From assembly GCA_034044135.1 (NCBI GenBank), contig CP139021.1, positions 1,441,635-1,505,634 of the forward strand: a DNA stretch of 64,000 nt. Reading direction: 5' to 3'. Positions 1-64,000 of this stretch are shown here, piece after piece. This stretch comes from Flammeovirgaceae bacterium SG7u.111 (GTDB lineage Bacteria; Bacteroidota; Bacteroidia; Cytophagales; Flammeovirgaceae). The first letter of the stretch is position 1, and each line of letters starts with the position of its first letter. The notes beneath the pieces were generated by a model. That model ran no database searches, had not been told where the DNA came from, and saw nothing but the letters and a program-made list of their open reading frames with translations. Both the position numbers and the translations under genes were made by a program.

Positions 1-66
1 AACCAGCAACAGGCAGAATACAGCCTTAGAAAACAATTAGGCTTCAAGTTTCAACAAACATCTTAA
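1..66 (+). CDS. C-terminal end of an upstream gene (partial)
   Basis: Frame 1 is open from the window edge to a TAA at 64-66, giving about 21 residues ending LGFKFQQTS. It stops 14 bp before the ATG of the YeeE-type transporter, spacing that fits an operon partner. YeeE/YedE proteins are often encoded as two half-size genes or beside a sulfur-metabolism gene, so the missing gene may be related, but too little is visible to name it. Confidence 0.4.
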   Translation, partial: NQQQAEYSLRKQLGFKFQQTS

Positions 67-80
67 AAAAATCAAATAAA

Positions 81-683
81 ATGGGTCCCTTAATTCCATT
101 ACTCGAAATATCAGACGAATACAATTTTTTGGTAGCTTTTGCCATCGGATTGGGCTTTGGCTTTGTGTTGGAGCAAGCAGGATTTTCCTCCAGCCGAAAG
201 CTGGCAGGCATGTTCTACGGCTACGACACCACCGTGCTGAAAGTATTCTTCACGGCTGCCATCACCGCCATGCTTGGGCTACTGTTCCTCAACTACTTTG
301 AGCTTATCGATCTCGAAATCATTTATGTAAATCATTATTACGTGACCTCGGCAATTATAGGAGGCATAATCATGGGAGCAGGGTTTATCATTGGAGGCTT
401 TTGCCCAGGCACCAGCGTTTGCGCAGCAGCTATTGGAAAAATAGATGCCATGTGGTTTTTGGGAGGCAGCTTCCTCGGTATCCTACTCTTCGGTGAGACT
501 TACCCTATTTGGGAAACCCTCTACAACGCCGAATACCTCGGTCCGCTAAAGCTTTCCGATTTCCTAGGCATGAGCGATGGACTACTCGCACTATTGATCA
601 TAGTAGCAGCAGTAGCCATGTTCTGGGTAGGCGAATGGTCGGAAAAAAAGTTTGGTAGGAAGGATATTACAAAAGAATTATAG
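81..683 (+). CDS. YeeE/YedE-type sulfur (thiosulfate) transporter, half-size
   Basis: A 200-residue inner-membrane protein with hydrophobic segments near residues 15-32, 50-72, 88-108, 123-140 and 165-184. The YeeE/YedE signature is visible: an N-terminal GFVLEQAGFSS and a central GGFCPGTSVCAA with Cys108 and Cys114, the kind of residues that in characterised YeeE hand thiosulfate through the membrane. It is about half the length of E. coli YeeE, as expected for the split form common in Bacteroidota. A rhodanese-like gene follows on the same strand, which supports a role in sulfur-species import or handling. The first ATG is used; the exact substrate is inferred. Confidence 0.85.
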   Translation: MGPLIPLLEISDEYNFLVAFAIGLGFGFVLEQAGFSSSRKLAGMFYGYDTTVLKVFFTAAITAMLGLLFLNYFELIDLEIIYVNHYYVTSAIIGGIIMGAGFIIGGFCPGTSVCAAAIGKIDAMWFLGGSFLGILLFGETYPIWETLYNAEYLGPLKLSDFLGMSDGLLALLIIVAAVAMFWVGEWSEKKFGRKDITKEL

Positions 684-713
684 CTGATGTGCTAATTGGC
701 TGATGTGCTGATG
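683..713 (+). repeat. short tandem repeat gctgatgtgctN
   Basis: Two copies of a 12-bp unit (683-694 gctgatgtgcta, 699-710 gctgatgtgctg) lie directly after the YeeE stop codon, separated by 4 bp. Similar degenerate 'gatgtgctaat' wording recurs in the hutI-hutU gap near 58300. Function unknown. Confidence 0.5.
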
Positions 714-738
714 AAAAAAGCAATCAAATAAAGCCGTC

Positions 739-758
739 ATTCCCACGAAAGTGGGAAT
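739..758 (+). repeat. dRS3-like palindrome ATTCCC-N8-GGGAAT
   Basis: The 20-bp sequence ATTCCCacgaaagtGGGAAT is an 8-bp stem (attcccac/gtgggaat) with a GAAA loop, preceded by gtc. It matches the core of the ATTCCCN8GGGAAT repeats known as dRS3 in Neisseria and of similar dispersed repeats in other phyla. Its position 55 bp past the YeeE stop means it could also end transcription, although no T-run follows. Confidence 0.6.
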
Positions 759-830
759 CTCCTACCTATTACAGAACCAAGTATCATAAATCTTTGGTTC
801 TTTTAGTAAGTAGATTTACCTAATTAATCG

Positions 831-912
831 ATACAAAACCTATAAGGTTTAATGCATTGCAATCGACTTATAATCATCTTTTTACAGAAATCTTATAGGT
901 TTGGTTTTGTAT
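831..912. repeat. imperfect inverted repeat built on aaacctataag
   Basis: Left arm 831-850 (atacaaaacctataaggttt) pairs with right arm 888-912, which reads aaatcttataggtt followed by tggttttgtat. The arms share the outer atacaaaacc and the inner aaacctataag with a 5-base offset. The arrangement suggests a degenerate intergenic repeat, and it sits about 85 bp upstream of the rhodanese-like gene, where it could affect transcript structure. Confidence 0.5.
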
Positions 913-994
913 GTTTGTTTTGGTCTAGTTACTTAGAGTAAATTGGAAAAAATAACTTGCAATCTGTACGCCTGAAACTTGTAACCTTAAGATT

Positions 995-1615
995 ATGAAA
1001 ACCAGAACCCTTTTATCACTCGCTATTGTACTGCTTGGCTCGGTAGCGGCTTTTTTGCCCACCAAAAAGAACAACTCAGCCAAGTTGAGCGCAACCGAAA
1101 TGATGCGTGAGCTGGAGCTCGAAACCTTCCGCATCAGTACCGATGAGCTGGCAAGCTCGCTTATCAATGCCGACCCGTCCATCATGCTGATCGACTTACG
1201 AGATGCGGCTACTTATGAGAAAAATTCGTTGCCTGGCGCACTCAATATCCCTTTCGATAGCATCATGAGCGAAAACTGGCAGCTCTATTTCGACCAAGTG
1301 AATACGAGGAAAAACATCCTTTATTCCGACACCGATGCCAAGGCACTGGAAGCGTGGATGCTCATCAGGCAACTTGGTATGAAAAACAACTATGTGCTCA
1401 CGGGTGGGGTAGAAGCTTGGGAAAAGACCATTATCAAACCTGAGTTACCTAAAACTAGCGAGGCTGAAGAAGCGTTTGCCCTCTACCAAAAACGCTTGGC
1501 AGCCAGTGCTTTCTTCACGGGAAAAGGGCTGGACAGCGGTAGCAGCAAGCTAAAGGTCAAGAAAATGCCCATCAAACGCAAAAAGAAAAAAGCCGTGGAA
1601 GGTGGGTGTAGTTAA
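995..1615 (+). CDS. exported rhodanese-like domain protein lacking the catalytic Cys
   Basis: A 206-residue protein with an N-terminal hydrophobic segment (residues 4-21) and a rhodanese fold: IDLRDAATYEKNSLPGALNI at 66-85 is the classic domain start, and YVLTGGVEAW at 133-142 the classic end. Where the active-site loop should begin with Cys, the sequence is ILYSDTDAKA, placing Ser at position 111. The domain is therefore probably not a sulfurtransferase and may bind or regulate instead. The tail is Lys-rich (residues 186-200) and ends GGCS, so one Cys remains at the extreme C-terminus. It lies downstream of the YeeE transporter, but with a 310-bp gap containing repeats. Confidence 0.8.
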   Translation: MKTRTLLSLAIVLLGSVAAFLPTKKNNSAKLSATEMMRELELETFRISTDELASSLINADPSIMLIDLRDAATYEKNSLPGALNIPFDSIMSENWQLYFDQVNTRKNILYSDTDAKALEAWMLIRQLGMKNNYVLTGGVEAWEKTIIKPELPKTSEAEEAFALYQKRLAASAFFTGKGLDSGSSKLKVKKMPIKRKKKKAVEGGCS

Positions 1616-1641
1616 GAAATGAAATATGTGGTTTCAATTTC

Positions 1642-1671
1642 AAAGGTCTGTGAGTTGCAGGCCTTTTTTTT
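1642..1671 (+). terminator. intrinsic terminator of the rhodanese-like gene
   Basis: Stem aaaggtctg (1642-1650) pairs with caggccttt (1658-1666), with one G-U pair, followed by a run of T. It sits 26 bp after the stop and before the convergent acetyltransferase gene. Confidence 0.75.
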
Positions 1672-1676
1672 ATCCG

Positions 1677-2297
1677 TTACTCCAATTTTTCCACCTCATT
1701 TCCAGTCAAGTACTGCAAATTTTCTGTGATTTTTTCAATCTCCCAGTCCCACCATTTTAGGGCGAGCAGTTTTTCAATTTGCTCTTCAGAAAACCGTTTT
1801 CTGATTTCCTTGGCAGGATTGCCGCCGACTATGGAATAAGGAGCAACGTCTTTAGTTACAGTCGAATTTGAGCCGATAATCGCTCCGTCGCCAATGGTTA
1901 CACCCGCCATAATGGTGGCGTTGTAGCCAATCCAAACATCGTTACCTATCACCGTATCGCCTTTGCTGGGGTAAGTTTTGCCCTCCATTGCATGCTCCCA
2001 TCCGTTTTGGAAAATAGCGAAGGGGTAGGTAGAAACCGCATCGGTGAGGTGGTTAGCCCCATTCATAATGAAAGTTACTCCTGAAGCAATCATGCAAAAC
2101 TTCCCGATGACAAGCTTGTCTCCCACAAAGTCGAAATGATACTTTACATTCTTCTCGAAGTTATGGACATCTTCAAAATCGTCGTAATACGTATAGTCCC
2201 CCACAATGATGTTGGGGTTTTTAATGATGTTTTTCAGAAAACAAAGCCTTTCGTAGTTTTCCAGTGGGAAAACTGTGTTTTTATCTGGACCTGTCAT
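1677..2297 (-). CDS. CatB/Vat-family O-acetyltransferase (left-handed beta-helix)
   Basis: A 206-residue hexapeptide-repeat acyltransferase. Imperfect [LIV]-G-x4 repeats run through residues 113-150 (IGNDVWIGYNATIMAGVTIG), followed by VGGNPAKEIRKRF, the usual end of the helix. NGANHLTDAVSTYPF contains His83, the position of the catalytic His in xenobiotic acetyltransferases, and WWDW near 162 is typical of the Vat/CatB C-terminal segment. Such enzymes transfer acetyl from acetyl-CoA to a hydroxyl of a small molecule; members include streptogramin and chloramphenicol acetyltransferases. The chromosomal setting gives no hint of substrate, so drug resistance is possible but not shown. Confidence 0.88.
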   Translation of the reverse strand: MTGPDKNTVFPLENYERLCFLKNIIKNPNIIVGDYTYYDDFEDVHNFEKNVKYHFDFVGDKLVIGKFCMIASGVTFIMNGANHLTDAVSTYPFAIFQNGWEHAMEGKTYPSKGDTVIGNDVWIGYNATIMAGVTIGDGAIIGSNSTVTKDVAPYSIVGGNPAKEIRKRFSEEQIEKLLALKWWDWEIEKITENLQYLTGNEVEKLE

Positions 2298-2479
2298 AGT
2301 GGTTAGATTGATAAATTTGATTCTTTAAGAAACTGCTTGACAAATAACTTATAGGAAAAAGTTGAAGGAAAATAGTTTGGAAGCTAGGGGTTATGCAAAG
2401 ACGGTAATAGGTCTACAGCGTACACTATTATTTGATTTCTAGCTTCCAATCTCTAACTTCTCTCGTTTTTTACCCTAAA

Positions 2480-3085
2480 TTACTCTCTCACTTTCCCCGT
2501 TAATACGCTCACTTTTCCGTTGAAAGGGTTGCCTGAAGAGCGGCGGAATGAAACTACTTGTCCCACGTGCCACACGGCATCTTCTATAGGGCCATTTATC
2601 AAATTCCAAAAGGGAAATTCGGTTTTAGAATCGCCTCTTTGGAAAATAATATTCATGTTTTCCATTTCTTTAGGATCGGCTTTTTTGAGCAAATCGCTTG
2701 CTTCTTTCAGTATTAGCAATGTTTTACTGCGCATTTCATCAAAGCTGAGTTTTTTTTCAGAGGAGCTGCCGTTGGTTACATTTTTTGCCGCATTCAAAAT
2801 CATATTGGAAAGACCATAAATGTGCTCAATGGTTTCCATACTTGTTCGAGCCGTTTCGTTGGGCTTGTAGTTCAGGTCTTCTTCTCTAAGTCCTTCCGTA
2901 GCCCAGTAGTAGCGGAAGCCCAAGCCATCTACCATCCGTGCGGCTACCGTGGTGGCGGTGAAAGTTTCAGGGCATTCAGTTAATTGTCGATAGGGTAGGG
3001 GGCTATCTTGTTCCATAGATTCTTCTGTTTGTGCTAAACTGGCTTGACAAAGGCATGTCAAAAGTAAAATAAGAATTGCTTTCAT
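2480..3085 (-). CDS. secreted DinB-like four-helix protein
   Basis: I start at the ATG at 3085 because it opens directly on a signal peptide (MKAILILLLTCLCQASLAQ); an in-frame ATG at 3121 would put twelve charged or polar residues in front. The mature part has His-containing helices (TIEHIYGLSNMI, DAVWHVGQVVSFRRSSGNP) resembling DinB/YfiT-type metal-binding four-helix bundles; the HxxQ near the end matches the usual third ligand region. Bacteroidota carry many secreted DinB-like proteins of unknown role. The gene stands alone between the acetyltransferase and a large hairpin. Confidence 0.7.
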   Translation of the reverse strand: MKAILILLLTCLCQASLAQTEESMEQDSPLPYRQLTECPETFTATTVAARMVDGLGFRYYWATEGLREEDLNYKPNETARTSMETIEHIYGLSNMILNAAKNVTNGSSSEKKLSFDEMRSKTLLILKEASDLLKKADPKEMENMNIIFQRGDSKTEFPFWNLINGPIEDAVWHVGQVVSFRRSSGNPFNGKVSVLTGKVRE

Positions 3086-3139
3086 ACGATTTTTTTGAGG
3101 TTGAAAAGGAAGAGCTGGCAAGATATAAAAGAAAGCATG

Positions 3140-3207
3140 AGTACGGTCTCAACCAAAAAACACCTTTGCTTAGAGGGGCAAAGGTGTTTTTTGGTTGAGA
3201 CCGTACT
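3140..3207. terminator. perfect 30-bp inverted repeat, probable bidirectional terminator
   Basis: Arms 3140-3169 and 3178-3207 are exact reverse complements over 30 bp around an 8-base loop (ttagaggg). Each arm contains an A6 or T6 run (ccaaaaaacacc/ggtgttttttgg), so the transcript of the gene ending at 3213 would form a stem rich in A-U. It lies 5 bp beyond that stop codon, the position of an intrinsic terminator, but is two to three times longer than the other terminators in this window. Confidence 0.75.
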
Positions 3208-3212
3208 TTGGT

Positions 3213-3632
3213 TTAAGACAGCATCATGTCGTATTGGTTAAGAATTTCGTCGTCGAGCCATGCTTTTGATTGGTACTCCGATTCAAATTCTTCTACAGCA
3301 AGGTTTTTTCTGATAAGCGCAGTTTTTAGGCTGGCTACATAATAATTAGGTTTATCTTGGTCAATTATAAGAGCAACTCGTTTGAGACCTTGCGCAACAG
3401 CATGGGGAACCACTATCCTCGAAATCCACATGAGATCGTCAGAAGTGATTTGCTCTACATTTTCAGTTTGGATGATCCAGTTTTCAGCTTTGTTTTTTAG
3501 CAAAAGTTCAAATGCTTTGTTGAAAACAAGACGTATGTGGCGACTATCTGGAACTTCATGCCACATTGTACTGATAGCGTTTAGCTTTGAGTCGAACAGT
3601 AGGGATTCTTGAGGAGATTGAAAATTATGCAT
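3213..3632 (-). CDS. SpoIIAA-like/STAS-related small cytoplasmic protein
   Basis: 139 residues with no signal or membrane segment. The pattern of alternating strands and helices with SRHIRLVFNKAFELLL, then WIIQTENVEQITSDDLMWI, then RVALIIDQDKPNYYVASLK resembles SpoIIAA-like proteins common in Bacteroidota. The gene at 6203 has the same layout (LLDQYYMHVQPDDFAWCM, then SVAIIPAVNFVGNFQVKE), so the two look like distant paralogs. Function is unknown. It is monocistronic, ending at the 30-bp hairpin. Confidence 0.65.
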   Translation of the reverse strand: MHNFQSPQESLLFDSKLNAISTMWHEVPDSRHIRLVFNKAFELLLKNKAENWIIQTENVEQITSDDLMWISRIVVPHAVAQGLKRVALIIDQDKPNYYVASLKTALIRKNLAVEEFESEYQSKAWLDDEILNQYDMMLS

Positions 3633-4581
3633 GTGCTACAGGTTTAGTTATTTTATTAAATTGGTAATATATCTGACAAAGTTGAGTGTTTTTAAGAAGT
3701 CTTTTCTACTAACTTTTTTATTAAGAATAAAGTTAGTACTTCCTTTAAAAAGATAGAAGATATTATTTTTAATAGATTGAAAATATATTCATTTTTTTAT
3801 AGAAAACCAATGATTTATTTCATTCTTTTTGTATGATAATCATTAACTTACATATTTTGATAGCTATGTAAGTTGTTTTGTTATAGGTGTGTTAATCACA
3901 GGTTTTATTTGTGTTAGCTTATAGTAAAGCCTGAAAATAGCACCTTTAAACTAGTAGATATAGTCAATATTCTATATTTAAAGTACAGGTGTCTGTCGCT
4001 ATATTTCGCATGTAATAAACACTATATAATTTGTTTTTTGGTAGTGTACGTATATTCAACTCCTACTAAAAAGAATTTATTGCTTTTATCTCAATTAGGT
4101 GTTTGTTTTTCAGGAAGTTAGTCTTATATATTTTAGGGTTTTATCCAGTTCAGTAAGGTAAACAAAGAGCATTAGGGTAAAAAATAGATTGTATGCTTAG
4201 GATTAGTTAATATATTAAAATAAAAATAATGACAATCCGAAAAATGTTATAAGCTGATGGTGAAGGATTTGAGTGTTTTTTTCTTCTGAATTCACACTTC
4301 CTGTTTGTGGTTCATTTTCAGAAGTATAACCAACTTTTCAGGGCTACACTGTTTTTTGGGTAAGGCGGTTTTTTTTAGGACATCGGTCAGGTTGAAAAAC
4401 CTCTTTTTTTTCTGGCAAGATGGGGGAAGGGAGAATCATGTAGGCTATATCCCGGGTTGCGATAGTGAAGACATTAGAATGAATCCTGTAAAGATTTTTT
4501 TGATCGTGGTTTTTAATGTTTTGAAGCGGAAAAATCTATACAAATCAACCTGTGATATAGCCTATTCTAAAAATTAATGTA
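3633..4581. other. 949-bp AT-rich stretch without a supported gene
   Basis: Very AT-rich with many stops in all frames. A 90-codon open frame at 4305-4577 on the + strand has no recognisable family, signal or context and looks accidental. One 11-bp inverted repeat is visible (taggctatatc at 4441-4451, gatatagccta at 4554-4564). Nothing else is recognised. Confidence 0.5.
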
Positions 4582-5079
4582 TTATTCAATTATGGCATTG
4601 GCTCCTATTGTCGCAATTTCGTGATCTTGCTCTATTGTGCCTCCACTCACGCCAATGGCGCCAATAATCTTTCCTTCTTTGTTCTTAATAGGCACACCGC
4701 CGGGGAAGGTTATCAAGCCATCATTGGACTCTTCGATATTATAAATTATTCCTCCAGGTTGTGTAAGTTTCCCTAATTCTCCAGTAGCAATGTCGAAATA
4801 CCTTGCCGTTTTTGCCTTTTTTATAGCAACATCTATACTTCCCAAATAAGATTCATTCATACGGATAAAGGCTTTCAAATTAGCCCCGGCATCTACTACA
4901 GCGATGTTTACCAATACATTAGAATCCTCCGCCTTTTTCTTTGCAGTCAGCACTGCTTTTAGCGCTTCTTCATGTGAGATGTCGTTAGTAATTTGTGCAT
5001 TTGCAGCATTAAACTGTACAGAGAGTGCAAGTAATACAACTACAATAATTGAAGCTTTCAATTGGCTAAGTAAGTTCAT
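4582..5079 (-). CDS. secreted GlcG/HbpS-family protein
   Basis: The start at 5079 is chosen because it opens on a clean signal peptide (MNLLSQLKASIIVVVLLALS, then AANAQ); in-frame ATGs further up (5214, 5172) would add a Lys-rich leader unlike the family. The mature domain is GlcG/HbpS (DUF336): EEALKAVLTAKKKAEDSNVL, VVDAGANLKAFIRMNES, the Gly-rich FPGGVPI, and IGAIGVSGGTIEQDHEIA. HbpS binds haem outside the cell in Streptomyces; GlcG sits in glycolate operons. Neither partner is nearby. It lies downstream of and in the same direction as a Crp/Fnr gene (169 bp apart), which may control it. Confidence 0.85.
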   Translation of the reverse strand: MNLLSQLKASIIVVVLLALSVQFNAANAQITNDISHEEALKAVLTAKKKAEDSNVLVNIAVVDAGANLKAFIRMNESYLGSIDVAIKKAKTARYFDIATGELGKLTQPGGIIYNIEESNDGLITFPGGVPIKNKEGKIIGAIGVSGGTIEQDHEIATIGANAIIE

Positions 5080-5248
5080 TATGATTTCAGAGCTTTTTTT
5101 TGGGCTGTTTTTAAGATTATTGCCATGCAAATCCTTGTGACTTGTTGAAATAAATAATGCTTTTTTCATCATGTTTTTTCGTTTGAATGCAAAGTTTACA
5201 AACGTATTTGACAAAAAAGTTGAACAAGTTCAACTCTGAATAAAAGCC

Positions 5249-5830
5249 TCAACTAGTTTTAGGTTGTTTCTTCAGTTTGCTTAGAAACTCATGAGTTATC
5301 CCTAGGTAGCTCGCAATTTGTTTGTCGGTCACTTTTGATGAAATATCAGGATAAGTGGTTAAAAAGTAATGATATCTTTCTTTTGCCGTAAGGCAATTAT
5401 TTCGAATCAAGCGTCTTTGCCATGCAACGAGTGCTTTTTGGGACATTACTCTAAATAACTTTTCTACAAAAGGGTGGGACTCGTAAAGTGCCAGTTTATC
5501 TGCCCGGTTTATCAAAAGCACTTTACTATCTTCTAAAGCTTGTATGTTTAGATCAGATGGGGTTCGGTTCATGAAACTATCTATGTCCATCAACCACCAG
5601 TCTTTTACAGCGAAATACAAGGTGTTTTCATTTCCTTCATTATCAATCGTGAATATCCTAAAACAGCCTTCTAACACAAAACCTTCATACTTACACACTT
5701 TTCCTTGTGTTAATAAGAAATCTTTTTTCTTAATTGACTTAGGATGAAAATGCTTGCAAAATTCCTCTAACTCTGTATCGGAAAGCTGAATGTTTTTCTT
5801 GATATTTTCTTTCAGTAAATCGTCTTTCAT
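5249..5830 (-). CDS. Crp/Fnr-family transcriptional regulator
   Basis: 193 residues: an N-terminal cyclic-nucleotide-binding-like beta-roll (about 15-120, with LTQGKVCKYEGFVLEGCFRI and ENTLYFAVKDWW) and a short C-terminal helix-turn-helix (VTDKQIASYLGITHEFLSKL, about 166-185). The canonical cAMP-binding RxS motif and Fnr cluster cysteines are not evident, as usual for Bacteroidota members of this family, so the signal is unknown. The downstream secreted GlcG-like gene is the likely first target by proximity. Confidence 0.87.
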   Translation of the reverse strand: MKDDLLKENIKKNIQLSDTELEEFCKHFHPKSIKKKDFLLTQGKVCKYEGFVLEGCFRIFTIDNEGNENTLYFAVKDWWLMDIDSFMNRTPSDLNIQALEDSKVLLINRADKLALYESHPFVEKLFRVMSQKALVAWQRRLIRNNCLTAKERYHYFLTTYPDISSKVTDKQIASYLGITHEFLSKLKKQPKTS

Positions 5831-5985
5831 TAATGTAAATATGTGTTGAAAACTTGTAAGGGAATTACTGGATTTTTGCTCAGCTGTTGATTTTTGAACG
5901 GTTTTTCATCAAATGTAAAATAGTTGATGTTCATTCTCAAAAACAGGCAGAATAGAAAACTGTTTCTTAATAAATCTTACAAAAA

Positions 5986-6014
5986 TTGACCATAAAAACG
6001 GTTTTCTTGGTCAA
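5986..6014. promoter_or_regulatory. dyad ttgacca-N15-tggtcaa, possible operator
   Basis: ttgacca (5986-5992) and tggtcaa (6008-6014) form an inverted repeat within the 372-bp gap between the Crp/Fnr gene and the SpoIIAA-like gene at 6203. A TACATTTG (6020-6027) that fits the Bacteroidota -7 box follows immediately, so the dyad would overlap the promoter. Binding by the adjacent Crp/Fnr protein is a guess; the spacing is wider than a normal Fnr box. Confidence 0.3.
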
Positions 6015-6202
6015 AATACTACATTTGCAGGCTGTGGGGTTTTGTTCAAAAAAAGGTTCTGGTGATGTTCCGAGTTTAAAAATTATGTCCCCATCCTGAT
6101 TTTTTGAGTTTTTTCATTCCACATTCCAATTATAATTGCCAAATTCAGGACCATTACTAATCAAACCATTGTTATTTTAGAAATACCCAATTTACTTGCC
6201 AA

Positions 6203-6622
6203 ATGAGTAAAGATCATAAGATATTATTTAAAGGTGAAACTATCACCATTGTCCTGCATAAGTCCCCTGCTTATCTGGAAATGATATTTTATGGATATAC
6301 GCACAGCGAAGAGTTCAGAAGAGCGTGGAATACAGTTCTTGATTTTAAAAACACAAAGGATTTTAGCGGAAGGATATTGTTAGATCAATACTACATGCAC
6401 GTGCAGCCCGATGATTTTGCATGGTGTATGAAAGAATGGTTTCCCAAGGCAGTGAAAAAGTGTTCTCCCAAAAGCTCAGTGGCTATTATTCCGGCGGTAA
6501 ACTTTGTGGGCAACTTTCAGGTGAAAGAAGATTCGAAGGAGGTGCAAACCAAGTACCCCGACATTAAAGTCCAGTTCTTCGAGAATTTTGACGGGGCAAT
6601 TGAATGGCTTGAAAAAAGATAG
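6203..6622 (+). CDS. SpoIIAA-like/STAS-related small cytoplasmic protein
   Basis: 139 residues, the same length as the protein encoded at 3213-3632. Visible landmarks are ITIVLHKSPAYLEMIFYGY (strand pair), ILLDQYYMHVQPDDFAW (central strand and helix), SSVAIIPAVNFVGNFQVKE, and a C-terminal VQFFENFDGAIEWL helix typical of SpoIIAA-like STAS folds. No phosphorylatable DSxG motif is present. It ends 1 bp before the convergent serine hydrolase stop. Confidence 0.65.
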   Translation: MSKDHKILFKGETITIVLHKSPAYLEMIFYGYTHSEEFRRAWNTVLDFKNTKDFSGRILLDQYYMHVQPDDFAWCMKEWFPKAVKKCSPKSSVAIIPAVNFVGNFQVKEDSKEVQTKYPDIKVQFFENFDGAIEWLEKR

Positions 6623-6623
6623 A

Positions 6624-8021
6624 TTATTCAGGAATTCCTTCCAATACATCGGCAACAAAGTCTCCCAAGTTCCAAGCATCTCTATTATAAGTAAGCCCTA
6701 ACCTTACAATCACGACATCTCTGCTGGGGATAATCACTACATTTTGGCCTTCGAAGCCCGAGGGGAAATACATATCGGCTGGGGCATTGGGGAAGCGTCT
6801 GTTTTCTGGGTTACCAGGTTCGCCAGCATTGAGCCAAAACTGTGCTCCATAGCCACCACGGTCAGATTTTGGAGTAGGTGTTGCCGAATATTCAGCCCAG
6901 CCTTTGGGTAAGATTCTTTCCCCGTTCCAAACGCCATCGTTGAGGTAGAGCAAGCCGTACCTCGCCCAGTCTCTTGTAGTTGCATACATAAATGATGAGC
7001 CCACAAAAGTACCCGATGGATCGGTTTCCATAATGGCTGAGTTCATGCCTAATTTATGGAAAAGTCTGTTGTAGGGAAAGTGCCAGTAGTCGAGATCGCT
7101 ATCAAATTGGTCGCGCACTATTTGGGAAATGATGTTGGTAGTGCCGCTCGAATAATACCATTCGCCGTCTGGCTCGGTACGAAGCAGTGTTTGCACTGCG
7201 TATCCAGATGCGCTTTTACTTCCAAAAAGCATCTTGGTGGCATCGGTATAACCGAAATATTCTTCTTCGAAATCCAGCCCGCTGCTCATTCGCATGAGTT
7301 GGTCGAGGGTAATTGCATTTCTGGGGTCGGCAGAATCTTGCCATTCGGTTACAGGAGCTTTTTCTTCTAACGTCAATTTTCCATCTTTCACTAGCAGCCC
7401 CACCAGCGAATTGGTCACACTTTTGGTCATGGACCAGCCTAATAGGGGAGTATTTTCATCAAACCCTTCTCCATACCTTTCTGCTACTATTTTCCCCTTG
7501 TACACGACTACAACGCCTCTAGTATTTTTTATGAGTTCGGGGTTGTCTTCTGTAAAAATCTTGTCTAAAGCTTTTTCAATTTTTGCTTGATCAACGCCTT
7601 GGGGAATAGGCAGCGTATCGAGGTCGCCAATAGGCCAGGCGAGTGTGTCTTGCATGGGGTAAATTGGCTTGGGGAGGTCTATTCCTTGGTTTTGGAGCTC
7701 TTGGGCGGGTATGCCGTTGACCAAAACGCAGCCTAGCCCTTCTCGGTAAACTGCTGTTTTTTCCGCCATTCCTGAAATAGAAGCCGTCACGCTCTTATTT
7801 TCGTAATCTACTTGGGTATCAATAAATCCATTGTAGTTAAAAAGTTCTTGTTCCACCCCGCTCTCTTCGCTTCGGTCGGCAACAAACACGCAGGAACAAA
7901 GTATTTTGGCAGAATAAGCTGTGCCTACCGTCCCAAAATTATAGGCATAGTTGAACGCATAGCCCAAGCCAATCAGAAGAAGGGTTAGGATTGAATAGAG
8001 GATTGTTTTTTTTATGCTCAT
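6624..8021 (-). CDS. membrane-anchored serine hydrolase of the beta-lactamase (class C) family
   Basis: 465 residues. An N-terminal hydrophobic helix (about 6-27) anchors or exports the protein. The penicillin-binding/class C fold is shown by GWSMTKSVTNSLVG (Ser197 nucleophile, Lys200), a YSSGT around residue 290 as the Tyr motif, and GGYGAQFWLN in the third motif region. These enzymes hydrolyse esters, amides or peptides in the periplasm (relatives include 6-aminohexanoate-dimer hydrolase and EstB-type esterases); antibiotic resistance is not implied. It is transcribed divergently from the M1 peptidase. Confidence 0.87.
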   Translation of the reverse strand: MSIKKTILYSILTLLLIGLGYAFNYAYNFGTVGTAYSAKILCSCVFVADRSEESGVEQELFNYNGFIDTQVDYENKSVTASISGMAEKTAVYREGLGCVLVNGIPAQELQNQGIDLPKPIYPMQDTLAWPIGDLDTLPIPQGVDQAKIEKALDKIFTEDNPELIKNTRGVVVVYKGKIVAERYGEGFDENTPLLGWSMTKSVTNSLVGLLVKDGKLTLEEKAPVTEWQDSADPRNAITLDQLMRMSSGLDFEEEYFGYTDATKMLFGSKSASGYAVQTLLRTEPDGEWYYSSGTTNIISQIVRDQFDSDLDYWHFPYNRLFHKLGMNSAIMETDPSGTFVGSSFMYATTRDWARYGLLYLNDGVWNGERILPKGWAEYSATPTPKSDRGGYGAQFWLNAGEPGNPENRRFPNAPADMYFPSGFEGQNVVIIPSRDVVIVRLGLTYNRDAWNLGDFVADVLEGIPE

Positions 8022-8115
8022 TGCCGAAGGGTATTTTTTGTTAGATGACCAATATTACTTCAAAATGTTCTTTTTTGGGGCAACAAACTAAAATTTTATT
8101 CTTTCTATTTTATCT

Positions 8116-8123
8116 TAATTTTG
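8116..8123 (+). promoter_or_regulatory. Bacteroidota -7 box of the M1 peptidase gene
   Basis: TAATTTTG fits TAnnTTTG and lies 42 bp upstream of the chosen ATG at 8165. The -33 region is only a T-rich stretch (about 8094-8097). Confidence 0.45.
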
Positions 8124-8164
8124 TGAGATAAGTGAAAATACAACAATCACAAAAAAGACCCTTT

Positions 8165-10039
8165 ATGAAAAAACTATCGTTATTTTTTCTTCTACTTCTT
8201 GCGAGTGCTATCAGCGTGCTCGCTCAGCCCGAAAGGTGGCAACAGCGTGCGGAATATGCCATGGAAATTGACATGAACGTACAAAACCACCGCTTTACTG
8301 GCGAACAAAAACTTACTTATTTCAATAATTCTCCCGATACCTTGTACAAGGTTTTTTACCACTTGTATTTCAATGCATTCCAGCCGGGTAGCATGATGGA
8401 TACTCGCTCAAGGAACTTGCCCGACCCTGACCGAAGGGTTGGTAGCAGGATTTTTCACCTTTCGGAAGATGAGATAGGCTATCAGAAAATCAAGTCTTTG
8501 GTCCAAGATGGCAAGCCTGCCAAATACTACATGGAAGGGACTATTCTTGAAGTGACGCTCGATAAGCCAATTCTTCCTAACTCAAAAACTGTTTTTGAAA
8601 TGGAATTTGAAGGACAAGTGCCTATCCAAGTAAGGCGGTCTGGAAGGGACAGCAAGGAAGGGATTGACTATTCTATGGCGCAGTGGTATCCTAAAATGGC
8701 TGAGTACGATTACCAAGGATGGCACTCTAACCCCTACATTGCTCGTGAGTTTTACGGTATTTGGGGCGATTTTGATGTGAAAATTACTATAGATTCGAGC
8801 TATGTGATAGGGGCGACAGGCTTCTTGCAAAACCCTGAAAAAATTGGTCATGGCTACGAGAACGGAGCGAAGGTAAAAAGACCAAAAGGAGATAAGCTTA
8901 CATGGCACTTCAAAGCAGAAAATGTGCATGATTTTGTTTGGGCGGCAGACCCAGATTATGTGCATACTACCTACGAAGGACCTAACGGAACCATGTTGCA
9001 TTTTTTCTATCAGCCAGATTCGAACTTTGTGAAAGGTTGGGAAGCTTTACCAGAATATACGGCTAAGGCAATGGAGCTTATGAATGAGAAGTTTGGTGTT
9101 TATCCTTACAAAAAGTACTCGGTGATCCAAGGTGGTGATGGCGGCATGGAATATCCAATGGCTACTTTAATTACTGGACAAAGAGGCTTACGTTCGCTTA
9201 TTGGTGTGACGGTTCACGAAATGGTGCATAGCTGGTTCCAAATGGTGTTGGGCAGCAACGAAAGCCTTCACTCGTGGATGGACGAAGGTTTTGATACCTA
9301 TGCTACAGAAGTGGTGATGCGGGAATTATATGCCGACAGCCCAAGGACAAGGAACTCGATAGCACATTCAGGTTCGTACCGAGGATATTTCTCTTTGGTG
9401 GAAAGCGGAAAAGATGAGCCAATGAGCACCCACTCCGACCATTTTGACTCGAACAGGGCGTATGGGATTTCGGCGTATTCTAAAGGTGCGGTTTTCTTGA
9501 ACCAATTAAGCTATGTGATAGGGCAGGAGACATTTGAAAAAGGAATGTTGAATTATTACAATACATGGAAGTTCAAGCACCCAAATCCAAATGATTTTAT
9601 TAGGGTGATGGAAAAAACGTCGGGCTTGGAGCTAGATTGGTACTTGGAGTACTTTAGGTTTACCACCAAGTATGTAGATTATGGAATTAAATCGGTGATT
9701 GGTGCAGATGGCAAAACTTATGTTTCTCTGGAGAAGGTTGGCAAAATGCCGATGCCTGTCGACTTGGTAGTGGAATATACTGACGGTAGCAAAGAGACAT
9801 ATTATATGCCACTTAGGATGATGCGTGGTGAAAAAGAATTTGAAAACGATGGCTCAAACTGGGTATTGAAACCAGATTGGCCTTGGACGCATGAAACCTA
9901 TAAATTGACCATTCCGAAAAGTGCTGCTGACATTAAGTCTATTGAGATAGACTCTAGCCAGAAAATGGCGGATATAGATAGGGAAAATAACATGATAGAT
10001 GTTCAAGCAGAGATAGGAGCTGAGGAAGGAGGCTTATAG
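8165..10039 (+). CDS. secreted M1-family zinc metallopeptidase
   Basis: I use the ATG at 8165, which opens on a signal peptide (MKKLSLFFLLLLASAISVLA); a GTG at 8132 would add 11 polar residues. The peptidase has HEMVH (His351, Glu352, His355) and the third zinc ligand Glu374 in WMDEGF, exactly HExxHx18E. GGDGGMEYP about 30 residues upstream is the M1 exopeptidase GxMEN-type motif with Tyr in place of Asn. The N-terminal beta domain (about 25-230) is typical of M1. It probably removes N-terminal residues from peptides in the periplasm or outside the cell. A strong terminator follows. Confidence 0.92.
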   Translation: MKKLSLFFLLLLASAISVLAQPERWQQRAEYAMEIDMNVQNHRFTGEQKLTYFNNSPDTLYKVFYHLYFNAFQPGSMMDTRSRNLPDPDRRVGSRIFHLSEDEIGYQKIKSLVQDGKPAKYYMEGTILEVTLDKPILPNSKTVFEMEFEGQVPIQVRRSGRDSKEGIDYSMAQWYPKMAEYDYQGWHSNPYIAREFYGIWGDFDVKITIDSSYVIGATGFLQNPEKIGHGYENGAKVKRPKGDKLTWHFKAENVHDFVWAADPDYVHTTYEGPNGTMLHFFYQPDSNFVKGWEALPEYTAKAMELMNEKFGVYPYKKYSVIQGGDGGMEYPMATLITGQRGLRSLIGVTVHEMVHSWFQMVLGSNESLHSWMDEGFDTYATEVVMRELYADSPRTRNSIAHSGSYRGYFSLVESGKDEPMSTHSDHFDSNRAYGISAYSKGAVFLNQLSYVIGQETFEKGMLNYYNTWKFKHPNPNDFIRVMEKTSGLELDWYLEYFRFTTKYVDYGIKSVIGADGKTYVSLEKVGKMPMPVDLVVEYTDGSKETYYMPLRMMRGEKEFENDGSNWVLKPDWPWTHETYKLTIPKSAADIKSIEIDSSQKMADIDRENNMIDVQAEIGAEEGGL

Positions 10040-10066
10040 TTCTTTCAGATAATTTAACTTAATTTC

Positions 10067-10105
10067 CGTCCCCATTCTCTTCTTCAGAATGGGGACGTTT
10101 TTTTT
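10067..10105 (+). terminator. intrinsic terminator of the M1 peptidase gene
   Basis: A perfect 12-bp stem (cgtccccattct at 10067-10078, agaatggggacg at 10086-10097) is followed by eight T. It overlaps the stop of the convergent subtilase gene by two bases. Confidence 0.9.
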
Positions 10106-13100
10106 ATAACCCTAAAATCAACTTTTTAGAAGTCACGAATTGTTCGCTTTCTATTTTTATGAGGTACAAGCCATTGGTCTTTCCAGCCAAATCGAAATCT
10201 ACTTCAAGGTTTTCTGATAGCTTTTCAATGCTCTTTTGCTCAATAGTTCGCCCCGAAATATCCAAAATGCTAAAGGCAAGTTTGCCTAAATATTCATTTT
10301 CCATAGCAATATTGAACGAGCCCTTGCTTGGGTTAGGGTAGAGGGTAATACTTTGATTGAAGATATCATCTGCCAAACCTGTCACCACAAAAGGCTGGCT
10401 TGAAATAGAGGAGCAGCCACTCACGTTTGTGACTTCTAAGGTGATGGTATAATCACCTATTTGCTCGTAAAGCACTTGAGGGTTTTGTTCAGTGCTAGTT
10501 TCCCCATTTCCAAAATCCCATTTCCATTCTATAGCATTTGAGCTTTGGTCTGTAAAGTTAACAGGCGTATTGCCTTGTCCAACTGCAGAAGTGCTGATAT
10601 CCATTGAAAATGCAGAAGTTGGTACTTCTGTGATACTTACTTCCACGCTATCCGAAGTTGCGGTACAGCTCAAGCTATCGATGGTAAGCGAAACAGCATA
10701 TTTTCCTTCCTCTTTCACAGTAATGGAGCGAGTGGTATTGCCATTGCTCCACAGGTAAGAATTGGCTAAGCTAGCGGTAAGAGTTATCGAATCTCCTTCA
10801 CAGAGTGCAGGCGACCGGTTTGCGCTGATGCTTGGTTCAAAATTTAATGCAATTTCTACTTTTTTACGGGTGCTTTCCAAGCCTTTGTCATTTACGGTCG
10901 ATACATAAAAGGTAGTATCGCTATTGAGGAGCGAAGTGGTGTAGCTTTCTCCTTCAAAAAAGGATAAGTTAGCAGATTGGCTTGTATACCACTTGAACTG
11001 TTCGCCACCTGTAGCCGTGAGCGTGGTGGAAAATCCTTTGCAGGGAAGTTCAAAACTGATTTCGGGCTGGGGCAAGTTCAGTATCGTATTGTATTTTTCC
11101 CAAGCCGCTTCCGTTGAAGCCTTAAATTCGTTGAAGCTTTTTGCACCATGTAAGGCAAATGCAACAATGATTGAATCTCCAGGGGCTATTTCATAAGGGC
11201 CTCCGCCCACTACATGGCTCATATCATTGCTTTCCCCTTCGGGCATACTTTCGCCTTCCAGTCTTGCCAGCCCATTAGAAATTGTAGTGAATTTTTCAGT
11301 ATCTGTAAAGCCATCGTAAATACCAAAGGGTGAGCCTGCGGCATCTTCATTGTTGTTGATGGGGTAATAGTTTGGCGTACCAGTAAGCAACTGGATACCT
11401 ACAAAAGTGGTGTCAGCTTCATCGGTATTGTTGATGTAGCCGGTTTGGAAATCGTTATACCAACCCGCTTGGTCTTTTAAGGCAACAGAAACATCCCAGT
11501 CGGCAAACATCCCAACGTAATAATCATTTACAGCTGTAGCCCCAGTATTGGTGATGGTATATTCAGCTATCACATATTTCTCGTTAGGTTCTTCAGTGAA
11601 AACCAAGGTTTCATAGCTTACGGAAACAGGCGTGGCCGAAGGTGCTGCTTTTCTATTATCAAAAACACCGAAGGTTTCAGAAACAGACCGCTGTCCAGGT
11701 GTGCTTTCCTTTATTTGCTGCGTGCTCACAAAATCTTCGTCAACTAGTAATGTTCCATTGGATATTACCCCTCTTACCGCATTAGAAATGTTCGAGCTGG
11801 AATTTCCCATAATCAATCCCATTTCAAACAACATATTTTGGTTATTGAACCCAAAGCCAATACCATCGTTTTGGTCATCGTCTTCGTATCCAATTCGCCC
11901 AATTCCCGTCATGGTTGTGGCTACAAAGTTCTTTTCGATATTGATGTAAGATGGGTTGACCTTGAAGGAAATGTTCTCAAAATCTTGGTAGTCACCGTCT
12001 GAGTAACTCAGCTTTAAGGTGACAATAGCATTGGTTGGCGCAATAGAGCTTAGCCTAAATTTGAAGGGAATGCTTTCATTGCTTTTACTTTCATTTGTTT
12101 TGAGGGCTCCAATAACAAATTCATCTTCAATTGGGATGACAAAAGATGAGCTGCCAGTCACCTTCACTTTTAAGTTTTCACTCGATTCCCATAACTTGTT
12201 GATGAATTTAGCGGTGATCAGTAATGTATCGGTAGGCGCCAAATTTGTCGAGCCTTGCGTGGTTACAATACTCAGTTCACTTTGCTTAATAGAAGGAGGC
12301 TTAGCTGTCAATGCTTTTTCTATGTCCAGAATTCCTGTACCAAGCTGAAAGGCTTTATTCGATAATGAGTCATATATACCAGCGTTTGCTGTAGCCCGTA
12401 GAATTTCCCCTATTTGCTGGTTGCTAAGCTCTGGGTATTCTGCTTTTACCAAACCAGCTGCCCCAGCAACTATGGGCGAAGAAAAAGACGTACCGTTGAT
12501 GGTTTTGTATTTTCCATCCAAATCGGTAGTGAGAATGAGTGAGCCCGGTGCGGCAATATCGACGGTAGTACCATAGTTGGAAAAGTCGGATTTGATGTTT
12601 TCGGCATCGAGTGCAGAGACCGAAATTACGTTGTCATAGCCAGAGGGATAGTGTGTCTTGCTTGAGTTGTCATTACCTGCTGCGGCTATTATCAAAATGT
12701 CCTTTTCTAGTGCTGCATAATTGATCAACTCCTGAGCTATTTCACTTGCAAAATTTCCTCCCCAAGAAAGATTGATGATATCTACATCTTGAGTGGTGAA
12801 ATAAACAACACCAGCATAAGGGTTGATTACTGAGCCATCGTCTAGGCGCTGGTTGTCAGCCGAATGCTTTGTTGCTATAAATTTACAGCTATAGCCTACG
12901 CCCGAAATCCCCGTTTGGTTATCGGTTTCGGCGGCAATTAGCCCAGTTACCCATATTCCGTGGTTATTTAGCCCGCCGCTTATTATCTGTGGATCGTTGT
13001 CTTCTTGTGTACGAAGTGTATCGGCTCCGGCAAAATCCCATCCTTCATAATTGTCAATGTAACCATCGTTGTCATCGTCTATTCCATTGTCAGGAATTTC

Positions 13101-13679
13101 ATCTTCGTTTACCTGTAGCTTGGTTTTGAGGTCGGGATGCTCCAAATCGATACCCGAATCTACTACGCCAATTACTATATCGGCACTGCCTTTCGAAATT
13201 TCCCAACCTTCAAAAGCTTTGATGTTTTCGAGGTAATATTGGCGTGCAACCAAAGAATCATTCGGCACAGCCATAGTTTTATAGACATACACAGGCTCTA
13301 CCACCTCGGCTATGCCCATGCTGATTATTTCATTTATAACTTCCTCTATGTTTTCATCTGCATCGTACTCCAACTCAAAAAGCCTCGATATATCTACTTG
13401 GGATTTGCTGCTCAATTTCCTTTTGGGAGCGTCAATTTCTTGTTGGGGGAAAATGGTTTTGCCTTTAATACCATACTTGAGCGTGGATTTCCTTTGATAA
13501 AATGAGGATTCATTATCAAAAATATTTTTGTACTCAGGCTTTAGTTTCACATACAGTTTTCCATGAATGTAGTCTTTTTCGCTAGCTCCCGAGGGAAGTT
13601 TGAATTTGGTTTGAGCGATAGCCAGTTGGGATATCAATAATACTAGAGGGAGCAATAAGAGGTATTTTGCTTTGATCAT
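10104..13679 (-). CDS. secreted subtilisin-family (S8) peptidase with PKD-type domain and T9SS sorting domain
   Basis: 1191 residues. Signal peptide 1-22 (ends LAIAQ). Inhibitor-like propeptide to about 140. Catalytic triad Asp174 (VVDSGIDLEHPD), His240 (NNHGIWVTG), Ser398 (GTSFSSP) with oxyanion Asn336 (AAGND); a Ca-loop-like DDDNDGYID lies at 201-209. The middle region (about 460-900) holds beta-sandwich modules, followed by Ig-like and PKD-like domains (VNFTDQSSNAIEWKWDFGNG near 1055). The end carries a type A sorting signal: LYPNPSKGSFNI then KKLILGL. It is expected to be exported by Sec, then moved to the surface or medium by T9SS. Monocistronic, convergent with the M1 peptidase. Confidence 0.95.
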   Translation of the reverse strand: MIKAKYLLLLPLVLLISQLAIAQTKFKLPSGASEKDYIHGKLYVKLKPEYKNIFDNESSFYQRKSTLKYGIKGKTIFPQQEIDAPKRKLSSKSQVDISRLFELEYDADENIEEVINEIISMGIAEVVEPVYVYKTMAVPNDSLVARQYYLENIKAFEGWEISKGSADIVIGVVDSGIDLEHPDLKTKLQVNEDEIPDNGIDDDNDGYIDNYEGWDFAGADTLRTQEDNDPQIISGGLNNHGIWVTGLIAAETDNQTGISGVGYSCKFIATKHSADNQRLDDGSVINPYAGVVYFTTQDVDIINLSWGGNFASEIAQELINYAALEKDILIIAAAGNDNSSKTHYPSGYDNVISVSALDAENIKSDFSNYGTTVDIAAPGSLILTTDLDGKYKTINGTSFSSPIVAGAAGLVKAEYPELSNQQIGEILRATANAGIYDSLSNKAFQLGTGILDIEKALTAKPPSIKQSELSIVTTQGSTNLAPTDTLLITAKFINKLWESSENLKVKVTGSSSFVIPIEDEFVIGALKTNESKSNESIPFKFRLSSIAPTNAIVTLKLSYSDGDYQDFENISFKVNPSYINIEKNFVATTMTGIGRIGYEDDDQNDGIGFGFNNQNMLFEMGLIMGNSSSNISNAVRGVISNGTLLVDEDFVSTQQIKESTPGQRSVSETFGVFDNRKAAPSATPVSVSYETLVFTEEPNEKYVIAEYTITNTGATAVNDYYVGMFADWDVSVALKDQAGWYNDFQTGYINNTDEADTTFVGIQLLTGTPNYYPINNNEDAAGSPFGIYDGFTDTEKFTTISNGLARLEGESMPEGESNDMSHVVGGGPYEIAPGDSIIVAFALHGAKSFNEFKASTEAAWEKYNTILNLPQPEISFELPCKGFSTTLTATGGEQFKWYTSQSANLSFFEGESYTTSLLNSDTTFYVSTVNDKGLESTRKKVEIALNFEPSISANRSPALCEGDSITLTASLANSYLWSNGNTTRSITVKEEGKYAVSLTIDSLSCTATSDSVEVSITEVPTSAFSMDISTSAVGQGNTPVNFTDQSSNAIEWKWDFGNGETSTEQNPQVLYEQIGDYTITLEVTNVSGCSSISSQPFVVTGLADDIFNQSITLYPNPSKGSFNIAMENEYLGKLAFSILDISGRTIEQKSIEKLSENLEVDFDLAGKTNGLYLIKIESEQFVTSKKLILGL

Positions 13680-13827
13680 TGTTTGCTGTTTTAGGTAGCA
13701 GGCTATATGTTTTTTTAGCGATAGCCTATGTAAGAGTTCTAATTTTTGCTGAAATAAAAGTGCTTTTTAGAAAAGCGAGGTAGTTTGGTATTTATGAACA
13801 GTCTTAGTGAGATAGTGTTTGTGGGGG

Positions 13828-14334
13828 TTAGCCCTTTAGTTTCATAGGTAAGCCAGAAACCATCAGAAAAGCTGTATCTGCTTTTTGGGCAATATACTGG
13901 TTCATCCATCCTTGTAAGTCGGTAAATTTTCTTCCTCCAGGTGATTCGGCATGTAAGCCCATGCCTATTTCATTGGAAACTATTATTAGGTTGAAATCTT
14001 GTTTTATTAATTGCTCAAATTCGTTTTTGGTTGCCTCAAGTGCTTTGGCCACATCGTAGTCCAAGTCACTAAAGAAATTGGTGAGCCAAAGGGTAACACA
14101 GTCTAATAGAACTGTTTTCCCTTCAAAATTGTGTTTGCTCACAAACTTTTCCTCTTCAATATTCTTCCATCTTTCGTCCCTATCGGCCTGGTGGCGTTTT
14201 ACTCTTTCTTCAAACTCACTGTCCCATATCCGGGATGTGGCAAGGTAAATTGGGTTGTCGCTGAGTTCTAAAGCCAAGTTTTGGGCAAAGCTACTTTTGC
14301 CTGAGCGTTGCCCGCCTGTTACGTAATAAATCAT
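13828..14334 (-). CDS. cobU: adenosylcobinamide kinase / adenosylcobinamide-phosphate guanylyltransferase
   Basis: 168 residues, the normal CobU/CobP length. P-loop GGQRSGKSS (7-15), the loop with the guanylylated histidine RVKRHQADRD (His48), LLDCVTLWLTN, and VSNEIGMGLHAES followed by GRKFTDLQGWMNQ are all diagnostic. The enzyme phosphorylates adenosylcobinamide and attaches GMP, an intermediate step in cobalamin nucleotide-loop assembly or cobinamide salvage. Unusually, no cobS, cobC, cobT, btu genes or cobalamin riboswitch lie beside it. Confidence 0.95.
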   Translation of the reverse strand: MIYYVTGGQRSGKSSFAQNLALELSDNPIYLATSRIWDSEFEERVKRHQADRDERWKNIEEEKFVSKHNFEGKTVLLDCVTLWLTNFFSDLDYDVAKALEATKNEFEQLIKQDFNLIIVSNEIGMGLHAESPGGRKFTDLQGWMNQYIAQKADTAFLMVSGLPMKLKG

Positions 14335-14967
14335 CTATTGATTTTTGAGGTACAATTAGTCAGACACCAAAAAGTGCCGAAAAGGTTCAAATCTAACACA
14401 AACAATCAACCAATTTGAGAGGGTTTTCCAAAACTGGAACCAGATCAGTGTTTTATTACGTTCCTTTTCTTCAGAAACAAAATCAACTTTTTTTAGGCTA
14501 AATGTTTTGTATGATTTTGTCCAAAGTAGTTATTGTAAATTAAAAAAATGCTGTTTCGGTAATAGGTGAATTAAAATTTGGTTTTGTTGGGAGAGTCTAT
14601 GTATAAAAAAACAAGTCTTGAATTTGAGGAACAATGATTGCCATTCTTATTTTGTCAAAAAAAGCGGAAAATATTACTTAGAGTTTTTAGCGTTGAATAA
14701 ACCATTGGTTAATGGTCAAAAAAATGGGAAGGTTTGGGAGGAGCAGATTTGAGATTTCTCAAAAATGAACTATATTGTGATGCGAAATATAATTAAAAAT
14801 CCTCACCAAAAAATGGTTTGCCGCCTACTATTAAAGCGTCTACAATATTAGGACTAAATAATAAGCTCGTTTACCATTCCAACTCCTTACGCTACAACCA
14901 AATGTCTATTGAGAAGGTTCTTCCTTTTAGATGGGCTATGTAACTCTTATATCTTAAAATAAAAAAC
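14335..14967. other. 633-bp intergenic stretch
   Basis: AT-rich spacer between the divergent cobU and SirB1-like genes. No open frame of note, no cobalamin riboswitch (no B12-box-like sequence) and no repeat was recognised. Confidence 0.5.
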
Positions 14968-15816
14968 ATGAAAGAACAGGAGATTAAGGCTTTAGTTTCT
15001 TTGTTGGACGATGAAGACAGCGAAGTGGTGGGGCATGTAGAGAAGAAAATCGTTTCTATGGGGCACAAGATCATTCCTTTTTTGGAGGAAGATTGGGATC
15101 AAAAAACTCCTGTTATCCAGCAAAAGCTAGAGGATTTAATTCAAGGAATGCAGTTCGAAATGGTAAAGGTTCGTTTGCAGACTTGGGTTGAAAATAAGGA
15201 TGAAGAAGATGAGGACAGAAGGTTGCTCAAAGGGATGTGGATTTTGGCTTCTTACCAGTACCCCAGCCTTACTTTTCCCGAGCTCAAGAAAATGATTGAG
15301 CAGCTTTATTACGAAGTATGGCTTGAGTTCAAATACGATATGCATCCCTTCGATCAGATAAAGGTATTGAACAGTATCTTGTTTTATAAATTAGGTTTTA
15401 AGGCAAATACAAAGGATTTTCATGCTCCAGCTAATTCCATGATCAACCAAGTAATTAGCAATAAAACAGGCAACCCTATCAGCTTGTGTATTATTTATAT
15501 GTTGATTGGTAGGAAATTAAAACTACCAATTTATGGGGTGAACTTGCCTAACCTATTTATTCTTACCTATAAAAATGACTCCACTCAGTTCTATATCAAT
15601 GCATTCAACAAGGGCTTGATATTTTCAAAAGCTGATATTGACAATTATATTTCTCAGTTGAACCTCAAGCCTAAAGACATCTATTATGAGGCTTGTACCA
15701 ATCAGGAAATCGTGAGAAGGGTAATTCGTAATTTAGCAGTTGCTTTTGAGAAAAAAGGAGAGAGCAAGAAAGTGGATGATTTTCAAACGTTGCTCAAAAT
15801 AGTGGAAGAAAATTAG
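14968..15816 (+). CDS. SirB1-family transglutaminase-like protein
   Basis: 282 residues, cytoplasmic. An acidic helical N-terminus (about 1-95) precedes the SirB1/transglutaminase-like core: NSMINQVISNKTGNPISLC (about 158-176) then IIYMLIGRKLKLPIYGVNLP, the hallmark 'GnPisL' helix followed by the 'GlPiygvnlP' strand. FILTYKN follows, then a TPR-like C-terminal helix pair (about 240-280). The usual tetratricopeptide tail of longer SirB1 proteins is short. Biochemical function is not established for the family. A terminator follows. Confidence 0.8.
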   Translation: MKEQEIKALVSLLDDEDSEVVGHVEKKIVSMGHKIIPFLEEDWDQKTPVIQQKLEDLIQGMQFEMVKVRLQTWVENKDEEDEDRRLLKGMWILASYQYPSLTFPELKKMIEQLYYEVWLEFKYDMHPFDQIKVLNSILFYKLGFKANTKDFHAPANSMINQVISNKTGNPISLCIIYMLIGRKLKLPIYGVNLPNLFILTYKNDSTQFYINAFNKGLIFSKADIDNYISQLNLKPKDIYYEACTNQEIVRRVIRNLAVAFEKKGESKKVDDFQTLLKIVEEN

Positions 15817-15847
15817 CTGAAGTATACAACTGTAGTCGAGATATTTC

Positions 15848-15892
15848 ATCCCCTTTAGAATCTTTTGCGAAAGGCTTGTAAAGGGGATTTTT
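15848..15892 (+). terminator. intrinsic terminator of the SirB1-like gene
   Basis: Perfect 10-bp stem (atcccctttа-type arm 15848-15857 pairing with taaaggggat at 15879-15888), a 21-base loop, then TTTTT. It lies between convergent genes. Confidence 0.7.
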
Positions 15893-15902
15893 AGTATAAA
15901 TG

Positions 15903-18080
15903 TCAATGAACAACAGAAAGCTTTTGACTTAAGACATCTTTTCCTGCAACGAAATTCACAATGTATATACCAGTAGTCAGGGTGTGAATATCCACTGGAA
16001 TATTAAACTCACCCTGTAAAATTGTAAGCGATCGTTGGTAGACTGTTTTTCCAGTAGCGTCACTTATCTGGATATGTCCCACTCCGCTGAAGGAAGTATA
16101 GCCCGTAATGGAAAAATGGTTAGCACTTGGATTCGGGTAAAGTAGCATAGATACTTCAGGGTTGGGGTCATCAATTGCCGTGACCCTATCAAATACCCCC
16201 ACTTCGGAGTAGCCAGATTTGCCGCCCTTGTTAAATCCCCTAATGAGGTAATAAGGATTCTCTCCAGCTGGAGGAGAATAGTCCGAATCGATAAATTCTG
16301 TGATGTTTGCATTGACAATTCCGACTTCTTGATAGCCCGAAAGTGAGTCGGTAGAACGTAAAATTACAAACCCTTCCTCATTTACTGAATTATCGTTCCA
16401 AGAAACTTGGAATAAACGATTGGCGGATTCAAATAGAACATTAACTCCCGTAGGTGCTTCGGGCGGATAGGGGTTGGTAGTAATGGTGATGGGCAATGAG
16501 AATGAACTGCTTCCCCCGTTGTTTTCAGCTTTTATTCTAAAATAATACTGTGTATTATCTTTGGTAAAAGGAAAGTTGAATTCATTGTTTGCTGCACTTA
16601 TAGAAGCAATGGAGAAATAGTCTGTTGAAGTGTTTTCCGAAGCTTCTATGATAAATCGGGTTGCCAGCTCGTCAACAGTATTCCACGCAAGGTGGATAGT
16701 ATCGTTAGCGATAAGGGTTGCCGCAAGGCTAATTGGTGTAGTAGGAACTTGAATGTTGGGAGTTGAAACGGACAGTGAATATTCACTTTCTCCTGAAGCG
16801 TTTTTCGCTTTTACCCTATAGTAGAAAGTGCCTGAAGTATTTACATTATCTATATAATAGCTATTGCCATATTCTAATTCGGCAACCATGGTATAATTGC
16901 CATCGAAAGAGTTACTTCTTTCAAGTACGTAAGTAGTGGTATTAGCAGAAGTTTCAGTCCATTCTATATCATATACATTTTCGCTTAGTTGATTCACCGT
17001 TAAGTTGGTAGGGGCAAATTGGGGTTTGATTTTATCGGAGCTGAGCAAGGTGTTGAGGTATGGAGAACTTTCTATCACGGTTTTCATCCGTAATGCTTGC
17101 TCTTTGGTAAATAAGTTCATGCATTGGTCAGCGGTATAGTCCATGAAGTTTTGGAACATGTCTGGCATATCATTTACCGTCACACATGTGTTTAATTCAG
17201 CAGGGTAAGAACAGGGGAAGTCTATATCGTCTCTGCTATTTCTTGTATTTGGAGTATCGTCGCAGTAGTCATCATCTTGGCAGCCTCCGCTCACGCCCCA
17301 AGTGTGCAACAGTCCAAAATAGTGACCAATTTCGTGGGTGGTAGTTCTGCCTCTGTCATAGCGAGAATCTGTAAGGAACGAAAATGTTCCCCTTGGTGTG
17401 TGGTTTGAGCCAAATACATGGGAATTGATGACCACTCCTTCTTGGTCTCTGCTACTAGACTCTCCAGGGACTCCTGGTACATTAGGTTCCTTTGGCCATG
17501 TAGAATAGCCTAGTGTAGAGCCTTGCAAATTTGCCACCCATATATTCAAATATAGCTCAGGGTTCCAAGATGTTTTTGGTTTGATTTCATTATTGAAAGC
17601 AGACTGGCTCCATTCCTCTTTTCCTCCATCATATCGGTGTATACCTATTTCTGTAAGCGACTGGTTGCTGGGGTCTAATTCGGCAGGAATAAATTCTATT
17701 CGAGTATCCGATGCGACATCCTTGAAAGCAGGAGGAGTGAGGTATTTGTCGAGGTTGAGTCTTCTATAATCTTGGTTGAGAACATCAATTTGTGAATAGA
17801 TTTGTTCGACAGGAATGTTACTACTTACCCCAACCTCTTCTCCATTGTGAATTACATGTACTATAACAGGGATAGCCAATATGGTTTCTTCCACTTCGTT
17901 TACAAACCTACTTTTTCTTTTTATTTGAGCTGCTTTCAACCAAGTTTCAAAAGAAGCACCTCCCGGCATGAAGGTTTCGTCAATACTGTGTGTCGTACCA
18001 CATCTATCAATATTTTGCGACTGTGTTTGAAATGAAGCAAATAGACCTATGAATACGAGAAATATAAGAAATCTGTACAT
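15903..18080 (-). CDS. secreted M43 (pappalysin-type) zinc metalloprotease with Fn3-like repeats and T9SS sorting domain
   Basis: 725 residues. Signal peptide 1-21. The zinc site HEIGHYFGLLHTW (His249, Glu250, His253, His259) matches HExxHxxGxxH, and the downstream QNFMDYTADQCMNLFTKEQ provides the Met-turn; Cys-rich GGCQDDDYCDDTPNT is typical of M43B. Three fibronectin-III-like modules follow (about 360-650, each ending in YYFRIKAEN- or FYYRVKAKN-type strands). The end has MLLYPNPSANHFSITGY and a final KLSVVH typical of type A T9SS sorting domains. It is expected to be a surface or secreted protease. It is transcribed away from the receiver-domain gene. Confidence 0.94.
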   Translation of the reverse strand: MYRFLIFLVFIGLFASFQTQSQNIDRCGTTHSIDETFMPGGASFETWLKAAQIKRKSRFVNEVEETILAIPVIVHVIHNGEEVGVSSNIPVEQIYSQIDVLNQDYRRLNLDKYLTPPAFKDVASDTRIEFIPAELDPSNQSLTEIGIHRYDGGKEEWSQSAFNNEIKPKTSWNPELYLNIWVANLQGSTLGYSTWPKEPNVPGVPGESSSRDQEGVVINSHVFGSNHTPRGTFSFLTDSRYDRGRTTTHEIGHYFGLLHTWGVSGGCQDDDYCDDTPNTRNSRDDIDFPCSYPAELNTCVTVNDMPDMFQNFMDYTADQCMNLFTKEQALRMKTVIESSPYLNTLLSSDKIKPQFAPTNLTVNQLSENVYDIEWTETSANTTTYVLERSNSFDGNYTMVAELEYGNSYYIDNVNTSGTFYYRVKAKNASGESEYSLSVSTPNIQVPTTPISLAATLIANDTIHLAWNTVDELATRFIIEASENTSTDYFSIASISAANNEFNFPFTKDNTQYYFRIKAENNGGSSSFSLPITITTNPYPPEAPTGVNVLFESANRLFQVSWNDNSVNEEGFVILRSTDSLSGYQEVGIVNANITEFIDSDYSPPAGENPYYLIRGFNKGGKSGYSEVGVFDRVTAIDDPNPEVSMLLYPNPSANHFSITGYTSFSGVGHIQISDATGKTVYQRSLTILQGEFNIPVDIHTLTTGIYIVNFVAGKDVLSQKLSVVH

Positions 18081-18450
18081 GTTTTTATTGGGCTCAAATG
18101 CCTTTCTAGCTGATTTAACTATACGGTTTTTATTTTCCTTCGCCTAATTTGAATTACACTCCTCTCTAATTGGGTAGATGTAAACAAAGTGATCCCATAT
18201 TGGGAATGAATGCTTTTTTATATGTAATTCAGTAGTTGGCATTAACTAATTTTCACAAGTCTAAACTAGTGTTTGTTGTTCAAAAACAAAGCAAGAAGAA
18301 TGCGTTTAATGATGGAATGGAGGTTTGGTTAGTTGGGTTTGTAACTTCACAATACTTAACTTTTGCTTTTCTGCAAGGGCGTTCTATTTGTTTGATATGA
18401 ACTACTAACTTATAGCATAAGGTCAAATTAATAAACAAATAAACAAACTC
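18081..18450. other. 370-bp divergent intergenic region
   Basis: Spacer between the M43 protease and the receiver-domain gene, so it must hold both promoters. No clear TAnnTTTG box pair or repeat was identified. Confidence 0.4.
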
Positions 18451-18858
18451 GTGCCATTATTCAAAGAAAAGTGTGTCATCATAGATGACAATGAAGTAGA
18501 TGCCTATACGCAAACCTGCATTTTTAAGAAGTTGGACAGCGAGATAGACTTTGCTATTCTTACAAATGAAAAAGAGGCGATCAATTACTTTGAAAAAGCT
18601 TCTCCTGCAGACTACCCTTATCTTGTTATTTATAATATTTGGCTTCCTCGGTATTTTGGAATGGATTTTCTTTTGTATTACGAAGAGAATATCTATCCAA
18701 AAATAGAAGCTTCTAACGTAGTAATAACTACGAACTCACTCTCTAAAGAAGACAAAAAGATAGCAAAAGACTTCGACTGTGTAAAGTCTTACATTATTAA
18801 GCCTTTACAGCTAAACCATATTCCTACTATTTTGTGGAAAGAGAAAGAGTATACATAA
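18451..18858 (+). CDS. stand-alone response-regulator receiver domain without the phosphoacceptor Asp
   Basis: 135 residues. Start is a GTG (18451); no ATG occurs before the essential first strand. CheY-like landmarks: VIIDDNEVD with the acidic pair Asp12-Asp13, a Thr pair at VVITTN (about 91-96), and Lys117 in YIIKPL. The phosphorylated Asp should be in the third strand, but LVIYNIWLPRYFGMDFL has Asn62 there. It may be a pseudo-receiver that works without phosphorylation. No kinase is adjacent. Confidence 0.85.
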   Translation: MPLFKEKCVIIDDNEVDAYTQTCIFKKLDSEIDFAILTNEKEAINYFEKASPADYPYLVIYNIWLPRYFGMDFLLYYEENIYPKIEASNVVITTNSLSKEDKKIAKDFDCVKSYIIKPLQLNHIPTILWKEKEYT

Positions 18859-18875
18859 AGACACATTGTGTTTGT

Positions 18876-18913
18876 AAAAAGGCACTTTCCTGCTAGTAGG
18901 AAAGTGCCTTTTT
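18876..18913. terminator. bidirectional intrinsic terminator
   Basis: Perfect 16-bp stem (aaaaaggcactttcct at 18876-18891, aggaaagtgccttttt at 18898-18913) with a 6-base loop, between two convergent genes. T-runs serve both strands. Confidence 0.92.
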
Positions 18914-18918
18914 GGATT

Positions 18919-20286
18919 TTAATGTTTTAATTCTGTTCTTTTTACCTTGTAAATAGGATACCCTGGTTTTATATACACTGTATCACCCGCAAGCGCAGTA
19001 GTAAGAACGACCTGTCCTTTTTTGAGCTTTTCTTTCATGGCACTTTCCGAAGGAATGAACTCCTCTTCTCCGTCTGCCAAGGTATAGAACATGAATTTGT
19101 TGTCTTCTGACATAATTTGGTAAGTATTCTCTCGGAGGAATGAGAATATAGTCCTATTGGAAGGTATGATCAGAAAACAGCCTTTAGAAATCAGCGCATC
19201 GTACATTTTATCTCGATTGTCCTCATAGGTCACAAAGCTTTTTTCGAGCAAAGGGCTTTCTATCACCAGTTGTTCATGTTGGGAAATGAGGCGCGGAACA
19301 AAATTAGGTTTCCTCAATTCCAGTACATACTGGCTTATTTCGTAGCGAAATATTTCCAATTCGCTACGTTCTTTTTCTGTTAGGTGTTTTTCAAAGTCTT
19401 CATTCTCCTCTCCAGTGCTGTCAAAACCGTCGAAACCTATGAATGTGTGAGGAAGGATGGAGCGAGACCATTCGTACAAATCCCTGACTGCAATCACATC
19501 AGTTTCGGCTTTCAAGGCCTTTGCAAGACCTTCGTAATAATAGGCTTTTAATAGTACTAATTTGCCATAATGCCTTGCTCTTTCCCCGCCGCCGTTATAA
19601 GCTGAAACACCCTTTTTCTTCTTTCCAAGGTTGTTGTACCCCTTCTCTTTTACCAAAAAATGATAGATGAATTCTAGCATTTTTCGCTGGTTATAAAAGT
19701 GTTGCTCTCCTTTTTTATCAAAATAAATGAGCTGTTTGAAGATGTCTTTATTTCGGGAAAGGGTAGTAATGTATTTGGCCGAAGGGCGATACAACTGACA
19801 CATACCTGTACTCTGGCCTCCATCGCCCAAAATATCCCTCATATAGGTTTCGTGGGATAGTAGTGCAAGGATCAAAAATTGGGGAGGGCATTGTTCTTTT
19901 CCATACAGCTCGTTCATCTTATGATGAACGAGCATCGACTCATAGAAAAGACTGAGCGAAGGTATCCAATTCAGTCTTTTGTAAGCGCCTTTGAATGGAG
20001 AGTGCTCAATGAGGTGGTACTCATTTTTGTTCTGGGTCAGGTTGAGCATAGAGTAGGGGAGTCGCTGGTCTTCTGTTACCTCTCGGAATTCTTCCGATTC
20101 GTTTTCCCAAAAGAGAATTTCTTGGATTATCTCTTCTTGCTCGTGATCTAGGAATTTCCCAAAGTTCCGGATTTGCGAAGCTTTAATAACAGCTTCGCCA
20201 TACGTAATACGGGCACTATTTTTTGGAGATGATGCACATAACCCATAGGCTACAAGCAATGCTGGTAGAAGTAAATATAGTTTCAT
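18919..20286 (-). CDS. exported lytic transglycosylase-like protein
   Basis: 455 residues with a signal peptide (MKLYLLLPALLVAYGLCASS). A lysozyme-like SLT core is visible: SHETYMRD with Glu146 as candidate catalytic acid, GDGGQSTGMCQLYRPSAKYI (155-172) matching the 'GaaGlmQi-p-ta' motif, and VSAYNGG for the conserved AYNxG. About 190 residues follow without a recognised domain, with basic and acidic segments and a C-terminal all-beta region. It probably cleaves peptidoglycan; the Cys in GMCQL and the long C-terminal part are unusual. Confidence 0.72.
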   Translation of the reverse strand: MKLYLLLPALLVAYGLCASSPKNSARITYGEAVIKASQIRNFGKFLDHEQEEIIQEILFWENESEEFREVTEDQRLPYSMLNLTQNKNEYHLIEHSPFKGAYKRLNWIPSLSLFYESMLVHHKMNELYGKEQCPPQFLILALLSHETYMRDILGDGGQSTGMCQLYRPSAKYITTLSRNKDIFKQLIYFDKKGEQHFYNQRKMLEFIYHFLVKEKGYNNLGKKKKGVSAYNGGGERARHYGKLVLLKAYYYEGLAKALKAETDVIAVRDLYEWSRSILPHTFIGFDGFDSTGEENEDFEKHLTEKERSELEIFRYEISQYVLELRKPNFVPRLISQHEQLVIESPLLEKSFVTYEDNRDKMYDALISKGCFLIIPSNRTIFSFLRENTYQIMSEDNKFMFYTLADGEEEFIPSESAMKEKLKKGQVVLTTALAGDTVYIKPGYPIYKVKRTELKH

Positions 20287-20489
20287 TGTGAATCTTCTGA
20301 TAGTAATATTAGCTCAACTGTGGCACTATTAGCACCAAAGCGTTAGTATCTTTCACGTAGATATTTACCTCAACATTTAAGGAAATGGCTTAAGGAATGT
20401 TTCCTATTTACCAGATAGCCAAGGTTTTTGATACCTAATATTACAAAAAAAACTCAAGAGCTCATTCTTCAGATCACAATAATTAAGCA

Positions 20490-21080
20490 TTATTTACAAT
20501 GCTTATCGATATATTCTTGTGCATTTTCTTCTCCCAAGCTCAACGCCTTTTTGAGATCTGCGCATCCTCCACTTTGTTTTGTGAGAATTTTTAGCATCCC
20601 ACGGTACAAATAGGTCTTTTCGTGGTTTTTGTCGTGAGTAAGGGCTAGATCGTAGCTTTTTAATGCATCTTTTACAAGTCCTTGTTTTATCTGCGCCCTT
20701 CCTTTCAAAGAATGTGCATCTGCATTATTAGGGTGTATTTTTAGTACTCTGTTCATATCCAGTACTACTTGGCTGTATTGTTCGAGCTTGAAGTGAACTA
20801 TGCCTAAGCTAAAAACAAAGGTCATGTCCCTAGGCTCTATATCGGAGGCCATTTTGTAGTCTTCAACTGCCAGTTCCAGTTTATCAGTTTCTTCATATGC
20901 CCTACCTCTGTTATAGAGCGATTTGATGTGTTTGGGATGGGTAGAAAGGTAGCTTGAGTACGAAGATATAGCATTTTCGTAGTCATTTGCAGCAAAAAAT
21001 TCATTGCCTTTTTCGTATTGGTTCTTTTCACAAGAGAAGAACGATACTGCTAGGAGAATAAAGAGGATTCTGTTGATCAT
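20490..21080 (-). CDS. TPR-repeat lipoprotein
   Basis: 196 residues. MINRILFILLAVSFFSC is a lipoprotein signal with Cys17 as the lipidated residue. Four to five tetratricopeptide repeats fill the rest: EKGNEFFAANDYENAISSYS, SLYNRGRAYEETDKLELAVE, VFSLGIVHFKLEQYSQVV, AHSLKGRAQIKQGLVKDALK, and a final YLYRGMLKILTKQSGGCADL. Such proteins act as scaffolds; no partner is indicated by the neighbours. Confidence 0.85.
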   Translation of the reverse strand: MINRILFILLAVSFFSCEKNQYEKGNEFFAANDYENAISSYSSYLSTHPKHIKSLYNRGRAYEETDKLELAVEDYKMASDIEPRDMTFVFSLGIVHFKLEQYSQVVLDMNRVLKIHPNNADAHSLKGRAQIKQGLVKDALKSYDLALTHDKNHEKTYLYRGMLKILTKQSGGCADLKKALSLGEENAQEYIDKHCK

Positions 21081-21181
21081 AAATTGTTAGTTGTTTCTTT
21101 TTTCAAATGACACGTGTTTCACCTTATGCCTGCTTTAAGCAGAGTTTATGTTGTTTTTTGCCTAGAACTGCTTAGACAAAA

Positions 21182-21218
21182 AATAACCGTTTGATCTAAA
21201 GAGAATCAAACGGTTATT
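21182..21218 (-). terminator. intrinsic terminator downstream of divIC-like gene
   Basis: Perfect 14-bp stem (aataaccgtttgat at 21182-21195, atcaaacggttatt at 21205-21218) followed on the - strand by a T-run. Confidence 0.8.
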
Positions 21219-21282
21219 AACGCAAAGTTATTGGATTTTTTTCTTTGACCTTCTGTAGAAAGGAAAAGTTTTAGTTTTTTAA

Positions 21283-21591
21283 CTATTCGGCACTTTCATC
21301 TACCAAATAGACATCTTCCCCTCTTCTTTTGAACAAATACTTTTCACGGGCAAATTTTTCCAACTGTTCAGGATCGCTGTTAAGCTCTTTCATGTTCTTC
21401 TTTATCTCCGTGATCTCCCTTTTGTAGAAGTTTTCCTGCTTTTGCAAGTCTTCAAACTTTTGATTGAGCTCGTATTGGTTCAAAATGTTGTTGCTATCAA
21501 AAAATAGCATCCAAACTACAAACGCCAAGCCTGTGAGCAAATACAGGTTTCTCGACTTGGTCAATATATTTTTGATAAACTCTTTGTTCAT
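21283..21591 (-). CDS. FtsB/DivIC-type septum formation initiator
   Basis: 102 residues: a short cytoplasmic N-terminus, one membrane helix (about 17-31, LYLLTGLAFVVWMLFF), a coiled coil (about 38-75, KFEDLQKQENFYKREITEIK), and the conserved C-terminal motif LEKFAREKYLFKRRGEDVYLV. This matches DivIC/FtsB, bitopic division proteins that work with FtsL and FtsQ at the septum. It stands alone. Confidence 0.88.
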   Translation of the reverse strand: MNKEFIKNILTKSRNLYLLTGLAFVVWMLFFDSNNILNQYELNQKFEDLQKQENFYKREITEIKKNMKELNSDPEQLEKFAREKYLFKRRGEDVYLVDESAE

Positions 21592-21755
21592 GATTTGTTT
21601 GTTTTTAAGTACAAAACAATGGAGGTTGCCTTCCTAACAATTTAGCAAAAACTTAGGGTTAAAGCAACCTAATTACAATTATAAAGGTTACTTGTGGGAA
21701 TATGTTATAAAGGCAAACAAATTTTTGCCTAGTTTCGCACCTGATTTCAATAGCT

Positions 21756-22118
21756 ATGGGTAAAACAATGATACTAGGGGCTACCCCAAACCCCGCGAGG
21801 TATGCGTACACTGCCGCAGAAATGCTGACACAAAAAGGACATAAAATAGTACCAGTCGGCATTAAAAAAGGAGAAGTGTTTGGAGAGAAGATCAGTACTG
21901 ACCAAGAGCAAAAGCATGAAGATATTGATACCATTACTCTTTATGTAGGACCTCAGAACCAAGCGGGGTGGTATGATTTTATTTTAAAGCAAAAACCTAA
22001 GCGGTTGATATTCAATCCAGGAACAGAAAATCCTGAATTGATGGAAATGGCAAAAAAAGCAGGTGTTTCCATAGAAATTGCTTGTACTTTGGTAATGCTT
22101 TCAGTGGGAGTTTATTAG
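21756..22118 (+). CDS. CoA-binding (Rossmann) domain protein
   Basis: 120 residues, a single CoA_binding_2 domain: MILGATPNPARYAYTAAEML with the nucleotide loop, KIVPVGIKKGEVFG, TITLYVGPQNQAGWYDFI, and RLIFNPGTENPELMEMAKK ending in EIACTLVML. Proteins of this family (YccU-like) are small cytoplasmic proteins of unresolved role. It is 42 bp upstream of purC on the same strand and probably co-transcribed. Confidence 0.87.
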   Translation: MGKTMILGATPNPARYAYTAAEMLTQKGHKIVPVGIKKGEVFGEKISTDQEQKHEDIDTITLYVGPQNQAGWYDFILKQKPKRLIFNPGTENPELMEMAKKAGVSIEIACTLVMLSVGVY

Positions 22119-22159
22119 CTTAGCAATATTTATTTTTTTAGAAATTAGATAGTTATAAA

Positions 22160-23092
22160 ATGTCTATTGCAGATACAAAATTTGATTTCCCCAACAGTAC
22201 GGGCTTTTACAAAGGCAAAGTACGTGATGTTTATTACTTTGACGATAAAATAGCCATGATCACTTCTGATCGTATTTCGGCGTTTGATGTCATTTTGCCT
22301 CGTCCTATTCCCTACAAAGGGCAAGTGCTGAACCAGATAGCGGCGATGTTCTTGAAACTAACCGAAGATATCATCCCCAACTGGGTAGAAACTGTGCCTC
22401 ATCCAAGCGTGACTATTGGCAAAAGGTGTGAGCCTTTTAAGGTAGAAATGGTGATAAGGGGGTATTTGGCAGGCCATGCGTGGAGAGAGTACCGTGACGG
22501 CAAGCGTATGCTTTGTGGAGTGCCTTTGCCCGAAGGCTTAAAAGAAAACGATAAATTACCTCAGCCTATCATCACGCCGGCCACCAAGGCAGAAGAGGGA
22601 CATGATGAGGATATTTCGAGAGAGGAAATCATAAAGCAGGGCATTGTAAGCGAAGAAGATTACAAGGTGCTGGAAGATGCTACCTATAAGGTTTTTGCCA
22701 GAGGCACAGAAAAAGCGGCAGAAATGGGGCTTATCTTGGTAGATACTAAGTATGAATTTGGCAAATACGATGGCCAAATTTATTTGATCGATGAAATTCA
22801 CACGCCAGACTCTTCAAGGTATTTTTATGCCGAGGGCTATGAGGAAAGGCAAAAGAACGATGAACCACAAAAGCAGCTTTCAAAAGAATTTATAAGAAGG
22901 TGGCTAATAGAAAATGGATTCCAGGGCAAAGAGGGGCAGGTACTCCCAGAAATGACGGATGAAATAGTGGCGATGGTTTCTGAAAGATACATGGAGCTTT
23001 TTAAAAGCATTACTGGGCAGGAGTTCCAAAAGGCAGAAAATAATTCGTCAGAGGCAATAAAGGCAAGTATAGAGGGGGTTTTTGGAGCATAG
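22160..23092 (+). CDS. purC: phosphoribosylaminoimidazole-succinocarboxamide synthase
   Basis: 310 residues, the long SAICAR synthetase form of this phylum. [20 protein letters not shown], then [53 protein letters not shown] and LVDTKYEFG are all family signatures. It ligates aspartate to CAIR using ATP in de novo purine synthesis. Other pur genes are not nearby. Confidence 0.96.
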
Positions 23093-23183
23093 GCTCTTCG
23101 TGCAGAGCAGGTTGGGTTGCAAGGTTTTTTTGGATTTTGCTTACCTAATCGGCTGTAGGCTCATAAATAGGTTATTAATATTA

Positions 23184-23212
23184 TTGTTCTATTACATAGA
23201 TATTTATATTTG
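23184..23212 (+). promoter_or_regulatory. Bacteroidota-type promoter of the STAS gene
   Basis: TTG (23184-23186) and TATATTTG (23205-23212) are 18 bp apart, matching TTTG/TAnnTTTG. The -7 box ends 22 bp before the start codon. Confidence 0.6.
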
Positions 23213-23234
23213 AAAAAATAAAAAAATTCGAATC

Positions 23235-23615
23235 ATGAAATACTCGATTGAAAAGTCTGAAAAATACACAAAATTCATTTTAGATGAGGAAAAACTCGAT
23301 ACGCTAAAAGCTCCTCGCTTGAAGTCGGAGTTGGTTACTTTGTACCAAGCAGGTACCACCAACATGATCCTCAGCTTAGCGAATGTGAAATATGTGGATT
23401 CTTCAGGTCTAAGTGCAATTTTGGTGGCAAATAGGATGTCAAATGAGGTAGGAGGTTTTTTAGTGTTGGTAGGAGTAAGCGATCATGTGATGAAGTTGGT
23501 GAAGATATCTAAGCTAGATAACGTTTTGAACATCTTGCCTACTGAAGAAGAAGCGGTAGATGCCATTTTCCTCAACGAAATCCAGAAAGACCTGGAGAAT
23601 GAAGACGAAGACTAG
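23235..23615 (+). CDS. STAS-domain protein (anti-sigma-factor-antagonist type)
   Basis: 126 residues: YSIEKSEKYTKFILDEEKLD, then MILSLANVKYVDSSGLSAIL with the SpoIIAA-type DSSG loop and a phosphorylatable Ser, then FLVLVGVSDHVMKLVKIS and an acidic tail. In Bacteroidota this gene is commonly next to RNase Z, as here. No anti-sigma kinase is in the window. It has its own promoter and terminator. Confidence 0.88.
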   Translation: MKYSIEKSEKYTKFILDEEKLDTLKAPRLKSELVTLYQAGTTNMILSLANVKYVDSSGLSAILVANRMSNEVGGFLVLVGVSDHVMKLVKISKLDNVLNILPTEEEAVDAIFLNEIQKDLENEDED

Positions 23616-23642
23616 CCATTGCTAGTTCCTAAACTATAATTT

Positions 23643-23681
23643 AGGCGGCAGTTTTTCGCAAAGAAATGCTGCCGCCTTTTT
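23643..23681 (+). terminator. intrinsic terminator after the STAS gene
   Basis: aggcggcag (23643-23651) pairs with ctgccgcct (23669-23677), followed by a T-run. Confidence 0.85.
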
Positions 23682-23753
23682 ATCTCTAATTTTAAATTTT
23701 CCCGAGAGGAAAAACCGCTAGATTAGTCACATTACGAATCAAACACTGAGAAT

Positions 23754-24668
23754 TTGCCTTTTGAATTACGCATATTAGGATCTTGTTCGGCTACTCCTGC
23801 TTGGGGCAGGCACCTTAGTTCCCAGATTTTGGAGGCGGGCAACCAGTTATTTCTGATCGACTGTGGCGAGGGTACGCAATTCCAACTCCTCAATTATAAA
23901 GTCAAGTTGCGCAGGATAGCCCATGTATTTATAAGTCACCTCCATGGCGACCATTATCTTGGGCTTACCGGGCTGCTGTCCACCATGTCGCTACAGGGAA
24001 GGAAAGACGATCTCCATATTCATGCGCCCAAAGGTTTGGACGAAATACTTACCTCTCATTTTCGCTACTCAGAAACCTTTTTGAGCTACAAGATCATCTT
24101 TCATATAGTAGATCCTTTAACCAGCGGCCAAGTATATGAGGACGAACTCATAGAGGTTATAAATATCCCTTTGAAACACAGGGTTTCCTGCTGTGGCTAC
24201 CTATTCCGCGAAAAACCCAAAAAACATAAGCTAAAAGTAGAAGCTTTGCCAGGTGGTTTGCCCTACGAAAAGTTTATTTCACTCAAGCTAGGAGAAGATA
24301 TAGAGCATAACGGTCGGTTTTATGCCAACGAAGAGCTTACCTACGGACCGCGTAAAAGTTGCTCTTATGCGTACTGTTCCGATACTATTTACCTTGAGCG
24401 TATTATACCCATTATCGAAGGGGTCGATTTGCTCTACCATGAGTCTACTTTTACAGAAGAGTTTTCGGAAAGGGCAACTTATACTGGGCATAGCACCGCA
24501 AAACAAGCCGCTACTATAGCCGATAAAGCAAATGTAGGGCAGTTATTGTTGGGGCATTTTTCCACTCGTTTCAAAGACCTGACCCCATTGCTTGTAGAAG
24601 CACAGGAAGTATTTGACAACTCACATTTGGCTATAGAGGGCAAAATATTTGAGGTTTTGGCAGAATAG
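23754..24668 (+). CDS. rnz: ribonuclease Z
   Basis: 304 residues. The first strand (LRILGSCSATPAWGRHLSSQ) must be near the start, and the only initiator in the right place is TTG at 23754. Metallo-beta-lactamase motifs: LIDCGEGTQFQL, HLHGDHYLG (HxHxDH zinc site), SYAYCSDTIY, and HESTFTEEF plus GHSTAKQAA with the later LGHFSTRF. It removes 3' trailers from tRNA precursors. Confidence 0.95.
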   Translation: MPFELRILGSCSATPAWGRHLSSQILEAGNQLFLIDCGEGTQFQLLNYKVKLRRIAHVFISHLHGDHYLGLTGLLSTMSLQGRKDDLHIHAPKGLDEILTSHFRYSETFLSYKIIFHIVDPLTSGQVYEDELIEVINIPLKHRVSCCGYLFREKPKKHKLKVEALPGGLPYEKFISLKLGEDIEHNGRFYANEELTYGPRKSCSYAYCSDTIYLERIIPIIEGVDLLYHESTFTEEFSERATYTGHSTAKQAATIADKANVGQLLLGHFSTRFKDLTPLLVEAQEVFDNSHLAIEGKIFEVLAE

Positions 24669-24846
24669 GGGAATGTACTTTTGCGGTGAAATAGATGAAA
24701 TTTAGACATGCATCTATTGGTTTTGTCCTATTTCCTCCAAGCGCTGAGCATTGAATATTTTTTATAGAAAGAAATCACTACCCTTATAGGGCTATTGGTT
24801 CAGTTTTTTGTTTCTGTTATTTTTTTTACTTCAAATAGCCTATTCT

Positions 24847-24877
24847 TTTGAATATTAGAGGAATTTTAAGATATTTG
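24847..24877 (+). promoter_or_regulatory. candidate promoter of the rpmB operon
   Basis: TTTG (24847-24850) and GATATTTG (24870-24877), 19 bp apart, resemble the Bacteroidota -33/-7 pair with one mismatch. It gives a leader of roughly 90 bases before rpmB. Confidence 0.4.
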
Positions 24878-24976
24878 CAGACCGTTTTAAAAAATTCATT
24901 AAAGGTAATGTAAGAATCTGCCAGATGGCACTAGCCTGAAAGCAGATTTTATATTTGATAAAAAACTGATATAGAG

Positions 24977-25213
24977 ATGTCTAGAGTTTGCCAAATTACA
25001 GGAAAGAGGACAAGGGTAGGTAATAATGTTTCGAAGGCTAATAACAAAACCAAAAGAAAATTTTACCCAAATCTTCAAAAGAAGAAGTTTTATATCCCTG
25101 AGGAAGATCGTTGGGTCACCTTGAAAGTTTCAACAAGTGCTCTTCGTACCATCAACAAAAATGGTATCACGGCAGTGTTGAAAAAAGCCAAAGATAAAGG
25201 CGTTTTAGTTTAA
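24977..25213 (+). CDS. rpmB: 50S ribosomal protein L28
   Basis: 78 residues, normal length. [20 protein letters not shown], then [13 protein letters not shown] and [19 protein letters not shown] are L28 signatures. First gene of the rpmB-rpmG-DUF4295-ftsY cluster. Confidence 0.97.
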
Positions 25214-25249
25214 GCATTAAGTCATTATATAATATAAATACAAGTTGCA

Positions 25250-25432
25250 ATGGCAAAGAAAGGAAATAGGGTGCAGGTGATTTTGGAGTGCACAGAGCAC
25301 AAAGCCTCTGGCATGAAAGGTACGTCAAGGTACATCACTACCAAAAACCGTAAAAACACCCCAGAAAGATTGGAGCTTAAGAAGTTCAATCCTATTTTGA
25401 AAAAAAATACTGTTCACAAAGAAATTAAATAA
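25250..25432 (+). CDS. rpmG: 50S ribosomal protein L33
   Basis: 60 residues: [34 protein letters not shown], then [15 protein letters not shown]. The zinc-binding Cys pairs of some L33 forms are mostly absent (one Cys at ECTEH), so it is the Cys-minus type. It lies 36 bp after rpmB. Confidence 0.96.
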
Positions 25433-25434
25433 CA

Positions 25435-25587
25435 ATGGCTAAGAAGGTAGTAGCAACGCTAAAAAAAGAAGGCGGAATTAAATTTGTGAAAGTAGTGAAG
25501 GCCATCAAGAACCCTGAAACTGGCGCTTACTCTTTCAAGAGCGAGATTGTCCCTGAAGACATGGTAAATCAAGTGTTGGGCAAGTAA
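25435..25587 (+). CDS. DUF4295 small basic protein
   Basis: A 50-residue gene starting 2 bp after the rpmG stop. The protein begins MAKKVVATLKKEGGIKFVKV and ends with EDMVNQVLGK; this matches DUF4295, a Bacteroidota-specific family almost always found right after L33. It may be a ribosome-associated protein, an inference from position and charge only. Confidence 0.93.
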   Translation: MAKKVVATLKKEGGIKFVKVVKAIKNPETGAYSFKSEIVPEDMVNQVLGK

Positions 25588-25619
25588 TTTCCCAATCAAG
25601 ATTTTTGAGATATACAGCT

Positions 25620-25647
25620 AACCCTACTTTTTTAAGTGGGGTTTTTT
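25620..25647 (+). terminator. intrinsic terminator after the ribosomal-protein genes
   Basis: aaccctact (25620-25628) pairs with agtggggtt (25635-25643), one G-U, followed by TTTTTT. ftsY begins about 90 bp downstream, so read-through or a separate promoter is needed for it. Confidence 0.75.
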
Positions 25648-25738
25648 GTTATCTATCAAAAAAGGAAACTACTTTTGTTTCAGGGTTTATCAGTAGGCTC
25701 TTTAGAATTTATTTTATAGTTAGAAAGCGGATTTCACG

Positions 25739-26692
25739 ATGGGTATTTTCGACAAATTCTTTAATAAGGAAAAAAAAGAGTCACTTGACAAAGGGCTTGA
25801 GAAAACAAGGAGTAACATCTTTGGTAAGCTGAGCAAGGCTTTGGTAGGAAAGGCTACCGTAGATGATGACGTGCTTGATGAGCTGGAAGAAATACTCATC
25901 AGTTCGGATGTAGGAGTGGGGACTACGGTCAAGATTATAGAGCGAATTGAAAAAAGGGTGGCAAAAGACAAGTATTTGACTACCTCAGAATTAAATAAGA
26001 TCCTGAAGGAGGAAATAGCCGAATTGCTCTCAGAAAACAAATCAGAAGACCTACAAGGGTTTGAGATAACCTCAGACAAAAAGCCGTATGTAATCCTGGT
26101 TGTAGGAGTGAACGGTGTAGGGAAGACAACAACTATAGGTAAGATTTCGGCTCAGTTCAAAAATGCTGGCTACAAAGTGGTATTAGGAGCTGCCGATACG
26201 TTCCGAGCTGCTGCGGTTGACCAACTGAAGCTTTGGGGCGAGAGGGTTGGCGTACCTGTAGTTTCCCACGGAATGAACACAGATCCTGCTTCGGTGGCTT
26301 TCGATGCGGTGAAGCAAGGCGTTGAAGATGGTGCCGATATTGTAATTATTGATACTGCAGGTAGGCTTCACACCAAAGTGAACCTGATGAACGAGCTTTC
26401 TAAGATCAGAAGAGTGATTACGAAAGTGATTCCAGATGCACCTCATGAGGTGCTGTTGGTGCTTGATGGAAGTACAGGGCAAAATGCCCTTATCCAAGCT
26501 CAAGAGTTTACCAAAGCGACCGAGGTGACAGCTATGGCTATTACCAAACTAGATGGAACGGCAAAGGGTGGAGTAGTTATTGGAATTTCCGATGAGTTCA
26601 AAATTCCAGTAAAATACATAGGAGTAGGAGAAAGAGTAGAAGACTTGCAACTCTTCAATAAAATGGCATTTGTCGATTCTCTATTCAGTTAG
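25739..26692 (+). CDS. ftsY: signal recognition particle receptor
   Basis: 317 residues, a short FtsY with little of the acidic A domain. NG domain: GVNGVGKTTTIGKISAQF (G1), DTFRAAAVDQLKLW, VIIDTAGRLHTK (G3), ITKLDGTAKGGVVIGIS (G4/G5), and C-terminal KYIGVGERVEDLQLF. It docks SRP-ribosome complexes at the inner membrane. The position after rpmB-rpmG-DUF4295 is the usual one in this phylum. Confidence 0.97.
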   Translation: MGIFDKFFNKEKKESLDKGLEKTRSNIFGKLSKALVGKATVDDDVLDELEEILISSDVGVGTTVKIIERIEKRVAKDKYLTTSELNKILKEEIAELLSENKSEDLQGFEITSDKKPYVILVVGVNGVGKTTTIGKISAQFKNAGYKVVLGAADTFRAAAVDQLKLWGERVGVPVVSHGMNTDPASVAFDAVKQGVEDGADIVIIDTAGRLHTKVNLMNELSKIRRVITKVIPDAPHEVLLVLDGSTGQNALIQAQEFTKATEVTAMAITKLDGTAKGGVVIGISDEFKIPVKYIGVGERVEDLQLFNKMAFVDSLFS

Positions 26693-26718
26693 AAGCGATA
26701 CAAAATAAAAATTAGAAG

Positions 26719-26750
26719 AGGTCAGTAGCGTAAAGTTGCTGACCTTTTTT
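26719..26750 (+). terminator. intrinsic terminator of ftsY
   Basis: aggtcagtagc (26719-26729) pairs with gttgctgacct (26735-26745) with two G-U pairs, then TTTTTT. Confidence 0.85.
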
Positions 26751-26936
26751 ATTAATCATAGATCAAACAAACTTGTTTTTAGTCTGCCATGCTTGCCCGT
26801 TTGGGAAGGGATTCTGGCTGTTTGTGCCTATCCAACTGTTTTTTTTGAGCTGAACGACTCAGAATTAGCCCAAAAAGGATAATTTTAAGGAGATAAGGTT
26901 AAAACTACTTCAATTACAAACTCACATTCGAATCAA

Positions 26937-28238
26937 ATGCAAAAGAAAAAACTCGCGCTTCATTGGCAAATTATCATCGGGATGGTTCTGGGCGTTATCG
27001 TCGGGCTTATCCTTATTTATGGTGGATGGATACAATTTGCCTCCGACTGGATCAAGCCCTTTGGTACTATCTTCATTAATCTGCTCAAGCTGATTGCCGT
27101 TCCCCTCGTATTATTCTCTCTTGTGAAAGGAATTACCAGCCTTTCAGATATGTCGAAGCTTTCGGCCATGGGCTCACGGACAGTTTTAATTTATCTGTTC
27201 ACAACTCTGATAGCGGTTTCCTTGGGCTTGCTGATAGTAAACATTACAAAGCCAGGAAAAAGCTTTACTGAAGAAACTAGAATAGAGCTGAACGAAAAAT
27301 TTGCTAGCCAAGCGGGAGCAAAAACCGAAAGTGCTAAAAAGGTGAAAGAAGATGGCCCACTTGCTCCATTAGTGAAAATGGTGCCAAGCAATATCTTCGA
27401 AGCATTTACCAGTAATAGCAATATGCTGCAAATCATCGTGTTTGCAATTTTGTTTGGGGTGGCGATGGTGATGATAAAATCGCCAGTCACTGAGCCAATA
27501 GAAAAGCTGTTTACGGGTATAAATGACATCATTATCCAAATGGTGAATATTATCATGAAAATGTCTCCATTAGGTGTTTTTGCCCTCATAGCCTCGCTCA
27601 TGGCTGAGGTGGCAGGAGATGACCCCGAAAGAGCGATGGAATTGCTAAAAGTACTTGGTATTTATAGTATTTCCGTGATTTTCGGTCTGGCTATTATGAT
27701 TTTTGCGGTGTACCCACTGCTGCTTCGCTTTTTTGCAAAAGTTAATTACTTGGATTTCTTCAAAGGGATTGCCCCAGCACAGTTGATGGCTTTTTCCACC
27801 AGCTCAAGTGCGGCAACCTTGCCCGTAACTATGAAATGTGTGGAAGAGGAGCTAGGTGTTTCAAATGAAACAGCCAGTTTTGTGCTGCCTTTGGGTGCAA
27901 CGGTGAACATGGACGGGACAAGCCTTTACCAAGGAGTTGCGGCAGTTTTCATTGCACAGGCTTATGGGCTTGACCTTTCCTTGGCACAGCAATTGGGCAT
28001 CGTACTTACAGCGACCTTGGCTTCTATAGGAACTGCTGCAGTACCCAGTGCAGGCATTGTGATGCTAATCATTGTATTGGCACAAGCTAAAATTCCTGTA
28101 GAAGGTATCGCTTTGATTTTAGCTCCCGATAGGCTGCTAGATATGTGCCGAACCGTAGTGAACGTGACGGGCGATGCTTCCGTTTGTTCCATTATAGAGA
28201 AAACGGTGAACAAAAAAGAGTTGAGTATAGAAAGCTAG
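26937..28238 (+). CDS. dicarboxylate/amino acid:cation (DAACS) symporter
   Basis: 433 residues with about eight membrane helices. Family hallmarks: AFSTSSSAATLPVTMKCVEE (HP1 serine-rich loop), LGATVNMDGTSLYQGVAAVF (NMDGT motif of TM7), SIGTAAVPSAGIVML (HP2), and PDRLLDMCRTVVNVTGDA (TM8, with Asp and Arg that recognise the substrate). It takes up glutamate, aspartate or C4-dicarboxylates with Na+ or H+. The Arg in DMCRTVVNVTGD favours acidic substrates. Monocistronic, with a terminator. Confidence 0.93.
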   Translation: MQKKKLALHWQIIIGMVLGVIVGLILIYGGWIQFASDWIKPFGTIFINLLKLIAVPLVLFSLVKGITSLSDMSKLSAMGSRTVLIYLFTTLIAVSLGLLIVNITKPGKSFTEETRIELNEKFASQAGAKTESAKKVKEDGPLAPLVKMVPSNIFEAFTSNSNMLQIIVFAILFGVAMVMIKSPVTEPIEKLFTGINDIIIQMVNIIMKMSPLGVFALIASLMAEVAGDDPERAMELLKVLGIYSISVIFGLAIMIFAVYPLLLRFFAKVNYLDFFKGIAPAQLMAFSTSSSAATLPVTMKCVEEELGVSNETASFVLPLGATVNMDGTSLYQGVAAVFIAQAYGLDLSLAQQLGIVLTATLASIGTAAVPSAGIVMLIIVLAQAKIPVEGIALILAPDRLLDMCRTVVNVTGDASVCSIIEKTVNKKELSIES

Positions 28239-28264
28239 AAGTGTTACCATAGTTTTAATAAATG

Positions 28265-28296
28265 AGCATCCTATCAAAAATGGGATGCTTTTTTTT
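28265..28296 (+). terminator. intrinsic terminator of the DAACS symporter gene
   Basis: agcatcc (28265-28271) pairs with ggatgct (28283-28289), followed by eight T. Confidence 0.8.
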
Positions 28297-28390
28297 GCCA
28301 TATTTCCACGCTATTCGTAATTTAAAGCTCAAAATAGGTTTTTTCTAATCCTAAAAAAAATATAACCAGCTGCGCCAACTATCTATTAAA

Positions 28391-29167
28391 ATGGAAAAAT
28401 GCTACCTCGTATTAGCCTTTGGCTTCTTATATACATTTCTATTCCTTTCCCCGGAAAAATCCTTCTCCCAAAAATACCATAGCAAAAGTTATTTTAAGAA
28501 AAACTACCCTGGCTACGTAAGTGTAGGTAGAAAAGGACTTACCTCTAACTTCTTCTTTGGGGTGAAAGGTGGCTTGGCTTATTCGGATATTACAGGAACA
28601 TTATTGATACAGGCAGAGAGGCAAGATAGCTATAATCCTGTACTGTTTACCACAGGAGGTTTGGTGGCAATAAGTAATCTTTCAGACCTTTTTAGTTTAA
28701 AAGGAGAATTGAATTACCTTACAAGAGGATCGAATTACGAAAGCGTAGGAGATTGGGAGACAATTATTTCCAATATTTATAGGGAGTACATAGAAATGCC
28801 AGTTGCCTTGAATATTAATTTCTTTTCGCCACTAAGTACATTCAAGCCAGCATTATATGCGGGAGGTTCGGTTTCATATCTGCTAAGTGCAAAAAAAACG
28901 GATATTGTCTACGAAAATGTAGATTTGATAGAATACTATAGGGAAGAAGGGATAGATGTAAAAGAAAGTTTTAATACGATTGATTATGGGCTTGTATTGG
29001 GAGGAAGTTGCAATGTTTTCATAAAGAGGAATTTGATGCTCATTTTCGACCTTAAAAGCTATTTAGGCTTTGCCAATATCAACAAATATCCTTCTGAAGA
29101 AGCGCAACAAGTTTTTACCAGAAATATCGAAATGGTTTTCTCAACAGGAATTTTGTTTGGAAATTGA
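28391..29167 (+). CDS. outer-membrane beta-barrel protein (PorT-like)
   Basis: 258 residues. Signal peptide about 1-27 (ends SPEKSFSQ). The rest is alternating amphipathic strands with aromatic ends: FFFGVKGGLAYSDITG, LFTTGGLVAISNLSDLFSLK, YIEMPVALNINFFSPL, ALYAGGSVSYLLSAKK, and MVFSTGILFGN at the end, typical of small outer-membrane barrels of the PorT/OMP_b-brl_2 group. No partner gene; function unknown. Confidence 0.8.
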   Translation: MEKCYLVLAFGFLYTFLFLSPEKSFSQKYHSKSYFKKNYPGYVSVGRKGLTSNFFFGVKGGLAYSDITGTLLIQAERQDSYNPVLFTTGGLVAISNLSDLFSLKGELNYLTRGSNYESVGDWETIISNIYREYIEMPVALNINFFSPLSTFKPALYAGGSVSYLLSAKKTDIVYENVDLIEYYREEGIDVKESFNTIDYGLVLGGSCNVFIKRNLMLIFDLKSYLGFANINKYPSEEAQQVFTRNIEMVFSTGILFGN

Positions 29168-29545
29168 GTGGACTGTCATCTTTTTTCAAAACTTTCAAAT
29201 TGCTTTCTCCGTACATAATCCAGTTAACAAACCTCTGGGCTAAGCACCAGTGCTATTTTAAACAAAAGCATTAAACCTTACAATCAATTACGATAGAATA
29301 GGATAAATTTAATTTTGTTCAAGCACTTGTATATGGTACTTTTTAGAAAAATACTTCTAGTTACCCTTTTTGTTCCTCAAGTAGAACATAACCGTATGTT
29401 GTCTTTACAGACTTGAGTTTGCATCCCTCTTTCTCCTTTATTTATGATGTTGACACAACTTATTTGCATATTTTGCAACCCATTTATTTTACTTTGAGAA
29501 TAGTAAGAAGTATTCAACTTAAAATAAAGACACCTAACTTACAGG
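29168..29545. other. 378-bp intergenic stretch before the insertion sequence
   Basis: AT-rich, no open frame worth reporting and no repeat recognised. Its right edge is the target site of the IS5-type element. Confidence 0.4.
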
Positions 29546-29548
29546 TTA

Positions 29549-30415
29549 GAGCATGTTTAAATTTTGAAAAGAGCCGGGCAGGCTAAAACTTTGTAGTGAC
29601 GAAACAACAAAGTTTATGGAAACAGGATATACCCGCTTGACCTCCCGGCAATGGCAATATATAAAAGAATATCTTCCCGTGGAAAGGAAACGCAAATATG
29701 ACCTCAGGGACGTGGTGGACTCGATCTTGTACTGCATGCGCAGCGGACAGCAGTGGCGCAGCCTCTCGGGCGAGGGACGCCCTCCTTGGAATGTGGTATA
29801 CTATTATTTCCGCAAGTGGCAGGGGGACAACACGCTTTTTCGGCTGAACGCGGCACTCAACCAACTAGAGCGCAAGAGGAAGGGCAAGAAGGCGACCCCG
29901 AGCATGCTTTCCATTGATAGCCAGTCGGTAAAGTGCGCGCCTTTTATCGGGCAGGACACGGGGCTGGACGGCAACAAGAAGGTGAACGGGAGAAAAAGGC
30001 ACGTCATCACCGATACGCTCGGGCTGGTATGGGGAGTGGTCGCCACTGGCGCCAACGAGCATGACGGCACGATAGGGCAACGGGTGGTGGAGCCCCTCTT
30101 GGGCTACCTGCACAGGATGGAAAAGATCCTGGCAGACCAGGCCTATAAAAAGAAGTTCACCGGATGGGTAGAGGACAACATAAGGGGCGTAGAGGTCGAG
30201 ATATCCTCTTGTCCCCCAACCCCCAGGGGCTTTGTGCCCATCAAGTGGAGATGGGTCACCGAGAGGACATTCGGCACGTTCAATTTCTTCCGGAGGCTGT
30301 CCAAAGACTATGAAAAAACTACCAAAAGCCAAGAAGCTTGGGTTTTATGGCAAAACTGCCAAATAATACTTAATAGGATCAAAAAAATGCCTATTTAAAA
30401 TTTTTAAACATGATC
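29549..30415 (+). mobile_element. IS5-family insertion sequence (867 bp)
   Basis: Both ends can be read: left end gagcatgtttaaa (29549-29561) and right end, reverse-complemented, gatcatgtttaaa (from 30415), 12 of 13 matching. Direct TTA copies flank it (29546-29548 and 30416-30418), as expected for a short target duplication. It holds one transposase gene. The interior is visibly GC-richer than the surrounding DNA, suggesting recent arrival. Its right end lies 82 bp upstream of the WD40-caspase start, so it may have replaced or altered that promoter. Confidence 0.9.
29616..30398 (+). CDS. IS5-family transposase
   Basis: 260 residues in one frame. N-terminal helix-turn-helix region (TRLTSRQWQYIKEYLP, then DVVDSILYCMRSGQQWRSL) and a DDE nuclease: Asp101 (SIDSQSVKC), GLDGNKKVNGRKRHVITDT, Asp174 (ILADQAYK), Glu216 (WVTERTFGTFNFFRRL). 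The layout matches the IS5 group related to IS1031/IS427. Many relatives are split by a programmed frameshift; this copy is a single intact frame and looks functional. Confidence 0.95.
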   Translation: METGYTRLTSRQWQYIKEYLPVERKRKYDLRDVVDSILYCMRSGQQWRSLSGEGRPPWNVVYYYFRKWQGDNTLFRLNAALNQLERKRKGKKATPSMLSIDSQSVKCAPFIGQDTGLDGNKKVNGRKRHVITDTLGLVWGVVATGANEHDGTIGQRVVEPLLGYLHRMEKILADQAYKKKFTGWVEDNIRGVEVEISSCPPTPRGFVPIKWRWVTERTFGTFNFFRRLSKDYEKTTKSQEAWVLWQNCQIILNRIKKMPI

Positions 30416-30497
30416 TTAGGTTCTGGTAATCAACACAAAATTTTCTATTAAAACATAGGTACTTATCAACCTCTATATATTACAAAATACTGATACT

Positions 30498-33413
30498 ATG
30501 CTAAAGCATTTTTCAACTCTGATTTTCCTTCTGCTTACCAGTATTACAGTTTTTGGGCAACAGGGAAAACCTCGTTTGGTAATCGATCCTCAAGGGCATT
30601 CTGCCATGGTCAAGGATGTGGTTTTTACCAAAGATGGCAAAACCCTCATTTCCATTTCCGATGACAAAACCATCCGTCTTTGGAACAGCAGCAACGGTGC
30701 TTTGCGAAGAACTATCCGTGGGCAAATTGGCGATGGGCCTATGGGTATGCTCAATGCTGGAGCTATTACTCCCGATGGCGATTTGCTTGCCGTAGGTGGT
30801 TATTTGGAAAATGATGAGGTGCGCCTCATCCACTTGGCTTCGGGCAAGCAGGTTGCTACGCTTTTGGGGCATAAAAATGTGGTGACAGACCTTTCTTTTT
30901 CTGGTGATGGAAAATTACTGGCTACGGCGAGTGGTGATAAAACCGTAAATGTTTGGTCAATCCCACTCGACACACAAAATGAGCTTTCTGCACTGAAAGC
31001 GACACCGCAGCTCAAGGCAACATTGAAAGGGCATACGCAGCCTGTATATGGTGTTGCATTTTCCCCAAACGGGTTCAAGGTTGTTTCTGCCTCTTTTGAT
31101 GGCACATTGCGTCTCAATTACCTCAATCCTGATGGTTCTCAAAAAGGCGAAGCTAAGGTGATGGCGGAGCATTCGGGAGCGGTCTATTGCGTCGCTTTTT
31201 CTCCTGATGGAAAGTACATAGCCTCTGGCGGACTAGATGGGAAAATCTACCTATGGGATAGCGATGGGAATTTTTACAACATCATAGAAAAGCTTGGAGA
31301 AGAAATTTACACCATTTCCTTTTCCCACGAGCTGAACAAGCTAGTGGCCATGACGGCGCACGGAACGGTGTATGAAATTCCTTATGGGCTTACCTTGGGG
31401 AAATTTGTAAAGCACGATAACACTGTAAGAGCTTCAGCCTTTGCTCCTATCCGAACCAAAGACGGTAAAGAAGTAATTGCCACGGCAGGGGGGATTAATA
31501 ACGATATTTTCCTATGGGATTCGGAAGATGGAAAAGTGTTCCAGCGAATAAAAGGAGATGGGCGTGCCGTGCTCACCGTTGCGTTTGAGAAAGGCTCGCA
31601 CCGGATTGCGTTCAGCAACAACGAGCGTGCGAATCTCAGTGTAAGGCCTTTTGAAAAAACATTTGATTTCGACTCGCTCAGGTTGGGTCTGAAAAAACCT
31701 AATGCAGAACTTTTCCAACCACCCACCACTTCGTATAAAGGAATTTCTGTTAGCAAAAAAGATGATTTTACCTTGGTGCTGAGCAACGGGGTTCAGATCA
31801 AAAACACGGCAAGTACAGGTCGCACTATTCGTTCCTTCACGTTCACACCAACGGGTGAGTTGGTAGTGGGAAGTGCAGGCTCACTTCGCTCTTACAACCT
31901 AAAAGGAGAATTGGTAAAAGAGTTTGTGGGACACAACGGTGAAGTTTGGTCAGTTGCGGTTTCCTCTGATGGGAGGTTGATGGCCTCGGCAAGTACCGAT
32001 CAGTCCATAAAAGTATGGAATGTACAGACGGGTGAAAACCTTGCATCGCTGTTTGTGACGGCTACTAACGATTGGATTTGCTGGACTCCGCAAGGATTTT
32101 ACGGAGCTTCGGCAGGTGGGGAAAAGTACATTGGCTGGCATGTGAACAAAGGTGGTGGAAATACGGCAGAGTATTATCCTGTAAAAACGTTCCAAAAGAA
32201 ATTTTTCATCCCAGAGATAGTTCAGAGTACCATAGCTAATGGTTCGTTTACCAATGCGGTGGTAGCTTATGCCAAAAAAACAGGTAAGGTGGTAGAAGTA
32301 AATGAGGAAATAACTTCTTTCCTTCCTCCAAAAGTAGAGTGGATTACTCCTGAAAAATACATTACTACGGTAAAAACGAGTGCCATAAAAGTAAAGGCAA
32401 AAGTTACTTCGGGCAGGCCTATTACCGAAGTGAAGGTTTTGCTAGATGGCAGACCAATTCCCCAAATGCGCGGTTTTCAAGTGAACAGTACCAACTCTCC
32501 AAAAATGAAATGGGTGGAGTTTGAAGTGCCAATTATCAATGCGGAAAACACGATCCAGATTTATGCGGCTAACTCCGAAGCATCGGGGCTTTCCGAAGAT
32601 AGAATTGTTCGCTACAAAGCGCCTTCATCCTTTGCCGATGAAGATGAAATATTGGACTTTGATGTGTACGATTACTTAAAAAAGCCGAACCTATATTTGC
32701 TCAGCATCGGGGTTTCTGATTATGAAAATCCTGATTGGGATCTGAACTATGCCGATGACGATGCAAAAGCGGTAGTGGCTGCATACAAAAAGCGTCAGTC
32801 TAAGATTTATTCCAATGTCTACACGAAGGAGTTGTTGGATGAAAATGCGACCAAGGCTAATATAGTCAGTGCATTTAAGTGGCTAGAAGAAAATGCTACC
32901 TACAAAGATATGGTGGTGATTTTCATTGCCTCACACGGCTTCAATGAGGATAACCAGTTTTATATTTTGCCCCACGATGGCGACCCAACCAACCTCAGCG
33001 GAACAGCCGTAGACTGGAAAGCTTTTGCCAAAACACTAGGTGGTTTATCTTCCAAGGTATTGCTTTACCTCGATGCGTGCCATAGCGGTCAGTTGGCGAA
33101 AAATGTGGTGAATAATACAGAGCCAATCCGGAATATGTCGGATGAAAAAAATGGTGTAGTGATCATGGCGGCATCAACTGGGGATGAGAGCTCTCTGGAA
33201 ACTCCTGACTGGGGACATGGTGCTTTTACCTATGCGCTTCTCGAAGGAATTGACAAAGGCTTGGCTGACCTAAAGCCTGATAGGATAATTTACCTGCGCG
33301 AGCTAGATTTTTATGTATCTGATAAGGTGCATGAGCTTACAGAAGGGAGGCAAAACCCGACGACGCTTCGTCCAAGTACTATTACCAACTTGCCCGTAGT
33401 TTCATTGGATTAA
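30498..33413 (+). CDS. exported WD40-repeat protein with C-terminal caspase (C14) domain
   Basis: 971 residues. Signal peptide about 1-20 (ends TVFGQ). Residues about 30-570 hold WD40 repeats, seen as repeated 'GHxxxVxxxxFSxDGKxLAxxSxDxTxxxW' units, for example LLATASGDKTVNVWSI and LMASASTDQSIKVWNV. An Ig-like segment follows (about 610-715). The caspase domain (about 735-960) has His813 in IASHGFNED and Cys861 in LYLDACHSGQ, the catalytic dyad. Metacaspase-like proteases usually cut after Arg or Lys; WD40 propellers bind partners. Export of such a protein is unusual compared with cytoplasmic caspase systems. Confidence 0.92.
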   Translation: MLKHFSTLIFLLLTSITVFGQQGKPRLVIDPQGHSAMVKDVVFTKDGKTLISISDDKTIRLWNSSNGALRRTIRGQIGDGPMGMLNAGAITPDGDLLAVGGYLENDEVRLIHLASGKQVATLLGHKNVVTDLSFSGDGKLLATASGDKTVNVWSIPLDTQNELSALKATPQLKATLKGHTQPVYGVAFSPNGFKVVSASFDGTLRLNYLNPDGSQKGEAKVMAEHSGAVYCVAFSPDGKYIASGGLDGKIYLWDSDGNFYNIIEKLGEEIYTISFSHELNKLVAMTAHGTVYEIPYGLTLGKFVKHDNTVRASAFAPIRTKDGKEVIATAGGINNDIFLWDSEDGKVFQRIKGDGRAVLTVAFEKGSHRIAFSNNERANLSVRPFEKTFDFDSLRLGLKKPNAELFQPPTTSYKGISVSKKDDFTLVLSNGVQIKNTASTGRTIRSFTFTPTGELVVGSAGSLRSYNLKGELVKEFVGHNGEVWSVAVSSDGRLMASASTDQSIKVWNVQTGENLASLFVTATNDWICWTPQGFYGASAGGEKYIGWHVNKGGGNTAEYYPVKTFQKKFFIPEIVQSTIANGSFTNAVVAYAKKTGKVVEVNEEITSFLPPKVEWITPEKYITTVKTSAIKVKAKVTSGRPITEVKVLLDGRPIPQMRGFQVNSTNSPKMKWVEFEVPIINAENTIQIYAANSEASGLSEDRIVRYKAPSSFADEDEILDFDVYDYLKKPNLYLLSIGVSDYENPDWDLNYADDDAKAVVAAYKKRQSKIYSNVYTKELLDENATKANIVSAFKWLEENATYKDMVVIFIASHGFNEDNQFYILPHDGDPTNLSGTAVDWKAFAKTLGGLSSKVLLYLDACHSGQLAKNVVNNTEPIRNMSDEKNGVVIMAASTGDESSLETPDWGHGAFTYALLEGIDKGLADLKPDRIIYLRELDFYVSDKVHELTEGRQNPTTLRPSTITNLPVVSLD

Positions 33414-33427
33414 GGCTGAGAATGAAC

Positions 33428-33462
33428 AAAGAGTGTTTGCAGATGTCCTGCAAACACTCTTT
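33428..33462. terminator. bidirectional terminator
   Basis: Perfect 15-bp stem (aaagagtgtttgcag at 33428-33442, ctgcaaacactcttt at 33448-33462) with a 5-base loop and T-runs on both strands, between convergent genes. Confidence 0.9.
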
Positions 33463-33506
33463 TTGTTCTGTAGCCCTTTATAAATCCAATAGAGAGCTAT
33501 TCTATA

Positions 33507-34508
33507 CTAATCTGTTATACTCGGCCGAGGTGTTTTTCCACTAACTTTTTTCATGAACTGAACCCTTTCCCATTCTACCGTATTTTTCTCGTCGTTCACT
33601 AATCTTCCTTTAAACTCGGAAATGGAATTGAAACCTCTGTCTTTCATCCAAGTTTCCACATCGTTGAGCATGGTTTGGATGTGTTTGAATCCTTTAGAAT
33701 ATATAGCTGAGCAAACCTGAGTGGCAGAAGCCCCCACCAATAATTGCTTGATCACACTTTTGCCATCGTGCACACCTGTAGACGCTGCCAAATCACAATT
33801 TATTTTGCTAGAAAGTAAACCGATCCACCTAAGCGAATGGGCCATCTCTTCCTTGCTGCTTAATATATTGCCTACTTCTAGCCTCATGTGGTCTACGTCA
33901 ACATCTGGTTGGTAAAACCTATTGAACATGATCAGGGCATCTACACCGTTATTATCTAAGCGGTGAACCATTTGTGATATGTTTGAAAAATAGGGTCCCA
34001 TTTTTACCGAAACTGGAATTCCCACCTGCTGCTTCACATTTCGTACAATATCTACATATTGTTGTTCCACAACTGCACCAGAAACAGATTCACTAAAAGG
34101 AAAAATAGAAATATTGAGTTCTAGGCCATCTGCTCCGGCTGTTTCCAGTTGCTTAGCAAAAATAGTCCACTCTTGAGGGGTTACGCAGTTTATACTGGCA
34201 ATGATCGGTATTTTTGTTTTCTTTTTAGCCTTTTGTATCAGGTGTAAATATTGGTCTATTCCATGGACTTTAGACAGTTCCCCAGCATACTCAATAGCTT
34301 CGCTGAACCATTGATAAAGAGGTTCTTGGGTGTTGAAAATATCGCTATTTGCCAAGATTTGCTCTTCAAATAATGATTTTAAAACTACTGCACCTGCACC
34401 AGCTTCTTCACACTTAATAATGCTGTCAATAGAGCTGGTAAGGTCTGAGCTACTAATTATGATTGGGCTATTGAGTTCTAGCCCCATATAACTTGTTTTA
34501 AGGTTCAT
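33507..34508 (-). CDS. dihydroorotate-dehydrogenase-like flavoprotein
   Basis: 333 residues of a TIM barrel of the DHODH family: YMGLELNSPIIISSSDLTSS, AGAGAVVLKSLFEEQI, IPIIASINCVTPQEWTIFAK, ADGLELNISIFPF, VGIPVSVKMGPYFSNI, CDLAASTGVHDGKSVIKQLL and VCSAIYSKGFKHIQTML. The loop that carries the catalytic base in true DHODH is not clearly conserved (LELNISIFP in place of the usual N-x-S-C-P region), so the substrate may be something other than dihydroorotate. It is divergent from the HypF-like gene. Proteins of this kind are common in Bacteroidota in addition to PyrD. Confidence 0.82.
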   Translation of the reverse strand: MNLKTSYMGLELNSPIIISSSDLTSSIDSIIKCEEAGAGAVVLKSLFEEQILANSDIFNTQEPLYQWFSEAIEYAGELSKVHGIDQYLHLIQKAKKKTKIPIIASINCVTPQEWTIFAKQLETAGADGLELNISIFPFSESVSGAVVEQQYVDIVRNVKQQVGIPVSVKMGPYFSNISQMVHRLDNNGVDALIMFNRFYQPDVDVDHMRLEVGNILSSKEEMAHSLRWIGLLSSKINCDLAASTGVHDGKSVIKQLLVGASATQVCSAIYSKGFKHIQTMLNDVETWMKDRGFNSISEFKGRLVNDEKNTVEWERVQFMKKVSGKTPRPSITD

Positions 34509-34823
34509 GTTTGTTAATTATTTATGGTAAAATAGAGTTTCACTTAAGGTTGGTAGGCTTCATCAAAATGGATTTTCCACACCTGTAGATTTTCATCCGA
34601 AAATTACTGTAAGCTTTTATAAAAGAAAATGACTTTCATAAGGTGAAAAACAGGCATTTGTCAGGTAATTGGACTTTAAGGGTTATCTAGGATAGATAAT
34701 CCGTAAAAAAAACTCGTTTGTTTAACCTTTTTGGCAAAACTGACAACATAGTCTTTTTATCGTGATAGATGTCATATTTAAAATAGCGCTATGGGTCTAT
34801 CTTGTGGTTACATGTACTAAGTA

Positions 34824-36860
34824 TTGAAAGTTATGCAAGCAACTTTGCCACGAACAATTAAGATTTTGGGTGATGGACTTACCGCTGGAGCTAACGCTTT
34901 GCAGATGGTCAGTCTATTGGCCAAAAGGTATGGGCTAAGCCCTGAGGTGCGCAATGGGCATGAAGCATGCTTGACCATGGGCGACGGAAACGCTACCTCC
35001 ATTTCCAATTTTTTAATGGCCCTAAAAAGTTACCAGCCCCTTACCGAAGAATTTAAGCTAGAGATTGAAGAAGGTGAAATAAATATCAGCCAACTTGGTC
35101 ATCGGATAAATAGGACGCAGCCAGATTATACACTTCTCCTAAATGACCAACGCATTACCGATCATAAAATAGTAGTTAGCGAAATGGCCAAACTGCTGGA
35201 AAGAGGGAAAATAGTGGCCATGAAAGGGAAAGGTGGTTTCAGCATTATTTGTAATGCAATGGATGAAATTACTATCAATCAGTTGAGGCGACTCAAGCGA
35301 AGAGGAGGAAAGCCTTTCTCGGCTATGTTCAGAGATTTGCCAACACTTAAAGAATATGTGGAGGTTTCAGCCCAAGAAGAGGAACAGGTCACTTCAAAGT
35401 ATAAGCCTACCGTCTTGCTCAAAATCAAGAAGAACTTAGCAGGAGGGGTGGTGAATGGTTTAAAAAGTATTGGTGCTAAATTACCTTTCAAGGAAATTTA
35501 TGAAGAAATATTTGATGAAACATCGTTAGATGCCCTCGTCATTACCAGTGGGAATTTCCCAAATGAGCCTATCATCAGCGACAACGAAGAGGCGGTCAAC
35601 CGTCTTTCTTTGCTGTGTGATGCCATATTGGTTTATGATAGAAAAATAAAAACAAGGCTAGACGAGTCTTGCTTGATGGTTGCCAACAGAAAGAAACGCT
35701 TTATTCGTAGGTCGAGAGGATTTGCTCCTTATCAGATAAAACTTCGGAGCAATGCGGAAGGAATAGTGGCTGTAGGAGGGGAGATGTTCAACACACTTGC
35801 ACTTGGCAAGCGTGATAAAGCGGTGATAAGCCAGCAGATCGGTGATCTTCGCAATAAACCTACGCTAGATTTCTACAAGGAAACCTATCAGAAGATATGC
35901 GGTTCTTATATGGTGCGTCCGCAACTGTTTGTACACGACATGAACCCGGCGTATCTTTCTACACAGTTTGCCAGAAAGATGAGCACCAACTGTTTGCCTG
36001 TACAGCATCATCATGCACACATTGCTTCTTGCATGGTAGAAAATGGGCTCGATGAAAAAGTAATAGGCATTTGCTTCGATGGAGCAGGTTTTGGCGATGA
36101 TGGTAAAATTTGGGGGGGAGAATTTTTTACCTGCGACTTGGCAAACTATGAAAGAGATTTACACCTAGAATATATGCCTATGCCAGGTGGGGTTATAGCT
36201 GTCGAAGAGCCTTGGAGAATGGGCTTATCCTATTTGCTTAACGCATTTGGCTATAAGGTACTTGGGTTTAACATCCCATTTTTAAAAGGGCTTCGGAAGG
36301 AAAAAGTTGATCTTTTATTGATGTCGCTCAAAGATAATATGGATAGCCCTTTTACCTCAAGCATAGGCAGGCTGTTCGATGCTGTTGCCGCAATAGTTAA
36401 TATAAATATCTACAAAACATTCCATAGCGAAGCATCTGTGCGACTCGAATCTATTGCTGACAGTTCTGTAAACGAATGCTACCCTTTTGAAATGGGGAAG
36501 GTTATACGGGTGCAAAATACAATCCGTGCCATAGTGGAAGATGTACAAAAAGGGATTCCGAATGCCATTATTTCGGGTAAATTTCACCGAACTGTTGTAG
36601 AGATGACTCTTCAAGCAGCAAATATGCTGCGGAGTCAATCGCACATCAATAGGGTAGTGCTTTCGGGAGGAGTATTCCAAAATAAACTCTTGCTCGAGTG
36701 GGTGGAAGATGCCCTTTCGGAAAATAATTTTGATGTGTACAGCCATAGCCAAGTTCCCTTCAACGACGGTGGGCTCGCACTTGGGCAATTAGCCATTGCA
36801 TCTAAGCGTTTGGCTGAAATTGAACGCTTGAAAGAGGTAGGAAATATTCAACATGCTTAG
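34824..36860 (+). CDS. HypF-like carbamoyltransferase (YrdC + Kae1 domains) lacking zinc fingers
   Basis: 678 residues. The N-terminus (about 12-72, ILGDGLTAGANALQMVSLLA then YGLSPEVRNGHE) resembles a degenerate acylphosphatase domain without the catalytic Arg loop. The four CxxC zinc-finger pairs of HypF are missing. The YrdC domain (about 100-320) is good: VAMKGKGGFSIICNAMD, RRGGKPFSAMFRDL, TSGNFPNEPIISDNEEAV. The Kae1-like domain (about 330-670) has VQHHHAHIASCM (metal-binding His395-His399), GICFDGAGFGDDGKIWGGEF and LSGGVFQNKLLLEWV. HypF makes the cyano ligand of NiFe hydrogenases from carbamoyl phosphate; no hydrogenase gene is visible here, so another carbamoylation role is possible. 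Confidence 0.8.
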   Translation: MKVMQATLPRTIKILGDGLTAGANALQMVSLLAKRYGLSPEVRNGHEACLTMGDGNATSISNFLMALKSYQPLTEEFKLEIEEGEINISQLGHRINRTQPDYTLLLNDQRITDHKIVVSEMAKLLERGKIVAMKGKGGFSIICNAMDEITINQLRRLKRRGGKPFSAMFRDLPTLKEYVEVSAQEEEQVTSKYKPTVLLKIKKNLAGGVVNGLKSIGAKLPFKEIYEEIFDETSLDALVITSGNFPNEPIISDNEEAVNRLSLLCDAILVYDRKIKTRLDESCLMVANRKKRFIRRSRGFAPYQIKLRSNAEGIVAVGGEMFNTLALGKRDKAVISQQIGDLRNKPTLDFYKETYQKICGSYMVRPQLFVHDMNPAYLSTQFARKMSTNCLPVQHHHAHIASCMVENGLDEKVIGICFDGAGFGDDGKIWGGEFFTCDLANYERDLHLEYMPMPGGVIAVEEPWRMGLSYLLNAFGYKVLGFNIPFLKGLRKEKVDLLLMSLKDNMDSPFTSSIGRLFDAVAAIVNINIYKTFHSEASVRLESIADSSVNECYPFEMGKVIRVQNTIRAIVEDVQKGIPNAIISGKFHRTVVEMTLQAANMLRSQSHINRVVLSGGVFQNKLLLEWVEDALSENNFDVYSHSQVPFNDGGLALGQLAIASKRLAEIERLKEVGNIQHA

Positions 36861-36886
36861 AGGCTTTTGAATGGATAGAGTGATTT

Positions 36887-36927
36887 TACAAGGTCGGAAA
36901 ACTATAGCTTTCCGACCTTGTATTTTT
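36887..36927 (+). terminator. intrinsic terminator of the HypF-like gene
   Basis: Perfect 14-bp stem (tacaaggtcggaaa at 36887-36900, tttccgaccttgta at 36909-36922), then TTTTT. Confidence 0.9.
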
Positions 36928-37141
36928 CAATTAGCACATCGAATAATTGGAATATCTCATTATCACTCTTTCATTACCAAATAGCTTGTTTGGTCCGATA
37001 TATAAAAAATCGCTTGTCAGCTAGCATGACTTAATTGGAAATAGTTAGAACTAGTATCCAGCGACCAGTAACCGTCAGCAATGGTTAAAGGTGGAAGAAT
37101 TGAGTGTCATTAAAACAATTGGTCATTTGTTTATAATGTGT

Positions 37142-37963
37142 TTACTTCATCCTGATGTAAATATCCCCATGCATATTTTTGAACATACACTCAGGACCGC
37201 CGCCGTTCACATCTCCATAAATCCATTTGTCTACTACATATTTTGTGTAGTTTTTACCTGATTTTTTCTCCACCTTGGGTTCCGACTTTTTCACCTCCAT
37301 CTTAAAGTCGCTATACACCTGCCCCCAGTCCGATTTTATTTTGGTAGTAAGTTTTGTGTCTTTGGGTAGCGTCACATCAATTTTTCCATTGAGGCTCACG
37401 AAGGCCATGGGCGTTTCGGCAGTCACACTTTTGAGCGTAGCTATCACAGGTCCGTTCACCGTGTTGGCCACCACCGAGCCCGAAACATCTTGAATATTTA
37501 TACCGCCGTTTACATTTCCCGCTTCTATTTCCCCTTCAATGTTCGTGATTTCGATATCCCCGCCATTTACCGTATTCACATCTAAGTCAAATTTTCTGGG
37601 CACCATTATATCAAAAATCAACTTTTGCTTTCTCGCTTCGCTATTCACTCTCACTTCGTTGTTTTCTTCGTACACCGTCATGGCGAAGGTGTTGTTCTCA
37701 ATTTTGTAAAATCCAGTTGGCGCCTCGTCCTCTTGTTCCTCCTCTTCAGCTTCGTCTACGTTTTTTCGGGTAGAAACTTTGATCAAAACCTCTTGTCCAT
37801 CATAACCTGTCACTTTTATAGAGCCATAGATTAGGTCAACCTTGAGCTTGCCTGCTTCGCCCGGTTTGGAAAGGGGAATGGTCAGTTCCTCTATTTTTTC
37901 ATCTTGGGCAACTGCCATCAATTGCATTGCCACCATAGCTAGTATCAAAAAAAACTTGTTCAT
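37142..37963 (-). CDS. secreted DUF4097-type beta-strand repeat protein
   Basis: 273 residues with a signal peptide (MNKFFLILAMVAMQLMAVAQ). The mature part is a right-handed beta-helix-like series: VDLIYGSIKVTGYDGQEVLI, LDVNTVNGGDIEITNIEGEI, EAGNVNGGINIQDVSG, NTVNGPVIATL, VSLNGKIDVTLP, with 'NTVNGxI' rungs typical of DUF4097. It is the third gene of the sigma/anti-sigma operon (162 bp after the anti-sigma gene), suggesting an envelope output or sensor of that system. Confidence 0.85.
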   Translation of the reverse strand: MNKFFLILAMVAMQLMAVAQDEKIEELTIPLSKPGEAGKLKVDLIYGSIKVTGYDGQEVLIKVSTRKNVDEAEEEEQEDEAPTGFYKIENNTFAMTVYEENNEVRVNSEARKQKLIFDIMVPRKFDLDVNTVNGGDIEITNIEGEIEAGNVNGGINIQDVSGSVVANTVNGPVIATLKSVTAETPMAFVSLNGKIDVTLPKDTKLTTKIKSDWGQVYSDFKMEVKKSEPKVEKKSGKNYTKYVVDKWIYGDVNGGGPECMFKNMHGDIYIRMK

Positions 37964-38124
37964 GTTTATTTGTTTTTAAAAGTTGATTATCAATGTTTTG
38001 TGGTTTTTAATGCTTTGTTTTTAAAAACCATTATGTATTTTTCTATAAAATACGAACTAGGGCTTCGAGCTTGTGAATGGAATCAATATCGAATGAACCA
38101 GTAATCAGAAACAAGAAACCCGCA

Positions 38125-38931
38125 TCACATATATATTTCCATGCTGCTTTTTACCTTGGCTTTTACCGCCTCATTTACCCCTTCCTTCTCCAACAACCTT
38201 TTGAGATATTTGGGCGATTTTTCTGCCTCCATCAGCAAAATGGCATCCACCAGTGCCGACTGCACAAGGGGCGATTCTTGCTGTTCCAGCGCTTTTATCA
38301 GCCCCAGGCGCACTTCGGGAAACTCTGTCATGGTCGTGAGCATTTCCACCGCTGCCAACCGCACATTGGGGTTGGGGTCTTTGTCCAGTGTATGCAGCAT
38401 TGCCTTCACCACTTTCAAGCTCTTGTCATCTATGTCATAAACAATATTGATTGCTTGTAGCCGCTTGCTAGCCGACTGCTGCTCCAGCATGCTCAAAAAC
38501 ACCATTTCCTTCATCGACTTTATCTCTTCCGAAAGTACCACCACCGTTTCCTTATTGCTTTTCATGGTGAGGGAATGTCCCAAGTGCAAGCCCACAAAAA
38601 AGATGGTGATACCTGCCACCAGTTGCAGGGCAAGTTTGTTTTGCCATATGCTCCAAACGCCTTGTAACAGTTTGCTAAAACCATTTTCTTTTTTGGAAGC
38701 AACCCCTTCTTTGTATCCATTGAGCATGGCGTAAAACCCATCGCCCATCGCCTGTGAGGGCTCGGGAGTTTTTAGGTTTTCCATACCTTTCCACGTTGCT
38801 TTTAGGCTGGAAAATTCTTGCTTAAATTCAGGGTGGCTGTTGAGGTATTCATCAAATTCAGCCAATTCTTTCTTATTGAGCTCGCCATTTAGCCAGGCTA
38901 CCGCTTGCTCTTTTGCCTTTTCATAAGTCAT
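38125..38931 (-). CDS. anti-sigma factor with membrane helix and periplasmic HEAT repeats
   Basis: 268 residues. The N-terminus (about 1-50, KEQAVAWLNGELNKKELAEF) is a zinc-less anti-sigma-like helical segment. One membrane helix follows (about 102-122, LALQLVAGITIFFVGLHLG), then HEAT-type helical repeats (about 165-260, NVRLAAVEMLTTMTEFPEVR and LVQSALVDAILLMEAEKSP). The start codon overlaps the sigma gene by 11 bp, so the two are translationally coupled. It probably holds the sigma factor at the membrane until an envelope signal is received. Confidence 0.85.
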   Translation of the reverse strand: MTYEKAKEQAVAWLNGELNKKELAEFDEYLNSHPEFKQEFSSLKATWKGMENLKTPEPSQAMGDGFYAMLNGYKEGVASKKENGFSKLLQGVWSIWQNKLALQLVAGITIFFVGLHLGHSLTMKSNKETVVVLSEEIKSMKEMVFLSMLEQQSASKRLQAINIVYDIDDKSLKVVKAMLHTLDKDPNPNVRLAAVEMLTTMTEFPEVRLGLIKALEQQESPLVQSALVDAILLMEAEKSPKYLKRLLEKEGVNEAVKAKVKSSMEIYM

Positions 38932-39487
38932 AATCCTTATTGATATTTAGTTGGCAATAAATCTTTTTCAATTCTTTGAGGGCTCGGAAAACTTTCACCT
39001 TCACGTTGCCCACCGAGTCGCCTGTTATCTCTCCTATTTCTTTGTATTTGAGCCCTTGGTACTTGCTCAGTACCAATATTTCCCGCTTGTCTTGGGGTAG
39101 CATGCCCAGTGATTTATTGAGTAGGTCAATGTCGTCTTGGTCCGAAATAGTATCCACTACGTTCGACATATCGGGCAATTTATCTTGCCAAAAGTCGATA
39201 TCTTGATGGTGCGAGGCGCCATTTTTCTTCAGGTAGTCGAAGCCGTTGTTTCGGGCTATACTGTACATCCAAGATGAAAAAGCCCCTTTTCCATTGAATT
39301 TCTTCCTGTTTTTCAAGATTTTGTAAAACGTATTTTGTACCAAGTCTTCACTTGCCTGCGCATCGGCGGTGAGGTGATAGAAATAGGCAAAGACCTTGCG
39401 GTTGTACCGCTCAAAAAGCAGCCCTAACTTGTTAAGGTCGCCTTCCTTCACTTTGGTCATCAGGGCTATGTCAGACAATGAATCCAA
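38921..39487 (-). CDS. ECF-type RNA polymerase sigma factor
   Basis: 188 residues. Region 2: YNRKVFAYFYHLTADAQASE then DLVQNTFYKILKNRKKF and SSWMYSIARNNGFDYLKK. Region 4: LPQDKREILVLSKYQGLKYK then EIGEITGDSVGNVKVKVFRA (helix-turn-helix). First gene of the operon sigma - HEAT anti-sigma - DUF4097. By family behaviour it likely autoregulates. Confidence 0.95.
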   Translation of the reverse strand: MDSLSDIALMTKVKEGDLNKLGLLFERYNRKVFAYFYHLTADAQASEDLVQNTFYKILKNRKKFNGKGAFSSWMYSIARNNGFDYLKKNGASHHQDIDFWQDKLPDMSNVVDTISDQDDIDLLNKSLGMLPQDKREILVLSKYQGLKYKEIGEITGDSVGNVKVKVFRALKELKKIYCQLNINKDYDL

Positions 39488-39950
39488 TGAATCGTTTTCT
39501 AGTTTATAGTTAATCGCTTATTTCTAAATTGCTGCTAATCAGGCTTGGCTCTTGCTAAAAGTTAATAGCTGTAACAACATTTATTGAGTGTTGTATATTG
39601 ATGGAAGAACCCCAACTGGCCTATGCGAAACCTCTACAATATTTCAACATCAACAGTAAGACTGGGGGTCGCGCAAAAGGTTACAACTTTACCAAGAAAA
39701 TATTTTTGTAAAGCAATAGAGTAGCGGTTAAAAGGGGGGAAATGCATGCTGGGAGAATCGCCAAGTTTTTGTGGTTATATTTTTTACAGCCGATTTATTT
39801 AGTAAATTTGGTAAGGAAAATCAGTGCTCCTAAATTGATGACCACATCAGAGAGCCTTTTTACAGCTTAGATTCCCTATGTTTCCATTTTTTTATAAGTG
39901 CTGCTGCTCCCATTTAGTTAATCTTTAAATTTTTAAATTCTTTTTTCAAG
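39488..39950. other. 463-bp intergenic region with promoters and cold-shock leader
   Basis: Lies between the divergent sigma-factor and RRM genes. A TAAATTTG box at 39803-39810 predicts a leader of about 135 bases ahead of the RRM gene, in keeping with structured leaders of cold-shock genes. No coding sequence seen. Confidence 0.5.
39803..39810 (+). promoter_or_regulatory. -7 box of the RRM/cold-shock operon
   Basis: TAAATTTG fits TAnnTTTG. A T-rich stretch (39781-39785) sits at about -33, without a perfect TTTG. Confidence 0.4.
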
Positions 39951-40217
39951 ATGGATATTTATGTTGGAAACCTTAGCTTCAAAATGGCTGAGGACGATTT
40001 GGCATCGCTTTTTGGCCAGTATGGTAATGTAATTACCGCAAAAGTAGTTTCTGATAGAGAAACAGGTAGATCTAGAGGTTTTGGTTTTGTAGAAATGGAC
40101 GACGAAGATGGAAGGGCGGCAATAGAAGGCCTACATGAAACTGAAGTAATGGGAAGGCAAATTATTGTAAACCAAGCTAGGGAGAAAAAGCCTACGCAAA
40201 ACAGGGGGAGATATTAA
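39951..40217 (+). CDS. RNA-recognition-motif (RRM) RNA-binding protein
   Basis: 88 residues, essentially one RRM: RNP2 IYVGNL (3-8), RNP1 RGFGFVEM (near 43-50), and a short basic tail ending QNRGRY, typical of cyanobacterial and Bacteroidota Rbp proteins. Its TAA overlaps the next ATG (TAATG), coupling it to the cold-shock gene. It probably acts as an RNA chaperone. Confidence 0.95.
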   Translation: MDIYVGNLSFKMAEDDLASLFGQYGNVITAKVVSDRETGRSRGFGFVEMDDEDGRAAIEGLHETEVMGRQIIVNQAREKKPTQNRGRY

Positions 40218-40426
40218 TGGAGTTGACTACAAAAGGAACAGTAAAGTTTTTTAATGAAAGTAAAGGTTTTGGTTTTATCCGAATAGATAACTCGACCGAC
40301 GAGCTTTTTTTCCACATTTCGGGCATGTCATCAGAATCTTTAGATGCAGATGATAGGGTAAGTTTTGAAACTGTGCAAGGAAAAAGAGGCCCTCAGGCAA
40401 CAAACGTGAAGCTTATACGCAACTAG
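40217..40426 (+). CDS. cold-shock (CspA-type) protein
   Basis: 69 residues: GTVKFFNESKGFGFIRIDN with RNP1 KGFGFI, LFFHISG as RNP2, then VSFETVQGKRGPQATNVKLI, the normal CSD layout. Translation is coupled to the preceding RRM gene through a one-base overlap. Together they form a compact RNA-chaperone operon. Confidence 0.96.
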   Translation: MELTTKGTVKFFNESKGFGFIRIDNSTDELFFHISGMSSESLDADDRVSFETVQGKRGPQATNVKLIRN

Positions 40427-40447
40427 TGGTAAAAATATTTTATGGAG

Positions 40448-40479
40448 AAGCCTTCCCGCCAAAGTGGGAAGGCTTTTTT
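40448..40479 (+). terminator. intrinsic terminator of the RRM/Csp operon
   Basis: aagccttccc (40448-40457) pairs with gggaaggctt (40466-40475), followed by T6. Confidence 0.9.
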
Positions 40480-40488
40480 ATGCAGAAC

Positions 40489-40518
40489 TTGTTTTTTGTC
40501 GATTGATTCCTAACTTTG
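40489..40518 (+). promoter_or_regulatory. promoter of the thiamine operon
   Basis: TTG (40489-40491) and TAACTTTG (40511-40518) are 19 bp apart, a good Bacteroidota -33/-7 pair. Transcription would start just before the TPP riboswitch. Confidence 0.65.
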
Positions 40519-40526
40519 GTGCTGTA

Positions 40527-40608
40527 AACTTTAGGGGTGCTGATATGTTTCGGCTGAGATAACACCCTTCGAACCTGATTTAGGCTAGTACCTGCGCAGG
40601 GAAAAGTT
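40527..40608 (+). ncRNA. TPP riboswitch (THI element)
   Basis: Conserved bases of the thiamine pyrophosphate aptamer are in order: aggggtgc (40533-40540), cggctgagataacaccctt, gaacctgattt, ggctagtacctgcgcaggga. P1 can close with aactt (40527-40531) and aagtt (40604-40608). The thiS start lies 105 bp downstream, so control could be by termination or translation. Confidence 0.96.
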
Positions 40609-40713
40609 CAAGTGTCTATATTGTGCCATTTCCTATGGTTCAATTTTTCGCGGTTCACTTTTCGAATAGGATTCCTCCCCCTTCAGTTTACAGCTATTAA
40701 AGCCCTTAAAAAT

Positions 40714-40917
40714 ATGATAACTGTAGACGTAAACAATCAGAATTATTCCTTTGAAGAACCCGTAAGCCTTGGTAAACTACTTCAAGAGTTGGAAATCAGT
40801 GCCAGCGGAATTGCTGTTGCTGTCAACAACCGCGTGGTTGCTCGTTCCAATTGGCAAGAATTCTTGCTGGAGGAAGGATGCAAGGTGCTGGTGGTTCAGG
40901 CTTCGCAGGGAGGTTGA
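40714..40917 (+). CDS. thiS: sulfur carrier protein ThiS
   Basis: I use the ATG at 40714; an upstream in-frame ATG at 40612 sits only 3 bp past the riboswitch aptamer and would add 34 residues unlike ThiS. The 67-residue product has the ubiquitin-like pattern ITVDVNNQNYSFEEPVSLGK, GIAVAVNNRVVARSNWQEF, and the essential C-terminal Gly-Gly (VVQASQGG). The end Gly is adenylated and loaded with sulfur for thiazole synthesis. No thiF adenylase is in this operon. Confidence 0.94.
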   Translation: MITVDVNNQNYSFEEPVSLGKLLQELEISASGIAVAVNNRVVARSNWQEFLLEEGCKVLVVQASQGG

Positions 40918-40972
40918 GTTACGTTGAGTTTGTTCATGAATAGCAACAAAGAATTACTCGATAAAATAGTGA

Positions 40973-42850
<1,878 letters not shown>

Positions 42851-42862
42851 AAGAGCAAATAC

Positions 42863-43459
42863 ATGTTGGTTTTGTTTACAGCTGAAAAGCTTTTTGAAAA
42901 GGAAGGTGCTCAAATAAAAGAAATACTGGAAATGGGTGCTGCGGTATTGCACGTAAGGAAACCTGGTATTTCTAAGGAGGAAATGTATGCTTGGTTGCAG
43001 CAGTTTCAGCCTGAGCACCTTGCTCAAATGGTTCTTCACCAGCATCAGGAGTTGGCCGATGAGTTTGTTGTGAAAGGAGTGCATTTGCCAGAATATACAA
43101 GGAACTCTCTGGCAGGCTCGCTTGAAGAATATATGGACAAGTACCAAGGAAGAGGGTTTACGGTGAGCACTTCTTTCCATGAAATAGAAACATTGAAGAG
43201 CTTCTCAAACTTCGATTACTGTTTTTTGAGCCCTATTTTTTCTTCTATTTCCAAAAGCAACTACGAAGGTAGACACTTTGAAGTAAAAGGTTTCGCCCAA
43301 AAAATAATTGCACTTGGAGGGATTACGCCAGACAAGTTTTCCCTGATAAAGGAGATGGGATTTGCAGGGGGAGCAGTGCTTGGGGCAGTGTGGGGAAGTG
43401 AAAATCCTGCCTTAAGTTTTGAGGAGATTTGGAAAGGATATAAGCTTGTGTTTGATTGA
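42863..43459 (+). CDS. ThiE/TenI-like protein (possible thiazole tautomerase)
   Basis: 198 residues of the thiamine-phosphate-synthase fold: ILEMGAAVLHVRKPGISKEE, EFVVKGVHLPEY, FTVSTSFHEIETLKSF, DYCFLSPIFSSISKSNY and IALGGITPDKFSLIKEMGF. The pyrophosphate-binding residues of true ThiE (VNDxxxxA and the HLGxxD loop) are weak or missing (HQELADEFV, HLPEY). The sequence thus fits the TenI side of the family, which aromatises the thiazole phosphate. It lies 12 bp after thiC. The call rests on missing motifs, so moderate certainty. Confidence 0.75.
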   Translation: MLVLFTAEKLFEKEGAQIKEILEMGAAVLHVRKPGISKEEMYAWLQQFQPEHLAQMVLHQHQELADEFVVKGVHLPEYTRNSLAGSLEEYMDKYQGRGFTVSTSFHEIETLKSFSNFDYCFLSPIFSSISKSNYEGRHFEVKGFAQKIIALGGITPDKFSLIKEMGFAGGAVLGAVWGSENPALSFEEIWKGYKLVFD

Positions 43460-43472
43460 TATTTTAGAAAGA

Positions 43473-44117
43473 ATGATAGAAAAAGCGATGATTTCAACAG
43501 TACATTATATCTCGCAAGGGGCTGATGGTGAGATGCATTTGGGGAATATAAAGCGAATGCTTGGTGCAGGTGCAAACTGGATACAGCTAAGGCTAAAGGA
43601 CGTGCCCAAAGCGGAAGTATTGGCAACGGCTATTGCAGCGAAAAAACTGTGTAAAAATGCGGGTGCAACACTCATTGTCAATGATTTTCCCGAAGTGGCT
43701 AAAAAAGCGGATGCAGATGGGGTGCATTTGGGAAAGTCCGATATGAGCCCTGCCGAGGCTCGAAAAATACTGGGGAAAAACAAGATTATTGGAGGCACGG
43801 CAAACACCATTGAAGACTGCGAACGGCTCTTGGAACAGCAGGTGGACTACATGGGTGTTGGACCTTTTCGCTTCACTACTACAAAGAAAAACCTGAGCCC
43901 GATTTTAGGAATAGAGGGCTATCAACAGCTGATGGCACAAGTATTGGCAAATCCCAAAGCTGTTCCCGTAATTGCCATTGGAGGGTTGCTTTTGGACGAT
44001 ATGCTTGGCCTAAAAGAGTGTGGGGTTCATGGGGTAGCTATTTCAGGAATGCTGACTAATTCGGAAAAGCCCGAAGAGGAAATAAGTAGGATTATGGAGT
44101 TATTCGGATCATTATAA
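43473..44117 (+). CDS. thiE: thiamine-phosphate synthase
   Basis: I start at the ATG at 43473, 13 bp after the previous stop (an ATG at 43488 is also possible; one at 43419 would overlap the upstream gene by 41 bp). Canonical ThiE motifs: GANWIQLRLKDVPKAEVL, TLIVNDFPEVAKKADADGVH followed by LGKSDM, IGGTANTIEDCERL, DYMGVGPFRFTTTKK and VIAIGGLLLDDM. It joins HMP-PP to thiazole phosphate. Having this gene beside a TenI-like one is common in this phylum. Confidence 0.93.
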   Translation: MIEKAMISTVHYISQGADGEMHLGNIKRMLGAGANWIQLRLKDVPKAEVLATAIAAKKLCKNAGATLIVNDFPEVAKKADADGVHLGKSDMSPAEARKILGKNKIIGGTANTIEDCERLLEQQVDYMGVGPFRFTTTKKNLSPILGIEGYQQLMAQVLANPKAVPVIAIGGLLLDDMLGLKECGVHGVAISGMLTNSEKPEEEISRIMELFGSL

Positions 44118-44286
44118 GTTTACTTGGTAATTCAAGTAATAGGAGGTTTTAAGATTGATAGTTAGGAGGTTAGATGCTAGAAATTAGAGGTTAGAGAACT
44201 GACATGCTAACTTAGGGTCAGTATTAACGTTTTCTCGCCGTGTAGGACAAGCAACTTGAGACGGTCTTTTAAGAGTTTAGGGCAAA

Positions 44287-44476
44287 GAACCCCGTGAGGG
44301 GTTCCATTATTGTAGAAATGTGAATTCAAATAGAAACCAACCCCGTATGGGGTTGCAGAAACCTAAATCATCGCAAAAATCCTGCAACATCCCGCTGAAA
44401 TACGGTACAGGCTCTACGGCGTTGTTTGATGACTTGGTTACCAAAAACATACAATAGTGAAACCCATACTGGGTTT
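44287..44476. repeat. cluster of three REP-like hairpins in the thiE-thiG gap
   Basis: Three short palindromes of one type: gaaccccgtgaggggttc (44287-44304), aaccccgtatggggtt (44339-44354), and aaacccatactgggttt (44460-44476), each 6-7 bp stems with 3-4 base loops. They sit in a 558-bp stretch (44118-44675) that has no gene. The spacers include agaaatg and agaaacc following arms, which suggests repeated units. They resemble dispersed non-coding palindromes found in Bacteroidota and Chlorobi genomes. They may weaken or separate expression of thiG and thiH. Confidence 0.65.
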
Positions 44477-44675
44477 TACCTAAGTTTATTAATAGCTTGA
44501 CCTCAAGTTACATTGTCAGTTCAGAGTTAGAAAAAATTCAAAAAGAGTGTTTTTTCTAACTTATAGCCTCCAGCTTCTAACTTCTTTTAAACTATTAAAA
44601 TCACCAATAAATTTACGTTTTTCAGAGGTTGCAAGTAGAGTCATAAAGAACCACTTATTCAAACCAGAATAATTT

Positions 44676-45446
44676 ATGGAAACATTAAAAATTGCAGATA
44701 AAACTTTTACATCGAGGCTATTTACCGGAACTGGGAAGTTCAGTAGTTCGGAGCTGATGCAGGAAGCCGTGTTGGCTTCGGAAAGTGAGCTGGTTACCGT
44801 AGCGCTAAAAAGGGTAGAGGCTGGCAACCAAAGCGACGATATGCTTTCGGTGCTCAAGCACGAGCGGATCAACTTGTTGCCCAATACTTCTGGGGTGCGA
44901 AATGCCGAGGAAGCAGTTTTTGCTGCCCAAATGGCAAGGGAAGCGTTGGGTACAAACTGGGTAAAAGTGGAGATTCACCCAGACCCGAAGTATTTGCTGC
45001 CAGACCCCATTGAAACGCTCAAAGCCTGTGAAGAATTGGTGAAATTAGGTTTTGTGGTGATGCCCTATATCCATGCCGACCCTGTGCTTTGCAAACGCCT
45101 AGAGGAAGTAGGGGCGCAGTGCGTGATGCCACTTGGAGCACCCATAGGTACGAACAAAGGGCTCAAGACCTTGGATTTTCTGGACATCATTATAGAGCAA
45201 AGCAACGTGCCAGTGATAGTAGACGCAGGCATTGGAACTCCTTCCCATGCTGCGCAGGCAATGGAAATTGGCGCCGATGCCGTGCTGGTGAATACGGCAA
45301 TAGCAGTTTCGCCAACTCCAGTACTGATGGCCAAAGCATTTAAACTAGCCGTGGAGGCAGGGAGAATGGCTTTTGAAGCAAAATTGGCCGTGGTCGGAAA
45401 AGAGGCCGAGGCAAGTAGTCCGCTAACCCAGTTTTTGTATGATTAG
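44676..45446 (+). CDS. thiG: thiazole synthase
   Basis: 256 residues. [67 protein letters not shown] (with the Schiff-base Lys region), [40 protein letters not shown] and [12 protein letters not shown] are family signatures. It builds the thiazole ring from deoxyxylulose phosphate, dehydroglycine and ThiS thiocarboxylate. It overlaps thiH by 8 bp. Confidence 0.97.
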
Positions 45447-46548
45447 TATTAATGAAATAGTTGATTCTCAGGATTGGGAGGGCGTTTTGGAAAGTATCTT
45501 TTCCAAAACGGAAAGGGATGTGCAGGCAGCTTTGGCAAGTTCCAAACTAAACTTGGAAGATTTTAAGGCGCTGATTTCCCCAGCGGCTCGGCCTTACCTT
45601 GAGCAAATGGCGGTAAGAAGCAGGGCGATTACAAGAAAGCGCTTTGGCAATACCATGCAGATGTACGCACCTCTGTACCTCAGCAATGAGTGCCAAAATA
45701 TTTGTACCTATTGCGGTTTTAGTTTAACCAATAAAATTCCCCGCCGAACCCTGTCAGACCAAGAAATTTTGAAAGAAGCGGAGTTTTTGAAGGCAAAAGG
45801 GTTTCAGTATATTTTGCTGGTAACGGGAGAGGCTAACCAAACCGTGGGGATAGATTACCTTGCAAATGCAATTCGCTTGCTTAGGCCACATTTTGTCAAT
45901 ATCTCTATTGAAGTGCAGCCTTTGAGCCAAAGCGAATACGAACTGCTCATTGCCGAAGGTTTGTACGCAACGTTGGTCTACCAAGAAACCTACCGCAGGG
46001 AGACCTATAAAATACACCATCCCAAAGGGAAGAAATCTAACTTTGACTACCGCTTAGAGACGCCCGATAGGTTGGGAAGGGCAGGTATTCATAAAATTGG
46101 TTTGGGAGCACTTTTTGGCTTGGAAGATTGGCGGGTGGATAGCTTTTTTACCGCATTGCACCTGAAGTACCTCCAAAAAGCCTATTGGAAAACAAAATAT
46201 TCCATCTCTTTCCCCCGCTTACGGCCCTTCAGCGGAGGCTTAGAGCCCAAAGTAGAAATGACCGATCCGGATTTGTTACAACTGATTTGTGCCTACCGGA
46301 TGCTGGACGAAGACGTGGAACTTTCCCTCTCTACACGGGAGAATGAAAAGTTTAGAAACCATGTAGCCCAGTTGGGGATTACCTCTATGAGTGCCGAGTC
46401 CAAAACGAATCCTGGTGGGTATGTGATAGAGCCACAGTCGTTGGAGCAGTTCGAGATTTCCGATGAGCGAAGCACCGAAGCCATCGCCAGCATGCTGAAG
46501 GAAAGAGGGCTAGAGCCCGTGTGGAAAGATTGGGAAAAAACGTGGTGA
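45439..46548 (+). CDS. thiH: 2-iminoacetate (dehydroglycine) synthase ThiH
   Basis: 369 residues, radical SAM. Cluster motif CQNICTYC (Cys85, Cys89, Cys92) within [17 protein letters not shown], then [55 protein letters not shown], and [12 protein letters not shown]. It cleaves tyrosine to supply dehydroglycine for ThiG, the anaerobic-type route; no thiO is present. The overlap with thiG implies coupled translation. Confidence 0.97.
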
Positions 46549-46781
46549 TAAAAGATTGATATACTGTAAAATAAATAACCGAGTATTTTAATGGGAATCA
46601 TTATTTTGATTTTTAGACCCTGCTAACGGTTGCAAGTTACGGGTTTTAAGAAATAAAGCTTCTAGTTTTAACTAGGTAATTTGTTCGGAGGGTGAGTGGA
46701 ATTAAAAGGCTCTAAAGAGTAAATTTCCACTAGCTTTGTACCTTCATAAAGGAGTGGCCTAAACCGAAAGACTATCTATCG

Positions 46782-47393
46782 ATGAATTTAAAAAAACTAA
46801 TTCCTGAATTAGTGTCAGGACTCAAGGATGCGGGATTTGATGCAAATCCAAAAGAGATACAGAGTACGAGTATCCCTCAAATTAAATCTGGGGCTGACCT
46901 TTTTATTGTCTCGCCCGAAGGGTCCGGTAAATCAACCGCCATTGTAATAGGTGTAATTCAGCAGCTAAAAGAAGCATTCGAAGATGTTCCCCGGGCTATC
47001 ATTATGGCAGCTACAAAGGAAAAAGCTTTTGAGCTAGAAGCACAGTTTGAGCTTCTTGGCAAGCATACCAACTTAAGGACATTCACCGTGTTCGACAAGG
47101 GCATTTTGCAGTATCAGAAAGATACTATTTACGAAGGGCTGGATGTACTTATAGGAACACCAAGGCGTCTGAACGAACTGTTAAAGGCGACAGGAATCCC
47201 CCTTTCCCAAATCAAAATGTTTGTGGTGGACGATGTAGCATCTTTTACCCTTGATAAGTACACCATGATCTATCGGATAGCAGACAACATTGAGAAATCA
47301 CAAATGATCTTGGTGGCAAATGCCTGGGATAAAAAGTTTGAGAAATTGACGGACAGGATAATGAAAAGCCCGAGAATTATTGAGGTTGGGTAA
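46782..47393 (+). CDS. single-domain DEAD-box-like ATPase (RecA1 only)
   Basis: 203 residues corresponding to the first RecA domain of a DEAD-box helicase. Q-motif-like NPKEIQSTSIPQI (23-33, Gln27), Walker A SPEGSGKST (44-52), motif Ia IMAATKEKAFEL, Ib-like LIGTPRRLNELL. Motif II is VVDDVAS in place of DEAD, and the SAT motif is replaced (LVANAWDKK). No second RecA domain follows, and the gene has a normal start and stop, so it is short by design and not obviously truncated. It is probably an ATP- or RNA-binding protein without true unwinding activity. Confidence 0.75.
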   Translation: MNLKKLIPELVSGLKDAGFDANPKEIQSTSIPQIKSGADLFIVSPEGSGKSTAIVIGVIQQLKEAFEDVPRAIIMAATKEKAFELEAQFELLGKHTNLRTFTVFDKGILQYQKDTIYEGLDVLIGTPRRLNELLKATGIPLSQIKMFVVDDVASFTLDKYTMIYRIADNIEKSQMILVANAWDKKFEKLTDRIMKSPRIIEVG

Positions 47394-47461
47394 AGAACCT
47401 GCAAACTTTTGAAGCCTTGTAGCGAAGTAACAACGTTACTCCTGAACCATCTATAATCCAG

Positions 47462-47602
47462 CTACAGTAGGATTAATAAATCCTACTGTAGGGCTTCGTG
47501 ATTGCAAATCACGAAGAGCGGGTTGTTCAATTAACTTTAATTGCTGTTCCAACTTCGGGAAGTCGAAATATATTGATAGGAAGTGCAACCCGACTCTTTT
47601 TT
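47462..47602 (+). ncRNA. candidate structured RNA: stacked palindromes ending in a T-run
   Basis: Four stem-loops and one closing stem are packed into 141 bp. Hairpin 1: ctacagtaggatt/aatcctactgtag (47462-47491, perfect 13 bp). Hairpin 2: cttcgtgatt/aatcacgaag (47494-47516, perfect 10 bp). A long-range stem, gagcgggttg (47516-47525) with caacccgactc (47586-47596, one bulged base), encloses two smaller hairpins (caatta/taattg; actt/aagt), and T6 follows at once (47597-47602), like an intrinsic terminator. No coding frame fits. It could instead be a palindromic mobile relic. Confidence 0.45.
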
Positions 47603-47719
47603 GGATCATAATAGTTATAGCCTCTTGTTTTTAGCTTTTAATTGTTATATAACGTTTTGGCGTATAGGAGTGTGCGCGTATTACAGAGGATTTATTAATG
47701 ACTTATAATTGAAATGTAA

Positions 47720-48271
47720 ATGAAGAAATTATCAACACTTTATAAAAAAGACCCTAACGATTTAGGGCGAGTAATTAATGAGGTTAACCCACAAAATGAA
47801 TGGGTATTTAAATATGGAATACCAACACGAAAGTTTGACGGAACTTCTTGTGCCATTATTGATGGTGAACTTTACAAAAGGTTTGACTTAAAGAAAGGTA
47901 GAACTTTACCACCAAACGCAATACCTTGTCAAGAACCTGACGAAAAAAGTGGGCATCATCCATATTGGGTTAAGTGCGAGCGAGAGGATAAAAGCAATAA
48001 ATGGCACTTTGTAGCCTTTGACGCTTTAGAAAATAAAGAAGAAAGTACTTATGAACTTTGTGGTAAAAAAGTGCAAGGAAACCCTGAGAAGATAGAAGGG
48101 CATCAACTAATAAAGCACGGGTGTGAAGTGTTGGACATAACAGATTTTACTTTTGATGGGTTAAAGTCTTTTTTGGAAGTAACCGATATTGAAGGAATTG
48201 TATTTCACGATTCTAAAAGTGATAAAATGTGCAAGATTAGAAAGTCTGATTTTGGAATACGCAGGAAGTAG
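47720..48271 (+). CDS. compact RNA ligase, DUF5565/RLIG1-like
   Basis: 183 residues carrying every motif of covalent nucleotidyltransferases in order: motif I RKFDGTSC with Lys38 as the expected AMP-carrying residue; LYKRFDLKKG (51-60, motif Ia-like); motif III HFVAFDAL (97-103); motif IV EGIVFHD (158-164); motif V CKIRKSDFG (171-179). Spacing and the GTPTRKF-like entry match the DUF5565 family, whose human member C12orf29 (RLIG1) is a 5'-3' RNA ligase. There is no C-terminal domain. It is a lone gene flanked by palindromes and debris, suggesting horizontal transfer. Probable role: RNA repair; the substrate is unknown. Confidence 0.85.
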   Translation: MKKLSTLYKKDPNDLGRVINEVNPQNEWVFKYGIPTRKFDGTSCAIIDGELYKRFDLKKGRTLPPNAIPCQEPDEKSGHHPYWVKCEREDKSNKWHFVAFDALENKEESTYELCGKKVQGNPEKIEGHQLIKHGCEVLDITDFTFDGLKSFLEVTDIEGIVFHDSKSDKMCKIRKSDFGIRRK

Positions 48272-48318
48272 TATGCCTAATGGTCTAGTAAAAGAATAGT
48301 GCGGTTAAGCAACTAACC

Positions 48319-48494
48319 CAATGTTTTCTTGTTGTTTTGGGCTATACTTAAAAAATCCCTACCCCTCAAACAAAAAGCCTAGCGCATTCTGTAGCGAGGC
48401 ATTGTGGTTATCGGTTTTCCAGATGGCGAAGAGATGGGTGCGCTGCGGTATATTCACAAGCTCTATGGCTTTGATGCGGAGCTGGTAGCCTTCT
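48319..48494 (-). pseudogene. duplicated 3' end of the LysR regulator gene
   Basis: The stretch closely matches 54250-54424, the end of the LysR gene near hutH plus its downstream flank (gggctatact, cccctcaaac, and the coding bases for NHNASLQNALxFLFEG and EGYQLRIKAIELV). It encodes only about 44 C-terminal residues, with several substitutions and no start. Similarity stops abruptly at agccttct. Confidence 0.88.
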
Positions 48495-48726
48495 TGAAGA
48501 GAGGTTCCTGAAATGTGCAGTTGCAGCGAAATATATATCCAAGCAGCTTTTGGGTACATGAAAAAATCGCCATTGCCAGTGGCTTACAGCCAATAGTGCA
48601 ATTCAACAAGCTTGGAGGTGTTTATTATGGTCTGTGCGCCACAGACCAAGGGGTTGGAAATTGGGAACAGGAGGTCATTGCCAATAAGCTGAAGCAGAAA
48701 ATCCCGATACAGTGAGCTATTTTCAT

Positions 48727-48840
48727 TTCTATGATTCTTTCTGGTTTTCACCACCTGTCCATTGAAGTAGATGGTTTGCCCCGATTTGGAAAATTCTACC
48801 TTGCCAATCCAAGCAGCTCCTCTGTCGCTTTGATTGCTGC
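48727..48840 (-). pseudogene. fragment of a small conserved protein gene
   Basis: Reading the - strand gives NQSDRGAAWIGKVEFSKSGQ followed by TIYFNGQVVKTRK, then unrelated sequence. This resembles the N-terminal half of a small bacterial family with the pattern 'DRGAAWIGKV-x-S-KSGQTxYFNG' and is broken after that. No start codon remains. It begins at the stop codon of the large T9SS gene. Confidence 0.55.
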
Positions 48841-51800
48841 TTATCTCTTAAGTATCTTGCGAGTGATGTTTGAATTAGTACCAATTACTTTAATAAAATA
48901 AAGTCCAGATTGGAATTCTGAAATATTTATTTCTGTATTGTCACTGGTGATGAATCCTGTTTTCACTTCATACCCATTGATATTGAAAATCTTATAAGTG
49001 GTATAGCCTTCCCAATTATCAGTATTAGCTACATGAACAGTAATTGTATTTGTTGTTGGGTTTGGGTATATGATAATTCCATTTGCTACATCAGTAATGA
49101 TTTTATTTTCATTATTTAAACTCTTTGCTTTTCTACTTCCACTACTGCTTAGATCACTCAAGGAAGGGTTTAATATTCTCAATTCATTAGTAGTTGAAGC
49201 ATTTCGAATACATAATCTAACCCAATGGGCTTCTACTGGAATATCAAAAAGTTTTTGATGCTTACTCCATTTATCTCTATACCAGTCAGTTCCACAATCA
49301 TCAGAAGTTACATTACTAAAATAGGAATACCAATATTTATAGTAGCTAGACCATGACAAGTTTATATTTTGATCAACTTCTTCATCAGTGAGCATATTGA
49401 AATTATCATCTAGGAACTCGATACCTAAAATACCATAGTAGGTATCTGTTTCAGTAGTTTTCAATAATGCAGAAAATGATAAATTATCAATATCACTTAC
49501 ATTAATAAGATCATTATAATATACAGGTTCATTAATTGTAACGGTCATAGGGTAAGGCTCTCCCCAGTTATATTTATCTAAAATATTATTGGGAACATCG
49601 TCAATAATCACTGGGACATTATCTGTGTGATCAGTTTTTAATGACAAGTTATCAAATAGTAGTTCATTGTCGTATCCCCAATTTCTGATATATATTTTAA
49701 TTGAAGCAACTGAGTTTTGAAAGCTAAACTCTCCAATGTGTTTGTACCAATTGTGATCTATTTCACTTATATAGAAGTAATTCATATTCAAAGCGGATGA
49801 ATAAGCAATATTGTTAACGACGTCTTTCGTAAATGCTATTCCATCTTCATTGAAACACTGTATTCCTATTAAGGCTTTGTTATGTCTTGATGGGTCTATT
49901 ATTGGAAGTTGCTCTTTGGCACTTACCTCAAAGGTATAATTAATGTTTGTAGTGACGGGTATTCTTTTAGATGTGTTGATGCTTTTATTGTTACCAAGCT
50001 TCACTGAAAAGTTTCCATTGATCATTGGAGCATCTGATATCAAATAGTTTGAATTGTAATTATAAAATAAAGTTGATTTCGAACTAGTCAAATTATTATT
50101 ATCCAGATAAATGTTACGCCAAAGTATTGTATTTTGAGTATTCCAATTCCTGAGGAAGTATTTGACTTTTACAGTTCCTAAAGGAGGTATAAAATTAATA
50201 CTGAAGTTTTGGTATTCTGTATTGGGTGTTAAATAAGAATACCAACTATTGAAGTATGATGAGTAATTTAGTTGAGTTGAATATGGAGGTGTATTGATTA
50301 CATTGCCATCATTGTCATAAAAAATGATCCCAAAAAGGGCACTATTGTTATAGTTATCGTTTTCAAGTTCCTTTACCTGAAATCTCATTGTATAACTATC
50401 GCTTTCCTGAACAGGAATAAATTCTGAGAAAATAGAGTGTTGATTCGATGTTTGAATCTCTATTTCTCTATTACGAGACTGTGAAAATAAATTATTCACC
50501 ACTTCATGATTTCCTTCCCAAGCAAATAGTGATCCATCGGATTCACTTAAGTTTTCGAAACCTCCATTAATGATTACCCCTCTCCTGCTACTTTTAATAA
50601 ACCCATATAAATTGTTATAATCTTGGCGTTTTGAAGGGTTTGAGGAATAACAGTTATTATAATGTGCGCCCCCATCGTCATAATATAATTTAGAGAAGTT
50701 GACATAGCCCAGCTTGTATCCGTAATCAAAGTAATCGTTTATCCTACTGTAAATTTCATTGTTTTTAGTATCTAACTCTCTTGACTCAATATTGAATCCG
50801 AAATTAGAGGGTTCAGCTATTGAAAAAGCTCTTTTTATATGGTCACGACCTTGATTTATTAACTTAGTCTCATCATTTGGTTTGGTATCAAAAAAAGCAT
50901 TCGGTTGAAACCATAAAACATCAAAAAGGTCTACTATATCATTACTGTTATAACTATTAAATATTTTCTTACATTCATTTGAATCTGCCCTGATGTGTGG
51001 AGAGCTAAAAAACTTCCAATCTTTTGATTTTATAGCGCTAGCTGCATAACTTAAGAAATAATCATAAGCTTCTGCATCTACATCTTCATCTATAAAATAG
51101 ATACCGGCAAGCTCTATTTTTGAATTAGGATTATTTGATTTCCACCTATTGAATTTTACTTCAATCGAATCCAAATACCATTGTATTGTACTTTGAATAG
51201 TTTCTTTTTGTTCAGGGGAGTTTTTGTAAAGTGATTGATCTACTTTTGGTAACGTTAATATTACTTTTGTTTGCGGAATAGGTAGTCCAAAAGTACTAGA
51301 AACATAAGTTTTAGCATTATGTAACTCATCTAATAAAGCGGTTCGATCATCGTACAAAAACGTATCTGCCCCTTGAGCTCTTTCGAATGAACCTTGTTCC
51401 AATAAGTTATTTTCTGGTCCTCCTTCAAATTTTGAATTGCTATCAGGTATAAGAGCGCTGTCTCCCTTGTTGAAATAATAGTTGTCAATTAGAACTTTAT
51501 TTCTTTTATCATAATTGATGATGTGAACATGCATATATACAGCCTTTGAAGGTGGCTTTATCTTCACTAAGAAGTTTTTTTTCCAACCGTTGGTTAGAGG
51601 CACATCAATAAAGTGATAGTTGTAGCTAAGACTGAAATGTAATGTATCAGCTAATGAATTGGTTGGTTCTATTTTTTCTCCTATATAAATTTTTTTATCA
51701 TTATCATCGAAAAACTCAATAGCTACTCTTAACCCTTTGGGAATAGTGCCGATAATCACGTCATTTAAAGGCTTATAATCAAAAGTAAGTTGATATAAAT

Positions 51801-52245
51801 AGGTGGAGTCTGTTTCAATATTTTTATTTGATATCGCATAATGACTTCTGTTATCAAGTAATCCGCAAGTGTCCCCATTATACGTTGTAGTCGAAATAAT
51901 TTTTGTTTTTGTAAAAATATTATCGAGATAATATTCCATATCAGACCGGTCATAGCTTTCAGAAAAACTACCTGTATTATAATACAAATCAGTAAGTACA
52001 AAAGCATCGATCAATGTATCTTTTGGTGTACCGTCGGTATCCAAATAATAAATGTATGGGATAAAAGCCTCCCGAGCGCTCTTTTTGTTCGCACGATGTG
52101 TAAATAAATGGAAGTGCGCATTAGAGATTCCTAATTCCGTTCCTATATTAGTTCTTTCAGGGCTTTGACCTGTAACAGGAATAGGAAACAAAATAATAAT
52201 TGATAAAACACAGCTTAGGACTAGCTTTATAATAGAATGAAGCAT
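48841..52245 (-). CDS. very large secreted protein, DUF4855-like, with T9SS sorting domain
   Basis: The start at 52245 gives a signal peptide (MLHSIIKLVLSCVLSIIILF, ending PVTGQ); a start at 52281 adds 12 residues. The mature protein (about 1110 residues) has an N-terminal TIM-barrel-like region resembling DUF4855 (LIDAFVLTDLYYNTGSFSES, IYFIDEDVDAEAYDYFLSYA, YNNLYGFIKSSRRGVIINGG). Repeated carbohydrate-binding-like beta-sandwiches follow (units with 'YSSYFNSWYSYL' and 'ALNMNYFYI'). The end is IIIYPNPTTNTITVHV then ITRKILKR, a type A T9SS signal. Base use is far more AT-rich than the hut or thi genes, a sign of transfer. Polysaccharide binding or cleavage is inferred. Confidence 0.82.
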   Translation of the reverse strand: MLHSIIKLVLSCVLSIIILFPIPVTGQSPERTNIGTELGISNAHFHLFTHRANKKSAREAFIPYIYYLDTDGTPKDTLIDAFVLTDLYYNTGSFSESYDRSDMEYYLDNIFTKTKIISTTTYNGDTCGLLDNRSHYAISNKNIETDSTYLYQLTFDYKPLNDVIIGTIPKGLRVAIEFFDDNDKKIYIGEKIEPTNSLADTLHFSLSYNYHFIDVPLTNGWKKNFLVKIKPPSKAVYMHVHIINYDKRNKVLIDNYYFNKGDSALIPDSNSKFEGGPENNLLEQGSFERAQGADTFLYDDRTALLDELHNAKTYVSSTFGLPIPQTKVILTLPKVDQSLYKNSPEQKETIQSTIQWYLDSIEVKFNRWKSNNPNSKIELAGIYFIDEDVDAEAYDYFLSYAASAIKSKDWKFFSSPHIRADSNECKKIFNSYNSNDIVDLFDVLWFQPNAFFDTKPNDETKLINQGRDHIKRAFSIAEPSNFGFNIESRELDTKNNEIYSRINDYFDYGYKLGYVNFSKLYYDDGGAHYNNCYSSNPSKRQDYNNLYGFIKSSRRGVIINGGFENLSESDGSLFAWEGNHEVVNNLFSQSRNREIEIQTSNQHSIFSEFIPVQESDSYTMRFQVKELENDNYNNSALFGIIFYDNDGNVINTPPYSTQLNYSSYFNSWYSYLTPNTEYQNFSINFIPPLGTVKVKYFLRNWNTQNTILWRNIYLDNNNLTSSKSTLFYNYNSNYLISDAPMINGNFSVKLGNNKSINTSKRIPVTTNINYTFEVSAKEQLPIIDPSRHNKALIGIQCFNEDGIAFTKDVVNNIAYSSALNMNYFYISEIDHNWYKHIGEFSFQNSVASIKIYIRNWGYDNELLFDNLSLKTDHTDNVPVIIDDVPNNILDKYNWGEPYPMTVTINEPVYYNDLINVSDIDNLSFSALLKTTETDTYYGILGIEFLDDNFNMLTDEEVDQNINLSWSSYYKYWYSYFSNVTSDDCGTDWYRDKWSKHQKLFDIPVEAHWVRLCIRNASTTNELRILNPSLSDLSSSGSRKAKSLNNENKIITDVANGIIIYPNPTTNTITVHVANTDNWEGYTTYKIFNINGYEVKTGFITSDNTEINISEFQSGLYFIKVIGTNSNITRKILKR

Positions 52246-52304
52246 CTTGTTAGAATAAAAAATTAAAAATATGATATGCAATATGCTTAAATACTTTTAA
52301 GTAA

Positions 52305-53495
52305 CTGAGCTTTCGCTCGGATAAAATTTTGAATTGATTAAAATCTGATTAGGCGGCTATCTTTGTATTTATGGAAAGACGAGATGCATTTGAACTTTAC
52401 ACCGATTATTTGGTAGCTAACCAAGGTTTAGCTACTTCTACTGGCTTGTCAGCCCTATTAGATGAAAACCTTAAACATGATTACATCAGTGACAGTCTCG
52501 CACAGCAAGGTTTAGATCAAAAAGCCTTTTGGAAAGAGGTCAAACCTTTTGTCCGCAAAATTGAAAACGAAGAAAGTGTTATTTCCATTGATGACACCAT
52601 CATCAAAAAGCCTCACAGCACTGAAAACGAGGTGATCAATTACCATTTTGACCATACCACCGGTAAAAGTACAAAGGGCATCAATTTACTTAACTTTCTG
52701 CTCAGCAGTGAATATGAGCAGCAAATTGTCAATAGCCCTTTAGCTTACCATGTTGTGCGCAAGTCACAGGCTTACAAGGATAAAGATGGAAAAACCAAGT
52801 ATAAGAGCGAAGTCTCCAAGAATGAAGTTGTATTAGAACAACTCAGGTGCCTGACTTTTCTCAACCAAGTCAAATACAGGTACATCTTGTTTGATTCTTG
52901 GTTCTCTAGCTCAAAAAGCTTGAAATACATCCACACCAAACTAGAGAAGGTATTTGTTTGCCCTCTCAAGAGTAACCGTTTGGTTGCCTTGGATTTACAG
53001 GACAAGAAAGAGGGTAAGTTTGTCAATGTGTCTACACTGTCATTTGACTCCCAAGAGCCTCTACAGGTCTATGTCAAGGGCTTGGAATTCCCTGTCAGCC
53101 TAGTTCGAGAAGTCTTTAAGAACAAAGACCGCTCAACAGGAGTACTCTATCTGATTAGCAATGACACCTCACTCACTTACGATCAGCTCACTACAATCTA
53201 TCAGAAACGATGGAAAGTAGAGGAGTTCCATAAATCACTCAAACAAAACACCTTGCTCGGTAATTCCCCCACTAAAATGGAGGTGGGCCAGTGTAACCAT
53301 ATTTTTGCCTCTATGCTTGCCTACGTGCAGTTAGAACGCCTAAAAGTTAAAGAACGACTGAACCACTTTGCCCTAAAAGCAAAGTTTCATCTTGTGATGC
53401 TTAAAGCAGCTTTTGACCAGTTACAGGTACTTAAAGCTGCCTAGGTCTTAATATAAATCTTCACCTTCGCAAATATTGAATAAGCGAAAGGTCAG
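52305..53495 (+). mobile_element. IS4/IS701-like insertion sequence with 8-bp flanking repeat
   Basis: Inverted ends ctgagctttcgct (52305-52317) and, reverse-complemented, ctgacctttcgct (53483-53495), 12 of 13 matching. A perfect direct repeat TTAAGTAA lies at 52297-52304 and 53496-53503 and would be the target duplication. Length 1191 bp with one transposase gene. Inserted about 60 bp upstream of the large T9SS gene's start, on the opposite strand. Confidence 0.85.
52371..53444 (+). CDS. IS4-superfamily (IS701-like) DDE transposase
   Basis: 357 residues, intact. N-terminal RDAFELYTDYLVANQGLATS with SALLDENLKHDYISD as the DNA-binding segment. Catalytic residues: first Asp in SIDDTIIKK (Asp74/75), second in LFDSWFSSS (Asp175), Glu in YQKRWKVEEFHKSLKQ (Glu284), the YREK-type signature of the IS4 superfamily. 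A beta-strand insertion lies between the second Asp and Glu (about 195-265). The N-terminal wording matches IS701-group elements known in Bacteroidota. Confidence 0.92.
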   Translation: MERRDAFELYTDYLVANQGLATSTGLSALLDENLKHDYISDSLAQQGLDQKAFWKEVKPFVRKIENEESVISIDDTIIKKPHSTENEVINYHFDHTTGKSTKGINLLNFLLSSEYEQQIVNSPLAYHVVRKSQAYKDKDGKTKYKSEVSKNEVVLEQLRCLTFLNQVKYRYILFDSWFSSSKSLKYIHTKLEKVFVCPLKSNRLVALDLQDKKEGKFVNVSTLSFDSQEPLQVYVKGLEFPVSLVREVFKNKDRSTGVLYLISNDTSLTYDQLTTIYQKRWKVEEFHKSLKQNTLLGNSPTKMEVGQCNHIFASMLAYVQLERLKVKERLNHFALKAKFHLVMLKAAFDQLQVLKAA

Positions 53496-53539
53496 TTAAG
53501 TAAAAAGTTATATAAGCAAATGTAATAACAATGATTTGA

Positions 53540-54176
<637 letters not shown>

Positions 54177-54275
54177 CTCCAAACGTAGCTTCCCCTTTAA
54201 GTTATACTGAAAGATAACTTACAAACCTAACTTTTTCAACTTAATAACAATGTTTTGTGATTATTTAGGGCTATA

Positions 54276-55175
54276 CTATAAGAAAGTTTGCCCCTCAAAC
54301 AAAAAGTCCAAAGCATTCTGTAGCGAGGCGTTGTGGTTATCGGTTTTCCAGATGGCGGAGAGCTTTGTGCGCTGCGGGATATCCACAAGCTCTATGGCTT
54401 TGATGCGGAGCTGGTAGCCTTCTATCAGGGTAGTGGGGACAATGGCGATGCCCAAGCCGTTTTCCACCAGTTTGAAAATAGTGAAAGCATGCACCGACTC
54501 GTGGGAAACTACGGGGTCGAAGCCTTGGTCTTGGCAAATACTTGTTACCATGTTGTAGTATTCATTGCTATAGTCGCTGGAAAACAGGATAAACTTCTCG
54601 TCTTTGAGCTGCCCAATGTGCTCAAACTTCTGGGCAGTCATAGGATGTGCAGCGGGCAGCACTACCGAAAACGAATCCTCATGCACCACTTTCGATTGCA
54701 GCCCTTTGGGGAAAGAAGAAATCCGCACAAAACCCAAGTCTAGTTTGTCCTTGAGTAATAGCTCTATTTGCTGTAGGTTGGCAAGCTCTTGCAGCGAGGT
54801 GTGGATATCGGGAAATTGGCTATTGATCCGCAGGATAAGCTCGGGCAACACATGATGGATGGCAGAGCCTACAAAGCCAATCCTTACTTCCCCAGAGTCT
54901 CCCTTATGAATTAATGAGGTCTGCTTTTTGGCAAACTCCAAGCGGTTGAATAGGTAATCGACCTCCGTTTTTAAGTACGTACCTGCTGGTGTCAGCTTTA
55001 CTGATCGCTTGGTTCTTTCGAACAGTTGCGCATCAAGTATTTCCTCCATTTGCTTTATCTGTCGGCTCAATCCCGGCTGCGCTATGAACAGCCTTTCCGA
55101 TGCTTTTCGGTAGTTCAATTCCTCTGCCAAGGTCTTAAAATATTTGAGGTGCCTAAGTTCTATCTGATAACTCAT
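54276..55175 (-). CDS. LysR-family transcriptional regulator, probable hut regulator
   Basis: 299 residues. Winged helix at the N-terminus (LRHLKYFKTLAEELNYRKAS, ERLFIAQPGLSRQIKQMEEI, AQLFERTKRSVKLTPAGTYL) and a periplasmic-binding-like effector domain (VRIGFVGSAIHHVLPELILR to the end). It is divergent from hutH with 92 bp between, the usual arrangement for a LysR activator of the adjacent operon, with urocanate or histidine as plausible effector. Its 3' end is duplicated at 48319-48494. Confidence 0.92.
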   Translation of the reverse strand: MSYQIELRHLKYFKTLAEELNYRKASERLFIAQPGLSRQIKQMEEILDAQLFERTKRSVKLTPAGTYLKTEVDYLFNRLEFAKKQTSLIHKGDSGEVRIGFVGSAIHHVLPELILRINSQFPDIHTSLQELANLQQIELLLKDKLDLGFVRISSFPKGLQSKVVHEDSFSVVLPAAHPMTAQKFEHIGQLKDEKFILFSSDYSNEYYNMVTSICQDQGFDPVVSHESVHAFTIFKLVENGLGIAIVPTTLIEGYQLRIKAIELVDIPQRTKLSAIWKTDNHNASLQNALDFLFEGQTFL

Positions 55176-55226
55176 GGTTATTAACTAATGATTTAAATGG
55201 TATTTAGAGGTATTAAAAATACAGCT

Positions 55227-55234
55227 TAATTTTG
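55227..55234 (+). promoter_or_regulatory. -7 box of the hutH promoter
   Basis: TAATTTTG fits TAnnTTTG, 33 bp before the hutH ATG; TTTA at 55203-55206 could serve as -33. The short region up to the LysR start would hold the regulator site. Confidence 0.5.
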
Positions 55235-55267
55235 GGATAACGATAAACAAGAAAAACTTTACTATAC

Positions 55268-56839
55268 ATGCAACCACCCTTTGAATACGGAAGTCAGCGT
55301 TTGACCTCGGGCATCGCACTTAAAATTGCCCGAGGAACGCTCGCTGGCGTAATTACGCCGGCAGTAGCCTCACGTGTGCAGGCTAGCTACAATCATGTAA
55401 AGCAAATTGCGGCAGGCGAACAGGCTGTTTATGGTATCAATACAGGTTTTGGCCCGCTTTGTACCACCCGTGTTTCTGCTACCGATCTTACCCGTTTGCA
55501 AAGTAATATTCTAAAGAGCCATGCCGTGGGAGTAGGAAAGCCGCTCGAAGCAGAAGTGGTAAAGCTCATGATCATCCTGAAAATCCATGCTTTGGCACAG
55601 GGCTATTCGGGCATTGCCCTCGCCACGCTAGAGCGCATGCAATGGCTGGTGGAAAATGAGGTGCTTCCCCTCGTGCCTTCCCAAGGTTCGGTAGGGGCAT
55701 CGGGCGATCTTGCGCCTCTTTCCCATTTGTTTTTGCCCCTCATCGGGCTCGGAATGGTCACTTTCGAAGGAAAAACTGTGGAGGCAAAAGAGGTGCTGGC
55801 CAAATTCGGTTTGCAGCCCATCGAGCTTTCTCCCAAAGAGGGGCTTGCCCTCATCAACGGAACGCAATTTATAGCGGCTCATGCGGTGAAGGTGGTGGAA
55901 CGCTTGCACACACTTATGATGTGTGCAGATATTACCGGGGCAATGATGATAGAAGGCTTGAAAGCTTCGGTGAAGCCTTTTACGCAAGTGCTTCATGAAT
56001 TAAGACCTTTTCCTGCCAACCAATATGTAGCAGGTTCTATACGCCAATTATTGCAGGGTTCGGAAATTTTAGCATCGCATGCGGGCTGTGCCAGGGTGCA
56101 AGATCCGTACAGCTTGCGTTGCATTCCTCAGGTTCATGGCGCATCGATAACTAGCTGGCTGCACCTAAAAGAAGCGGTGGAAATTGAGCTCAATTCTGTA
56201 ACGGATAATCCGGTGATCATCGACCGAGCCAACACCATCAGCGGTGGCAACTTCCACGGGCAGCCTTTGGCATTGCCCATCGATTATGCCTGCTTGGCAG
56301 CTTCGGAAATAGGGAATATCTCTGACCGTAGAGTCTACCTTGCTCTCGAAGGCGATACGCCGGGCGTGCCCAAATTGCTGATGAAAGAAACGGGTACAAA
56401 TTCTGGTTTTATGATTGTCCAATACACTTCCGCTGCCTTGGCAAGTGAAAACAAAGGCTTGTGTTTTCCTGCAAGTGCCGATAGTATTCCTACCTCGCTA
56501 GGGCAGGAAGACCATGTGAGCATGGGCTCGATAGGGGCAAGAAAAGCGCTTCGAGTGATTGAAAACACGGAGAGGATAGTGGGAATAGAACTTATGTGTG
56601 CTGCACAGGCTATGGACTACCACCGCCCGCTCCAGTCAGGAAAAATCATGGAAGCGGTGCATGCCCATGTGCGAAGCAAAATTCCCCACATAGAAGAGGA
56701 TCAATTGATGTCAGGCTTTTTGGAGGCGGCAGTGGAAATGGTACGAAACGGAGAGCTACCCAAAATTGTCCAGTCTGTAGCTGCTCAAGAACAAATTGAT
56801 TTTGAAATTCCTCATGTTTCAATTTATGAGGAGTATTAA
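55268..56839 (+). CDS. hutH: histidine ammonia-lyase
   Basis: 523 residues. The MIO cofactor triad is Ala144-Ser145-Gly146 in GSVGASGDLAPLSH; other signatures are VYGINTGFGPLCTTRV, ALINGTQFIAAHAVK, VQDPYSLRCIPQVHGAS, NSVTDNPVI and SGGNFHGQPLALPIDY. It deaminates histidine to urocanate, the first step of the pathway. First gene of the hut set, under the divergent LysR. Confidence 0.98.
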   Translation: MQPPFEYGSQRLTSGIALKIARGTLAGVITPAVASRVQASYNHVKQIAAGEQAVYGINTGFGPLCTTRVSATDLTRLQSNILKSHAVGVGKPLEAEVVKLMIILKIHALAQGYSGIALATLERMQWLVENEVLPLVPSQGSVGASGDLAPLSHLFLPLIGLGMVTFEGKTVEAKEVLAKFGLQPIELSPKEGLALINGTQFIAAHAVKVVERLHTLMMCADITGAMMIEGLKASVKPFTQVLHELRPFPANQYVAGSIRQLLQGSEILASHAGCARVQDPYSLRCIPQVHGASITSWLHLKEAVEIELNSVTDNPVIIDRANTISGGNFHGQPLALPIDYACLAASEIGNISDRRVYLALEGDTPGVPKLLMKETGTNSGFMIVQYTSAALASENKGLCFPASADSIPTSLGQEDHVSMGSIGARKALRVIENTERIVGIELMCAAQAMDYHRPLQSGKIMEAVHAHVRSKIPHIEEDQLMSGFLEAAVEMVRNGELPKIVQSVAAQEQIDFEIPHVSIYEEY

Positions 56840-56877
56840 TTAGTTGCCAGTGATAAGATATACTTTTTCTAAATAGG

Positions 56878-56915
56878 CGGGGCTTCCTGTGCAGCTTTAG
56901 CGGTATTAAGCCCCG
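56878..56915. other. hairpin in the hutH-hutI gap
   Basis: cggggctt (56878-56885) and aagccccg (56908-56915) form a perfect 8-bp stem with a 22-base loop. No T-run follows, so it may affect mRNA stability between hutH and hutI instead of ending transcription. Confidence 0.45.
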
Positions 56916-57049
56916 TTCAAAAGCAAAACGATTTGGCTTTAGCCTAAACTAAAAACTAGTAAACAGCAATCTCAGCTTCGATCCGTAAGAAAAAATAGGT
57001 AGAAAAGAAGCCGAAATTCTTACAAAACATAATTAATAAAGCACAAGGC

Positions 57050-58288
57050 ATGAAAAAACTAATAGGTCCTTTCAGGCAAGTATTAACCATGAGGCATCTG
57101 CCGCTACATGGCAAACTGGCGGACGCTCAGCTGGAAATTATAGCAAGTGCAGGAATTTTGGTGGAGGGAGAGATGATCGAACAAATCGGTAATTTCCAAA
57201 CCTTGCAGTCTTCTTTGAAAGAAGGGGAGTATGAGCAAGTCGAAGTACCAAAAGAGGCTGTTGCACTTCCCGGTTTAATCGATGCGCATACCCATCTTTG
57301 CTGGGCAGGCTCTCGCGCCGATGATTATGCTCGCAGAAATGGTGGCATGTCCTATTTGGAAATAGCTGAAAAGGGTGGTGGCATTTGGAGCACTGTCAAA
57401 AAAACACGGTCTGCAAGCCAAGAAGAGTTAGTCAAGCTGATGCTAAAGCGGGAATGGGAGCACCTTTCTCAGGGCATCACCACTATAGAAGTGAAAAGTG
57501 GCTATGGGCTATCCGTAGCCGAAGAATTGAAACAACTACGGGCTATAAAAACAGCTACCAAGCATTGCAAAGCCGATTTAATACCCACCTGCCTTTCCGC
57601 ACACATCAAACCAAAAGACTTTGAGGGGACGCATTCGGAATACTTGGATACCATCAGCAAAGAGGTTTTCCCCCTTCTAAAAGCAGAAGGCTTGGCTCAG
57701 CGTATTGATGCATTTGTGGAGCAAGGGGCTTTTTCCTCCGAAGACATCGCTCCATATTTTGAACTAGCAAAAGCTGAAGGGTTTGACTTGGTGGTGCATG
57801 CTGACCAATTTCATGTGGGCGGAACGGAAGTAGCAGCCAAGTTTGGGGCAAAAAGTGCCGATCATCTGGAAGCAAGCACCGATAAGGAAATTGAGATTCT
57901 AGTAAAGTCAGGTGTAGCAGCGGTTGCCCTGCCCGGTGCATCTATGGGCTTGGGCTGTGCCTTTACCCCGGCTAGGAAAATACTGGATGCAGGAGGCATA
58001 CTTGCCATCGCCAGCGATTGGAATCCGGGTTCTGCCCCCATGGGCGACCTCATGATGCAAGCAGCAGTGTTAGGGGCTTATGAAAAACTTTCCAATGCAG
58101 AGGTGCTGGCAGCTTTGACCTACCGTGCAGCACATGTGCTTAGCTTGGAAGACAGAGGCAAATTGGAACAAGGCTTTCTTGCAGACTTTGTCATTTATGA
58201 AACCGCTGATTTTCAAGAAATACTTTATCAGCAAGGCAGAATGCGACCTGCACAAGTGTGGAAAATGGGAGAGTTAGTGATGTGTTAA
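57050..58288 (+). CDS. hutI: imidazolonepropionase
   Basis: 412 residues of the amidohydrolase superfamily. LPGLIDAHTHLCWAGSRADD contains the metal HxH pair; NGGMSYLEIAEKGGGIWSTV is HutI-specific; later ligands are in VVHADQFHVGG, KSADHLEAS and ASDWNPGSAPMG. It opens the imidazolone ring to give formiminoglutamate. The start is the ATG after a 210-bp gap from hutH. Confidence 0.98.
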   Translation: MKKLIGPFRQVLTMRHLPLHGKLADAQLEIIASAGILVEGEMIEQIGNFQTLQSSLKEGEYEQVEVPKEAVALPGLIDAHTHLCWAGSRADDYARRNGGMSYLEIAEKGGGIWSTVKKTRSASQEELVKLMLKREWEHLSQGITTIEVKSGYGLSVAEELKQLRAIKTATKHCKADLIPTCLSAHIKPKDFEGTHSEYLDTISKEVFPLLKAEGLAQRIDAFVEQGAFSSEDIAPYFELAKAEGFDLVVHADQFHVGGTEVAAKFGAKSADHLEASTDKEIEILVKSGVAAVALPGASMGLGCAFTPARKILDAGGILAIASDWNPGSAPMGDLMMQAAVLGAYEKLSNAEVLAALTYRAAHVLSLEDRGKLEQGFLADFVIYETADFQEILYQQGRMRPAQVWKMGELVMC

Positions 58289-58313
58289 TTGTTTGAGGTG
58301 TTGATATGCTAAT

Positions 58314-58337
58314 GTAGAGACGCAATTCATTGCCTCT
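58314..58337. repeat. palindromic repeat fragment gtagagacgcaattcattgc
   Basis: gtagagacgcaat/tc/attgcctctg is a slightly degraded version of the widespread palindrome whose perfect form would be tagagacgcaattcattgcg and onward to tctcta. Here two bases (gt) are missing from the right arm. It lies in the 204-bp hutI-hutU gap. Confidence 0.5.
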
Positions 58338-58492
58338 GTGATGAGAGAATGAGGAAATTTGATGATGAGAGGATGATTTGATCGTCAAGCTACCAGTAAC
58401 TAGAAACCAGAAACAAGCAACGGTCAAAATATTATATCGAGAAATAAAAGTGTCTAGTAAGAACTTAAAGCTCGTCTAAAACCAGTTATATC

Positions 58493-60493
58493 ATGAACTT
58501 CAAAGAACAAATCCTTCAAGGAATACCGGCTACTTTACCACCAAAGCAAAGCCCTGATCCTTCGCTGAGCCATGCGCCCAAGCGGAAAGATATTCTATCC
58601 TCCGAAGAAAAAATATTGGCTATTCGAAATGCATTGCGCTATTTTCCCAAAGCTTGGCATGCCGTTCTTGCAGAAGAATTTATGGAGGAGCTAACCGCTT
58701 ACGGTCGCATTTACATGTACCGCTTCATGCCAGAATATGAAATGTACGCTCGCCCAATTGATGAATACCCAGCCAAATGCAGGGCAGCGGCATCCATCAT
58801 GTTGATGATCCAAAACAACCTCGACCCAAAAGTGGCGCAGCACCCACAAGAGTTGATTACTTACGGAGGAAATGGGGCAGTTTTCCAGAACTGGGCACAG
58901 TACCTGCTCACCATGCAGTACTTGGCGGAGATGGAGGAAAACCAGACCTTGCACATGTATTCTGGGCATCCCATGGGGCTTTTTCCATCCTCGGTAAATG
59001 CGCCCCGTGTAGTGGTGACCAACGGAATGATGATCCCCAACTATTCCAAACCGGATGATTGGGAGCGGTTCAATGCATTGGGCGTGACCCAATATGGGCA
59101 GATGACCGCAGGCTCATACATGTACATCGGTCCGCAAGGAATTGTGCACGGAACCACCATCACGTTGATGAATGCCTTTAGGAAAAAATTGGGTGGCGGA
59201 TCGCCAGCGGGGCATGTTTTTTTGACATCGGGGCTGGGTGGAATGAGTGGTGCTCAGCCGAAGGCGGGGAACATCGTTGGTTGCATCACGGTCTGTGCCG
59301 AGGTGAACCCCTTGGCAGCAACCAAACGACATGAACAAGGCTGGGTAGATGAGCTCATAAATGACTCCGATGCGTTGGTTAAGCGAGTACGGACAGCGCA
59401 GCAAAAGAAGGAAACGGTGTCCATTGCCTATGTTGGAAATGTGGTGGATGTGTGGGAAAAGTTTTTGGAAGAAAACATAGAAGTAACGATTGGTTCAGAC
59501 CAAACTTCCTTGCATAATCCGTGGTCGGGCGGATATTATCCGGTAGGGCTTTCTTTTGAAAAAGCCAAGGAACTTATGGCAACTTCGCCAAGCCAATTTA
59601 AAGAAGCCGTGCAGCTTTCGCTTAAAAAGCAAGTTGAGGCGATCAATGCGCATAGCGAGCGAGGAACATATTTCTTCGATTATGGGAATGCATTCTTGTT
59701 AGAAGCCTCTCGTGCTGGGGCAGCCGTGAAGGGCGAAGGAGGAAAGGAATTTAGGTATCCTTCTTATGTGCAAGACATTTTAGGACCGATGTGTTTCGAC
59801 CTCGGTTTCGGACCTTTCCGCTGGGTATGCACTTCGGGCGACCCAAAAGATTTGAGGAAGTCAGACCAAATTGCAAGAACGGTTTTGAGTGAAATTGCCG
59901 CTACTGCTCCCGAGCAAATCCAGCAGCAAATGAAAGATAATATCCAATGGATTGAAGAAGCAGAAGCTAATCAGCTGGTGGTAGGTTCACAAGCACGGAT
60001 TCTTTATTCTGACACCGAAGGGCGTACCAAAATTGCCCTAGCGTTCAATGCTGCTATTGAAAAAGGAGAAATTTCAGCCCCAATTGTACTCGGCAGGGAT
60101 CACCACGATGTGAGCGGAACGGATTCTCCTTTTAGGGAAACCAGTAATATTTACGATGGAAGTCGCTTCACGGCAGACATGGCTATCCACAATGTAATTG
60201 GCGATGGATTCAGGGGTGCTACTTGGGTGTCTATCCACAACGGCGGCGGAGTAGGCTGGGGCGAGGTGATCAATGGAGGCTTTGGAATGTTATTAGATGG
60301 TTCAGAAACGGCAAGTGCCAACATCCGCAATATGCTGTTCTTCGATGTGAACAACGGGATTGCCCGTAGGAGCTGGGCCAGAAATGAAGAAGCACTGTTT
60401 GCTATTGAACGGGAAATGGAGCGTTCCCCAGGCTTGAAAGTAACACTTCCCAAATTAGTCGACGATGATGTACTTAAAAAGTTGAAAATCTGA
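58493..60493 (+). CDS. hutU: urocanate hydratase
   Basis: 666 residues, the longer form of the enzyme. NAD-binding loop LTSGLGGMSGAQPKAGNIVG, SDQTSLHNPWSGGYYPVGLS, and the catalytic Cys446 in FGPFRWVCTSGDPKDLRKSD; GRDHHDVSGTDSPFRETSN lies near the end. It hydrates urocanate to imidazolonepropionate with tightly bound NAD+. About 100 residues more than the classic 550-residue enzyme, mostly at the N-terminus and in the middle. TGATG overlap with hutG. Confidence 0.97.
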   Translation: MNFKEQILQGIPATLPPKQSPDPSLSHAPKRKDILSSEEKILAIRNALRYFPKAWHAVLAEEFMEELTAYGRIYMYRFMPEYEMYARPIDEYPAKCRAAASIMLMIQNNLDPKVAQHPQELITYGGNGAVFQNWAQYLLTMQYLAEMEENQTLHMYSGHPMGLFPSSVNAPRVVVTNGMMIPNYSKPDDWERFNALGVTQYGQMTAGSYMYIGPQGIVHGTTITLMNAFRKKLGGGSPAGHVFLTSGLGGMSGAQPKAGNIVGCITVCAEVNPLAATKRHEQGWVDELINDSDALVKRVRTAQQKKETVSIAYVGNVVDVWEKFLEENIEVTIGSDQTSLHNPWSGGYYPVGLSFEKAKELMATSPSQFKEAVQLSLKKQVEAINAHSERGTYFFDYGNAFLLEASRAGAAVKGEGGKEFRYPSYVQDILGPMCFDLGFGPFRWVCTSGDPKDLRKSDQIARTVLSEIAATAPEQIQQQMKDNIQWIEEAEANQLVVGSQARILYSDTEGRTKIALAFNAAIEKGEISAPIVLGRDHHDVSGTDSPFRETSNIYDGSRFTADMAIHNVIGDGFRGATWVSIHNGGGVGWGEVINGGFGMLLDGSETASANIRNMLFFDVNNGIARRSWARNEEALFAIEREMERSPGLKVTLPKLVDDDVLKKLKI

Positions 60494-61485
60494 TGAGCTA
60501 TTATTCACCAGCAACACCTGAGGTTTGGTCGGGCAGGACAAGTGGGCAAGGGTATTATTACCACGAGCGTATTACCTGCGCTGATTTGGAAACGTGGATC
60601 GCAACTGAAGAAACTGAGAAACCAGTGGCAATTCTCGGTTATGCTTCCGACGAGGGAGTGCGGAGAAACCAAGGCAGGGTAGGGGCGAAAGAAGGACCTG
60701 CGGTGATCCGTGAGCGACTGGGAAAATTTGTTTGCCATGCCCCAGTTCAAAAGCCCATAATCGACTTTGGAGATGTAGTTTGTGAAGGGAATGAGCTGGA
60801 AAAAGCCCATGAGTTGGTAAGTGAAAAAGTACAGCAACTATTGGCTGCCGGTTGCTTTCCCATCTTGCTTGGTGGCGGGCACGATTTGGGCTATGCTCAT
60901 TGCCGAGGCATCTTCGAGTATTTGAAAGCTGAAAAGCCAACTGCTAAAGTAGGGGTAGTCAATTTGGATGCTCATTTTGACCTAAGAGCTGTATCAGGCG
61001 AGCGTAACTCGGGCACGCCTTTTTACCAACTCAGCGAGGAATATCCCAACATCGATTACTTATGCCTAGGAATCCAGCCCCAAGCCAACGATCCTGATTT
61101 GTTTGCCTATGCTCACTCAAAAGGCCATGAATACTTGACGGAAGAGGAGTGTAAAATAGCCAATTGGAAAGCAGTCAACGAAAGGCTAGAGAAGTTTGCC
61201 ACAGGGGTAGAGTTTCTGTACCTCACCATCGATTTAGACGGATTTTCCTCTGCTTATGCTCCTGGGGTAAGTGCGCCCTCACCCGTAGGCTTGGAACCTA
61301 ACTTTGCCAGAAAAGTCATTGAAGCTTTGCAAAAGACAGAAAAGCTCATAAGTACAGACATCGTTGAATTAAACCCACTTTTTGATCAGGATTTGGCAAC
61401 AGCTCGCCTTGCAGCTTGGTTGGTGAATGGGTTGGTGGTGGGAAATAGTCTATCTCCTAGGGTAGATCCTATCTCGAATTCCTAG
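60493..61485 (+). CDS. hutG: formimidoylglutamase (arginase family)
   Basis: 330 residues. Manganese ligands of the ureohydrolase fold are visible in LLGGGHDLGYAHCRG, VGVVNLDAHFDLRAVSGERN and YLTIDLDGFSSAYAPG. It splits formiminoglutamate into glutamate and formamide, ending the pathway. Its ATG overlaps the hutU stop by one base. The last 36 bp overlap the 3' end of the convergent acyltransferase gene. Confidence 0.94.
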   Translation: MSYYSPATPEVWSGRTSGQGYYYHERITCADLETWIATEETEKPVAILGYASDEGVRRNQGRVGAKEGPAVIRERLGKFVCHAPVQKPIIDFGDVVCEGNELEKAHELVSEKVQQLLAAGCFPILLGGGHDLGYAHCRGIFEYLKAEKPTAKVGVVNLDAHFDLRAVSGERNSGTPFYQLSEEYPNIDYLCLGIQPQANDPDLFAYAHSKGHEYLTEEECKIANWKAVNERLEKFATGVEFLYLTIDLDGFSSAYAPGVSAPSPVGLEPNFARKVIEALQKTEKLISTDIVELNPLFDQDLATARLAAWLVNGLVVGNSLSPRVDPISNS

Positions 61486-62550
61486 AAAATACCCTTCAAT
61501 TTTATAGGTCATAAACATGCCTAATGAAATGCTGATAGAAGAAGTAAGGACGAAATACAGGTAATCATTATAATACAAATCGTATTTTACCTGAATATCC
61601 GACACGCAAATATTTACAAGGCTGTGAATGATATAAATAGAGTAGGAAAATAAACCAACCTTGCTTACAGCATCTACCAGCTTTCGGGAGAGAAATTTGT
61701 CCAAGTAGCTGTTGATATTGGGCGTGAGCAGGAAGAAGGAAAGTACGATGGAAAATGAAATATAAAGCAGGCTAAAGCCTACGGTTTTCACAAAGAAAGA
61801 ATAGTCTCGGTTGATAAATCCTGTCCAAGAAAAACCTGAAACCGCTAGTATGATGAGTAGGTATTTGTGCTTTTTTATAAATGCCCTAAACGGTTCTTTT
61901 TTAAAATAATAAAGATAAGAAACGAGGACTCCTGTCAGTAACGAATCGATCCTGAGGTGGGTCATGGTTGTGTTTCTTGCCCACTGCTCGGGGTACAAAA
62001 GGTTGCTTGCCACCCTCAGCATTATAAAAAACAACATTAGTAAAAAGGAGAATGCTAAAACCCTTTTCAGGTACCGATCTTGTTTTTTTTCAATGAGCTG
62101 TTTTAAAAAACCAGTACTGATTCCTTTCCAAAAAACGAAGGCTATACCAAAATAAAAATGTTCTTCTACAGCTAATGACCAACTTGCCCCGTATGCCCAG
62201 CCCCAAGCCGAAATATAATTTTGCAGAAAGAACATGTCCCCTAAAAATGGGACGAAAGCGAAGCGGTCGAGGTCTATAAGTAAAATAAAATAGAGGCTGT
62301 AGGTGAGGTAATAAATGGGATAGATTTTAAAACCACGTCGAATAAGAAACCTAGGAAAATCAATATTCCCGTATTTGTCATATTCTTTGAACAGCAATTG
62401 GGAAATGAAAAAACCACTTAAAACAAAGAAGAGATCTACCCCAATCCAGCCCATTGTCTTCAGCCATTTGTTTGGTCCAAAATGTCCGCTGAGAACTAAG
62501 ATAATTGCCAGCCCCCTTAAAAAATCAAGTTCCCTAAGCCGTTGTTTCAT
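61450..62550 (-). CDS. membrane acyltransferase (acyltransferase_3 / OafA-like)
   Basis: 366 residues with about ten membrane helices. RELDFLRGLAIILVLSGHFG holds the Arg-His motif of the family, GVDLFFVLSGFFISQLLF is the second hallmark, and SWSLAVEEHFYFGIAFVFW the third. Such proteins acetylate sugars of surface polysaccharides or lipids. It lacks the C-terminal SGNH domain of full OafA. It overlaps hutG by 36 bp tail to tail, without a terminator between. Confidence 0.92.
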   Translation of the reverse strand: MKQRLRELDFLRGLAIILVLSGHFGPNKWLKTMGWIGVDLFFVLSGFFISQLLFKEYDKYGNIDFPRFLIRRGFKIYPIYYLTYSLYFILLIDLDRFAFVPFLGDMFFLQNYISAWGWAYGASWSLAVEEHFYFGIAFVFWKGISTGFLKQLIEKKQDRYLKRVLAFSFLLMLFFIMLRVASNLLYPEQWARNTTMTHLRIDSLLTGVLVSYLYYFKKEPFRAFIKKHKYLLIILAVSGFSWTGFINRDYSFFVKTVGFSLLYISFSIVLSFFLLTPNINSYLDKFLSRKLVDAVSKVGLFSYSIYIIHSLVNICVSDIQVKYDLYYNDYLYFVLTSSISISLGMFMTYKIEGYFLGIRDRIYPRR

Positions 62551-62780
62551 TCTTATCTAAATGTTAGAAATTGGGTTGCCGATTTTTTGTAATTGAATTT
62601 TGGTGAGGAGAAAGGTCGCCTGCAAGTTAATGAATTAGGATTAATAACTATTCCTGCAATGTTTATAGCACTAAGCTAGGAAAGAGAAGGTTTTAACGAA
62701 CTATTTACTTTGAGGCTTGATGTATAAATAAAACTGAAAGTATAGGACTGGACAATGCTGATGAGCAGCATTTTACTTAA

Positions 62781-64000
<1,220 letters not shown>

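Follow-up and report, generated by a model that had tools for sequence, protein, structure and literature searches.

The closest described relatives of the gene considered here are the RNA ligases of the RLIG1 family (also C12orf29 or DUF5565; Pfam PF17720), whose human member, Rlig1, is about 325 residues long. The family extends to viruses, and the solved structure of the Yasminevirus enzyme (9c6l) has been described as a minimal fold that lacks an RNA-binding domain; several bacterial and viral homologs have joined tRNA halves in vitro by 5'-phosphate/3'-OH RNA ligation (PMC11494293). For viral RLIG1, the published prediction is that it undoes RNase-based defence. Two other groups of phage ligases are relevant, namely PHROG 14301, which includes gp057 of Cellulophaga phage phi10:1 and gp79 of Mycobacterium phage Thyatira, and T4 Rnl1, which repairs tRNA against PrrC. 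The last system of interest is the integron, in which half of a cassette's own attC site supplies its first bases. Integrons and attC sites also occur in phages (PMC9892861).

The DNA analysed here, called the window in what follows, is a stretch of 64,000 nucleotides from the chromosome of Flammeovirgaceae bacterium SG7u.111. Its ligase has the whole-protein fold and all the catalytic residues of the RLIG1 family in common with the human and Yasminevirus enzymes, and it is like the latter in consisting of a nucleotidyltransferase domain without an RNA-binding domain, with 183 residues against 242 resolved in the viral structure and an identity of 25–29%. The members of PHROG 14301 have the same size and match over the full length, with 65% identity to the phi10:1 ligase across aligned residues; unlike them, the window ligase lies in a bacterial chromosome, with cassette-type ends and no phage gene neighbourhood. 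Integron cassettes and CALINs, including those of phages (Qi et al. 2023, PMC9892861), have attC-like hairpins and AACG...TGTTA boxes that are also found in the ligase relatives, as are ends complementary within each cassette and arrays mixed with DNA methylases, whereas the window holds what appears to be one decayed cassette, in a genome without a recognisable integron integrase. With T4 Rnl1 the likeness lies in the proposed role, i.e., the sealing of tRNAs cut in the anticodon loop, but the window ligase lacks the Rnl1 RNA-binding domain, and no end-healing enzyme adjoins its gene in the window.

The features discussed below are the following, where L008, L013, L027 and L029 are ligase loci used for comparison:

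46782–47393, plus strand: DEAD-domain-only ATPase of 203 residues, no helicase C domain
47462–47602, no strand assigned: palindromic block outside the ligase unit; its second hairpin, at least, appears to be a repeat dispersed at low copy number
47494–47521, no strand assigned: second hairpin of the block, CTTCGTGATTGCAAATCACGAAGAGCGG; same palindrome at G000:C1:2665630
47648–47672, plus strand: possible degenerate attC 3' half TATAACGTTTTGGCGTATAGGAGTG, weakly resembling the L013 attC CTTGCGTATAGGTGGTGTT (sequence comparison)
47673–48276, plus strand: DNA homology to the phage-borne ligase cassette L008 (86%, 604 nt), taken as the mobile unit
47673–47719, plus strand: cassette leader (..ATTACAGAGGATTTATTAATGACTTATAATTGAAATGTAA), kept in the ligase cassettes L008, L013, L027 and L029 (alignment)
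47720–48271, plus strand: RLIG1/DUF5565-family 5'-to-3' RNA ligase ORF, 183 residues, nucleotidyltransferase domain only
48272–48283, plus strand: decayed R''-like cassette end TATGCCTAATGG, which in relatives reads TATGCACAAC or AATGCTAATGG (alignment)

The ligase and its relatives

A preliminary description of this DNA had proposed a compact RLIG1-type ligase and a profile search for it, and that search bears the proposal out, because the 183-residue protein scores 31.3 bits against PF17720 (E 1.2e-7), above the cut-off of 25. The protein also covers the PHROG 14301 RNA ligase profile over its full length (E 2.2e-64) and matches the sequence of the solved Yasminevirus enzyme (E 4e-13). Its AlphaFold2 model (pLDDT 92) superimposes on 9c6l with Z 18.9 and 2.2 A over 177 residues, and the next-best fold families are the Naegleria RNA ligase (Z 9.2) and T4 Rnl1 (Z 8.2). 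By alignment to 9c6l, the catalytic residues are K38, D40, R54, E112, H133, E158 and K172, all of them invariant across 24 aligned relatives and all counterparts of Yasminevirus residues tested by mutation (PMC11494293). The set required for an RLIG1 enzyme, i.e., the nucleotidyl lysine of KxDG and the residues of motifs Ia, III, IIIa, IV and V, is thus present. Motifs I, IV and V lie where they had been placed at the outset; motif III had been read in FVAFDAL, but the alignment puts its glutamate at E112, in TYELCG, and motif IIIa at H133.

The accessory domain is absent, as had been described, yet this is the usual form in phages and bacteria and normal for the RLIG1 family. The suggestion that a minimal bacterial relative would in itself be new does not hold, since annotated RLIG1s of this size exist in phages and bacteria and homologs have been assayed (PMC11494293). 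Phage homologs of this size, annotated as RNA ligases, are found in Cellulophaga phage phi10:1 and in many mycobacteriophages, and copies on plasmids or secondary replicons of Vibrio, Deinococcus and Streptomyces are annotated as DUF5565. The window ligase adds a new member to a known family, and positions 47720–48271 encode a complete RLIG1/C12orf29-family RNA ligase that is probably active.

In the phylogeny, the window ligase forms one clade (support 97/98) with L008, which carries a terminase, and L015, a viral contig. Against these two, dN is 0.05 and dS 0.64–0.68, and the resulting dN/dS of about 0.08 indicates that the gene has been selected for function along these branches, a value that speaks for the lineage and does not prove expression of the window copy. 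Such a low ratio is also what a resident housekeeping gene for RNA repair would give. This explanation is nevertheless improbable in view of the distribution of the gene, since among 57 further genomes from the family and order a single one has a match to the protein (36% identity), PF17720 is found in at least three of 395 genomes of the phylum (a lower bound, because the six-frame search overlooked the copy in the window), and the closest relatives are mobile elements. A search of an anti-phage library left the ligase unmatched. The reading frame of the Roseivirga copy (L009, 5001–5546) is broken by a stop codon near residue 28, and this copy is therefore a probable pseudogene, unless a later start is used.

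The palindromic block upstream of the ligase

The preliminary description had further read the block at 47462–47602, seen as four stem-loops with a closing stem and T6, as a likely small RNA with its own terminator, and had raised the possibility of a ligase with a dedicated RNA. In such a joint system, the RNA would either guide the enzyme or be processed by it. The block is truly palindromic, with perfect inverted repeats of 13 nt at 47462–47491 and of 10 nt at 47494–47516, and the region 47455–47610 folds at -55.9 kcal/mol, where shuffled sequences average -31.5 (z -6.4). This strong fold, the short distance to the ligase and the T6 that terminates the closing stem are the points in favour of a joint system. 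However, of the hairpins the centroid structure retains the first two only, together with the closing stem, so that two of the four stem-loops are weak, and a terminator scan gave no flag at the T6.

The comparison with other loci also speaks against a dedicated RNA. Of 25 ligase loci compared, taken from genomes and from viral contigs, not one contains the block or the DEAD gene, and the best DNA match spans 22–26 nt (E 0.27). The block is likewise absent from the phage collection searched, its second hairpin is absent from the viral contigs searched, and Rfam returned no match, either at the gathering threshold or at E<=1. Moreover, the mobile unit that contains the ligase begins at 47673, 71 bp beyond the end of the block. 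Within the genome, where repeats were examined by pattern and by DNA search, the whole 141-nt block has no second copy, yet its second hairpin, CTTCGTGATT-N3-AATCACGAAG, recurs at 2665630, unlinked to the ligase. Similar CGAAGAGCGG hairpins lie at 1836329, 1837822 and 2667636, and hairpins ending in a CGAAGAGCGG or CGAACAGCGG tail occur at several more places, mostly intergenic. Given this dispersal, the block resembles a hairpin repeat present in few copies in this genome, which is the only one of 194 genomes of the order that has its exact hairpin pattern. Absence from homologous loci and unlinked recurrence in the genome are the two outcomes that the preliminary description had named as refuting a dedicated RNA; the first is observed for the block and the second for its second hairpin. 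The one-system explanation is accordingly very hard to credit, and we regard it as close to certain that the gene is an RLIG1 ligase and, jointly, that the block is not its partner. The tempting but wrong idea of a ligase with its own guide RNA is thereby removed.

Two related candidates were considered and set aside. The block could have been a REP element of a resident RAYT/IS200-type transposase, but the flanks of the three Y1_Tnp matches inspected, out of 17 in the genome, carry other repeats. The neighbour at 46782–47393 is indeed a RecA1-only ATPase, as had been noted, with a DEAD domain and no helicase C domain; as a partner of the ligase it was rejected, the gene being missing from all 25 loci compared, and no close copy of it was found in 17 other genomes of the family.

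Cassette ends in the relatives and their probable remnants in the window

In several relatives, the ligase gene is flanked by matching ends, with a start GTTGTGCATA or GTTAGCATTA 5' of the gene and TATGCACAAC or TAATGCTAAC past the stop, which is the signature of an integron cassette. The clearest case is L013, where seven cassettes, among them the ligase and two DNA methylases, are separated by hairpin-rich AACG...TGTTA sites, and where each of the seven has a start (GTT...) that is reverse-complementary to its own end (...AAC) over about 8–10 nt. The two ends of this contig (L013 1–4991) overlap by about 140 bp, so that the assembly joins the array of seven cassettes into a ring, which is either a circular cassette product or a loop of the assembly graph.

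The same complementary R'/R'' signature flanks the ligase in L008, L010, L016, L027 and L029. Phage genes accompany it on several of these contigs, i.e., a terminase in L008, an endolysin in L010, a major head protein in L016 and a portal protein in L027. In a larger viral set, complementary ends of at least 8 nt are present at nine of 80 loci, compared with 0.25% of shuffled flanks, although three of the nine (L117, L150 and L188), in which the common leader and stop context are missing, could be due to chance. Other loci, L015, L017 and L018 among them, retain only the 3' end of the cassette, and most phage homologs have no cassette ends. The attC-like sites differ too much in length for a sound alignment, and a covariance model was given up.

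The window copy matches L008 from 415 to 1018, in a cassette with GTT at 413 as its start and AAC at 1023 as its end, so that the homology begins and stops within the two cassette ends (R'/R''). Leader and stop context are likewise in common. The ends in the window itself are not complementary, their best match of 4 nt being no better than in shuffles, and a site finder detected no intact attC beside the ligase in 44000–52000, where degenerate halves are seen by eye only. Its status as a cassette therefore rests on homology to the relatives. In the host genome, no match to the integron integrase model TIGR02249 exceeds the cut-off, and the best ones miss profile positions of about 180–234.

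From these sequence comparisons, the window apparently holds a single decayed ligase cassette, of phage or integron origin, beside an unrelated hairpin repeat. As most phage homologs lack cassette ends, ordinary phage recombination is another conceivable route of entry, in which the gene would have come with a prophage that was later deleted, its ends being inherited from the phage copy with no cassette recombination at this site. The many phage ligases of this kind and the phage contigs that are the nearest relatives agree with such a history, but the homology to phage copies breaks off at the cassette ends and takes in no further phage gene, and none of the ORFs listed in 38000–58000 was recognised as a phage gene (by inspection, with a domain search for four). 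We consider this history rather unlikely, and lean somewhat towards entry of the ligase as an integron-style cassette that has since decayed, with the block unrelated to it. The gene and its attC would have been supplied by a Bacteroidota phage or an integron array, and decay of the ends would have left one immobile cassette in a genome without a recognisable integron integrase, with purifying selection still acting on the ligase gene within its lineage, and the palindromic block as a hairpin repeat of the resident chromosome.

The novelty is modest, its sole fresh element being the apparent carriage of an RLIG1 ligase, in cassette form, between phages of Bacteroidota and integron arrays; the cargo is new, whereas vehicles of this kind are known. 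In the papers searched, no RNA ligase was found as cassette cargo, and those on integron gene cassettes and RNA ligases are not, by title and abstract, about an RLIG1 cassette. Integron cassettes are now connected with a phage-borne homolog of the human enzyme for RNA repair.

Proposed function and further features of the window

The analysis computed the family, the fold, the catalytic residues, the selection, the cassette anatomy in relatives and the limits of homology; the ligation activity of the 183-residue protein, tRNA as its substrate and the route of entry are inferred. By the chemistry of the family, ATP would adenylate K38 to lysyl-AMP, the AMP would pass to the 5'-phosphate end of an RNA to give AppRNA, and this end would be sealed to a 3'-OH. 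The likeliest substrates would be tRNAs cut in the anticodon loop, and in a phage setting the ligase would counter host RNases or RNase-based defence, in the manner of T4 Rnl1. Published homologs and the gene context make a role in tRNA repair likely, and for the host bacterium, the plain options would be RNA repair in general or a safeguard against toxins that act as RNases.

Regarding this context, L012 has four tRNAs directly upstream of the ligase, L011 has seven, with RtcB about 2.4 kb upstream, and in L015 a kinase gene whose product weakly resembles polynucleotide kinases is located about 0.8 kb before the ligase. In L011 (1129–8492), RtcB, the seven tRNAs and the RLIG1 ligase are clustered and followed by a protein of 815 residues with a CorA-matching C-terminal part; this may be a phage tRNA-repair cluster. 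More tentatively, RLIG1 ligases could be a mobile counter-RNase cargo exchanged between Bacteroidota phages and integron arrays, where they would repair tRNAs against the anticodon nucleases of the other side, a suggestion to which we give somewhat less than even chances. The link between ligase and integron opens to direct test the protection that RNA ligases carried on cassettes may give against defences that cleave tRNA.

A few other features of the window deserve mention. Directly after the ligase lies a 3'-end fragment of a LysR gene, as a repeat of 86% identity between 48319–48494 and 54248–54423; the intact LysR regulator gene is at 54276–55175, and a transposase gene (52371–53444) lies between the two copies. 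A further repeat pair joins 53850–54169 with 63029–63400. A TPP riboswitch at 40523–40619 precedes thiamine genes, and a perfect inverted repeat of 30 bp with an 8-bp loop is found at 3140–3207.
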